Below are positions 1-40,792 of a stretch of 40,792 nucleotides of DNA, one piece after another. The position numbers and the translations under genes were made by a program. Within the stretch, counting starts at the first letter, position 1, and each line of letters starts with the position of its first letter. Origin of the DNA: Thiobacillus sp. (lineage in GTDB: Bacteria > Pseudomonadota > Gammaproteobacteria > Burkholderiales > Thiobacillaceae). Where the stretch lies: assembly GCA_019911765.1 (NCBI GenBank), contig JAIOJU010000028.1, positions 1-40,792 on the forward strand, read 5' to 3'. Below the pieces are notes generated by a model that made no database searches, was not told where the DNA came from, and saw only the letters and a list, made by a program, of their open reading frames with translations.

Positions 1-324
1 GAGAAGGGCTACCTGGTAAGAGATGCAAGACACAAGACACAAGATTCAAGTAAACCGCAGGTTGCGACCTCCCTTGAATCTTGCAACTTGAATCTTGAAT
101 CTGGCGAACGCCCGATAGTGGCCGTCGATCCCCGCTACTTCCGCCCCACCGAAGTCGAAACCCTGCTCGGCGACCCGGCCAAGGCCAAGAACAAACTCGG
201 CTGGACGCCGAAGATCAGCTTCGACGAACTGGTGGCCGAAATGGTGCGCGAGGACCTGAAAGCGGCAGAGCGCGACGAACTGGTGAAGAAGCACGGCTAC
301 AAGGCCATGGATTATCACGAGTAA
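1..324 (+). CDS. gmd: GDP-mannose 4,6-dehydratase, C-terminal part (5' end outside window)
   Basis: The open frame runs from base 1 to TAA at 322-324 (107 codons). Gmd converts GDP-mannose to GDP-4-keto-6-deoxymannose, the precursor of GDP-fucose, GDP-rhamnose and GDP-perosamine, in the cytoplasm. The family signature [18 protein letters not shown], the KLGW segment and the C-terminal EMVREDL...KKHGY block are all present, which makes the assignment firm. Between the EKGY motif at the very start and VDPRYFRP there is a hydrophilic stretch of about 37 residues. The same interval in E. coli Gmd is about 20 residues, as I recall it. This stretch is encoded by a palindromic heptad repeat (separate entry) that keeps the frame open. 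The stop lies only 6 bases before the ABC transporter start, so the two genes are probably cotranscribed. Upstream partners such as fcl or rmd cannot be seen. Confidence 0.93.
25..100. repeat. Imperfect palindromic heptad repeat inserted in frame in gmd
   Basis: The left arm (25-50) is built from CAAGNNN units. The right arm (73-100) is built from CTTGNNN units, four in a row: CTTGAAT, CTTGCAA, CTTGAAT, CTTGAAT. The arms are reverse complements over the inner 11 bases (CAAGATTCAAG at 40-50 and CTTGAATCTTG at 73-83) and partly beyond, with a 22-base loop at 51-72. The repeat contains no stop in the gmd frame and fills a position that is a variable loop in the Gmd family. This resembles a mobile or slippage-prone palindromic element tolerated inside a protein. 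I cannot tell whether it occurs elsewhere in the genome; I did not see another copy in this window. Confidence 0.8.
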
Positions 325-330
325 GGGCGA

Positions 331-2109
331 GTGCAAACACAACAACCTTTCCGGCAACTGCTCCGTCGCCTGTGGCATCACATTAATCCACGGCGCCGCA
401 TGCAGTTCGGGATACTGCTTCTGCTAATGATTTGTGCCTCTCTGGCCGAGGTCGTCAGTATTGGCGCGGTATTGCCTTTTCTGGGAGTGCTTACGGCACC
501 TGAACGGGTGTTCGACCATCAACTGGCGCAACCTCTGATTCAGGCGCTCAATCTGACTGAGCCTAAACAATTGCTACTGCCGCTTACCACCGTGTTCGCT
601 TTCGCGGCGTTGTTCTCCGGCGCCACGCGCCTGATGCTGTTGTGGGGACAAACCCGGCTCAGCCATGCTATCGGTGCCGATTTCAGTATCAGTATCTACC
701 GTCGCACCCTCTATCAACCCTATGCCGTGCATGTGGCGCGCAACAGCAGTGAAGTTATCTCGGGTATATCGGGCAAGGCAAACAGTCTGGTGCACTACGT
801 TATTCTGCCTGTTCTCACCATTCTTGGTTCCACCATGATGCTGCTCACCATACTGGTTGCGCTGGTGGCCATTGAGCCCGTGGTGGCTTTTGCAGCCTTC
901 GCCGGCTTTGGTGCCATTTATGCGGTGGTGATTTTTGCCAGCAAGAATCGTTTGGCGCGAGATGGCCAGCGGATTAGCCACGAACAAAATCAGGTTATCA
1001 AGGCGCTGCAAGAAGGCCTGGGCGGAATTCGTGATGTTTTGATTGACGGCACCCAGTCGGTTTATTGCAAGATATACCGCGATGCCGATTTGCCATTAAG
1101 GCGCGCCCAGGCGAATGTCCAGATCATAGGCGTTAGTCCGCGCTTTGGTATCGAGGCACTCGGCATGGTGCTCATCGCCGTGTTGGCATATTCGCTGGCT
1201 GGGCGGCCTGCGGGCATTGCCAGCGTGATTCCTGTTTTGGGCGCACTGGCACTCGGTGCACAACGCCTGTTGCCCGTGCTGCAGCAGGCTTACTCCAGTT
1301 GGGCGGCCATGAGGGGTGGCCAGGCATCCTTGAGCGATGCATTGGACCTTCTCGATCAACCTCTCCCTGAGTATGCCGAAGTGCCCTTGCCTGCCCCTAT
1401 CCCTTTTCAACATGACATCGCTCTTGACGGGGTGGCATTCAGCTACACCCCTAAGGGACCGCGTGTGCTGAAAGGGCTGGAACTCAATATTCCCAAGGGT
1501 GGCAGAATCGGGCTTATAGGCAGCACCGGAAGTGGGAAAAGCACGTTGCTAGATATCATCATGGGGTTGCTGCACCCCACTGAAGGTAGTCTTGCGATCG
1601 ATGGTGTGGTTATCACTCCTCAAAACCATCGTGCTTGGCAGGCGCACATCGCCCACGTGCCACAAACTATTTTTCTGGCTGACACTACTATCGCTGAGAA
1701 CATCGCATTTGGAGTATCGCCAGATCAAATCGACCTTGATCGTGTTCGCCAGGCCGCGCAACAGGCACAGATTGCTCAAACCATCGAGTCTTGGGACAAC
1801 CAATACAACACTCAGGTCGGAGAACGCGGGGTGCGTCTTTCCGGAGGGCAACGCCAGCGCATCGGAATCGCCCGTGCCCTATACAAACAGGCGGATGTCA
1901 TCGTGTTCGACGAAGCCACCAGCGCTCTGGATAACGATACCGAGCGAGCCGTCATGCAGGCTATTGAGGGCCTGAGTAATGAAATTACGATCCTGATTGT
2001 CGCCCACCGCTTGACCACGCTCAAAAACTGCACTCAGATTGTCGAATTGGGTGATGGGGTCGTGAAGCGGATTGGCACTTATATCGATATTGTGGGCCAG
2101 CCTTCCTGA
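331..2109 (+). CDS. ABC transporter, fused permease and ATPase (PglK/MsbA-like glycolipid flippase)
   Basis: The protein has 592 residues. The N-terminal half is a membrane domain with hydrophobic segments near residues 25-50, 80-105, 155-200 and 270-315. The C-terminal ATPase has Walker A GSTGSGKST (from about residue 397), the signature LSGGQRQRIGIARAL (about 503), Walker B VIVFDEATSALD (about 523) and the switch histidine in VAHRLTT. Half-size ABC exporters of this type flip lipid-linked oligosaccharides or lipid A across the inner membrane as dimers; PglK is the best-known glycan example. The start is GTG at 331, just after the gmd stop, and an ATG at 400 would remove the first basic segment. 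Position at the head of a glycan cluster with no Wzx in view suggests it exports the cluster's lipid-linked product. The substrate is inferred, not shown. Confidence 0.88.
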   Translation: MQTQQPFRQLLRRLWHHINPRRRMQFGILLLLMICASLAEVVSIGAVLPFLGVLTAPERVFDHQLAQPLIQALNLTEPKQLLLPLTTVFAFAALFSGATRLMLLWGQTRLSHAIGADFSISIYRRTLYQPYAVHVARNSSEVISGISGKANSLVHYVILPVLTILGSTMMLLTILVALVAIEPVVAFAAFAGFGAIYAVVIFASKNRLARDGQRISHEQNQVIKALQEGLGGIRDVLIDGTQSVYCKIYRDADLPLRRAQANVQIIGVSPRFGIEALGMVLIAVLAYSLAGRPAGIASVIPVLGALALGAQRLLPVLQQAYSSWAAMRGGQASLSDALDLLDQPLPEYAEVPLPAPIPFQHDIALDGVAFSYTPKGPRVLKGLELNIPKGGRIGLIGSTGSGKSTLLDIIMGLLHPTEGSLAIDGVVITPQNHRAWQAHIAHVPQTIFLADTTIAENIAFGVSPDQIDLDRVRQAAQQAQIAQTIESWDNQYNTQVGERGVRLSGGQRQRIGIARALYKQADVIVFDEATSALDNDTERAVMQAIEGLSNEITILIVAHRLTTLKNCTQIVELGDGVVKRIGTYIDIVGQPS

Positions 2110-2122
2110 GGCCCAGGCAGCG

Positions 2123-2128
2123 AAAGGA
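2123..2128 (+). promoter_or_regulatory. Ribosome binding site AAAGGA that fixes the pseB start
   Basis: AAAGGA lies 9 bases before ATG 2138. The open frame extends back to 2072 inside the ABC transporter gene, but only the 2138 start has a Shine-Dalgarno sequence, and it gives an N terminus (MLNDSSILITGGTGSFG) typical of PseB. Confidence 0.75.
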
Positions 2129-2137
2129 ACAAGCCTT

Positions 2138-3136
2138 ATGCTTAATGATTCATCCATTCTCATCACTGGTGGCACCGGCTCTTTCGGCCATACTTTTGTC
2201 CCCATGACTTTGGCCAAATACAATCCGCGCCGTCTGGTTGTCTTCTCGCGTGACGAGATGAAACAGTGGGAAATGGCAAAATTGTATGGCGATGATGACA
2301 GGGTGCGGTTTTTTATTGGCGACGTGCGCGACAAGGACAGACTGGTCCGTGCACTGGATGGCATTGACTATGTCATCCATGCGGCTGCGACCAAGATAGT
2401 CCCTACAGCTGAATACAACCCCTTCGAATGTGTCAAGACCAATATTATTGGCGCGATGAATCTGATTGACGCCTGCATCGACCGCCGGGTCAAACGGGTT
2501 GTCGCGCTTTCCACCGACAAAGCGAGCAATCCAGCCAACCTTTACGGCGCGACCAAGCTGGCCTCAGATAAACTGTTTGTCGCGGGGAACTCATATTCAG
2601 GCTCCCACGAAACGCGGTTCGCTGTTGTGCGCTATGGCAACGTGATGGGTTCGCGCGGCTCGGTTATCCCCTTCTTTATGGGGCTTGCCGACAAAGGAAG
2701 CTTGCCGATTACGGATGAGCGCATGACACGATTCATGATCAGCCTTGAGCAAGGCGTCGAACTCGTCTGGCATGCCTTTGAAGACATGGTGGGCGGTGAA
2801 ATCTACGTCAAGAAAATTCCGTCGATGAAAGTGGTCGATCTCGCTCGGGCCGTTGCGCCCGATGCCACCCATGAAATCGTAGGTATCCGCCCTGGCGAGA
2901 AACTGCATGAGCAAATGATCGGCACCGAGGATGCCCTGCATACCTACGAATACGATGATCACTTCAAGATACTGCCAGCGATCCATGGCTGGAGCAACGA
3001 CCCGAGCCGCATCAACGGTGGGGTGAAGGTTGCTCCCGACTTTATCTACAGCTCGAACATCAACCCCGAATGGATGACGATTGAACAGTTGCGCGCCTGG
3101 ATAGACAGCAACTGCGAGAAGATTGGTCGCATCTGA
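2138..3136 (+). CDS. pseB: UDP-N-acetylglucosamine 4,6-dehydratase (inverting), PseB/FlaA1 type
   Basis: The protein has 332 residues, the usual PseB length. It is a soluble short-chain dehydrogenase with the nucleotide-binding loop GGTGSFG at residues 11-17 and the active-site block STDKASNPANLYGATK at 125-140. Within that block D127, K128 and Y136 match the catalytic residues known for H. pylori FlaA1. PseB catalyses the first step of pseudaminic acid synthesis: 4,6-dehydration with C5 epimerisation of UDP-GlcNAc to UDP-2-acetamido-2,6-dideoxy-L-arabino-hexos-4-ulose. The pseC start follows one base after its stop. Non-inverting homologues such as WbpM or PglF are membrane-anchored and about twice as long, so the short soluble form supports PseB. 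Confidence 0.94.
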   Translation: MLNDSSILITGGTGSFGHTFVPMTLAKYNPRRLVVFSRDEMKQWEMAKLYGDDDRVRFFIGDVRDKDRLVRALDGIDYVIHAAATKIVPTAEYNPFECVKTNIIGAMNLIDACIDRRVKRVVALSTDKASNPANLYGATKLASDKLFVAGNSYSGSHETRFAVVRYGNVMGSRGSVIPFFMGLADKGSLPITDERMTRFMISLEQGVELVWHAFEDMVGGEIYVKKIPSMKVVDLARAVAPDATHEIVGIRPGEKLHEQMIGTEDALHTYEYDDHFKILPAIHGWSNDPSRINGGVKVAPDFIYSSNINPEWMTIEQLRAWIDSNCEKIGRI

Positions 3137-3137
3137 C

Positions 3138-4298
3138 ATGATTCCCTACGGTCGTCAGGACATTATTCAGGCTGATATTGATGCCATTGTTGATGTGCTG
3201 CGCTCGGACTTTCTGACGCAGGGGCCTCAAGTGCCCCTTTTCGAGCAAAAGCTGGCCGATTACTGTGGCGCAAAACATGCAGTTGCGGTTAATAGCGCCA
3301 CCTCGGCTTTGCATCTTGCATGCCTCGCGCTGGGGCTTGGTCCGGACGACTGGCTGTGGACCAGCCCCATTACTTTTGTCGCTTCGGCAAATTGCGGACT
3401 GTATTGCGGCGCCCGGGTTGACTTTGTCGACATCAATCCCCGTAGTTACAACCTTTGCCCACGAGCGCTTGAGCAGAAGCTGATCGTGGCCGAGCGCGAA
3501 GGTCGCCTGCCTAAAATCGTCGTGCCGGTGCACTTGTGCGGCGAGCCGTGCGATATGCGGGCAATTTACGCGTTGGCGCAGCGCTTTGGCTTCAAGATTA
3601 TCGAAGATGCTTCGCATGCGGTTGGCGGGAAATACAGGGGCGAGCCCATTGGCAATTGCCGTTATAGCGACGTTACTGTTTTCAGTTTCCATCCCGTGAA
3701 GATCATCACCACAGCCGAAGGTGGCACCGCGATGACAAACGACGATGCACTGGCCGAACGCATGGCACTGCTGCGCAGTCATGGCATCACCCGTGACCGG
3801 GCGCGCATGACCCATGAACCAGACGGCCCCTGGTATTACGAGCAGGTCGACCTGGGCTTTAATTACCGCATGACCGAGTTACAGGCTGCGCTCGGTATCA
3901 GTCAGATGGATCGCCTGGACAATTACGTCGACCGCCGTCATGAACTCGCACGTCGTTATGACGCGTTACTGGCAGGTCTGCCCGTGACGCCCCCCTGGCG
4001 GCATGTGGACAACTACTCGGCGTTGCACCTGTATGTGATCCGTCTGCAACTTCCTGGTGGCGCTCGTACGCACCGCGATGTTTTCGAGTCCCTGCGCGAA
4101 CAGGGGATCGGAGTCAATCTTCACTACATTCCCGTTCATACCCAGCCGTATTACCAGGCGATGGGTTTCAGGGCTGGTGATTTTCCGGAAGCTGAGCGGT
4201 ACTATGCCGAGGCCATCAGCCTGCCCATGTATCCCGGCCTTAGCGACGTGCAATTGCAATCAGTTGCGAAGGCGCTTGGGTCTGCCGTTTTGACATGA
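3138..4298 (+). CDS. pseC: UDP-4-amino-4,6-dideoxy-N-acetyl-beta-L-altrosamine transaminase
   Basis: The protein has 386 residues and is a DegT/DnrJ/EryC1/StrS-family PLP aminotransferase. K188 in FHPVKIITTAEGG is the expected Schiff-base lysine, and the N terminus MIPYGRQDI is typical of PseC. It aminates C4 of the PseB product using glutamate. The ATG at 3138 was chosen over an in-frame TTG at 3123 because it lies one base after the pseB stop and matches the family N terminus. The last 4 bases overlap the aldo/keto reductase start (ATGA). Adjacency to pseB makes the function strong by context as well as by sequence. Confidence 0.93.
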   Translation: MIPYGRQDIIQADIDAIVDVLRSDFLTQGPQVPLFEQKLADYCGAKHAVAVNSATSALHLACLALGLGPDDWLWTSPITFVASANCGLYCGARVDFVDINPRSYNLCPRALEQKLIVAEREGRLPKIVVPVHLCGEPCDMRAIYALAQRFGFKIIEDASHAVGGKYRGEPIGNCRYSDVTVFSFHPVKIITTAEGGTAMTNDDALAERMALLRSHGITRDRARMTHEPDGPWYYEQVDLGFNYRMTELQAALGISQMDRLDNYVDRRHELARRYDALLAGLPVTPPWRHVDNYSALHLYVIRLQLPGGARTHRDVFESLREQGIGVNLHYIPVHTQPYYQAMGFRAGDFPEAERYYAEAISLPMYPGLSDVQLQSVAKALGSAVLT

Positions 4299-5191
4299 GC
4301 CAATATCTAGAATCTGCGCGTACGCATCGCTTGGCCCTGGGTACGGTCCAATTCGGCCTGCCTTACGGCATCGCCAATACGGCTGGCCAAGTATCTCTGG
4401 CCGAAGCCGAACGCATGGTCAGCCTTGCTGCCGACAACAGCATCGACACGATCGATACCGCTATTGGCTATGGGGAGAGCGAACAGGTGCTCGGCCGGAT
4501 TGGTATGCAGGGATTCAAGGTCGTAAGCAAGATTCCGCCCGTCCCGCCGGGCGTGACGAACGTCAGGGGATGGGTGCGGGACGAGGTTGCCCGCTCACTT
4601 GACACCCTGCGCATCGATAGGCTCCATGGCCTGTTGCTGCATCGTTCGGCCGACCTGCTCGGACCATATGGCGATGTGCTGGCTGAGGCCCTGTGCGAAC
4701 TCAAGGCCGAGGGGGCGGTGGTTAAGACGGGGGTTTCCATTTACGCACCGGACGACCTGGAAACCTTGTCGCGGAAGCTCGAGCTTGATTTGATCCAGGC
4801 GCCGTTCAATCTGGCTGACAGACGGCTCCATCGTAGTGGTTGGCTGCAGCGACTCAGGTCGCAGGGGACGGAAATTCATGTGCGCTCCGTTTTCCTGCAA
4901 GGTCTGCTTTTGATGCCACGCGAGGCGATGCCGCCAAAGTTTGCTCGCTGGGCACCATTGTTCGATCGCTGGCATGACTGGCAGCGTTGCCATGAGGCGT
5001 CTGCCGTAGCGGCCTGCCTGGCCTTCCCTCTATCCTTTCCCGCGATCGACCGTGTCGTTGTTGGCGCCAATGACTCGGCACAGCTGCAGGAAATCTTGCG
5101 CGCTACTGCTCAGAGAGTGGAGACAGCACTTCCAGACCTCGCCTGCGACGACGAGGACCTGATCAATCCGGCGCGCTGGCCGGCCTTTTGA
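4295..5191 (+). CDS. Aldo/keto reductase of the nonulosonate cluster
   Basis: The protein has 298 residues and the AKR TIM-barrel features. The catalytic tetrad is visible as D54 and Y59 (in DTAIGYGESE), K79 (VVSKIPP) and H116 (LLLHRS). AKRs reduce carbonyls with NAD(P)H. The enzyme is not part of the minimal six-step Pse pathway, yet its start overlaps the pseC stop by 4 bases and it belongs to the same transcript. It may act on a keto group of a sugar intermediate or on a small acyl precursor of an unusual N-substituent; this is inference. A 59-base gap follows before the aminotransferase. Confidence 0.85.
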   Translation: MSQYLESARTHRLALGTVQFGLPYGIANTAGQVSLAEAERMVSLAADNSIDTIDTAIGYGESEQVLGRIGMQGFKVVSKIPPVPPGVTNVRGWVRDEVARSLDTLRIDRLHGLLLHRSADLLGPYGDVLAEALCELKAEGAVVKTGVSIYAPDDLETLSRKLELDLIQAPFNLADRRLHRSGWLQRLRSQGTEIHVRSVFLQGLLLMPREAMPPKFARWAPLFDRWHDWQRCHEASAVAACLAFPLSFPAIDRVVVGANDSAQLQEILRATAQRVETALPDLACDDEDLINPARWPAF

Positions 5192-5250
5192 AATGACGGA
5201 AATCCGCGCAAGCGATACATTGCAACCACATTACCAATAGAGAGTGCTTT

Positions 5251-6555
5251 ATGGACACAGGTCAAAAGCTCTGGCAACGCGCCAAGCAAATCATCCCCGG
5301 CGGCAACATGCTGCTATCCAAGCGGGCGGAAATGTTCCTGCCCGACCAGTGGCCGGCATATTTCAGCAAGGCCAAGGGCTGCAAGGTATGGGATCTCGAT
5401 GGCCGTGAATACATCGACATGTGCATCATGGGTATCGGCACGAACACACTCGGTTACGGCCATGATGAGGTCGACGCCGCGGTGATGGAGACCGTGAAAG
5501 CGGGCAATATGTCTACTTTCAACTGTCCGGAAGAGGTTTATCTCGCGGAGAAGCTGCTGGAGCTCCACCCTTGGGCAGACATGGCGCGCTTCGCGCGTTC
5601 CGGCGGCGAGGCCAATGCCATCGCCATCCGCATCGCGCGCGCAGCGGCCGGCAAGGATAAGGTTGCCATTTGCGGCTATCACGGCTGGCATGACTGGTAC
5701 CTGGCCGCCAATCTCGGTGACGACAACCATCTGGCTGGCCATCTGCTGCCTGGACTTGACCCTAAGGGCGTACCGAAAAACTTGCGCGGCACGGTTTTCC
5801 CTTTCAACTACAATAATTTTGCCGAGCTTGAAGCGCTCGTGAATACCCATGACATCGGTGTCATCAAGATGGAGGTGATGCGCAATCAGGGCCCGCAGGA
5901 CGGCTTCTTGCAGAAGGTGCGTGACTTGTCCACGCAGCGCGGCATCGTGCTGATCTTCGACGAATGCACATCGGGCTTCCGCCAGACCATGGGCGGCATC
6001 CACAAGATGTACGGTGTTGAACCGGACATGGCCATGTTTGGCAAGGCGCTTGGCAACGGTTATGCGATTACGGCTACCATCGGCCGCCGTGAAATCATGG
6101 AAAGCGCCCAGTCGACCTTCATCAGCAGCACGTTCTGGACCGAGCGCATCGGACCAACGGCTGCGCTGAAAACGCTGGAAATCATGGAGCGTGAGAAATC
6201 CTGGGAGCGCATCACCCAGACCGGCACCGGCATCACCGAGCGCTGGAAGACGCTGGCCGCGAAGCATGGCCTCAAGATCAACACCGCTGGCCTGCCGGCC
6301 ATCACCAGCTTTGGTTTCGACGGCCCCAATGCCCTCGCCTACAAAACGCTGATCACTCAGGAAATGCTGGCCAAGGGTTATCTGGCCACCAATCTGGTGT
6401 TCTCGAGCATTGCCCACACACCGGATATCGTGGATGGTTATTTCCATGCGCTTGATCCGGTCTTTGCCCTGATCAAGGAATGCGAAGAAGGGCGAGATGT
6501 CATGTCTTTGCTCAAGGGCCCTGTCTGCCATGCCGGCTTCAAGCGCCTGAACTGA
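5251..6555 (+). CDS. Class III aminotransferase resembling glutamate-1-semialdehyde 2,1-aminomutase
   Basis: The protein has 434 residues and is a fold-type I PLP enzyme of the HemL-like group. K265 in MFGKALGNGYAI is the PLP lysine, FDECTSGFR carries the cofactor-contacting Asp, and LGYGHDEVDAAV is the usual N-terminal region. True HemL makes 5-aminolevulinate for tetrapyrroles. Here the gene lies between pseC and pseG, so a role in making or attaching an amino-containing sugar substituent is more likely. The neighbouring aldo/keto reductase could act with it in a two-step conversion (inference). ATG 5251 is preceded by a weak AGAGAG at 5239-5244. No tetrapyrrole gene is nearby. Confidence 0.82.
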   Translation: MDTGQKLWQRAKQIIPGGNMLLSKRAEMFLPDQWPAYFSKAKGCKVWDLDGREYIDMCIMGIGTNTLGYGHDEVDAAVMETVKAGNMSTFNCPEEVYLAEKLLELHPWADMARFARSGGEANAIAIRIARAAAGKDKVAICGYHGWHDWYLAANLGDDNHLAGHLLPGLDPKGVPKNLRGTVFPFNYNNFAELEALVNTHDIGVIKMEVMRNQGPQDGFLQKVRDLSTQRGIVLIFDECTSGFRQTMGGIHKMYGVEPDMAMFGKALGNGYAITATIGRREIMESAQSTFISSTFWTERIGPTAALKTLEIMEREKSWERITQTGTGITERWKTLAAKHGLKINTAGLPAITSFGFDGPNALAYKTLITQEMLAKGYLATNLVFSSIAHTPDIVDGYFHALDPVFALIKECEEGRDVMSLLKGPVCHAGFKRLN

Positions 6556-6574
6556 AGACGCAGAAACGCCCGGC

Positions 6575-7651
6575 ATGTTGCCCGACCTGAGCGCAGTGCG
6601 CATATTTTTCGTTACTGCCGCCAGCAACGCGGTTGGTTTCGGCCATCTCGGCCGCTGCCTGGCGCTTGCGGCCGTTGCCAGCCGTTGCCATGCGGATGTG
6701 GGCTTTCTGGTGTTTGGCAGCAAGGCGGCCGAGGCGCGCATCGAGGCCGCCGGCTACGGCAGCATTCTGCTCGATGAGTCCAGTCTCGATGTGAATGCCG
6801 GCGACTGGCCTGTGCCCCATGACCTGCAGGCCGATGTCCTGGTCGTTGACCTCTTGTTCCCGGCCTTCGCGGCAGCCTGTCCTGACCCATCCGCGCTTTT
6901 CGAGCGTCTGCACGGGCTGGGTCGCCGTTTGGTTGCACTCGATGTGCTGGGTGATTTTTCGATCACCAGCAGGCTGTGTGATATTGCCGCCGATCTGGTC
7001 GTCCTGCCCTATGTGGCACCGCCGGCGCCCCGGAGCCGCCACCGCTGGCGCTTGCTGGAAGGAACCCAATACGCCCTGCTGCCGCCTGAATATGAGGATC
7101 TGCCTCCGCGCCAACTGCGCCAGACCGCCAATCGGGTGTTGGTGAGTTGTGGCGGCAGCGATCCAGAAGGGTACACTTCCGGGGTTTTGCTGGGCCTCGA
7201 AGGGGTGGCGCGTGAGCTTGAGGTTATAGTGGTGATCGGTCCTTTGTTCAGCCCTGCCTTGCGCAGTGAAGTGGCAGCTTTGGCAGCGGCGTCGCACCAT
7301 GCGGTGCGGCTGGCGGATGCGCCGCGCAGCCTGCTTGAGGAAATGCTGTGGTGCGATCTGGCCATCAGCGCGAGTGGTTTGACCAAGTATGAATTGGCGG
7401 CAAGTGCCACACCGGCATTGCTGTTCTCCATCGACGCGTTTCACGATGGGGTGAATCGGCCCTTTGCCGCCACGGGGACGGCCATCGACATGGGCGTGGG
7501 GATTGCGGCTGAAACGGTGGCGAAGGAAACCGAACGCCTGCTGGATGATGTAACGCTGCGTCAGCATCTGGCAACGGCCGGCAGAATGCTGGTGGATGGC
7601 CAGGGCAGTCGGCGTTTGTTTACGGAAATAAAGAAGGAGTTATCTTGCTGA
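6575..7651 (+). CDS. pseG: UDP-sugar hydrolase, PseG/SpsG family
   Basis: The protein has 358 residues and a GT-B-like two-domain fold. H24 in VGFGHLGRCLALA matches the catalytic histidine of C. jejuni PseG (H17). CGGSDP at 192-197 and the SASGLTKYELAASATPALLF segment resemble the nucleotide-binding half of the family. PseG removes UDP from 2,4-diacetamido-2,4,6-trideoxy-L-altropyranose, giving the substrate for the synthase encoded next door. The protein is longer than the roughly 275-residue Campylobacter enzyme. Its last bases overlap the pseI start, which suggests coupled translation. No good Shine-Dalgarno precedes ATG 6575, and a GTG at 6596 (VRIFFVTAA) is a possible alternative start. 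Confidence 0.82.
   Translation: MLPDLSAVRIFFVTAASNAVGFGHLGRCLALAAVASRCHADVGFLVFGSKAAEARIEAAGYGSILLDESSLDVNAGDWPVPHDLQADVLVVDLLFPAFAAACPDPSALFERLHGLGRRLVALDVLGDFSITSRLCDIAADLVVLPYVAPPAPRSRHRWRLLEGTQYALLPPEYEDLPPRQLRQTANRVLVSCGGSDPEGYTSGVLLGLEGVARELEVIVVIGPLFSPALRSEVAALAAASHHAVRLADAPRSLLEEMLWCDLAISASGLTKYELAASATPALLFSIDAFHDGVNRPFAATGTAIDMGVGIAAETVAKETERLLDDVTLRQHLATAGRMLVDGQGSRRLFTEIKKELSC
7634..7639 (+). promoter_or_regulatory. Strong ribosome binding site AAGGAG before a TTG start
   Basis: AAGGAG lies inside the end of pseG, 5 bases before TTG 7645. No ATG or GTG is available at a suitable distance, so this site supports TTG as the start of the synthase gene (CTG 7648 is a weaker option). 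Confidence 0.7.
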
Positions 7652-8664
7652 AGAACGAATTGCTGATCGGTGGAACCCCGGTTGGCGAAAATGCCAAACC
7701 CTATGTCATCGCCGAGATTGGATCGAATTTTGACAAGAGCCTCGACAAGGCGCGCAAGCTGATCGATGTGGCAGCCGAGTCCGGCGCCAATGCGGTCAAA
7801 TTTCAGTTGTTCCGTGCGGACGTTCTCTACCCCAATCGTGACGGCCTTTACGACATTTTCAAGTCGATCGAGCTCGATGCCGACTGGGTGCCGCTGCTGG
7901 ACGAATACACGCGCAAGGCCGGCTTGCACTTCATGGCCTCTGCCTTCGATCTGCAATCAGTATCGGTACTCGAAGCGGTTAAGATTCCGGCGCACAAGGT
8001 CGCCTCATCCGAGACGGCTAATTTGCAGTTCCTCCACCATGTGGCATCCACCGGCAAGCCCGTCATCATCTCGACCGGCATGTGCGATATGGTCGATGTC
8101 GAAGAGGCCGTGAACACCTGCATCGGCGTCGGCAATAAAGACATCGTGCTGCTGCAATGTGGCTCCATGTATCCGCTGCCGAACGAACTGGTCAATCTAC
8201 GCGTGATTCAATCGCTGGCCGAGCGCTTCAAGTGTCCGGTCGGCTTCTCCGATCACACCTTGGGCCAGGTGGCAGCAATAGCTGCGGTCGGTCTGGGCGC
8301 TACGGTGTTCGAGAAACACTTCACACTCGATCGCAAGGCTGAAGGCCCCGATCACTTCTACGCGCTTGAACCTGGCGAGCTCAAGGCCTATGTCTCCGCT
8401 ATCCATGAGGCGCATGAGGCACTCGGTTCGGCCAACAAGGAAATGCTGCCCAAGGAGCGCGAGCTCGGTCGCCGCGACGGCATTTACCTGGCACGTGCCA
8501 TGGCCAAGGGCGAGACCATCACCCAGGCCGATGTCTTGATCAGGCGCCCGGCCGTCGGACTGCGCGCACGTTACGCCGCGACTGTTGTCGGCGCCGTGCT
8601 GACGCGTGCTGTTGACAAGGATCAGCCGCTGACCTGGGATGTGATTTCTTTTGGGAGCAAATAA
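7645..8664 (+). CDS. pseI: N-acetylneuraminate/pseudaminate synthase family protein
   Basis: The protein has 339 residues. The NeuB TIM barrel starts with YVIAEIGSNFD and contains ANAVKFQLFRAD, FSDHTLG and EKHFTLDRKAEGPDH. A C-terminal SAF (antifreeze-like) domain covers about the last 60 residues and contains IRRPAVGLRARY. The family condenses a 6-carbon sugar with phosphoenolpyruvate to form a 9-carbon nonulosonate. With PseB, PseC and a PseG-like hydrolase upstream, pseudaminic acid or a close isomer is the likely product. NeuB, LegI and PseI cannot be separated with certainty by eye. The TTG start with a good ribosome binding site lies within the pseG stop region. Confidence 0.87.
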   Translation: MLKNELLIGGTPVGENAKPYVIAEIGSNFDKSLDKARKLIDVAAESGANAVKFQLFRADVLYPNRDGLYDIFKSIELDADWVPLLDEYTRKAGLHFMASAFDLQSVSVLEAVKIPAHKVASSETANLQFLHHVASTGKPVIISTGMCDMVDVEEAVNTCIGVGNKDIVLLQCGSMYPLPNELVNLRVIQSLAERFKCPVGFSDHTLGQVAAIAAVGLGATVFEKHFTLDRKAEGPDHFYALEPGELKAYVSAIHEAHEALGSANKEMLPKERELGRRDGIYLARAMAKGETITQADVLIRRPAVGLRARYAATVVGAVLTRAVDKDQPLTWDVISFGSK

Positions 8665-8666
8665 AA

Positions 8667-9362
8667 GTGAGCCAGAACGCAAACCACGCCACCGATGAGT
8701 GGAACAAGGAAATTCAGCGCGAGAAGACAGAGCGCAAATATCCCAAGTGGCCGAACGAAGTCATGCTGAAGATACTTTTCGGCGGCAGCGATTACCTCAA
8801 GGCGCCGTTCAAGCCGCAGCCTTCCTGGCGAGTGCTGGACGTGGGTTGCGGCTTCGCCAACAATCTCGTGCCATTCGCCGACATCGGCTGCGAATGCCAT
8901 GGCGTGGACCTGCATCCGGAAATGGCGGCAACGGTCCAGGAAATCATGGATGAGCGCGGTTACAAGACCACGATCCAGGCTGGCTCCAACCGCGCCCTGC
9001 CTTATCCCGACGCTCACTTCGATCTGCTGCTTTCGGTTAACACATTGCATTACGAAGGCACGGAGGAGAATTTTATGGCGGCACTGCGCGAATTTCGCCG
9101 CGTGCTCAAGCCGGGTGGCGGCCTTTATATCTCTACTGTCGGTCCCGAACACGATATTTACCGGCGTGCCGAGGTGCTCGGCAAACACCGCTACCGCGTC
9201 CGAGATTTCGATTTCCGCAACGGCGAGGAGTTCTTTTTCTGCGACACCGAGCGCTATCTGCAGCACTACTGCGAGCAGGTGTTTGAAACGGCCGAGACCG
9301 GCCGCGTGACGGAAAAGCTGATCAAGCTTCCACTTGATTTTCTGATCGCACTGTGTCGTTGA
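8667..9362 (+). CDS. Class I SAM-dependent methyltransferase
   Basis: The protein has 231 residues and a Rossmann-type methyltransferase core. Motif I is VLDVGCGFANN (near residues 52-62), the acidic residue that binds SAM ribose is in HGVDLHPE, and the post-core segment is FDLLLSVNTLHYE followed by RRVLKPGGGLY. No zinc site or membrane segment is visible. It starts with GTG 8667, 2 bases after the synthase stop, with GGGAG at 8653-8657. The operon position between the synthase and an acyltransferase suggests that it methylates the nonulosonate or its N-acyl group; the target atom is unknown. Confidence 0.82.
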   Translation: MSQNANHATDEWNKEIQREKTERKYPKWPNEVMLKILFGGSDYLKAPFKPQPSWRVLDVGCGFANNLVPFADIGCECHGVDLHPEMAATVQEIMDERGYKTTIQAGSNRALPYPDAHFDLLLSVNTLHYEGTEENFMAALREFRRVLKPGGGLYISTVGPEHDIYRRAEVLGKHRYRVRDFDFRNGEEFFFCDTERYLQHYCEQVFETAETGRVTEKLIKLPLDFLIALCR

Positions 9363-9372
9363 TACTCCGCCC

Positions 9373-10059
9373 ATGACCAAGCCGCTCATCATCTTCGGTT
9401 CTGCGGAAATCGCCGAGCTCGCGAAGTTCTATTTCGAGAATGACAGCGACTATCGTATTGCCGCCTTTACCGTGGACGATGCCTTTGCCGTGGACGAGCA
9501 TGTACATGGCCTGCCGCTGGTGCCTTTCAGCGAGGTCGCCAAGCGCTTTCCGCCGGCACAGTTCGAGATGCATGTGGCGCTCTCCTATGCGCGCCTCAAT
9601 CGCTTGCGTCAGGAGAAATACGAGCAGGCCAAGGCGGCCGGTTACCGCCTCGCCTCCTATGTTTGCAGCAAGTCGGTGACTTGGTCCGATCTCTCGATCG
9701 GGGACAATTGCTTCATCCTCGAGAACCAGACCATCCAGCCCGGCGTGCGCATCGGTAACAACGTGATGATCTGGTCAGGCAACCACCTCGGCCACGGCAC
9801 GCAGATCGAGGACCATGCTTACATCGCATCGCATGCCGTGATATCGGGCCATTGCAATATCGGTGAGCGCAGCTTTGTCGGCGTGAACGCCACCCTCAGG
9901 GATTTCTGCGCCGTCGGCAAGGATTGCTTTGTTGGCATGGGTGCCGATGTGGCTCGAGATATGCTGGACGGCTCCGTTGCTTTGGCCACTTCTACCGAGA
10001 TCTATGATGAGACTGATCGCAGAGCAAAGGTACTCAAGAAATCGTATTTCAAACTCTAA
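9373..10059 (+). CDS. Left-handed beta-helix sugar acyltransferase, PglD/NeuD type
   Basis: The protein has 228 residues. A short N-terminal Rossmann-like domain (PLIIFGSAEIAEL) is followed by hexapeptide repeats from about residue 110 (IGDNCFI, IGNNVMI, IEDHAYI, IGERSFV). The catalytic-type histidine lies in GNHLGHGTQI. Relatives N-acetylate UDP-4-amino sugars (PglD) or O-acetylate sialic acid (NeuD). It could supply the PseH-type N4 acetylation or an O-acyl decoration here. The two GNAT genes downstream compete for the N-acetylation role, so the exact reaction is open. It starts 10 bases after the methyltransferase stop. Confidence 0.86.
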   Translation: MTKPLIIFGSAEIAELAKFYFENDSDYRIAAFTVDDAFAVDEHVHGLPLVPFSEVAKRFPPAQFEMHVALSYARLNRLRQEKYEQAKAAGYRLASYVCSKSVTWSDLSIGDNCFILENQTIQPGVRIGNNVMIWSGNHLGHGTQIEDHAYIASHAVISGHCNIGERSFVGVNATLRDFCAVGKDCFVGMGADVARDMLDGSVALATSTEIYDETDRRAKVLKKSYFKL

Positions 10060-10074
10060 AAATAGCTAAACAAG

Positions 10075-10974
10075 ATGCGTTGGATAAAAACCGGTCTTTT
10101 CATTGAGCCTCAGCGTGATAAATGGTGGTCACGTACCCATGCGATGATTCCAACGCCGGAGGATCTAGGCGATGGGGTGTTCCGGATTTACTATTCGGGC
10201 CGCAGCGACAAAAACCAGTCCCACATCACCTGGGCAGACGTTGATCTCAATTCGCCTTTTCGCGTCATAGCGCATAGCAACTGTCCAATCCTGCTGCCCG
10301 GAGATCTCGGTTGCTTCGATGACAACGGTGTTACACCGTCCTGTCTACTCGACCTGGGTAATGGTGAAAAGGCGCTCTACTATATCGGCTGGAACCCTGG
10401 TTCGACGGTGCGCATGCACCTCTTCGGCGGGCTTGCGTTAAGCCATGACGGTGGCCAGACCTTTGCACGCTGGTCGCGTGCCCCAATCATAGAACGTTGC
10501 CCAACCGATCCCTTCCTCAACACTGCACCATTCGTAGTCAAGGCGGATGGCGAATTTCGGATGTACTACGTTTCTGGCTGCGGTTGGGTGCACAAGGATC
10601 TGCCGCGCTACAACATCAAGCTGGCACGTTCCGATGACGGTAAGGTCTGGCGACGAGATGGACATGTTTGCATAGACTTCAAGAACGCATCGGAAAATGC
10701 CTTGGCGCGGCCCTTTGTCCTTTTCGAAGAGGGTGTCTGGAAAATGTGGTTTGCATATAAAGGCGAGACCTATCGTCTGGGCTATGCGGAATCCCTCGAT
10801 GGGGTGACTTGGGTACGGCGTGACGAGTTAGTTGGAATTGACGTGGGCCCATCCGGTTTCGATAGCGAGATGATTGAATACGCTGCTGTCGTCAAATACG
10901 ATGGCCGGCATTTCATGTTCTACAACGGCAACAATTACGGCTTCGAGGGCATAGGGCTGGCGGTGGCGGAATGA
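10075..10974 (+). CDS. Asp-box beta-propeller protein related to GH43/GH32/GH130-type folds
   Basis: The protein has 299 residues, no signal peptide and no membrane segment, so it should be cytoplasmic. Its repeats are typical of a beta-propeller: repeated FRIYYSGRSDK, KALYYIGWN, FRMYYVSG, WKMWFAYKG and HFMFYNGNNYG strands. Asp-box-like turns occur at about residues 123 (SHDGGQTF), 186 (SDDGKVW) and 240 (SLDGVTW). The five-fold repetition fits the GH43/GH32/GH130-like superfamily, in which members cleave or phosphorolyse glycosides. The gene lies in the middle of a nonulosonate operon and overlaps WbqC by 4 bases. It may be a glycosidase, a phosphorylase or a non-catalytic sugar binder; I cannot identify catalytic residues with confidence. 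No clear Shine-Dalgarno precedes ATG 10075. Confidence 0.78.
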   Translation: MRWIKTGLFIEPQRDKWWSRTHAMIPTPEDLGDGVFRIYYSGRSDKNQSHITWADVDLNSPFRVIAHSNCPILLPGDLGCFDDNGVTPSCLLDLGNGEKALYYIGWNPGSTVRMHLFGGLALSHDGGQTFARWSRAPIIERCPTDPFLNTAPFVVKADGEFRMYYVSGCGWVHKDLPRYNIKLARSDDGKVWRRDGHVCIDFKNASENALARPFVLFEEGVWKMWFAYKGETYRLGYAESLDGVTWVRRDELVGIDVGPSGFDSEMIEYAAVVKYDGRHFMFYNGNNYGFEGIGLAVAE

Positions 10975-11672
10975 CGCGGGTTGCAATCATGCAGCCGACC
11001 TATCTGCCCTGGAGCGGCTACTTTGGACTGATGCAGGCAGTTGATGTTTTTATCTTCCTGGATTCGGTTCAGTTTGCGCGGCGTTCCTGGCAGCAACGCA
11101 ACCAGATCAAAACAGCTCGGGGTGCGCAATGGCTGACGGTGCCGGTGACCAGCAAGGGCAAGCGCGATCAACTGATCAGCGAGGTCGAGGTGGACATGAG
11201 CAGCAATTTCGCCGCCACCCACCGCAAGACGATAGAGGCCAATTACAGCAAGGCGGTCTGCTTTCGCGAGATAGCTCCTGCCTTGTTGGCCAAGCTCGAC
11301 AATCCGACGCGCTTGGCCGATCTGAATATCGGCATCATCATGCATTGTTGCGAATTGCTGGGGATAGAGACGAAAGTGCTGCGTTCGAGCACAATGCAGG
11401 GCGAGGGCGCCAAGGCCGACCTGCTGGCTTCTCTCTGCCGCGAGGTTGGCGCGACCGAGTACATTTCCCCGCCGGGCTCCAGTGAATACCTGGACGCTTC
11501 CGACGCCTTCAGTGCCCTGGGCGTGCCGGTGCGCTATTTCAACTATCATCATCCGGAGTATCCTCAGTTGTTTGGTGAATTCCTGCCTTATATGTCTGTC
11601 ATCGATATGCTGTTCAACTGCGGCGCACACAGTGCCAGTCTCATTCGGAACGCAAGCAAGGTGAGCGTGTGA
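10971..11672 (+). CDS. WbqC-family protein
   Basis: The protein has 233 residues and the characteristic N terminus MQPTYLPWSGYFGLMQAVDVFIFLDSVQF, then RRSWQQRNQIKT and WLTVPV. The ending FGEFLPYMSVIDMLFNCG is also typical of WbqC proteins. The family is found in O-antigen and glycan clusters. Its biochemical role is not settled; an acyl- or aminoacyl-transfer role is often suggested by context. The gene overlaps the propeller gene before it (ATGA) and pseF after it (GTGA), so all three are translationally coupled. It may add a substituent to the nonulosonate (inference). Confidence 0.87.
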   Translation: MTRVAIMQPTYLPWSGYFGLMQAVDVFIFLDSVQFARRSWQQRNQIKTARGAQWLTVPVTSKGKRDQLISEVEVDMSSNFAATHRKTIEANYSKAVCFREIAPALLAKLDNPTRLADLNIGIIMHCCELLGIETKVLRSSTMQGEGAKADLLASLCREVGATEYISPPGSSEYLDASDAFSALGVPVRYFNYHHPEYPQLFGEFLPYMSVIDMLFNCGAHSASLIRNASKVSV

Positions 11673-12367
11673 AGCGCCTTGCCATCATTCCCGCACGCGG
11701 CGGTTCCAAGCGTATTCCCAACAAGAACGTGCGCGATTTCTGCGGCAAGCCCATGATTGCTCATGTCCTTGGGGCCGCGGCCGCCAGTGGCCTGTTCGAT
11801 ACGGTGCATGTGTCCACCGAAAGTCCGGATATCAGTGCGGTTGCGGCTGCCTGCGGCTTCCCCCCGGACTTCCCGCGCCCGGACAATCTGGCCGACGACA
11901 TGACGCCGATCATGCCGGTGCTGCGCTATGTGACCGAGGAATATGCGCGTCGCGGCCGTGATTTCGACGAGATCTGGCTGCTGATGGCCTGTGCGCCCCT
12001 GATCGACGCGCAGGATCTGACGAAGGCGGCCGTGCTGTTTACCGCCTCCGGCGGTGGGCAGCCGCTGCTGGCCGTGTCCGAATATCAAGCGCCGATCGAA
12101 TGGGCCTTCAGCCGCCAGCCCGATGGCCGGCTGGTGCCAGTGCAGGCCGGCATGTTCGCGGTGCGCTCCCAGGATCTTGAAAAGAAATATTTCGATGCGG
12201 GCAGCTTCGCTGCTTTTCCCGCGGCGCGGGTACTGAATGCTGAAGGCGCGGGTTCGGACGATGGCTTTATCGGCTATGTCCTGCCCAAGGGGACGGCCAT
12301 TGACATCGACGAAGAGCAGGACTGGAAGCAGGCCGAGGCGATTTTCCGCGCGCGTGCCGCCCAGTAA
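11669..12367 (+). CDS. pseF: CMP-nonulosonate cytidylyltransferase, PseF/NeuA family
   Basis: The protein has 232 residues. The N-terminal IIPARGGSKRIPNKNVRDFCGKPMI motif is that of CMP-sialate/CMP-Pse synthetases and binds CTP. The C-terminal AIDIDEEQDWKQAE motif carries the metal-binding acidic residues. The enzyme couples CTP to the C2 anomeric hydroxyl of the nonulosonate, the activation needed before transfer. GTG 11669 overlaps the WbqC stop. The length and neighbours fit PseF better than NeuA. A second, unrelated-looking cytidylyltransferase follows 23 bases downstream. Confidence 0.88.
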   Translation: MKRLAIIPARGGSKRIPNKNVRDFCGKPMIAHVLGAAAASGLFDTVHVSTESPDISAVAAACGFPPDFPRPDNLADDMTPIMPVLRYVTEEYARRGRDFDEIWLLMACAPLIDAQDLTKAAVLFTASGGGQPLLAVSEYQAPIEWAFSRQPDGRLVPVQAGMFAVRSQDLEKKYFDAGSFAAFPAARVLNAEGAGSDDGFIGYVLPKGTAIDIDEEQDWKQAEAIFRARAAQ

Positions 12368-12390
12368 CCGACTGGCCAACAGGATAATTC

Positions 12391-13131
12391 ATGAAGATCG
12401 TAGCAACCATAGAGGCTCGCATGACCTCTTCGCGACTGCCCGGCAAAGTGATGCTGCCGGCACTGGGTCGCCCCATGCTGGCGCACCTGACCAGCCGCCT
12501 CAAGGCGGTACCATCGATTGACGAGATCGTGCTGGCCACCACAATCAATGCAACCGACGATGTGTTGGCCGACTTTGCCGAGAAGGATGGCATCAAGGTA
12601 TTTCGCGGCAGCGAGGAAGATGTCATGTCGCGCGTCATCGGTGCTGCGGATTCGGCACAAGCCGATGTGGTGGTGGAGATCACCGGCGACTGCCCGATCA
12701 TAGACCCCGATCTCGTCGAGCAGACGATTCGCGTGTTCAAGCGCAACAATGCAGTGTATGCGGCGAACTCCTTTATCAGCAGCTATCCGGATGGCATGGA
12801 TACGCAGGTCATCACGCTCGAGGCGCTGAAGAAGTCCTTTGCCATGACCGACGATCCGCTCGACCGTGAACATGTGTCGCGCCATATCGTCAATAACCCG
12901 CAACTGTTCCCGCATGTCTACCTGATCGCGCCGCCCTCGCTGCACTGGCCGGGCCTGGGCCTGACGCTGGACGAGCCGGCCGACTACGAATTGATTCGAA
13001 CCCTGATCGAGAATCTCGGCAAGGACAATCCCCTGTTCGGCTGCGGTGACGCCATCCGTTTCCTGCGCGCCAATCCGCAGGTGCTGAAGGTCAATGATTT
13101 GGTTCAGCGCAAGGACGTGCGGCCGACGTGA
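12391..13131 (+). CDS. spsF: SpsF-family cytidylyltransferase
   Basis: The protein has 246 residues. MKIVATIEARMTSSRLPGKVM is the signature of the COG1861/SpsF nucleotidyltransferases, followed by DPLDREHVSRHI and LTLDEPADYELI, which are also typical. In B. subtilis, SpsF acts with SpsC, SpsD, SpsE and SpsG in a legionaminic acid pathway. ATG 12391 has AGGA at 12381-12384. The stop overlaps the oxidoreductase start (GTGA). Having this gene beside pseF means the operon encodes two candidate activating enzymes: either two products are made, or one enzyme works on a different sugar. Confidence 0.87.
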   Translation: MKIVATIEARMTSSRLPGKVMLPALGRPMLAHLTSRLKAVPSIDEIVLATTINATDDVLADFAEKDGIKVFRGSEEDVMSRVIGAADSAQADVVVEITGDCPIIDPDLVEQTIRVFKRNNAVYAANSFISSYPDGMDTQVITLEALKKSFAMTDDPLDREHVSRHIVNNPQLFPHVYLIAPPSLHWPGLGLTLDEPADYELIRTLIENLGKDNPLFGCGDAIRFLRANPQVLKVNDLVQRKDVRPT

Positions 13132-14093
13132 AGTACAAGGTCTTGCTTGTCGGTCTGGGGCAGATGGGCGTGGGTTACGACGTCGGTACCGCAGACCATG
13201 CTGCCATTTTGACGCATGCACGGGCCTTCTCGTTGCATCCCGATTTCGAGCTGGCCGGCGGCGTCGATCCAGACGAAGCCAACCGTGCCCGCTTCGCCAA
13301 CTACTACGGCGGCTGGACCGGTTCCAGCCTCGCCGATGGCATGCAGGCCGTGCAGCCGGACGTGGTCATCATTGCCTCCCCGACTGAACATCACGCCGAG
13401 GGCATACATATCGCCCTGCAGCATGGCAGGCCCAAACTGATTCTCTGCGAAAAGCCGCTGGCGCACGGACTGGCCGATGCGCAAGCTATGGTCGCGGCGT
13501 GCCGGGAGGCGGGCTGCCAGCTGTATGTGAACTATCTGCGCCGCGTCGAGCCTGGCGTGCTCGAGGTCAAGCGGCGGCTCAGCAACGGTACCATCGCCAC
13601 ACCGGTCAAGGGCGTGCTCTGGTACACGAAGGGTCTGCTGCACAACGGATCGCACTTTTCGAATCTGCTCGAATTCTGGCTTGGTCCGATTGTGGATTTC
13701 AGAATCATCAATTCCGGCCGCCTCTGGGGCGGAAGCGACCCCGAACCGGATGTTCAGGTAAAATTCGCAGCCGGAGAAGTGACCTTCCTGGCCGCACAGG
13801 AGGAGCACTTCTCGCATTATGAAATCCAGCTCGTGGCGCCGAATGGCTGTTTGCGCTACGAGCAGGGGGGCGCAAAAATCACCTGGCAGCCTACCGTTCC
13901 GGATCGCGATGTGGCCATGTATACAGTGTTATCGGCTGCTGGCGAGACCATCGCAACGGAGGGGGGCAGGCTGCCGTGGCATGTCGCTGACAATGTGAGC
14001 GCCAGCTTGCGTGGCGGGCCTTCAACCCTGTGCTCCGGCGAGGATGCGTTGCGTACCCTTGAATCGCTCCTGAAAATGAAAGCAGCACTATGA
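13128..14093 (+). CDS. Gfo/Idh/MocA-family sugar oxidoreductase
   Basis: The protein has 321 residues. The N-terminal NAD(P)-binding segment is KVLLVGLGQMGVGYDVG, followed by VIIASPTEHHAEG and the family marker CEKPLAHG with its substrate-site lysine. Members oxidise or reduce ring hydroxyls of sugars or nucleotide sugars. It starts with GTG overlapping spsF and ends overlapping the DegT aminotransferase. An oxidoreductase followed by an aminotransferase is the usual pair for turning a hydroxyl into an amino group. This suggests a second amino-sugar branch next to pseBC (inference). Confidence 0.88.
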   Translation: MKYKVLLVGLGQMGVGYDVGTADHAAILTHARAFSLHPDFELAGGVDPDEANRARFANYYGGWTGSSLADGMQAVQPDVVIIASPTEHHAEGIHIALQHGRPKLILCEKPLAHGLADAQAMVAACREAGCQLYVNYLRRVEPGVLEVKRRLSNGTIATPVKGVLWYTKGLLHNGSHFSNLLEFWLGPIVDFRIINSGRLWGGSDPEPDVQVKFAAGEVTFLAAQEEHFSHYEIQLVAPNGCLRYEQGGAKITWQPTVPDRDVAMYTVLSAAGETIATEGGRLPWHVADNVSASLRGGPSTLCSGEDALRTLESLLKMKAAL

Positions 14094-15382
14094 ACAAACA
14101 AAGCGCTAGCGATACCCTGGCACTTCTGGGTGGCCCCAGGATGATCGACAAAACCTTTGCCCGTTACAACCCGCTCGGCCGCGAAGAGGTCGAGGCAGCT
14201 AAAAAAGTGGTTGAAAGTGGTGTTCTTTCTCAGTTTCTCGGCTGCTGGGACCCGGATTTCTTCGGCGGTCCAAAAGTGCAGGAATTCGAACGCCAGTGTG
14301 AAAGCTATTTCGGCGTCAAGCATGCCGTCACCTTCAACTCATGGACCTCGGGCCTGATTGCCGCTGTCGGCGCCATCGGCATAGAGCCGGGCGACGAAGT
14401 CATCGTAAGCCCATGGACCATGGCGGCCAGCGCCACGGCCATCCTGCACTGGAACGCTATCCCGGTCTTCGCCGACATTGAGCGCGAAACCTTCTGTCTC
14501 GATCCGGACTCGATTGAGCGCAATATCAGCCCACAGACACGCGCCATCATGTCCGTGGACATCGCCGGTCATTCGGCTGACATGGACACGCTGCGCAAAA
14601 TCGCCGACAAGCATAAGCTGAAGATCATTTCCGACACTGCTCAGGCTCCAGCCGCGAAATACAGGGATAGATACGCCGGCACCCTGGCCGACATCGGCGG
14701 CTACAGCCTCAATTACCACAAGCATATTCACACTGGTGAAGGCGGCATCGCAGTAACCGATGACGCCGACCTCGCCGACCGCCTTCGGCTGATTCGTAAT
14801 CATGCCGAAGTCGTCGTCGAAGACAAGGGTGTGACCAACTTGAGCAACATGATCGGCCACAATTTCCGCCTTGGCGAGATCGAGTGCGCCATGGGCATCG
14901 AGCAACTCAAAAAGCTGGATGCCATGGTCGCTTCGCGTCAGCGCATCGCGCGCAAACTGGACAAGGGTCTGGCCGGCCTTGTGGGATTGAAAACGCCGAC
15001 AGTGTCATCCGGTTGTACGCATGTTTATTACGTATATGCGATGACATTGGATATCAAGGCGCTCGGCATCAGTCGTCAACGCCTGCACCAGGCCTTGACT
15101 GCGGAGGGTGTGCCCGCGCTCGCCGCCAGTTACCAGAACCTGCACATGTTGCCGATGTACCAAAAGAAGATAGCCTACGGCAGCAAGGGTTTCCCGTGGA
15201 CCTCGGATATCTGCAAGCGCGACGTGGACTACAGCAAGGGTATTTGCCCGGTTGCGGAAGACCTGCACGAGTCGAGTTTTCTCGGCTTCGGCATCTGTTC
15301 ACATGAGTTCAGTGATGATGAAGTCGATCTCATCATCGAGGCGTTTCACAAGGTATGGCGCAATCTGGAGGCTTTACGATGA
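14090..15382 (+). CDS. DegT/DnrJ/EryC1/StrS-family aminotransferase
   Basis: The protein has 430 residues and the type I PLP fold. K211 in GGYSLNYHKHIHTGEGG is the PLP lysine, and SDTAQAPAAKY holds the cofactor Asp and neighbouring residues. It is longer than PseC (386) and clearly different from it. It probably aminates the keto sugar made by the adjoining Gfo/Idh enzyme; SpsC of B. subtilis belongs to the same broad family. ATGA overlaps join it to the genes on both sides. The substrate is not determinable from sequence alone. Confidence 0.88.
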   Translation: MNKQSASDTLALLGGPRMIDKTFARYNPLGREEVEAAKKVVESGVLSQFLGCWDPDFFGGPKVQEFERQCESYFGVKHAVTFNSWTSGLIAAVGAIGIEPGDEVIVSPWTMAASATAILHWNAIPVFADIERETFCLDPDSIERNISPQTRAIMSVDIAGHSADMDTLRKIADKHKLKIISDTAQAPAAKYRDRYAGTLADIGGYSLNYHKHIHTGEGGIAVTDDADLADRLRLIRNHAEVVVEDKGVTNLSNMIGHNFRLGEIECAMGIEQLKKLDAMVASRQRIARKLDKGLAGLVGLKTPTVSSGCTHVYYVYAMTLDIKALGISRQRLHQALTAEGVPALAASYQNLHMLPMYQKKIAYGSKGFPWTSDICKRDVDYSKGICPVAEDLHESSFLGFGICSHEFSDDEVDLIIEAFHKVWRNLEALR

Positions 15383-15927
15383 TCTACGAGCTAGCCGACG
15401 GTTATTACGTGCGCGGCCTGCGAGAAGAGGATCTCGATGGCCCCTATCCATCCTGGTTCGAAGACCAGGAAGTGTGCCACTTCAATTCCCATGGAAAATT
15501 CTTCAAGACGACAGAATGGTTCCGCGAGTTCTACCACAACCTGAATCGCGAGGACCGGGTAGTGTGGGCCATCTGCCACCACGAGGACGGACATATCGGC
15601 AACGTCAGCCTGCAGAGTATTTCCTTCATCAACCGCAATGCCGAATACGCCATCGTCATCGGCAATCCCAGGCACTGGCGCAAGTCAGTCGGTCTCAACG
15701 CCTCGCTGGCGTTGCTACGCCACGGTTTCCAGAAACTCAATCTTGAGCGCGTGTACTGCGGTACAGCCGCTACCAATCTCGGTATGCAGAAATTGGCCGT
15801 GCAGATGGGCATGGTCGAGGAGGGGCGCCGTCGCAAGCACTTGTTTCTCAACGGAGAAATGGTGGACATGATCGAGTATGGCGTCCTGCGCCAGGACTTT
15901 GGGCCAGGGGGAGACGCCACGGCATGA
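15379..15927 (+). CDS. GNAT-family N-acetyltransferase (PseH/SpsD-like candidate)
   Basis: The protein has 182 residues. The GNAT acetyl-CoA region is seen in AEYAIVIGNPRHWRKSVGLNASLALLRHGFQKLNLERVYCGTAATNLGMQKLAVQMGM, shown here in its key parts: the IGN strand, the helix after the pyrophosphate loop and the conserved N-x-x-M-Q-K-L region. PseH acetylates the 4-amino group of the PseC product with acetyl-CoA, and the Pse pathway needs such an enzyme before PseG. The start ATG 15379 overlaps the DegT stop and has TGGAGG at 15366-15371. It could equally serve the DegT product. Confidence 0.82.
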   Translation: MIYELADGYYVRGLREEDLDGPYPSWFEDQEVCHFNSHGKFFKTTEWFREFYHNLNREDRVVWAICHHEDGHIGNVSLQSISFINRNAEYAIVIGNPRHWRKSVGLNASLALLRHGFQKLNLERVYCGTAATNLGMQKLAVQMGMVEEGRRRKHLFLNGEMVDMIEYGVLRQDFGPGGDATA

Positions 15928-16832
15928 TCGGCGTGGTTGCGCATGACGCCGGCGGCGTCGAAATCATCGCCAGCTATATACGCAAGCAGGGTTTGGACTG
16001 CGTTTTCTGCACCGAAGGCGCAGCGACGGCTGTGGTTGGCCGCAAATTGGGTAATGTAAAGACCATGGCGCTGGAGCTGCTGGTGTCGTCCTGCGATTGG
16101 CTGCTGTGCGGCACGAGTTTTCTGTCGGACCTTGAATGGCGTGCCATCGGCTTGGCCCGGGCACAGGGAAAGCACTGCGTCGTCGTGCTCGATCACTGGG
16201 TCAATTACCGCCAGCGCTTCCTGCGCCACGGTGAATGGCATTGGCCTAACGAGGTCTGGGTCGGCGACGAGGTGGCTCTGAGCATTGCTGCTGAAACGCT
16301 ACCTGAGGTGCCGGTACGCATGGTGCCGAATGCCTATTTTGAAGACATCCGCCAGGAGTTTGCTGCGATGGAGCAAGCGCAGCCCCGGCAGGGTTATGGC
16401 ATGCGCATCCTCTATGTCTGCGAGCCGCTGCGTGAGGATGGCATTGCGCTATACGGCGATGAGCGTTACTGGGGATATACCGAGGAGGAGGCGTTGCGTT
16501 ACTTCCTCACCCATGTTGGCAGCCTTGCGCCAGAAATCGAGCGCATTGTTGTGCGACCGCACCCTCAGGAGGAACGCGGCAAATACGATTGGGCGATGCA
16601 GGAGTTCGATCTCCCACTGGTATGTGGCGAGAACAAGACGCTGCTTGAGCAAATCGCATCGAGCGACATCGTGGCGGGATGTGCAACGATGGCCATGGTG
16701 GTGGGCCTGCTGGCTGACAAGCGTGTAATCAGTTGTATCCCGCCAAAAGGCAAGACCATACCCTTGCCGCATCCTGAAATCGAGGACATGAACCAACTGA
16801 TTGCCGCCCTGGGGACCGGGGCAAGAAACTGA
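15924..16832 (+). CDS. Unknown surface-carbohydrate protein with RPHP motif (GT-B-like)
   Basis: The protein has 302 residues and no signal peptide. It begins MIGVVAHDAGGVEIIASYI. A middle region contains VVVLDHWVNYRQRF, and near residues 207-215 it reads IVVRPHPQEE, followed by KTLLEQIASSDIVAGCATMAMVVGLLADKRVIS. The RPHP segment followed by a loop that ends in a Gly/Ala-rich helix resembles capsule and sialic-acid transfer enzymes and other GT-B proteins. I do not recognise a named family. The position between a GNAT and the acetamidino module makes it a candidate nonulosonate-handling enzyme. It starts by ATGA overlap, and a perfect hairpin lies just behind its stop. Confidence 0.6.
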   Translation: MIGVVAHDAGGVEIIASYIRKQGLDCVFCTEGAATAVVGRKLGNVKTMALELLVSSCDWLLCGTSFLSDLEWRAIGLARAQGKHCVVVLDHWVNYRQRFLRHGEWHWPNEVWVGDEVALSIAAETLPEVPVRMVPNAYFEDIRQEFAAMEQAQPRQGYGMRILYVCEPLREDGIALYGDERYWGYTEEEALRYFLTHVGSLAPEIERIVVRPHPQEERGKYDWAMQEFDLPLVCGENKTLLEQIASSDIVAGCATMAMVVGLLADKRVISCIPPKGKTIPLPHPEIEDMNQLIAALGTGARN

Positions 16833-16838
16833 AGACCC

Positions 16839-16859
16839 GACCGCAGTGTCACTGCGGTC
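16839..16859. promoter_or_regulatory. Perfect 10-bp inverted repeat between two operon genes
   Basis: The arms GACCGCAGTG (16839-16848) and CACTGCGGTC (16850-16859) are exact reverse complements around a single T at 16849. As RNA it would form a strong hairpin with a minimal loop. It begins 6 bases after the previous stop and ends 7 bases before GGAG (16867-16870) of the next gene. No T-run follows, so it does not look like a Rho-independent terminator. It could be an mRNA-stability or processing hairpin, or a DNA operator. Confidence 0.7.
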
Positions 16860-16878
16860 ACAGACTGGAGTAAATGCA

Positions 16879-18075
16879 ATGTTGAAGCACTGTAAGGCGT
16901 GCAACCTGCCGGAAACGTACGAGACCATCGAGTTTGATGCGGATGGCGTCTGCAATATCTGCCGCCAGAAGGAATTCAAGGACACCGCCATTGACTGGAG
17001 TGGCCGTAAGGAACAGCTTGATAGGTTGGTGGAACAGTATCGGGGCAAATATGCTTACGATTGCATCGTGCCTTTTTCCGGGGGCAAGGACAGCACTTTT
17101 ACGTTGCATTACCTGATGAAGGAATACGGCCTGAAGCCTCTGGTCGTCCAATTCAACCATGGCTTCATGCGTCAAGGCTTGCTCAAGAACAACGAGCGTA
17201 CGTTTCGCAAGCTCGGGGTGGATGTGTTGAGCTTCACGCCAAACTGGCAGTTGGTTAAGCGCTTGATGCTGGAGTCCCTGGTACGCAAAGGCGACTTCTG
17301 CTGGCACTGCCACACCGGCATCTACTCCTATCCCATGCATGTCGCCATCCAGCAGCAGGTGCCATTGATCTTTTGGGGCGAACCTTCTTCTGAATACACG
17401 GCTTATTACGACTATCGCGATAACGAGATCGAGGAGGTTGACGAGGAAAAATTCAACCGCTCAACCAACCTTGGCATCACTGCGGAAGACATGGCGGGCA
17501 TGATCGCCGCTGATTTCGAATTCGATCCGCGAGATCTCAAGCCCTTTACTTATCCACCGATGCGGGATCTCAAGAAGCTGGGATACCGCTCTGTTTGTCT
17601 GGGCTCCTTCATTCCCTGGGACGTCAAGAAGCAGGTTGCCCTGATTCAGTCTGAACTGGGATGGAAGGGTGATCAGGTTGAAGGCATTCCATGGGAAGAG
17701 TATCCGTATGAAAAAATCGAATGCCATCTCCAGGGCGTTCGCGACTACATCAAGTACCTCAAGCGCGGGTACGGCCGCGTCACGCAGATGACTGCGTTGG
17801 ACCTCCGCAATGGGCGCATTACCCAGGAAAAAGCGCGCCAACTGATCGACCAGTACGAGGGCAAGAAGCCACCATCGCTGACGCTCTTCCTCGAATATCT
17901 TGGCATCAGCGAGAACGAATTCAACGACATCGTTGCCAAGACGGTCGTGCCGCCCTATGTGCCTGATTTCAACGCGCCATATGCGCCGCGTACTGCGGAT
18001 TACGACAACTGGTATCGCGAACCCGAGGATAATCGTGGAATCCGACACAAGACCATCCCCATTGTGAAGGGATGA
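16879..18075 (+). CDS. N-acetyl sugar amidotransferase, WbuX/WbpG/PseA family
   Basis: The protein has 398 residues. Four cysteines in two pairs (C5/C8 and C25/C28) form a likely zinc site. FSGGKDST at residues 66-73 is the PP-loop that binds ATP for adenylation, and CWHCHTGIYSYP follows. The family turns a sugar N-acetyl group into an acetamidino group, with ammonia supplied by a HisH-like glutaminase and channelled through a HisF-like partner. Both partners are encoded directly downstream. ATG 16879 with GGAG at 16867-16870 was preferred to longer in-frame starts. In P. aeruginosa the same trio acts in B-band LPS, and PseA of C. jejuni modifies Pse. Confidence 0.9.
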   Translation: MLKHCKACNLPETYETIEFDADGVCNICRQKEFKDTAIDWSGRKEQLDRLVEQYRGKYAYDCIVPFSGGKDSTFTLHYLMKEYGLKPLVVQFNHGFMRQGLLKNNERTFRKLGVDVLSFTPNWQLVKRLMLESLVRKGDFCWHCHTGIYSYPMHVAIQQQVPLIFWGEPSSEYTAYYDYRDNEIEEVDEEKFNRSTNLGITAEDMAGMIAADFEFDPRDLKPFTYPPMRDLKKLGYRSVCLGSFIPWDVKKQVALIQSELGWKGDQVEGIPWEEYPYEKIECHLQGVRDYIKYLKRGYGRVTQMTALDLRNGRITQEKARQLIDQYEGKKPPSLTLFLEYLGISENEFNDIVAKTVVPPYVPDFNAPYAPRTADYDNWYREPEDNRGIRHKTIPIVKG

Positions 18076-18109
18076 ACAGGCGCGGTTCATCCGTCCTCAC
18101 GGTGCTTTC

Positions 18110-18727
18110 ATGATAGGCATTCTGGATATTGGTATGGGCAATCTGCGGTCCGTCTGCAATGCTGTCTACCAGAATGGTTTCGACCCTGTTGTTGTGGACA
18201 ATGCGGCCGCCTTCGATGATCTGACCCACCTGATCATTCCCGGCGTCGGTAATTTTGGCGCCGCAGTGCCCGAAATCGAGAAGCGCCAGTTGCGAGACCC
18301 TATCCTCGATTTCGCCAAGGGAGGCCGTCCCTTGCTGGGAACCTGCCTTGGCATGCAATTGATGATGGGGATCGGCGAAGAAGGGGGCATGCATCACGGC
18401 CTTGGCCTGATCGAGGGCCGCGTTACGCGTCTTGATGTCGGGCCTGGCCTGAGGATTCCGCACGTCGGCTGGAATGAACTCGATGTGAGCCGGCCGCATC
18501 CTGTTTTTTCCGGTATCAAGACCAGGTGCGATTTCTATTTCGTGCACTCCTATGCGGTCCGGTGCGACAACGCATTGGATGTGCTGGCCACCACAGATTA
18601 TGGCGGGTTGGTTACGGCTGCAATCGGTCGTGCCAATGTGGTCGGCGTGCAGTTCCACCCGGAAAAAAGCCAGGTTAACGGCCTGCGCCTGATTGAGAAT
18701 TTTTGTCGTTGGGATGGAAAATGCTGA
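18110..18727 (+). CDS. HisH-like glutamine amidotransferase of the acetamidino module
   Basis: The protein has 205 residues and is a class I glutaminase. The catalytic cysteine is C79 in GTCLGMQL, and H183 and E185 (QFHPEKSQ) complete the triad. It releases ammonia from glutamine. In histidine synthesis it pairs with HisF, but no other his gene is present, and the neighbour upstream is the sugar amidotransferase. It therefore almost certainly feeds ammonia to the acetamidino-forming enzyme (as WbuY/HisH2 does). The stop lies inside the following HisF-like gene (7-base overlap), which suits a stable complex. Confidence 0.9.
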   Translation: MIGILDIGMGNLRSVCNAVYQNGFDPVVVDNAAAFDDLTHLIIPGVGNFGAAVPEIEKRQLRDPILDFAKGGRPLLGTCLGMQLMMGIGEEGGMHHGLGLIEGRVTRLDVGPGLRIPHVGWNELDVSRPHPVFSGIKTRCDFYFVHSYAVRCDNALDVLATTDYGGLVTAAIGRANVVGVQFHPEKSQVNGLRLIENFCRWDGKC

Positions 18728-19479
18728 AGCGCCGCATCATCCCCATCCTGTTGCTGATGAACGGCCGCCTCGTCAAGAGTGTCCACTTCGGTGAGTGGCG
18801 CGATGTCGGTGATCCCGTAAAGAGTGCGGCGGTCTACAATTCACAATACGCTGATGAGTTGATTTTTCTCAACATCGCCCGTGATGATGCATCGGTCAAG
18901 CCGCTGGCGGAACTGCTGCACAGGATCTCTGAAGCCTGCTTCATGCCGCTATCCGTCGGTGGAGGCGTTTGCAGCTTTGAGGACGCTGCCTTCCTGATCC
19001 AGAACGGTGCCGACAAGGTCGTCATCAACAGCGCAGCCTATAGCCATCTCGACCTGATCAGCCGCGTAGCTGACCGTTTCGGCAAGCAGGCCGTTGTGAT
19101 TGGCGTGGACGCGAAGCGCCATGATGGTGGCTATCAGGCTGTTTCCCATGGTGCTACCCGGGTCGAGACTGTGAGCATTGAGGAACACCTTCACGCTTGT
19201 GAGGCTGCCGGCGCAGGCGAGTTCCTGATCCAGTCAGTGGACCAGGATGGCACCATGGAAGGTTTCGATCTCCCGCTGCTGAGGCTGGCCTGTTCTGTAG
19301 CCACCGTCCCGGTGATTGGCTGCGGTGGGTCGGGACAGTACAACCACCTCAAGGCGGCTTTCCTTGAAACAGATGTGAGTGCCCTTGCCTGCGGCAGCCT
19401 GTTCAATTTTTCTGACAGCAATCCGATGCGTGCAAAGGCTTTCCTCAGCAATTATGGATTACAGTTTAAAGTGGTCTAG
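18721..19479 (+). CDS. HisF-like acetamidino modification protein (AglZ/HisF2/WbuZ type)
   Basis: The protein has 252 residues and the HisF (beta-alpha)8 barrel, as seen in RIIPILLLMNGRLVKS, SVGGG, GADKVVINSAA, VIGVDAKRHDGG, LIQSVDQDGTMEG and VIGCGGSG. In true HisF the first strand carries the catalytic Asp11 (CLDV); here the matching position is L11 (ILLL). Loss of this acid/base argues against imidazole-glycerol-phosphate synthesis and for a barrel that only channels ammonia. ATG 18721 was chosen over GTG/ATG starts further up because MLKRRIIP matches HisF N termini. It is translationally coupled to the HisH-like gene. Confidence 0.9.
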   Translation: MLKRRIIPILLLMNGRLVKSVHFGEWRDVGDPVKSAAVYNSQYADELIFLNIARDDASVKPLAELLHRISEACFMPLSVGGGVCSFEDAAFLIQNGADKVVINSAAYSHLDLISRVADRFGKQAVVIGVDAKRHDGGYQAVSHGATRVETVSIEEHLHACEAAGAGEFLIQSVDQDGTMEGFDLPLLRLACSVATVPVIGCGGSGQYNHLKAAFLETDVSALACGSLFNFSDSNPMRAKAFLSNYGLQFKVV

Positions 19480-19481
19480 TC

Positions 19482-20036
19482 ATGATTCTTGCCAAAGCCC
19501 TCGAAACCCCACGCCTGATCCTGCGAACCCTGCATGTGGACGATGCAACCGACACTTATCTGTCCTGGTTGCGTGACCCGGAAATTAATCGGTATCTGGA
19601 AATTCGTTTTTCTGAGGTAAAGGATGTACAGGAACTGGTAGCCTTCATCAAGTCAGTTAATGAAAGCCCGGTCAATCTGATGCTCGGTATTGTCACAAAA
19701 AAGGACGGCCGTCATATTGGAAATATCAAGCTGGGGCCTATTATTGCGCCTCATTCGCGTGCAACTGTCGGGTTCCTGATTGGTGACAAGGCGTCCTGGG
19801 GTCAAGGCTACGCCACCGAAGCGATAATCGAGACCTGCCGGTATGGCATGCAGGACCTCGGCCTTGCCAAGGTTACGGCCGGCTGTTATGAAACCAACCC
19901 GGGCTCGGCCAAGGCGTTGTTGAAGTCTGGATTTGCCCACGAAGCGACGATTCCGTCCGATGTTGCTTTTGAGGGGCGCCGGATCGCCTCATTGATCTTT
20001 GGTCTCAATCGCGAAGACCCAGAACAGGGCAACTGA
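19482..20036 (+). CDS. GNAT-family N-acetyltransferase (RimJ/RimL-like)
   Basis: The protein has 184 residues. The family start LETPRLILRTLHVDDA is followed by YLSWLRDPEINRYLEIRF. The acetyl-CoA loop lies in GFLIGDKASWGQGYATEAI, where Q/G-x-G-x-A/G is visible, and ETNPGSAKALLKSGF completes the fold. This is the second GNAT of the cluster and the stronger match to PseH-like enzymes by its ends. It may acylate the 4-amino group or an amino group on another sugar. It starts 2 bases after the HisF-like gene and is followed by a 140-base gap, so a transcript may end or begin nearby. Confidence 0.84.
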   Translation: MILAKALETPRLILRTLHVDDATDTYLSWLRDPEINRYLEIRFSEVKDVQELVAFIKSVNESPVNLMLGIVTKKDGRHIGNIKLGPIIAPHSRATVGFLIGDKASWGQGYATEAIIETCRYGMQDLGLAKVTAGCYETNPGSAKALLKSGFAHEATIPSDVAFEGRRIASLIFGLNREDPEQGN

Positions 20037-20176
20037 ATTTCGGGGCGCAATTTACATACAATCACGAACCAACAGACGTCCTGCTCATTGCCCTTCAGGC
20101 GAAGATTGAGGCGCGATGCCCAAGTCCCGCTTCTGGCAGTTGCTTCCGCGGGTGGTTGCCAATCAATGGATTTTAA

Positions 20177-21817
20177 ATGTCAGTCACTTTTTTCAAGAAT
20201 GCCATAGCCCTCCTGAAGCGCCTGAAGCGCGATCCGGTGGATGCGCGTTTTATCAAGCATAACAAGCGAGCATTCGCGTGTGATGCCAGACAGCAGGATG
20301 AAGGTCCCATCGTCATGATGGAGCTCAGCTCAATGCAGTCGGCTCATATTGCCTACAGTTATCTGGCAAATGTGCTGGCAACGGAAAATAATGCCCGAAT
20401 CATTGGTTATGTCCCAAGAGTGTATTCCAGTCGCTGGAAAAGGCTGGCTTTCAAAATCGCAAAACTACTTGGGTTGTCGTACCTGGGCGTGTATCGATCA
20501 TTTGGTGCTACGGATTTCCTCACCATTGAAATCAGCGAGGCTCAAATACAAAAAGCACGTCGTATATATGATGAGGTCACTAGCCAGTTCGGCGATAAAT
20601 GGGATATCGAGGCACTGACGATCCATGGCATCTGGGTAGGCGACCTCATCTACGACACGTATCTAGCGCGCTTCAACAAGCCAACAGTCGACAAGACCAA
20701 TCCGGAATTTCAGCGTTTCCTGCTTGAGTCGATCGAATTGTTCGTCTTCTGGGAGGACTACCTCGACAGCCATGATGTGCGTGCAATCAACGTCAGCCAC
20801 TGCGTTTATAACGTGGCCATGCCGCTGCGCCTGGGGGTCGAGAGAAATATCCCGGTCTTCCAGACTAACGTGACTCACGTTTACCGGATGAGCAAGAAAA
20901 ATTACTTTGCATACAATGACTTTTTTTATTTTCGGGAGCGTTTCGCCGCCTTGCCGGAAGAGGTGAAAACAGCGGGTATTGCGGAAGCCAAGCGCAGGAT
21001 CGAACGGCGCTTTGCCGGTGAAGTGGGCGTCGATATGGCCTATTCCACCAAATCGGCCTATGGCACTTCACGCCATGTGCGATTGTTGAGAGAGTCCCCC
21101 CGGAAAAAAATCCTGATTGCCACGCACTGCTTCTTTGATAGCCCGCACAGCTACGGTAACAACGTCTTTCCCGATTTCTATGAATGGCTGGACTTTCTCG
21201 GAAAGTTGAGTGAGGTCACGGATTACGACTGGTATATCAAGACCCACCCCGACTATCTGCCCGGGACCATGGAAATCATCGAGGCATTCATCGCAAAATA
21301 TCCCAAGTTTACATTGCTGCCGTCAGATGCCTCCCATCATCAGATTATCGCCGAAGGGATCAATGTGGCTCTGACTGTCTATGGCACGATTGCATTTGAA
21401 TACGCCGCACTCGGAATTCCGGTAATCAACAATTCGTTGAATAATCCCCATATAGCCTACGACTTCAATCTGCATTCCAGGGATGTGGAAGACTATCGCC
21501 GTCTCCTGCTTGGTCTGGATACCCTCGACTTCAAAATTGATAAGCAGCAGGTCTATGAGTATTACTTCATGAGGTTCATGTACAACACCGAAGATCTGTT
21601 CTTCGATAGTTATGACACCACAATAGAAGAGCTCGGTGGCTATTCTGCGCAGTTCACACCCGCTGTCTACGGGAAATGGCTGGAAGAGTGGTCGCCCGAC
21701 AAACACCGCTCCATTGTCACGGCACTTCAGACCTATATCCGGTCGGGTGATTTCCGTATGGACTATCGCCACTACGGCCGTGAGTTCGGCGTTGAGTCCA
21801 TTGGAGAAAAACCATGA
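20177..21817 (+). CDS. Unknown large surface-carbohydrate protein, probable glycosyltransferase
   Basis: The protein has 546 residues and no clear signal peptide. Basic N-terminal residues precede a long region without a recognised family. From about residue 340 the sequence becomes typical of capsule/teichoic-type transferases: DWYIKTHPDYLPG (about 349-361) followed by HHQIIAEGINVALTVYGTIAFEYAALGIPVINNS in its key parts (AEG, TVYGT, FEYAALGIPV). This arrangement is like the sugar-nucleotide half of KpsS/CDP-glycerol-type GT-B proteins. It comes after the nonulosonate and acetamidino genes, so it is the best candidate for the nonulosonate transferase. ATG 20177 lacks a clear Shine-Dalgarno. 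The stop overlaps rfbF (ATGA). Confidence 0.65.
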   Translation: MSVTFFKNAIALLKRLKRDPVDARFIKHNKRAFACDARQQDEGPIVMMELSSMQSAHIAYSYLANVLATENNARIIGYVPRVYSSRWKRLAFKIAKLLGLSYLGVYRSFGATDFLTIEISEAQIQKARRIYDEVTSQFGDKWDIEALTIHGIWVGDLIYDTYLARFNKPTVDKTNPEFQRFLLESIELFVFWEDYLDSHDVRAINVSHCVYNVAMPLRLGVERNIPVFQTNVTHVYRMSKKNYFAYNDFFYFRERFAALPEEVKTAGIAEAKRRIERRFAGEVGVDMAYSTKSAYGTSRHVRLLRESPRKKILIATHCFFDSPHSYGNNVFPDFYEWLDFLGKLSEVTDYDWYIKTHPDYLPGTMEIIEAFIAKYPKFTLLPSDASHHQIIAEGINVALTVYGTIAFEYAALGIPVINNSLNNPHIAYDFNLHSRDVEDYRRLLLGLDTLDFKIDKQQVYEYYFMRFMYNTEDLFFDSYDTTIEELGGYSAQFTPAVYGKWLEEWSPDKHRSIVTALQTYIRSGDFRMDYRHYGREFGVESIGEKP

Positions 21818-22587
21818 TCGCGGTCATCCTTGCCGGTGGCCTCGGCACACGGATATCGGAAGAAACTCACCTGAAGCCGAAACCGATGATCGAGATCGGC
21901 GGCAAGCCGATCCTCTGGCACATCATGAAAACCTATTCGGCGTATGGCGTGAACGATTTCGTGATTTGCTGCGGCTATAAGGGATATCTCATCAAGGAAT
22001 ATTTCGCCAATTATTTTCTGCATATGTCCGATGTCACGTTCGACATGGAACACAACAGGATGGAAGTTCACCAGCGCAAGGCGGAGCCATGGCGCGTGAC
22101 GCTGGTGGATACCGGTGAGGAGACGCTCACGGGGGGGCGGCTGAAACGGGTTGCGGAATACGTCAGGAATGAAGAGGCATTCTGTTTCACCTACGGCGAC
22201 GGCTTGTCTGATGTCGATGTCTCGCGCGAGATCGCATTCCACAGGCAGCATGGCAAGCTGGCGACAGTCACCGCCGTCCAACCACCCGGACGCTACGGTG
22301 CCTTGCAGATGGAAGGTGCCAGAGTGGCTGGGTTTACCGAGAAGCCGCGAGGGGATGGCGGCTTGATCAATGGTGGTTTCTTTGTGCTCTCGCCCCGATG
22401 CATCGACCTGATTGCGGGTGACCACTCCAGCTGGGAAGGCGAACCCTTGACGCATCTTGCATCAGAAGGGCAGTTGATGGCTTTTGAGCACAATGGTTTT
22501 TGGCAACCTATGGACACCCTGCGCGAAAAGAATCTGCTCGAGGAGCTTTGGGCTTCCGGCAAGGCCCCATGGAAAGTGTGGCAATGA
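21814..22587 (+). CDS. rfbF: Glucose-1-phosphate cytidylyltransferase
   Basis: The protein has 257 residues, the family's usual length. ILAGGLGTRISEETHLKPKPMIEIGGKPIL is the nucleotidyltransferase signature (catalytic Arg and Lys), and FTYGDGLSDVDV holds the metal-binding Asp. It makes CDP-glucose from CTP and glucose-1-phosphate. It begins a four- or five-gene CDP-sugar branch joined by ATGA overlaps. FWQPMDTLREKNLLEELWASGKAPWKVW at the C terminus is typical of RfbF. Confidence 0.95.
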   Translation: MIAVILAGGLGTRISEETHLKPKPMIEIGGKPILWHIMKTYSAYGVNDFVICCGYKGYLIKEYFANYFLHMSDVTFDMEHNRMEVHQRKAEPWRVTLVDTGEETLTGGRLKRVAEYVRNEEAFCFTYGDGLSDVDVSREIAFHRQHGKLATVTAVQPPGRYGALQMEGARVAGFTEKPRGDGGLINGGFFVLSPRCIDLIAGDHSSWEGEPLTHLASEGQLMAFEHNGFWQPMDTLREKNLLEELWASGKAPWKVWQ

Positions 22588-23648
22588 ACCGGGAATTCTG
22601 GCGCGGCAAGCGGGTTTTCCTGAGTGGCCACACGGGATTTAAGGGCGGATGGCTCGCCTTGTGGCTGGCCGACATGGGTGCCGACGTCCATGGTTATGCG
22701 CTGACGCCGCCAACCGAACCCAATCTTTTCACGGTTGCAAATCTGCAGGACAGTCTGGCCAGCAGCAAGATTGCCGACATCCGTGACGCAGCCACGCTCA
22801 CGCAGGCCATGCAAACGGCCAAGCCCGATATTGTGCTGCATCTGGCCGCGCAGCCATTGGTGCGTTATTCCTATGCTGCGCCGGCGGAGACCTATGCCGT
22901 CAATGTCATGGGCACGGTCAATCTGCTGGAAGCGGTGCGCCAGACGCCCAGCGTCAAGGTGGTAGTCAACGTCACCACCGACAAGTGCTACGAGAACCGG
23001 GAGTGGGTCTGGCCCTACCGTGAGAACGAAGCCATGGGCGGCTTCGATCCCTATTCCAGCAGCAAGGCCTGTTCCGAACTGGTGACGGCGGCTTACCGCC
23101 GTTCTTTCCTGGACGCCGCCGGCATCCACTTGGCCAGTGCGCGCGCCGGCAACGTCATCGGCGGCGGTGATTGGGCGGACGACCGGCTGGTTCCCGATTT
23201 TCTGCGTGCACTGGATGCCGGGCAGGTCCTTACCATCCGCTCGCCGCTGGCTACGCGCCCCTGGCAGCATGTGCTTGAGCCGCTGTCGGGCTATCTCATG
23301 CTGGCTGAACGGCTTTTCACCGAGGGCCAGGGCTATGCCGAGGCATGGAATTTCGGTCCAGAAGAGACTGACGCCAAGCCGGTGCAGTGGATCGTCGAAT
23401 ATCTGTGCGGCCAGGTTCCAGACGCCGCCTGGCAATGTGATGCCGCCCTGCAGCCGCATGAAGCCAACATGCTCAAGCTGGACAGCTCCAAGGCCAAGGT
23501 CCAGCTTGGGTGGCGCCCACGCTGGAATCTGCAAACCGCGTTGGGCATGACGCTGGCCTGGCATCAGGCCTGGAAGCAAGGCCTGGACATGGCCGCCACC
23601 AGCGTGCAACAGATCCAGGCATATGAGGCAGCAGCAAGGCAGGCATGA
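22584..23648 (+). CDS. rfbG: CDP-glucose 4,6-dehydratase
   Basis: The protein has 354 residues and is a short-chain dehydrogenase. The NAD loop is SGHTGFKGGWLALWL, and the catalytic part has VTTDKCYENREWVWPYRENE followed by YSSSKACSELV (Tyr/Lys pair). RPWQHVLEPLSGYL is characteristic of RfbG. The product is CDP-4-keto-6-deoxyglucose. The ATG at 22584 overlaps the rfbF stop and gives the usual MNREFWRGKRVFLSG start; longer in-frame starts were rejected. A 4-base overlap connects it to the epimerase-like gene. Confidence 0.95.
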   Translation: MNREFWRGKRVFLSGHTGFKGGWLALWLADMGADVHGYALTPPTEPNLFTVANLQDSLASSKIADIRDAATLTQAMQTAKPDIVLHLAAQPLVRYSYAAPAETYAVNVMGTVNLLEAVRQTPSVKVVVNVTTDKCYENREWVWPYRENEAMGGFDPYSSSKACSELVTAAYRRSFLDAAGIHLASARAGNVIGGGDWADDRLVPDFLRALDAGQVLTIRSPLATRPWQHVLEPLSGYLMLAERLFTEGQGYAEAWNFGPEETDAKPVQWIVEYLCGQVPDAAWQCDAALQPHEANMLKLDSSKAKVQLGWRPRWNLQTALGMTLAWHQAWKQGLDMAATSVQQIQAYEAAARQA

Positions 23649-24208
23649 GCACCCGCTTCGACATTCTGGAAACGCCACTTACCGGCTTGCGGATCCTGCA
23701 GCGCAAACCCATTGGTGACAGCCGGGGCTACCTGGAGCGCCTTTTCTGCAGCGAGGAATTGCAGGCGCTCGCTCCGGGCAGGCACATTGCCCAGATCAAC
23801 CATACTTTCACGGCGGCTCGCGGCACCGTGCGCGGCATGCATTTCCAGCGCCCCCCCCATGCCGAAATCAAGTTCGTAAGCTGCCTGCGTGGCGAAGTCT
23901 TTGATGTTGCCGTGGACCTGCGCGATAATTCGCCCACTTTTTTGCGCTGGCATGCCGAAGTGCTTAGTGCCGATAATCACAAAACCCTTGTTATCCCGGA
24001 AGGCTTTGCACACGGGTTTCAAACTCTCACAGACAACTGCGAAATGCTGTATTTTCATACCGCCATATACCAGCCAGAAGCGGAAGACGGCCTGAATGCG
24101 CAGGATCCCCGGCTTGCCATCCAGTGGCCACTGCCGGTCACCGGACTATCGCCGCGTGATGCCGCACATCCTCCGTTGGATAACGGCTTTGCCGGGGTGG
24201 CGCCATGA
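23645..24208 (+). CDS. dTDP-4-dehydrorhamnose 3,5-epimerase-family protein (CDP-sugar epimerase)
   Basis: The protein has 187 residues and the RmlC cupin fold. H66 in GTVRGMHFQRPP and the GEVFDVAVDLR, LVIPEGFAHGFQTL and AIYQPEAEDGLNAQDPRLAIQWP blocks match RmlC. RmlC epimerises C3 and C5 of 4-keto-6-deoxy nucleotide sugars. Because rfbF and rfbG stand directly before it and no rmlA/rmlB is present, the substrate is probably CDP-4-keto-6-deoxyglucose. Some homologues epimerise only C3 or C5, so the stereochemistry of the product is uncertain. Confidence 0.88.
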   Translation: MSTRFDILETPLTGLRILQRKPIGDSRGYLERLFCSEELQALAPGRHIAQINHTFTAARGTVRGMHFQRPPHAEIKFVSCLRGEVFDVAVDLRDNSPTFLRWHAEVLSADNHKTLVIPEGFAHGFQTLTDNCEMLYFHTAIYQPEAEDGLNAQDPRLAIQWPLPVTGLSPRDAAHPPLDNGFAGVAP

Positions 24209-25431
24209 AATGCCGTCATTGCGGATCGGAACTCAAATTGCCCCTGGTGGACCTGGGTAGCGCGCCGCCCTCCAACGCCTACCTTACCGAGCAGACGCTG
24301 CATGCTCCCGAAAAGTGGTTTCCGCTCCGCGTGCTGGTGTGCGAACACTGCTGGTTGGTGCAAACCGAGGATTTTGCCCAGGCCAATGAGCTATTCGATT
24401 CCGAGTACGCCTACTTCAGCGGTTTTTCCAGCAGCTGGCTCGCGCATTCCGAGCGCTATGTCGCCGACATGGTGGTGCGCTTCAATCTGACAGTGAAAAG
24501 CCACGTCGTCGAAGTCGCCGCCAATGACGGCTACCTGCTGCAATACGTCAAGGCGCGCAACATCTCCTGTACAGGCGTGGAGCCTACCGCGAGCACTGCC
24601 GCTGCGGCACGGGCCAAGGGCATCCCGATTGTGGAGGACTTTTTTGGCGTGCGTCTGGCCAAAGAACTGGTCGCTCAAGGCAAGCAGGCCGACCTGACCG
24701 CCGCCAACAACGTACTCGCCCATGTTCCCGATATCAACGATTTTGTAATGGGCTTTGCCGTGTTGCTGAAGCCGGAGGGTGTGGCAACCTTCGAATTTCC
24801 CCATCTGCTCAAACTGATCGCAGAAAATCAGTTTGACACGATTTACCACGAGCATTTTTCCTATCTTTCGCTCACGGCCGTCAACCACATCTTTTCTGCC
24901 AATGGTCTTATGGTGTTCGATGTGGAAGAGTACCCCACTCATGGCGGCAGCCTGCGCGTATATGCGCAGCGCAGCGACACCGGACATCAGCCATGCAGCC
25001 CCCGGGTGGATGAACTGCTGCATCGCGAAGCTCGGGCAGGCATGCTCAGTGTCGACTATTACATGGGTTTCCAGTCCAAGACCAACCAGGTCAAGAATGA
25101 CTTCATTGCTTTTCTGCTGGATACCAAACGCAGGGGGAAAACGATAGCGGGTTATGGCGCCGCAGCGAAAGGCAATACATTGATGAACTACGCTGGGATA
25201 CGTCCCGACCTCGTCCCGTTTGTTGTCGATCGTAACCCTGCCAAGCAGGGCAAGTACATGCCGGGAAGCCGAATTCCAATTCTGGCACCTGATGAATTAG
25301 AGCGCCATAAGCCGGATTATGTGTTGATTTTGCCGTGGAATATCGCGCAGGAAGTTAAAGGTCAATTTGTCAGCTTGGCAGCTTCAGGAACGCAATTCAT
25401 TATTGCTGTGCCGCGCCTGGAAATGGTATGA
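24205..25431 (+). CDS. Sugar C-methyltransferase with N-terminal zinc site (TcaB9/NovU type)
   Basis: The protein has 408 residues in three parts. The N-terminal zinc-binding domain has C3, C6, C46 and C49. A SAM-binding core has VVEVAANDGYLLQYV and AANNVLAHVPD. A C-terminal Rossmann-like domain has IAGYGAAAKGNTLMNYAG and VVDRNPAKQGKYMPG. Y214, E216 and H217 in IYHEHFSYLS match the catalytic residues known for TcaB9. The family adds a methyl group to a carbon beside the keto group of 4-keto-6-deoxy nucleotide sugars. Placed after rfbF, rfbG and the epimerase, it should make a C-methyl-branched CDP-6-deoxyhexose; C3 versus C5 is not decided by sequence. Confidence 0.87.
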   Translation: MKCRHCGSELKLPLVDLGSAPPSNAYLTEQTLHAPEKWFPLRVLVCEHCWLVQTEDFAQANELFDSEYAYFSGFSSSWLAHSERYVADMVVRFNLTVKSHVVEVAANDGYLLQYVKARNISCTGVEPTASTAAAARAKGIPIVEDFFGVRLAKELVAQGKQADLTAANNVLAHVPDINDFVMGFAVLLKPEGVATFEFPHLLKLIAENQFDTIYHEHFSYLSLTAVNHIFSANGLMVFDVEEYPTHGGSLRVYAQRSDTGHQPCSPRVDELLHREARAGMLSVDYYMGFQSKTNQVKNDFIAFLLDTKRRGKTIAGYGAAAKGNTLMNYAGIRPDLVPFVVDRNPAKQGKYMPGSRIPILAPDELERHKPDYVLILPWNIAQEVKGQFVSLAASGTQFIIAVPRLEMV

Positions 25432-26255
25432 GTCAAACTGTGCTTCTCACTGGTGCAACGGGATTTGTTGGACGCCAGGTATTGAAGGCGCTCCTGGAAA
25501 AATCTGCGAAAGTACGGCTTGTGGTACGCGACGGGAAACAGAACCGGTTTGACCCAGGGGATCAGATCGAAACTATTCTAGTTACACCGGATCTTTTTTC
25601 TGAAACGCAATGTTGGTGGGAAAAGGCATGCAGGGACGTTGACACGGTTATACATGTCGCTTGGTATGCCGAGCCGGGTAAATATCTACAGTCCGAGAAA
25701 AATCTCGATTGCCTGAGTGGAACGCTCACGTTGGCAAAAGCATGTGTCAAGATGGGCATTCGCAGGTTCGTTGGTGTTGGAACTTGCTTTGAGTACGATC
25801 CGAGCCCGGGCTATTTGTCGACGCAATCACAGCTAAAGCCAACGACACCTTATGCCGCAGCCAAAGCTGCAGCATTTCTCGTTTTGTCGCAATACTTTGA
25901 CGCGACTGGCGTCGAGTTCGTCTGGTGTCGTCTGTTTTATCTATATGGGACGGGTGAAGACGAAAGAAGACTGGTACCCTACCTGCGCGCAAAGCTGGCC
26001 GCTGGCGAAATTGCAGGGCTCACAAGCGGCAACCAGATACGGGATTTTATGGATGTACAGGAAGCCGGGCACATGATCGCTGAAGTGGCTAGAAGTAGTC
26101 AGAAAGGCCCAGTTAACATTTGCTCGGCAGTACCGACCACCGTACGCGCACTGGCCGAGAAGATCGCAGATGAGTATGGGCGGCGTGACTTGCTCCGTTT
26201 CGGTGCGCGTGCAGATAACCTTATCGATCCGCCATGTGTAGTGGGGATCAGGTAA
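25428..26255 (+). CDS. NAD-dependent epimerase/dehydratase (probable 4-ketoreductase of the CDP-sugar branch)
   Basis: The protein has 275 residues and is an extended SDR. LLTGATGFVGRQVL is the NAD(P) loop, and YAAAKAAAFLVL gives the catalytic Tyr and Lys. GTCFEYDPS supplies the Ser/Thr position, and RLFYLYGTGEDERRLVPYL and GNQIRDFMDV are typical substrate-domain motifs. It overlaps the C-methyltransferase by 4 bases. In such pathways the last step is reduction of the 4-keto group, and this is the only reductase in the branch, so that is the most economical role (inference). A switch to AT-richer sequence starts around here. Confidence 0.85.
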   Translation: MSQTVLLTGATGFVGRQVLKALLEKSAKVRLVVRDGKQNRFDPGDQIETILVTPDLFSETQCWWEKACRDVDTVIHVAWYAEPGKYLQSEKNLDCLSGTLTLAKACVKMGIRRFVGVGTCFEYDPSPGYLSTQSQLKPTTPYAAAKAAAFLVLSQYFDATGVEFVWCRLFYLYGTGEDERRLVPYLRAKLAAGEIAGLTSGNQIRDFMDVQEAGHMIAEVARSSQKGPVNICSAVPTTVRALAEKIADEYGRRDLLRFGARADNLIDPPCVVGIR

Positions 26256-26261
26256 AGCGCA

Positions 26262-27338
26262 ATGGCTGAAATTGAACAATACCGTGTTTTGTACACGCAA
26301 AAAGATTTACCTGTTTTCCAGAACCGGATGTATGACCTGGAATCCGAGGCCAGATCATGCCCGACTGGAGACATTGTTCTGGTCGAGGATCAGGAAACAG
26401 GTCTGGTCTATAACATTGCCTTCGAATCGGCGCGTATGGACTATGACGATCACTACCAAAATGAGCAAGCATGCAGTCCATTGTTTCGGTCTCATCTTGA
26501 GAATGTGTCGAGTATCATCCAGCGCACCATGGGGAAAACTGGCTTGGTTGAGGTCGGGTGTGGCAAGGGCTACTTCCTTGAAATGCTACTGGAAAATGGG
26601 TTTGACCTGACCGGATTTGACCCCGCTTACGAGGGGGATAATCCGCGCATCTTGCGTCAATATTTCCAGCCTGACGCAGGAATGAGGGCCGATGGAATGA
26701 TCTTGCGTCACGTTCTGGAGCATATCGAGAACCCGTATGATTTTTTGACGAAGCTCAGAGATGCGAATGGTGGAGCTGGGAAAATTTTTATTGAAGTTCC
26801 GTGCTTTGACTGGATCTGTCAGAGGCGCGCCTGGTTTGATATTTTCTACGAGCATGTCAATTATTTCAGGCTGTCCGATTTGCAGAGAATGTTTGGAGAT
26901 GTAATTGAGTGCGGCCGTTTTTTTGGCGACCAATATCTTTATTTGGTGGCGGACATTGCAACATTAAAAAAGCCAGTAATAAATGAGAGCGATCGCGTGA
27001 CATTTCCTGTGGACATGATGCACGGGCAGTTGGGTAGATTGGATATGAGTGGTGTGGCACAGAACCGGGCAGCAATCTGGGGGGGCGCCTCAAAGGGCGT
27101 TATTTTTTCGCTGCTTTTGGAGAGAATGGGCCGTGCGTTGATGATGGTTGTCGATATCAATCCAGTCAAACAAGGCCGCTATTTGCCGGTTACCGGGGTA
27201 CGGGTAAGTTCGCCGAAGGAGGCCATGGAGACGTTGCCGCATGGGTCAACAGTTTACGTTATGAATTCAAACTATCTAGAAGAGATTCGGGTGATGACAA
27301 GCAATAAATACAAGTATATCGGGGTGGATGGTGTCTGA
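26262..27338 (+). CDS. Class I SAM-dependent methyltransferase with C-terminal Rossmann domain
   Basis: The protein has 358 residues. The SAM motif LVEVGCGKGYFLEMLL lies near residues 90-105, MILRHVLEHIENPYDFL follows, and IFYEHVNYFRLSDLQRMF resembles the catalytic Y-E-H region of the C-methyltransferase two genes upstream. The C-terminal part (AIWGGASKGVIFSLLLER and VVDINPVKQGRYLPVTG) also matches that protein's third domain. It lacks the four-cysteine zinc site. It may be a related sugar methyltransferase or a partner that has diverged in substrate. It starts 6 bases after the SDR gene and overlaps the CmcI-like gene by 11 bases. Confidence 0.82.
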   Translation: MAEIEQYRVLYTQKDLPVFQNRMYDLESEARSCPTGDIVLVEDQETGLVYNIAFESARMDYDDHYQNEQACSPLFRSHLENVSSIIQRTMGKTGLVEVGCGKGYFLEMLLENGFDLTGFDPAYEGDNPRILRQYFQPDAGMRADGMILRHVLEHIENPYDFLTKLRDANGGAGKIFIEVPCFDWICQRRAWFDIFYEHVNYFRLSDLQRMFGDVIECGRFFGDQYLYLVADIATLKKPVINESDRVTFPVDMMHGQLGRLDMSGVAQNRAAIWGGASKGVIFSLLLERMGRALMMVVDINPVKQGRYLPVTGVRVSSPKEAMETLPHGSTVYVMNSNYLEEIRVMTSNKYKYIGVDGV

Positions 27339-28101
27339 TTTCGACAAAGAGGTCGCAGAGCGAATTGGGGCAATATCAGCGGACAAGGAACTCTGCGAAA
27401 CAGCCGCAGCATTTGTTCGTGCATCCACGCTCCCAAAGTATTCATATAACTTTGCGTGGCAAGGTCGCCCGATCATTCAATATCCGCAAGACATGATCGC
27501 GATGCAGGAGTTGATCTGGCAGATCAAGCCAGACCTTATAATCGAAACAGGAATTGCCCATGGGGGGTCGCTGATTTTTAGTGCGTCAATGCTCGCCTTG
27601 CTGGATATGTGTGAGGCAATTGAAAGTGGCGAGACGCTCAACCCCAAGGCATCAAAGCGTAAAGTTCTGGGCGTGGATATCGACATCCGTTCCCACAATC
27701 GCGTCGCCATCGAGGCACACCCCATGGCCTCACGCATAGAAATGATTCAAGGGTCAAGTATTTCTCCTGAAACCATAGAGCAAGTTCGATCTGTCGCGTC
27801 TCGCTATTCGCGAGTGCTGGTCTGTCTGGACAGCAATCATACGCATGATCACGTTCGAGCAGAGCTTGAGGCATATGCGCCCCTCACCAGCATCGGGAGC
27901 TACTGCGTGGTATTTGATACCGTGGTGGAAGACTTGCCGAGCAGCATGTTTCCGGACCGACCATGGGGGCCCGGAAACAACCCAAAAACGGCCGTCTGGG
28001 ACTATCTTGGATCGCATCCGGAATTCTTGATAGATAAAAGCATTCATAACAAACTGCTAATTACGGTTGCGCCTGATGGCTATTTGAAACGTATTGCGTG
28101 A
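27328..28101 (+). CDS. CmcI/cephalosporin hydroxylase-family methyltransferase
   Basis: The protein has 257 residues. IIQYPQDMIAMQELIWQIKPDLIIETGIAHGGSLIFSASML is the core of the family (SAM loop ETGIAHGGS), followed by VLGVDIDIRSHNR, VLVCLDSNHTHDHV and the C-terminal WGPGNNPKTAVWDYL. Despite the name, members in glycan clusters are SAM-dependent O-methyltransferases of sugars such as rhamnose. It starts inside the end of the previous methyltransferase gene (ATG 27328, or GTG 27331). A 90-base gap follows with nothing recognisable. Confidence 0.87.
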   Translation: MVSDFDKEVAERIGAISADKELCETAAAFVRASTLPKYSYNFAWQGRPIIQYPQDMIAMQELIWQIKPDLIIETGIAHGGSLIFSASMLALLDMCEAIESGETLNPKASKRKVLGVDIDIRSHNRVAIEAHPMASRIEMIQGSSISPETIEQVRSVASRYSRVLVCLDSNHTHDHVRAELEAYAPLTSIGSYCVVFDTVVEDLPSSMFPDRPWGPGNNPKTAVWDYLGSHPEFLIDKSIHNKLLITVAPDGYLKRIA

Positions 28102-28180
28102 AGGTTGTTCAATTGGATCTCTGCACGGATTTGTGGAGTGTACGTTGCATGCGCATGGAATGCAGGTCAGTAAAGAATTG

Positions 28181-28185
28181 AAAGG
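28181..28185 (+). promoter_or_regulatory. Ribosome binding site AAAGG for a TTG start
   Basis: AAAGG precedes TTG 28192 by 6 bases and TTG 28195 by 9. The stop codon TAA at 28189-28191 in the same frame leaves no upstream option, and the next ATG would cut into the glycosyltransferase core. Either TTG is therefore required. Confidence 0.65.
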
Positions 28186-28191
28186 CAATAA

Positions 28192-29097
28192 TTGTTGATC
28201 GCCCCTAAAGTTACGATAGGTATGCCTGTCTATAACGGTGAGCACACGATAAGAAAATCGCTGGACTCGATACTGGCGCAGTCTTATGGCGATTTTGAAT
28301 TGATTGTTTCTGACAATGCATCCACGGATGCGACGGAAACGATATGCCGGGAATACTGTGGGAAAGATGCGAGGGTGATTTATGTTCGCCAGGCACGCAA
28401 TATCGGAGCGTGCAAGAACTTCAAGTTTGTGCTCGACAATGCAAAAGGGTCGTTGTTTATGTGGTGGGCGGCGGATGATACCCGGTCGGGCGATTTCGTT
28501 GAATGTAATGTGCAGTTCCTGGAAGCGAATCCTGAATATGTTGCATCCACGAGCCCAAATTGCATGGACGGCCAGAATGCGGTCGGAGACAGCCTGGTGA
28601 CATTCTCAATGGATGGAGATGTTGAAAAGAGATTTAAATCGTTTTTCGATAACTGCTGGAATTCGCATGGAATATTCTATTCCTTGATTCGCACCGAGCC
28701 CTTGCGCGCATGTACCGAGGTTGGTGTTAATTATTTCGGGGTGGACTGGTCCATGAATCTATTTTTGGCAGCCAGAGGGAAGGTGGGGCGAGTCGATAAG
28801 GGATTGGCGGTGTTTGGGAAAAAGGGAATAAGCAGTCGACCCAATGTTTGGGCTGATTACCGTTGCCGTCTCATTCACTGGATCATGCCCTTTTATGAAT
28901 TCAGCCTCTATTCGTATCGTTTGGCATCAAATTTCACTTTTTTTGCCAAGATGAGACTTGTTTCAAGATTGTTCATATTGAATTTTGTGTCGGCTGTATT
29001 TCAGGTTCGCGCCGAAGCCAGGGACTTTTTTGCATCGGTTAAAGATAGATTGAGTTCCATCGTTTCCAGCAGGGCTTGTTGCAGATGGACAAAATAA
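28192..29097 (+). CDS. Family 2 glycosyltransferase
   Basis: The protein has 301 residues. VTIGMPVYNGEHTIRKSLDSILAQSY, LIVSDNASTDATETI and FMWWAADDTRSGDF are classic GT-A/GT2 features; the last contains the metal-binding acidic pair. The second half has aromatic and basic segments that may touch the membrane, but no clear transmembrane helix. An in-frame TAA at 28189-28191 rules out any earlier start, so translation must begin at TTG 28192 or 28195, with AAAGG at 28181-28185. It probably transfers one of the cluster's sugars to a lipid-linked or protein acceptor. Confidence 0.87.
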   Translation: MLIAPKVTIGMPVYNGEHTIRKSLDSILAQSYGDFELIVSDNASTDATETICREYCGKDARVIYVRQARNIGACKNFKFVLDNAKGSLFMWWAADDTRSGDFVECNVQFLEANPEYVASTSPNCMDGQNAVGDSLVTFSMDGDVEKRFKSFFDNCWNSHGIFYSLIRTEPLRACTEVGVNYFGVDWSMNLFLAARGKVGRVDKGLAVFGKKGISSRPNVWADYRCRLIHWIMPFYEFSLYSYRLASNFTFFAKMRLVSRLFILNFVSAVFQVRAEARDFFASVKDRLSSIVSSRACCRWTK

Positions 29098-30056
29098 AGA
29101 TGCTGGTTCGAGCGATATTCAAGCGACTGCGGGCGGTTTTGGGTTGCGATGTCGAATTGCACGAACGGAATATCCTGCTTCAGGCAAAATTGCTGTCGGA
29201 TCAACGACGTGAAGGCAGGATCGCGCATCTGCGGGACGCCGAATTTCGCGTGTTCTCCCAGTGGGGGGAGGACGGAATCATTGATTGGTTGATTACCCGC
29301 ATTCCGGATATCAACAAGTCCTTTGTGGAATTCGGTGTCCAGAACTACCGAGAGTCGAATACACGATACTTGTTGATGGCGCAGAACTGGCGCGGATTGG
29401 TGATGGATGGATCAATGGCCCACATCGAAGATATCCGTTCCCAGGATATTTACTGGCGCCACGATATTCTGGCCAAATGCGCTTTCATCGATCGGAATAA
29501 TATTAATGAACTAATAGCTGGGGCTGGTTTTAAACATGAGCTAGGCCTGCTGAGCATTGATATTGATGGAAATGATTATTGGGTATGGCAGGCTATCGAG
29601 GTTGTCTCCCCCGCGATTGTTGTCTGCGAATACAATGCAGTGCTGGGGGATCGCCTCCCTCTGACCATTCCTTATGAGGCCGATTTCTATCGTACTCGAG
29701 CCCACCATTCAAACCTGTATTTTGGAGCGTCTATTCGTGCGCTGATTCAGCTGGGCGAGTCTAAGGGCTATGTGTTTGTCGGCACCACGTCTACGGGGTG
29801 CAATGCCTTTTTTGTCAGGCGTGATCTTGCGTCAAACATTACGAGCGAACTGGACAAGATCGTAGCCTATCCATCGTCCGTGCGTGAAGCACGTGATGCA
29901 AGCGGCAGGCTTACCTATATTGGTGGTGAGGAACGTCAAAAGCTGATCGGTCATCTCCCATTTGTTGATCCCGAAAGTGGCAAATGCCTTGATCTGGAGT
30001 CCTGGGGGGAACTCAGCTCCGATGACTGGAGACAGGGCATGGGTGTTGGACTTTGA
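29085..30056 (+). CDS. FkbM-like SAM-methyltransferase-fold protein
   Basis: The protein has 323 residues. FSQWGEDGIIDWLITRIPDINKSFVEFGV is a methyltransferase-like nucleotide-binding start, NTRYLLMAQNWRGLVMDGS follows, and GLLSIDIDGNDYWVWQAI is the second conserved block. These resemble FkbM-type O-methyltransferases, though the family I recognise is uncharacterised. ATG 29085 overlaps the GT2 end by 13 bases; a TTG at 29076 is possible but lacks support. It may O-methylate the sugar added by a neighbouring transferase. Confidence 0.72.
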   Translation: MDKIKMLVRAIFKRLRAVLGCDVELHERNILLQAKLLSDQRREGRIAHLRDAEFRVFSQWGEDGIIDWLITRIPDINKSFVEFGVQNYRESNTRYLLMAQNWRGLVMDGSMAHIEDIRSQDIYWRHDILAKCAFIDRNNINELIAGAGFKHELGLLSIDIDGNDYWVWQAIEVVSPAIVVCEYNAVLGDRLPLTIPYEADFYRTRAHHSNLYFGASIRALIQLGESKGYVFVGTTSTGCNAFFVRRDLASNITSELDKIVAYPSSVREARDASGRLTYIGGEERQKLIGHLPFVDPESGKCLDLESWGELSSDDWRQGMGVGL

Positions 30057-31168
30057 GAATCGCATACGATCATCAGATATTTTGTGCCCAGTCAGTCGGG
30101 GGAATTTCCCGTTACTTTTCCAGCATGGCGGAGCAGCTTTATCTAAAGGGTGAAGAGGTTGGCATTTTTGCGCCCTTGCATCGGAATCATTATCTGGATT
30201 CGCTACCCAAATCCGTGGTCCACGGATTTGGGGTCCGCCGGTATATCCCGAAAACTGGGCAAATGATGTTGCTGCCCAATCGGATCGTTACAAAGCGCCT
30301 GATCGAGATGTGGGCGCCGGATATCGTGCACGAGACCTACTATTCGAGAACGAGTTGCGTGCCCGGGAACACCTGCAAGGTGTTGACCGTATATGACATG
30401 ATTCACGAAAAATTTCCACAGTGGGGGTCTCGCTGGGATCAATCAGCTTCCCTGAAGCGTGTGGCTGTCGACAGGGCTGATCATGTTATCTGTATTTCCG
30501 AGAGCACCAGAAAGGATTTGCTGGATTTGTATGATGTCGATCCGCAAAAGGTTTCTGTGGTGCATCTTGGGGCCGAGAGTCCGCCCGATGGGACAGACAA
30601 GTGCGTGACGTCTGGGGGGGTTACGCGGCCTTACTTGCTCTATGTCGGCGCACGCCCCGGACACAAGAATTTCATAGGCTTTCTCCAGGCTTTTGCAGCC
30701 TCACGCAGATTGAGTGTGGATTTCGATGTGGTGGCTTTCGGGGGCGGTGGGTTCACGCCTGCCGAGTTGCAGGAATTGGCAAGACTGGGATTGGACTCGA
30801 ATCGGGTACGGCAGGTGAGCGGGGGTGATGAACTTCTCAGCCAGTTGTACATTTGCGCCAGCGCTTTCGTTTATCCTTCGCTTTACGAGGGCTTCGGTTT
30901 GCCGCCACTTGAAGCCATGGGGCATCGGTGCCCCGTCATCAGCAGCAATACAAGTTCCATGCCGGAGGTAATCGGTGATGCGGGCGAATATTTTGATCCG
31001 GCATCTGGCCATGCTATGGCCGAAGCAATCGAGCGCGTCGTTTACTCACCCTCCCGAATAGAGGAACTGGTAAAAAATGGTCTGAAAAGACACGCGAGTT
31101 TTACCTGGGAGCGTTGCGCAAGCCAGACGCTTGATATTTATAACCAACTGGTTACGCGGAATGAATAA
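30053..31168 (+). CDS. Family 4 glycosyltransferase
   Basis: The protein has 371 residues and a GT-B fold. Its N terminus MRIAYDHQIFCAQSVGGISRYF has the Gly-rich acceptor loop. The donor domain shows LLYVGARPGHKNFIGFLQAF, and the retaining-enzyme E-x7-E region is in YEGFGLPPLEAMGHRCPVISS. PEVIGDAGEYFDP is also typical. It starts at TTG 30053 in a TTGA overlap with the preceding stop. Homologues are mannosyl- or rhamnosyltransferases; the actual donor is unknown. Its end overlaps the Gmd-like gene by 8 bases. Confidence 0.92.
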   Translation: MRIAYDHQIFCAQSVGGISRYFSSMAEQLYLKGEEVGIFAPLHRNHYLDSLPKSVVHGFGVRRYIPKTGQMMLLPNRIVTKRLIEMWAPDIVHETYYSRTSCVPGNTCKVLTVYDMIHEKFPQWGSRWDQSASLKRVAVDRADHVICISESTRKDLLDLYDVDPQKVSVVHLGAESPPDGTDKCVTSGGVTRPYLLYVGARPGHKNFIGFLQAFAASRRLSVDFDVVAFGGGGFTPAELQELARLGLDSNRVRQVSGGDELLSQLYICASAFVYPSLYEGFGLPPLEAMGHRCPVISSNTSSMPEVIGDAGEYFDPASGHAMAEAIERVVYSPSRIEELVKNGLKRHASFTWERCASQTLDIYNQLVTRNE

Positions 31169-32123
31169 GAGCGCTCTGGTATGTGGCATTAGCGGGCAGG
31201 ATGGAGCGTATCTGGCCCATTTTCTGTGTGGCAAGGGCTATACCGTTTGGGGTACCTCAAGAGATGCGCAAGGTACCAGCTTCAAGAATCTAGCCAGGCT
31301 TGGCGTCATGGATAAGGTCAGGATTCTTTCAATGGATCCTGAAGATTTTAGAAGTGTATTCATGGCGTTGAGAACGAGTGAGCCAGACGAGATTTATTTT
31401 CTGGCTGGGCAGTCTTCGGTCGGACTTTCATTTGAGCAACCGGCCGAGACGATACAAAGCATCACCCTGGGTACTCTTAACGTTCTAGAGGCTTGTCGCC
31501 TCATGGAAAATCCGGTTCGGCTATACCATGCGGGCTCGAGTGAATGCTTTGGCGATGTGACGGGGCTGGCGGCTAATGAAAACACGCCTTTTCATCCGCG
31601 AAGCCCTTACGCAGTCGCAAAAGCTTCGGCATTCTGGCTGGTGGATAACTACCGTGAGGCATACTCGTTGTTTGCCTGTACGGGGCTTCTGTTCAATCAC
31701 GAGTCACCCCTGAGGCCGCAACGATTTGTTACCAAGAAAATCATCAATGCCGCCAAGGCAATTGCCAGTGGCACAAGTGAAAAATTAGTGCTTGGGCGGC
31801 TCGATATCGCTCGCGATTGGGGCTGGGCGCCAGAATATGTCGAGGCCATGTGGCTGATGCTGCAGAGAGACCAGCCAGAGGACTTTGTTATTGCAACAGG
31901 CAAAACCCATACGCTTGAGGAGTTCGTGGCCGAGGCCTTCTCTGCTTTCGATCTGGATTGGCGTGACCATGTTATCCAGGAGCCCTCGCTTTTCAGACCC
32001 ACTGACTTGTCGATGAGTCGGGGAGACCCGGGCAAAGCCGAGAAAATGCTCGGTTGGCGGGCGACGAGTTACATGACGGATGTCGTGCGCAATCTGATCA
32101 AGGACACTTTACCGAATGCATAA
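31161..32123 (+). CDS. GDP-mannose 4,6-dehydratase-like short-chain dehydrogenase (second copy, divergent)
   Basis: The protein has 320 residues. ALVCGISGQDGAYLAHFL is the Gmd nucleotide-binding start, GSSECFGDV holds the Ser/Glu pair (S127, E128), SPYAVAKASAFWLVDNYREAY gives Y150 and K154, and LLFNHESPLR is a Gmd marker. It is shorter than bacterial Gmd and differs clearly from the gmd fragment at the left edge. It may make GDP-4-keto-6-deoxymannose or act as a related reductase or dehydratase. ATG 31161 was chosen over earlier in-frame starts because it begins just before the conserved loop. Confidence 0.83.
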   Translation: MNKSALVCGISGQDGAYLAHFLCGKGYTVWGTSRDAQGTSFKNLARLGVMDKVRILSMDPEDFRSVFMALRTSEPDEIYFLAGQSSVGLSFEQPAETIQSITLGTLNVLEACRLMENPVRLYHAGSSECFGDVTGLAANENTPFHPRSPYAVAKASAFWLVDNYREAYSLFACTGLLFNHESPLRPQRFVTKKIINAAKAIASGTSEKLVLGRLDIARDWGWAPEYVEAMWLMLQRDQPEDFVIATGKTHTLEEFVAEAFSAFDLDWRDHVIQEPSLFRPTDLSMSRGDPGKAEKMLGWRATSYMTDVVRNLIKDTLPNA

Positions 32124-32213
32124 GTCGGATGATGGGCGGTTGATGTTGCCTGCGGTATTCCTGGCGGGCTGCCAACAGGTAGAGAGTGGGGATGGTTGTA
32201 AGCACTGAATGGT

Positions 32214-34331
32214 ATGAATGGATATAGCAAAGAAAAAAGGGTCCTCCTGGTCACAAACGATGGATTCTCATCCTTGAACGGCGGATCCATTTTGAACAGG
32301 AATCTGTTCAAGGACTATGAGGCTGGCAATCTGTTGTCTCTCGACTCATCCGAGCAGGACTTTATCCCGAGTCCGGTTAAAAGGATTTCGCTTATTCCCC
32401 ACATGCTTGGACTGGGATTCAGGAAACATGCTGACGCTTTGAAATCGGGTGGGGTAGAAGGCAGCTGCTCCTCTGGAACAAGATCCCTGATGCGCTGGAT
32501 GATGCGTTTTCTTCTTGGAGATGCGTCGCAGCCGACATTCCCATTCAGGCTGGGAGAGTTGCATAGGAAGGTGAAAGACTTCGCCCCGGATGTCATCTAC
32601 ACGACGATGGGCTCTTATGCAGTACACAAAATCGTATTGTATTTGTCGAGAGAAATGCGTATTCCGGTAGTCATTCACGTCATGGATGACTGGGTCGTTG
32701 CAAAAAACAATCATGGATTGTTGTCGTTGCTGCAAGGATGGTTGATCCGGCGAACGTTTGCCGACTTGCTCAGGGTTTCATCCTTGAGATATGTCATTTC
32801 AGAGGGAATGAAATCGGCATATGAACAACGCTATGGATACCGCTTCAACGTTTTGGGGAATGTGGTTGAAGAAACCTGGATCAGGAAAGGCGAGATTCGT
32901 GAGAATCGGGAAGTGCTGTCGATCGGTTATGTCGGTTCTTTTACGGACAATTCCCAGCGTGAACCCATTGAGGATGTGGTCAAAGCCGTTTCAGAATTAA
33001 ACCGGTCTGGTTGCAAATGCAAATTCAGATTGAGTCTCTACGTGACGCCGGCAACGTATCAATACGCGACCAAATGCTACCCGGATCACGCTGATGTCGA
33101 GGTGGACGTGGCTCCTGTTGAGGATGATGACTTTTACAGGTTGCTGGGTGGGTTTGACATGTTGTTGTTGCCCTCATCCTTCTCGGGCCCGTCCAGGGAA
33201 TACATCAAGTACTCGATCCCCGCAAAGTTCTATTCATACTTGGCGGCCGGCGTGGTTGTTTTATATTACGGGGATTCAGCAAGCGAGCAGATCAGGTTGG
33301 CAATCCAAAACAAGCTGGGGCTGGTGGTAACGGATCACTCCTCCGGTGCCATCCAGGCTGCGTTGCGAAGATTTGCAGAGGACAGGACTGAAATCCAAGC
33401 CTGCCTTGAGCGTCAGTATGACTTCATTAGGAGGAATCATGATGCCAATGTAATCAGGCAGGCAATGTACCGATCTCTTGATGAATGTATATATCCAGAA
33501 GAAGTCGTGCCTCAAGCCGAAGCTGGATTGGGCTATGACCATTATTTGCTGGACAAGAAGAGGAAGCTGATAGATGCCCTGATTGAAAAGATCAAGCCAA
33601 AATCGGTCCTGGATTTTGGCGGGGGCACGGGATATACCTTTTCTCGTTACGTCAATGAGAATTATCCAGAAATCGAAGTCACCCTGTTTGACGTGTCTGT
33701 TGAGTCGTTGGAGGCAGCGTCATGGCATGGCCAGCACATCGAGAAAGTTTCTGATCCTAAGTTACTGGAGGCAAGGCAATTCGATCTTGTGATAGCAAGC
33801 GAGGTGGTTGAGCATGTTGATGCCCGTGACTTTGTCCTGGAGGACATCGCCGCATTGGTGAAGCAGGATGGATATTTATTTGCGACGGTTCCAAATGGAT
33901 ACGGAAGTTACGAGATAACGGTTTTGTTATACAGGCTGCTCGCCAAGCCTCTTGTTTCGAGGCTTTCTATGTCAAGGAGGAAAGGGCAGGCCGAATCTAC
34001 GCTTTCCCTGTCGCCTCATGTTGCCTTTTACACCTACGCAACGCTATTGAGCGGATTCAGGTGTGCGGGGCTGGTTGTGGAAAACTACTTGCCGATCGTG
34101 CTGTCGCACTTCCGTGCCGCTCGGATGCTGTCCGAATATCTTCCTTGGGCGATGAGAAAGAATGTCGACCTGGCTCCGCACGTCAATCCCCAGTGGGTAG
34201 ATGACTGGGGGTTTTTGCTGACCCGATCAGAAGCAGTAAAAAGCAATGGGTGCCAACAACAGCAGGAGTTGATGCTGCTTACACGCTTCAATATTTTCAG
34301 GGCGAAGATAAACAAGAGGCAAGTCGTCTGA
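32214..34331 (+). CDS. Glycosyltransferase-methyltransferase fusion protein
   Basis: The protein has 705 residues. The first ~410 form a GT-B-like glycosyltransferase: RVLLVTNDGFSSLNGGSI, IPVVIHVMDDWVV, SIGYVGSFTDNSQREPIED and YIKYSIPAKFYSYLAAGVVVLY. From about residue 440 follows a class I methyltransferase with SVLDFGGGTGYTFSRYV (about 463), LFDVS, DLVIASEVVEHV and YLFATVPNGYG. The open frame is continuous, so this appears to be a true fusion that could transfer a sugar and methylate it or the chain end. No clear Shine-Dalgarno precedes ATG 32214, and the 90-base gap before it has no recognisable feature. Confidence 0.83.
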   Translation: MNGYSKEKRVLLVTNDGFSSLNGGSILNRNLFKDYEAGNLLSLDSSEQDFIPSPVKRISLIPHMLGLGFRKHADALKSGGVEGSCSSGTRSLMRWMMRFLLGDASQPTFPFRLGELHRKVKDFAPDVIYTTMGSYAVHKIVLYLSREMRIPVVIHVMDDWVVAKNNHGLLSLLQGWLIRRTFADLLRVSSLRYVISEGMKSAYEQRYGYRFNVLGNVVEETWIRKGEIRENREVLSIGYVGSFTDNSQREPIEDVVKAVSELNRSGCKCKFRLSLYVTPATYQYATKCYPDHADVEVDVAPVEDDDFYRLLGGFDMLLLPSSFSGPSREYIKYSIPAKFYSYLAAGVVVLYYGDSASEQIRLAIQNKLGLVVTDHSSGAIQAALRRFAEDRTEIQACLERQYDFIRRNHDANVIRQAMYRSLDECIYPEEVVPQAEAGLGYDHYLLDKKRKLIDALIEKIKPKSVLDFGGGTGYTFSRYVNENYPEIEVTLFDVSVESLEAASWHGQHIEKVSDPKLLEARQFDLVIASEVVEHVDARDFVLEDIAALVKQDGYLFATVPNGYGSYEITVLLYRLLAKPLVSRLSMSRRKGQAESTLSLSPHVAFYTYATLLSGFRCAGLVVENYLPIVLSHFRAARMLSEYLPWAMRKNVDLAPHVNPQWVDDWGFLLTRSEAVKSNGCQQQQELMLLTRFNIFRAKINKRQVV

Positions 34332-34546
34332 ATGGCTGGCTTTGCTTATTGACTCGATGCTTTGCTGGACTGTGGCGCTATTGACAGAGTTACAAGTGTT
34401 GCCAGGTTTCGATGGCCGACCTCGGCAGGTGTCGGGGGGGCTGCTTTTCCTGCCTGAATGGACGTGCTTTGTCGTTCATGGTTTGCTACAACATGGTCGG
34501 GTTTGCCAATCCCCATCCACTAGCCTAATCGGAGAGTCTTTGTAGG
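34332..34546. other. 215-base intergenic gap before asnB
   Basis: No supported gene is seen here. A consensus-like TTGACA occurs at 34381-34386, but the hexamer 17 bases later (AGGTTT) is a poor -10 box. A short inverted repeat (CCGAC 34416-34420 and GTCGG 34431-34435) is followed by a G-run rather than a T-run. A promoter in this gap is possible but unproven. Confidence 0.4.
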
Positions 34547-36526
34547 ATGTGCGGTATTGTTGGCGTTTCATGTAACCCGGCTCGGTCAAGCGCCGACTTC
34601 TATTCCGATAAGGAATCAGGGGAGGGGGCCGGGCTTCATCCGTTTGCCGGATTGGCTGAGGCGCTCCTTTCATTGGCTCATCGCGGTCCAGATGATTCAG
34701 GCAGCTTCATTAAGCCTGAGCTGGGCATAGGCCTCGGCCACCGTCGTTTATCCATACTTGATCCTTCGTCACTGGCTCATCAGCCTATGGTGAGCGACGA
34801 TGGACAAGTGGTCCTGGTTTTTAATGGCGAGATATACAATTTTCGGGAACTCCGAGCCGGGCTCGAGGCTGAGGGCTGCAATTTCCGCAGTGATTCGGAC
34901 ACTGAGGTTTTGTTGCTGCTGTATTTGAGGGATGGAGAGGCGATGTTGGCCTCTTTAAACGGTATTTTTGCTTTCGCTATTTGGGATGGCCGCCAGAAGC
35001 GATTGTTGCTGGCGCGTGATGCTTTGGGTGTTAAGCCTTTGTATTACAGTGAATGCGACGGCCAGTTTGTTTTTTCGAGTGAAATCAGGGCGCTATGGAA
35101 ACTTGCCCCGGCACTCAACACCTTGAATCATGCTGCACTGCACCGGTACATGAGTTTTCTTTATTGTCCGGGAGAGGGCACGCCGTTTGCAGGTGTGTTC
35201 AAACTCGATCCAGGGACTGCATTGTGGGTTCGCGACGGGAGAATTGAGCGAAAATTTACATGGTACCAATTGCCCGCGTTCCGCACGGCAACTCCGCGCA
35301 TGAGCGAAACTGATGCGATTCGGGGAACGGAACAATATTTGCGCCAAGCCGTACACCGACAAATGGTGGCTGATGTGCCCGTTGGAGCCTTCTTGTCGGG
35401 TGGTCTTGATTCCAGCAGCGTTGTGGCATTTGCGCGCGAGATTAATCCTGATATTCACTGCTTTACTATCGATTCAGGTGGAAGCGGGCAAGACGGCGTA
35501 GCGGAAGATTTGCCTTATGCGCGCCAAGTGGCATCCCACCTAAAGGTCCCATTGGAAGTAGTCAGTGTTGACCCCACCAAGGTTGCGGCAGATTTTGAAG
35601 AGCTTGTTCTTCAGCTCGATGAACCATTGGCCGACCCTGCCGCCTTTAATGTTCTCTACATAGCCCGCCTGGCGCGGAGGCAGGGTATCAAAGTCTTGCT
35701 TTCTGGTGCGGGTGGGGATGATTTATTCACTGGTTATCGACGCCATCGTGCTGTGCAGTATGAACATTATTGGAACTGGCTTCCCAGGCCGGTTCGTGCC
35801 GGCCTTGAAAAAATAACTGGGCGTTTGGACCAGCGCCGGGCGGTATTTCGGAAGTTGGGGAAGTTGTTCAGCGGTGCTGCACTGGACGGTGATGCTCGAC
35901 TGGTAAACTATTTTTCCTGGGCACGGCGTGACGAACTTCTGTCGTTTTATACTCCGGAATTTAGGGCGGCAATTGGTCGTCAGGCAGCCGAAACCCCTAT
36001 GTTGGACTTCTTGACGGCGCTGCCTGAATCGGCGGGTCCCCTCGCCCGTATGTTGGCATTGGAGCAGCGGTTTTTTCTTGCTGACCACAATCTTAACTAC
36101 ACCGACAAAATGTCGATGGCCGCGGGTGTTGAGACGCGCGTCCCCTTTCTGGATATCGATTTGGTCGAGTTCGCGGGGAGGATTCCAGTCAGTCTGAAGC
36201 AACGGGGTTTAGTTGGAAAGTGGCCGCTGAAGAGAGCCATGGAACCTTACTTGCCACGGGGGGTGATTTATCGACCTAAAAGTGGTTTTGGTGCCCCTTT
36301 GCGTCACTGGATGCGGTTTGAGTTGCGTGAGATGGTCGGTGATCTGCTTTCGGAGGACTGTCTTAAAAAGCGTAAGCTTTTCGAGCCAATCGCTGTCAGG
36401 AATCTAATAGAAGCGAATGATTGTGGAAAGATTGATGGCAGTTACACGCTGCTTTCCATGCTTTGTATTGAAATATATCTTAGGAATGCAGATAGGGTGA
36501 TGAGAAATGTCGATAGCTCCAAATAA
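34547..36526 (+). CDS. asnB: Glutamine-hydrolysing asparagine synthase-family amidotransferase
   Basis: The protein has 659 residues. After removal of Met1 the catalytic nucleophile is C2 (MCGIVGV). The glutaminase domain contains HRGPDDSG, GHRRLSILD and FNGEIYNFREL. The synthase domain has the PP-loop GAFLSGGLDSSSVVAF (from about residue 278) and LSGAGGDDLFTGY. In glycan clusters AsnB-type enzymes often amidate a carboxylated sugar or amino-acid substituent rather than making free asparagine; a sugar uronate or the nonulosonate carboxylate is a possible target (inference). Its last 20 bases overlap the following methyltransferase gene. Confidence 0.93.
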   Translation: MCGIVGVSCNPARSSADFYSDKESGEGAGLHPFAGLAEALLSLAHRGPDDSGSFIKPELGIGLGHRRLSILDPSSLAHQPMVSDDGQVVLVFNGEIYNFRELRAGLEAEGCNFRSDSDTEVLLLLYLRDGEAMLASLNGIFAFAIWDGRQKRLLLARDALGVKPLYYSECDGQFVFSSEIRALWKLAPALNTLNHAALHRYMSFLYCPGEGTPFAGVFKLDPGTALWVRDGRIERKFTWYQLPAFRTATPRMSETDAIRGTEQYLRQAVHRQMVADVPVGAFLSGGLDSSSVVAFAREINPDIHCFTIDSGGSGQDGVAEDLPYARQVASHLKVPLEVVSVDPTKVAADFEELVLQLDEPLADPAAFNVLYIARLARRQGIKVLLSGAGGDDLFTGYRRHRAVQYEHYWNWLPRPVRAGLEKITGRLDQRRAVFRKLGKLFSGAALDGDARLVNYFSWARRDELLSFYTPEFRAAIGRQAAETPMLDFLTALPESAGPLARMLALEQRFFLADHNLNYTDKMSMAAGVETRVPFLDIDLVEFAGRIPVSLKQRGLVGKWPLKRAMEPYLPRGVIYRPKSGFGAPLRHWMRFELREMVGDLLSEDCLKKRKLFEPIAVRNLIEANDCGKIDGSYTLLSMLCIEIYLRNADRVMRNVDSSK

Positions 36527-37328
36527 GTCTGAGGTTCATAAGTTCTGGAACGACGCCTCTTGTGGTGAGAACCTCTACCTTCGGGGTGAATCGTTGCGAG
36601 ATCAGTTTAATGAACAGCGAAGCCAGCGGTACAAGTTGGAGCCGGAGATCCTTGAGTTCACGAGATTCGAAAATTACAAAGGGAAGAAGGTTCTTGAAAT
36701 AGGCGTGGGCCTGGGCGCGGATCACCAAATGTGGGCTGAGCAGGGGTGTGACCTGCATGGAATCGATCTTACCGAGAGGGCCATTAACTGGACCAAGAGG
36801 CGGTTTGAGACTTTCGGCCTGACTTCGAATCTTCAGGTTGGTGACGCGGAAAACCTTCCTTTCCCTGATTCGGAGTTCGATGTTGTGTATTCGTGGGGGG
36901 TTTTGCTGTACTGCCCTGATATGTACAGAGCCATATCTGAGGTGCATCGAGTGCTTAAGCCAGGTGGTGAAGCCATTGTGATGCTTTATCATAAATGGTC
37001 GTTTGTAGGTTACATGCTCTGGTTGCGGTATGCACTTTTGCGGCTTCGTCCCTGGTTGTCCTTGAAATATATTTACTCGGAGTATCTTGAAAGCAAGGGA
37101 ACGCAAGCGTTCACTGTGGGCGAGGTAAGAGATTTTTTCAAAGAATTCGAGAGTGTCGACATTGACATCAATTTAACGCACGGAGATTTGCTGACATCAC
37201 AGGCGGGGCAGCGGCACGAAGGTGGGATTTTGAGCATTGCACGCATGATTCTGCCTCGATCTATTATCAAGAGGTTTTTTAAGAACCACGGCCTGTTTAT
37301 GAAAATTCGCGCGATGAAGAAAGGGTAA
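36507..37328 (+). CDS. Class I SAM-dependent methyltransferase, tandem copy 1
   Basis: The protein has 273 residues. VLEIGVGLGADHQMWAE is the SAM-binding motif I, GIDLTERAINWTKRR contains the ribose-binding acid, and YSWGVLLYCPDMYRA and VHRVLKPGGEAIVMLYHKW follow. It aligns along its whole length with the next gene (FWNDASCGENLYL versus FWNEASCGEVLYL; LTHGDLLTSQAGQRH versus LTHGDLLESGAGQRH). In this copy the usual LHHSPD-type motif reads LLYCPD. The gene starts inside the end of asnB, so their translation is linked. The substrate is unknown. Confidence 0.85.
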   Translation: MSIAPNKSEVHKFWNDASCGENLYLRGESLRDQFNEQRSQRYKLEPEILEFTRFENYKGKKVLEIGVGLGADHQMWAEQGCDLHGIDLTERAINWTKRRFETFGLTSNLQVGDAENLPFPDSEFDVVYSWGVLLYCPDMYRAISEVHRVLKPGGEAIVMLYHKWSFVGYMLWLRYALLRLRPWLSLKYIYSEYLESKGTQAFTVGEVRDFFKEFESVDIDINLTHGDLLTSQAGQRHEGGILSIARMILPRSIIKRFFKNHGLFMKIRAMKKG

Positions 37329-37501
37329 ACGGGGTATTGGGGACACCTTGCAATTTTGTGGTTTGGGATAGATGAAAGCCTGACATCCGGTAGCCAGTCG
37401 ATATGTAATCAGAGTCTGCCAGAGCGGGTGTTTCCTCATTGCCAAGCCTGAGCCTTTCCTTTTGCCTAACGTCTTCCCCATTTGAAAATTAAGGACAAGC
37501 G

Positions 37502-38314
37502 ATGAATGATCCTGACCAAAAGCAGGAGGTACGTGCCTTTTGGAATGAGGCCTCTTGTGGTGAGGTGTTGTACCTAAGTGGAACGGATCGTGAGGGGTTT
37601 TCCTCGCAATTGCAGCGGCGGTACGAACTTGAACCTTACATTCTTGATTTCGCATGTTTCGACTCATTCAAGGGTAAGAAAGTTCTGGAAATTGGTGTTG
37701 GGCTGGGGGCCGATCATCAGAAATTTTCTGAGGCGGGCGCCGATTTGTACGGCATCGACCTGACGGAGCGATCCGTGGCGCACACACGCAATCGACTGGC
37801 TTGCTTCGGCCTGAAGTCAACGCTGGAGATGGGGGATGCTGAACACCTTGCGTTCGCTGATGAAAGCTTTGACCTTGTTTACTCTTGGGGCGTTTTGCAC
37901 CATAGCCCCGATACGCCTAAAGCGATCGCAGAAGTCTGGCGGGTTTTGAAGCAGGGGGGGGTGAGCAAGGTCATGATTTACCATAAGTGGAGCATGGTGG
38001 GTTTGCTGTTATGGATACGCTACGCTTTGCTGACCCTGCGGCCATTTACCAGCCTCAAGGAGATCTATGCTTGCCATCTGGAAAGTCCTGGAACCAAGGC
38101 CTACTCCATTGACGAAGCCAAGGCTTTATTTGAAGCCTTTTCCGAAGTCAGCATTCATACCGTGCTGACACATGGCGATCTACTCGAATCAGGCGCGGGC
38201 CAGCGTCATCAGGGCGCTATGCTGTCCATTGGACGGAAAGTATGGCCACGCAAGCTCATTCGCAAGCTCTTTCCGGGCGCGGGGCTTTTTATGTTGATTG
38301 AAGCGAGAAAATAG
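37502..38314 (+). CDS. Class I SAM-dependent methyltransferase, tandem copy 2
   Basis: The protein has 270 residues. Motif I is VLEIGVGLGADHQKFSE, and YSWGVLHHSPDTPKAIAEVWRVLKQGG keeps the common VLHHSPD motif that copy 1 has lost. AAGGA at 37491-37495 gives a good ribosome binding site for ATG 37502. A 173-base gap separates it from copy 1 and holds nothing I recognise. It probably arose by duplication followed by divergence, so the two may methylate different positions or different sugars. Confidence 0.85.
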   Translation: MNDPDQKQEVRAFWNEASCGEVLYLSGTDREGFSSQLQRRYELEPYILDFACFDSFKGKKVLEIGVGLGADHQKFSEAGADLYGIDLTERSVAHTRNRLACFGLKSTLEMGDAEHLAFADESFDLVYSWGVLHHSPDTPKAIAEVWRVLKQGGVSKVMIYHKWSMVGLLLWIRYALLTLRPFTSLKEIYACHLESPGTKAYSIDEAKALFEAFSEVSIHTVLTHGDLLESGAGQRHQGAMLSIGRKVWPRKLIRKLFPGAGLFMLIEARK

Positions 38315-38316
38315 TT

Positions 38317-40470
38317 TTGAAGCAAATACTCCAGTCCTTGAAAACAGGCGTTACTGAAGTCGCAGAGGTGCCCTGTCCGGCTGCCAAAAGTGGACAGTTG
38401 TTGATTCGCTCCTCTAAAACGCTTGTTTCGACCGGAACAGAGCGCATGTTGGTGGAGTTTGGCAAGGCGGGGTGGATCGAAAAAGCCAGACAGCAGCCGG
38501 ATAAAGTGCGCATGGTGCTGGACAAGATCAAAACCGATGGGCTGATGCCAACGATTGAGACGGTGTTCAACAAGCTGGATCAGCCGCTACCGCTGGGTTA
38601 TTGCAATGTGGGCGTGGTGCTTGAAATGGGGGGCGGCGTAACGGGTTATTCCGTTGGGGATCGCGTTGCGTCAAACGGCAAGCATGCAGAAGTAGTGTCT
38701 GTGCCAACGAATTTGTCGGCGCGAATTCCCGATAACGTACCGGATGAGGCGGCAGCTTTCACGGTGATCGCTGCAATTTCACTCCAGGGAATACGGCTGG
38801 TTCAGCCGACTTTAGGCGAGGCCGTTGTGGTGACAGGCCTTGGACTGATTGGCTTGATTACGGTGCAGTTATTACGTGCTCAAGGTTGCCGAGTGTTGGG
38901 TATTGATTTCGATGCCGAGAAACTGGCGTTGGCGAAACAGTTCGGTGCCGAGGTGGTGGACCTGTCCGCAGGGGAAGACCCAGTGGCTGTGGCGCAGCGC
39001 TTTTCACGTGGGCGGGGGGTGGATGCAGTGATCATTACGGCTTCCACCAAGAGTAGTGAGCCGGTGCATCAGGCCGCGCTGATGAGCCGCAAACGCGGGC
39101 GCATCGTGCTGGTTGGTGTAACGGGCCTTGAGCTGTCGCGAGCCGACTTCTTCGAGAAGGAACTGACTTTCCAGGTGTCATGTTCCTACGGGCCCGGCCG
39201 CTATGATACGAACTATGAAGAGAGGGGCCAGGATTACCCGTTCGGGTATGTGCGATGGACTGAGCAACGCAACTTTGAGGCGGTGCTGGACATGATGTCC
39301 GACGGTCGCCTGGATGTGCTGCCGCTGATTTCTCACCGTTTCACTATTGCAGAGGCAGATAAGGCTTATGCGCTCGTGGGGGGGACGGAATCTTCCATGG
39401 GAATTGTGTTGCAGTATCCGACGGCTGCGGAAAAGCCCGAGTTGGTTTTGCGGCAGCAGACAGTGATGCTGGATTCTGGTTTACGGCATCGTGCAGAACC
39501 TGGAAATGACAATGTCGGCGTTGAGCCGGTGGTCGGATTCGTTGGTTCGGGCAACTATGCGACGGCAGTGTTGATTCCCGCTTTCAAGGCGGCTGGAGCG
39601 CACCTGAAAGTTGTGGCGTCAAGTGGCGGTGTTACCGGAGTACATGCTGGCCGTAAACACGGATTTGATGAAACCACGACACATACAGACAGTGTCTTTT
39701 CTGACCCCGGGGTCAATGCGGTAGTGATTACCACTCGGCACGATAGCCATGCAAGTCTAGTTTGTCAGGCACTGGGGGCAGGCAAGCACGTGTTCGTTGA
39801 GAAGCCTTTGGCATTGACGCTTGATGAGCTGATTGCCATTGAACAGACACATGCCAATGCGATAGCGGTCGGGAAGAGTCCCATTGTGATGGTTGGCTTC
39901 AACCGCCGCTTCGCGCCACAATTACTCAAGATGAAAGCGTTACTTGACGGTGCCAAAGGACCGAAGGCGTTTGTCATGGTGGTGAATGCCGGTGCGATTC
40001 CTGGGGGGCACTGGACGCAGGATCCGGCTGTTGGAGGGGGACGTATTATTGGCGAGGCTTGCCATTTCATTGATCTGTTACGTTTCCTGGCCGGGGCACC
40101 AATTACGCAAGCCCGTCGGACTGCGATGGATTCCGCAACGCAGGACACCGTGACCTTGGAACTAGAATTTTCCGATGGCTCAATCGGAACGGTGCACTAC
40201 TTTGCAAATGGGTGTAAATCCTTTCCCAAGGAACGGCTTGAGGTTTTTGTTGGCGGCAGGGTGCTCCATCTGGATAACTTTCGCAAGCTCCAAGCTTATG
40301 GCTGGTCCGGATTTTCTAAAATGAACCTGTGGCGACAAGACAAAGGGCAGAAGGCCTGTGCCAAGGCGTTTGTTGATGCCATCAGGATGAATGGTATTGC
40401 GCCAATACCATTCGATGAAATCGTGGAAGTGAGTCGAATCAGCATTGAACTCGCCGCCGGCAAGGATTGA
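38317..40470 (+). CDS. Bi-domain oxidoreductase: zinc-type alcohol dehydrogenase fused to Gfo/Idh/MocA domain
   Basis: The protein has 717 residues. The first ~370 form a medium-chain dehydrogenase: VSTGTERMLVEFGKAGW, PLGYCNVGVVLEMG, GYSVGDRVASNGKHAE and the cofactor loop VVVTGLGLIGLITVQLL. From about residue 405 a Gfo/Idh/MocA domain begins with VVGFVGSGNYATAVLIPAFKAAG and contains VFVEKPLALT and GEACHFIDLLRFLAG. The fusion is known from polysaccharide clusters, but its reaction is not established; oxidation-reduction of a sugar ring is likely. The start is TTG 38317, two bases after the previous stop. It is followed by a 150-base gap and then a heparinase-like gene, its usual partner. Confidence 0.87.
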   Translation: MKQILQSLKTGVTEVAEVPCPAAKSGQLLIRSSKTLVSTGTERMLVEFGKAGWIEKARQQPDKVRMVLDKIKTDGLMPTIETVFNKLDQPLPLGYCNVGVVLEMGGGVTGYSVGDRVASNGKHAEVVSVPTNLSARIPDNVPDEAAAFTVIAAISLQGIRLVQPTLGEAVVVTGLGLIGLITVQLLRAQGCRVLGIDFDAEKLALAKQFGAEVVDLSAGEDPVAVAQRFSRGRGVDAVIITASTKSSEPVHQAALMSRKRGRIVLVGVTGLELSRADFFEKELTFQVSCSYGPGRYDTNYEERGQDYPFGYVRWTEQRNFEAVLDMMSDGRLDVLPLISHRFTIAEADKAYALVGGTESSMGIVLQYPTAAEKPELVLRQQTVMLDSGLRHRAEPGNDNVGVEPVVGFVGSGNYATAVLIPAFKAAGAHLKVVASSGGVTGVHAGRKHGFDETTTHTDSVFSDPGVNAVVITTRHDSHASLVCQALGAGKHVFVEKPLALTLDELIAIEQTHANAIAVGKSPIVMVGFNRRFAPQLLKMKALLDGAKGPKAFVMVVNAGAIPGGHWTQDPAVGGGRIIGEACHFIDLLRFLAGAPITQARRTAMDSATQDTVTLELEFSDGSIGTVHYFANGCKSFPKERLEVFVGGRVLHLDNFRKLQAYGWSGFSKMNLWRQDKGQKACAKAFVDAIRMNGIAPIPFDEIVEVSRISIELAAGKD

Positions 40471-40620
40471 TGCGCGATCAATTTGAAAGGGCTATACGGA
40501 ACGGTTTCGTGAAGGGGCGTGTGCCTGTCAGGGTATGAAATTCCACGGGGATTCGTCGTCATTCTCATCAGGGATGGCAGTGAAACTCAACCTGTGCCCG
40601 TGCGCGGGTTGTGAGGGCCT

Positions 40621-40792
40621 ATGTCTATGATGGCATGCGAAATTGGCAAGTATTGGCACACGCTGCGATTTCTAAGGCCTGTCCAGTTATATGGCCGTCT
40701 GTGGTTTCGGTTTTACAAGCCAAGGCCGGAAACTCAACCGGCGCCACGACGGCGCAATGTGGTTGCCGATGCGGTTGAGCCTTGCCATCGCC
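40621..40792 (+). CDS. Heparinase II/III-family protein, N-terminal part (3' end outside window)
   Basis: The open frame from ATG 40621 continues to the window end (57 complete codons). The peptide KYWHTLRFLRPVQLYGRLWF followed by a basic Pro/Arg stretch is the characteristic N terminus of heparinase II/III-like proteins of exopolysaccharide clusters. An in-frame TGA at 40612-40614 limits the start; ATG 40627 or 40630 are alternatives, and GAGG at 40613-40616 suits 40627 best. Such proteins are thought to be lyases or to take part in polysaccharide modification. The upstream bi-domain oxidoreductase supports the assignment. The catalytic domain is outside the window. Confidence 0.7.
   Translation, partial: MSMMACEIGKYWHTLRFLRPVQLYGRLWFRFYKPRPETQPAPRRRNVVADAVEPCHR

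Follow-up and report, generated by a model that had tools for sequence, protein, structure and literature searches.

Of two adjacent cytidylyltransferase genes in a 40,792-nucleotide stretch of Thiobacillus DNA (the window), the second is part of a gene set that recurs in other genomes and may equip a sialic-acid-like sugar with one more amino group before the sugar is attached. Comparison of gene neighbourhoods shows that this SpsF-type gene, together with genes for a Gfo/Idh/MocA-type oxidoreductase (Gfo/Idh), a DegT-family aminotransferase, a GNAT acetyltransferase and a protein designated X16, makes up a separate conserved unit, hereafter the block.

Two cytidylyltransferase genes in a pseudaminic-type locus

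The two genes lie on the forward strand, as do all features described here. The first, which we regard as the ordinary partner, is a PseF-like CMP-nonulosonate cytidylyltransferase gene (11669..12367; GTG start, 232 aa), and the second is the SpsF-type gene (12391..13131; ATG start, 246 aa), which belongs to a Gfo/DegT-linked branch on the basis of its CTP_transf_3 domain, its likeness to 6oew, its position in a tree, its residue signature (E8, E96, Q139) and its predicted model. The stop codon of the first ends at 12367 and the ATG of the second lies at 12391, leaving a gap of 23 bases, and both reading frames appear intact. These coordinates bear out the original prediction that a PseF/NeuA-type gene and an SpsF-type gene stand 23 bases apart as two different cytidylyltransferases. 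Both proteins exceed the cut-off of the Pfam family CTP_transf_3 (PF02348; 22.6 bits), the PseF-like protein at 66.8 bits and SpsF at 87.3 bits. The PseF-like protein scores 183 bits against the PseF model TIGR03584, below the equivalog cut-off of 205.7, and its residues 3–228 of 232 match NeuA (9ftb, E = 3e-30). The SpsF protein, whose 246 aa carry only CTP_transf_3 and an overlapping NTP_transf_3 domain, reaches no NCBIfam cut-off; its best solved relative is a Leptospira cytidylyltransferase (6oew, E = 1.5e-33; next match 5e-11). Its predicted model (pLDDT 94.9) aligns with 6oew over 235 residues (Z 33.4, rmsd 1.5), and the next structures, KdsB and IspD, are tied (Z 19.6, rmsd 2.4, 195 aligned, and Z 19.1, rmsd 2.8, 193 aligned).

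Upstream of the pair, an inverting UDP-GlcNAc 4,6-dehydratase gene, pseB (2138..3136, ATG at 2138), scored 530 bits against TIGR03589 when scanned as 2126-3136, above the equivalog cut-off of 407.75, and the PseC aminotransferase gene (3138..4298) scored 567 bits against TIGR03588, above its equivalog cut-off of 423.5. They are followed by an aldo/keto reductase gene (4295..5191; PF00248, 88.3 bits) and a class-III aminotransferase gene (5251..6555; PF00202), which has no SpsF half and whose relatives often make up the C-terminal part of a protein fused to SpsF. Next come a gene for a PseG-like protein (6575..7651; TIGR03590, 93.1 bits, below the equivalog cut-off of 153.55) and the only NeuB/PseI-type nonulosonate synthase gene found (7645..8664; PF03102, 265.8 bits). 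The synthase falls below the cut-offs of both the NeuB model (295.9 bits against 399.65) and the PseI model (284.3 against 340.25). That PseB and PseC exceed their equivalog cut-offs argues for one Pse-type backbone, and family assignments thus point to a pseudaminic-type product in the window, with the PseG-like protein and the synthase scoring below their own cut-offs. A loose synthase might instead yield two isomers, Pse and Leg, each with its own activating enzyme, and a score below both the NeuB and the PseI cut-offs would suit such an enzyme. We nonetheless consider this highly improbable: the early genes are of Pse type and over cut-off, the LegB cut-off was reached by none of the window proteins scanned, and Gfo and DegT would be left unexplained.

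The prediction of a single synthase gene now extends to the whole draft genome (2.86 Mb, 93.7% complete), in which NeuB has one match. In the same genome three proteins exceed the CTP_transf_3 cut-off, namely the window pair and one on contig C150 with a full-length match of 204.6 bits, which would suit KdsB; a fourth match, on contig C287, lies below the cut-off.

The SpsF block and its signature

Directly downstream of the SpsF gene, the first block partner is the Gfo/Idh gene (13128..14093; PF01408, 67.4 bits), in whose alignment of 26 sequences E108-K109-P110 and H176 are invariant. The DegT-family PLP aminotransferase gene (14090..15382; PF01041, 302 bits) encodes a protein with an invariant Lys211 (25 of 25 sequences), which by family we take to be the PLP lysine; its best solved relatives are 8gyh, deposited as a DegT-family aminotransferase only, and then perosamine synthases, with KdnA (5k8b) seventh. 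The GNAT gene (15379..15927) is often in the block, as seen in the neighbourhoods, and its open reading frame as listed (15355-15927) matches PF13302 at 76.2 bits. X16 (15924..16832) belongs to no Pfam family and scores 20.7 bits against TIGR04396, far below the cut-off of 125; its confident predicted model (pLDDT 92.1) has a GT-B fold. An amidotransferase set also lies downstream of the window SpsF.

We considered whether the fold of X16 would reveal its function. The model matches 2-epimerases, LpxB, PseG, TarL, KpsC and a polysialyltransferase. Since 2-epimerases (up to Z 16.0 for NeuC 5zlr, rmsd 3.9, 261 aligned) outscore the polysialyltransferase (5wc6, Z 14.8, rmsd 4.2, 266 aligned) and many GT-B types match, the fold alone names no function, and the role of X16 as a candidate transferase for the activated sugar is a guess from the company that its gene keeps. 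No relatives of X16 were found on plasmids at E 1e-8, and SpsF had one distant match in phage records.

To place the block, we blasted the window proteins against a first set of 31 loci with SpsF relatives and found SpsF with Gfo and DegT, in many cases joined by GNAT and X16, in genomes labelled as alpha-, beta- and deltaproteobacteria, Nitrospirota, Gemmatimonadota, Chlorobium and others. We then enlarged the set with three plasmid loci and with SpsF loci drawn from 299 sampled genomes of the same phylum as the window, setting aside the hits in G092 and G002. This brought the SpsF matches to 82. The tree and signature set comprised 80 domains, namely 79 of these and the window's own, after leaving out L094 (short), a weak match in L058 and L091 (a repeat of L065). 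In the resulting tree, the window SpsF falls in a branch of 34 rows (SH-aLRT 99), 31 of which adjoin a Gfo/Idh gene; the exceptions are L063, which forms a long branch, and L048 and L070, whose contigs are cut or short. Within the window's branch, profile searches found Gfo in 31 of 33 loci versus 1 of 34 others (L089), DegT in 31 of 33 versus 2 of 34 (L062, L063), and X16 in 28 of 33 versus 1 of 34 (L063), the 33 including L091, the repeat of L065. The sampling is tilted towards the window's branch, most block loci having been fetched by their likeness to the window SpsF. Among the best 30 loci from 394 genomes of a second phylum, that of the L064 genome, a single further block locus (L136) emerged, in which NeuB and a PseF-like gene accompany the order SpsF-X16-Gfo-DegT.

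A comparison of alignment columns sets the block SpsF proteins apart from the rest at positions 8, 96 and 139, where most of them have E/E/Q in place of Q/R/E, a signature derived in this analysis. Of 31 block rows, 25 have E/E/Q and none has Q/R/E; Q/R/E is present in 39 of 49 non-block rows, including all 14 labelled as fused (among these L092, fused to other domains). The six block rows that depart from E/E/Q are L038 (start missing), L046, L056, L065, L069 and L071, and the two non-block rows that have it, L048 and L070, both fall in the window's branch. The window SpsF itself has E, E and Q at these positions in place of the ordinary Q8, R96 and E139, and Q/R/E is retained in L089 despite weak Gfo-like neighbours. 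Because most block rows share one branch, a Fisher test on the signature overstates independence, and the switch may have been a single event. In the second phylum, four of the best 30 loci carry E/E/Q: L104, which comes from the genome of L064, and L105 have Gfo nearby, and L107 and L110 lack it in a short stretch. In longer stretches, the contig of the L107 gene (L134) ends just after SpsF, with the neighbour out of sight, and the L110 gene (L135) has E/E/Q yet no Gfo or DegT within 19.5 kb. The other 26 have Q8 (missing in one partial row), R or K at 96, and E139 except for two with T.

The switch shifts the charge of the region by two units towards the acidic side. Positions 8, 96 and 139 fall in strands 3-8, 93-98 and 139-142 of the SpsF model, and from these strand positions we infer that the three residues may line the sugar pocket. 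The change of R96 to E could instead mean a lost carboxylate contact, that is, a different substrate.

Partner enzymes and synthases in block loci

We then counted partners across 33 block loci (L063 counted in, L091 left out). Two CYTIDYLYLTRANSFERASES per locus were seen in the form of a PseF-like gene in 5 of the 33 and of a second SpsF in 13; PseF is also present in the window and in L136. The PseF calls rest on blast scores, as a NeuA-type motif pattern missed the PseF-like gene of L063. Fifteen loci had neither a PseF nor a second SpsF in the examined stretch, several of these stretches being short, and in one of the fifteen (L042) a 676-aa frame with CTP_transf_3 lies just outside it. 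PseF and a second SpsF occurred together in none of the 33 at a 60-bit blast limit. An absolute rule that they never co-occur was dropped in view of a weak NeuA-like match in L047 (41 bits; Pfam 42 bits) at the far edge of the stretch, so that the statement holds at the 60-bit limit only.

The second SpsF is fused to a class-III aminotransferase in nine loci (Pfam checked on L041, L050 and L061); a fusion to an aldo-keto reductase, considered for L041 and others, was ruled out. In L045 and L072, the second SpsF is a separate gene just before the class-III aminotransferase gene, and in the window, L036, L037, L039, L040 and L063 that aminotransferase lacks an SpsF domain and PseF is present. 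On this pattern, PseF appears to substitute for the ordinary SpsF domain, with the block SpsF as the constant extra. In Propionivibrio (L050), one NeuB is accompanied by three CTP_transf_3 matches, of which the block locus contains two, and further CTP_transf_3 matches lie elsewhere in some genomes.

The pairing that the original prediction singled out is therefore no peculiarity of the window: many other loci likewise combine an SpsF block with another cytidylyltransferase, which speaks against a chance neighbourhood, and accident or plain redundancy is an unlikely explanation of the window pair. Redundancy in the strict sense, with both enzymes activating the same nonulosonate and one of them spare, could draw on the fact that the PseF-like and SpsF proteins are both CTP_transf_3 members, on Azospirillum, where a lone SpsF gene adjoins pseI, and on the Pse cluster of Vibrio B9-25K2, in which, according to the part of the source available, an SpsF-type bifunctional protein may replace a missing NeuA (PMC7371886). 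Against it, E/E/Q is specific to one branch, while the second SpsFs in the same loci keep Q/R/E in 12 of 13 cases (that of L069 being A/R/E), and the company of Gfo, DegT and X16 is constant. The signature switch and this constant company point to a distinct SpsF substrate, and we think redundancy of this kind quite unlikely. The original prediction had offered a choice between two isomers and one enzyme that has taken on a new sugar. The isomers lost ground with the PseB and PseC scores, and the new sugar gained from the Gfo/DegT/X16 branch and the changed signature; on these sequence comparisons, the latter is the favoured half of that reading.

The distribution of NeuB bears on whether that sugar is a nonulosonate. 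In 8 of the 33 block loci (L043, L046, L050, L051, L052, L061, L064 and L072), NeuB ends at most 131 bases before the block SpsF. Where NeuB is present there is one per stretch, except in L043, which has two; L055, L056, L058, L059 and others have none in the examined stretch. In the 299-genome sample, all 31 SpsF-bearing genomes have NeuB, compared with 116 of 299 overall (p about 3e-14, own genome excluded and relatedness ignored). Among the 31 genomes of the first set, which include three non-block or unsure loci (L062, L063 and L066), a single NeuB match was found in 12 and two to four (some weak) in 17, and the two genomes of L044 and L048 have none. Given the 17 genomes with several matches, the arrangement of one synthase and two activating enzymes holds genome-wide only in part.

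An alternative is that the block serves something other than a nonulosonate, such as a Kdo-like acid, a hexose or a polyol phosphate, which SpsF activates with CTP and whose genes are merely clustered here. This would fit the R96E change, which removes a basic residue seen in 45 of the 49 other SpsF rows, the tie of KdsB and IspD as next structures after 6oew, and the stretches and two genomes without NeuB. NeuB is nevertheless present in 29 of 31 genomes and directly precedes the block SpsF in eight loci; the NeuB-free L044 contig has a coverage of 2 and may be stray, and a 680-aa open frame elsewhere in the L048 genome carries CTP_transf_3 and matches the SpsF fusions in size. We judge a non-nonulosonate substrate to be unlikely.

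A proposed amination route and its precedents

Gfo/Idh and DegT enzymes form an oxidise-then-aminate pair, and once the synthase has acted, C4 and C8 are the only carbons of a Pse-type sugar whose hydroxyls remain free. We propose that PseB, PseC, the PseG-like protein and NeuB would make one pseudaminic-type nonulosonate, and that the PseF-like enzyme would activate the plain product, as their families suggest. Gfo/Idh would oxidise a free hydroxyl of the nonulosonate, DegT would swap the resulting keto group for an amino group, and GNAT would possibly acylate the new amino group. The block SpsF would then join CMP to the aminated sugar, and X16 would transfer it once activated. The amino group of the product would then sit at C8 or, less probably, at C4 of the nonulosonate, the two sites with a free hydroxyl, and two cytidylyltransferases would be present because two sugars, plain and aminated, need activation. 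The outline of this proposal, in which PseF serves the plain sugar, Gfo and DegT aminate, SpsF activates the aminated form and X16 transfers it, we put at an even chance of being right; its substrate, the position of the amino group and the roles of GNAT and X16 are our extrapolation from families and gene company.

In its most specific form, which we advance only tentatively and with more doubt than confidence, SpsF-Gfo-DegT(-GNAT)-X16 would be an unrecognised and widespread 8-amino nonulosonic acid pathway, with its own acidic-pocket activator and transferase, added to Pse pathways in several phyla. The products would then be 5,7,8-triamino sugars like that of Flexibacter maritimus, the acidity of the SpsF pocket would hold the ammonium group, and one synthase would feed two activated sugars. 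An 8-amino nonulosonate is known from F. maritimus (PMC3210612, seen in part), and within the openly licensed PMC papers on the O-antigen genes of Tenacibaculum (Flexibacter) maritimum we found none that names the block. If this is correct, bacteria with an aminated, partly cationic nonulosonate could be recognised by an SpsF gene that encodes E/E/Q and adjoins Gfo and DegT, and the block would offer a candidate route for a sugar known by its structure, whose genes we did not find described in openly licensed PMC papers. It would also explain the two activating enzymes in block loci, and would caution against annotating SpsF-like genes across the board as CMP-Leg or CMP-Pse synthetases.

Among known systems, the first gene of the window resembles the PseF/NeuA CMP-nonulosonate synthetases but scores below the PseF equivalog cut-off. 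In openly licensed PMC papers we recognised no description of a nonulosonate locus that combines SpsF with Gfo/Idh and DegT. Bacillus subtilis SpsF, the same kind of cytidylyltransferase by name, is required for transfer of Leg to the spore and not for Leg synthesis (PMC7439481, available text); there it is the sole activating enzyme of a six-enzyme pathway, whereas the window SpsF is a second one, accompanied by Gfo and DegT. The SpsF-like domain of Vibrio B9-25K2 is, as its source excerpt describes it, fused to an aldo-keto reductase in a cluster without NeuA, whereas the window has PseF.

Another likeness is found in prophages of Acinetobacter baumannii, where EpaA, a cytidylyltransferase fused to an aldo-keto reductase, acts with EpaB to convert Pse into 8-epi-Pse in a psaA-F strain (PMC12053666, in the portion available). 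As in the window, a CTP_transf_3 domain is added to a cell that makes and activates Pse, and the reaction makes C8 a site of known later Pse modification. The product is the 8-epimer, and that portion of the paper names no aminotransferase. EpaA is paired with a short-chain dehydrogenase, whereas the partners of the window SpsF, which lacks the fusion of CTP_transf_3 to Aldo_ket_red, are Gfo/Idh and DegT. By analogy, the block might make an epimer rather than an amino sugar, through oxidation and reduction of the EpaA/EpaB kind, with the second cytidylyltransferase serving the epimer, and an aldo/keto reductase is indeed present in the window. That reductase lies outside the block, however, and what the block conserves as a partner is an aminotransferase, whose Lys211 is present in all 25 sequences compared, making the epimer a very improbable product.

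The proposed amination has a parallel in the Kdo8N pathway of Shewanella, in which KdnB oxidises a ketulosonate hydroxyl (PMC5125639, as far as the excerpt goes) and KdnA (5k8b), by its PDB name, is a DegT-type aminotransferase that makes 8-amino-Kdo. Both pathways would thus run through oxidation of a hydroxyl followed by DegT-type transamination. KdnB belongs to the iron-type alcohol dehydrogenases and its substrate is an eight-carbon sugar, whereas in the window no such enzyme adjoins the aminotransferase, the neighbour being a Gfo/Idh protein (PF01408) in a nine-carbon pathway. Taken on sequence, the enzyme families of the block are known and its putative logic has precedents, and the combination of SpsF, Gfo/Idh, DegT, GNAT and X16 would be a new variant.

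SpsF-like and NeuA-like genes in other settings

Among the SpsF-bearing loci from other genomes that we compared with the window, one (L135) carries, at about 9393-10259, an SpsF with the E/E/Q residues (positions 8, 96 and 139) typical of the block, that is, of SpsF encoded together with Gfo/Idh and DegT. Gfo, DegT and NeuB, the nonulosonate synthase, are all absent from the 19.5 kb that this locus spans. By eye, the neighbours of its SpsF appear to have no relation to sugar synthesis; a similar SpsF in L134 is located at a contig end. In the cyanobacterial MAG that holds locus L044, NeuB was not found; the block there lies on a contig of coverage 2 by its record title, which is possibly a stray.

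In L047, a NeuA-like cytidylyltransferase begins in the final 600 bases, about 9.4 kb beyond the block SpsF, and is possibly a third activating enzyme within a single locus. Two SpsF-like matches (L113 and L122) are each interrupted by one stop codon, and a distant one (26% identity) lies at 85615-86295 of a marine virus genome, the phage record MH319754.1.

Other genes of the window

The stretch 21814-26255 encodes a glucose-1-phosphate cytidylyltransferase and a CDP-glucose 4,6-dehydratase, each scoring above its cut-off, as well as an epimerase, a reductase and a C-methyltransferase. This set resembles a pathway to a CDP-linked C-methyl deoxysugar, and thus adds one more CTP-using enzyme to the window. 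WbuX-type amidotransferase, HisH and HisF/WbuZ-like proteins (16801-19479) suggest that some sugar of this locus carries an acetamidino group.

The 299-aa protein encoded at 10075-10974 matches no family in a Pfam scan; its gene also adjoins WbqC and PseF in L036, L037, L039 and L040. Two adjacent ORFs at 36507-38314, alike at their starts by eye, are perhaps a duplicated methyltransferase.

A second redox and aminotransferase pair

An aldo/keto reductase and a class-III aminotransferase (4295-6555) form a second redox-plus-aminotransferase pair in the window. In relatives, an SpsF domain often lies between the two or is fused to the aminotransferase; in the window pair that domain is absent.
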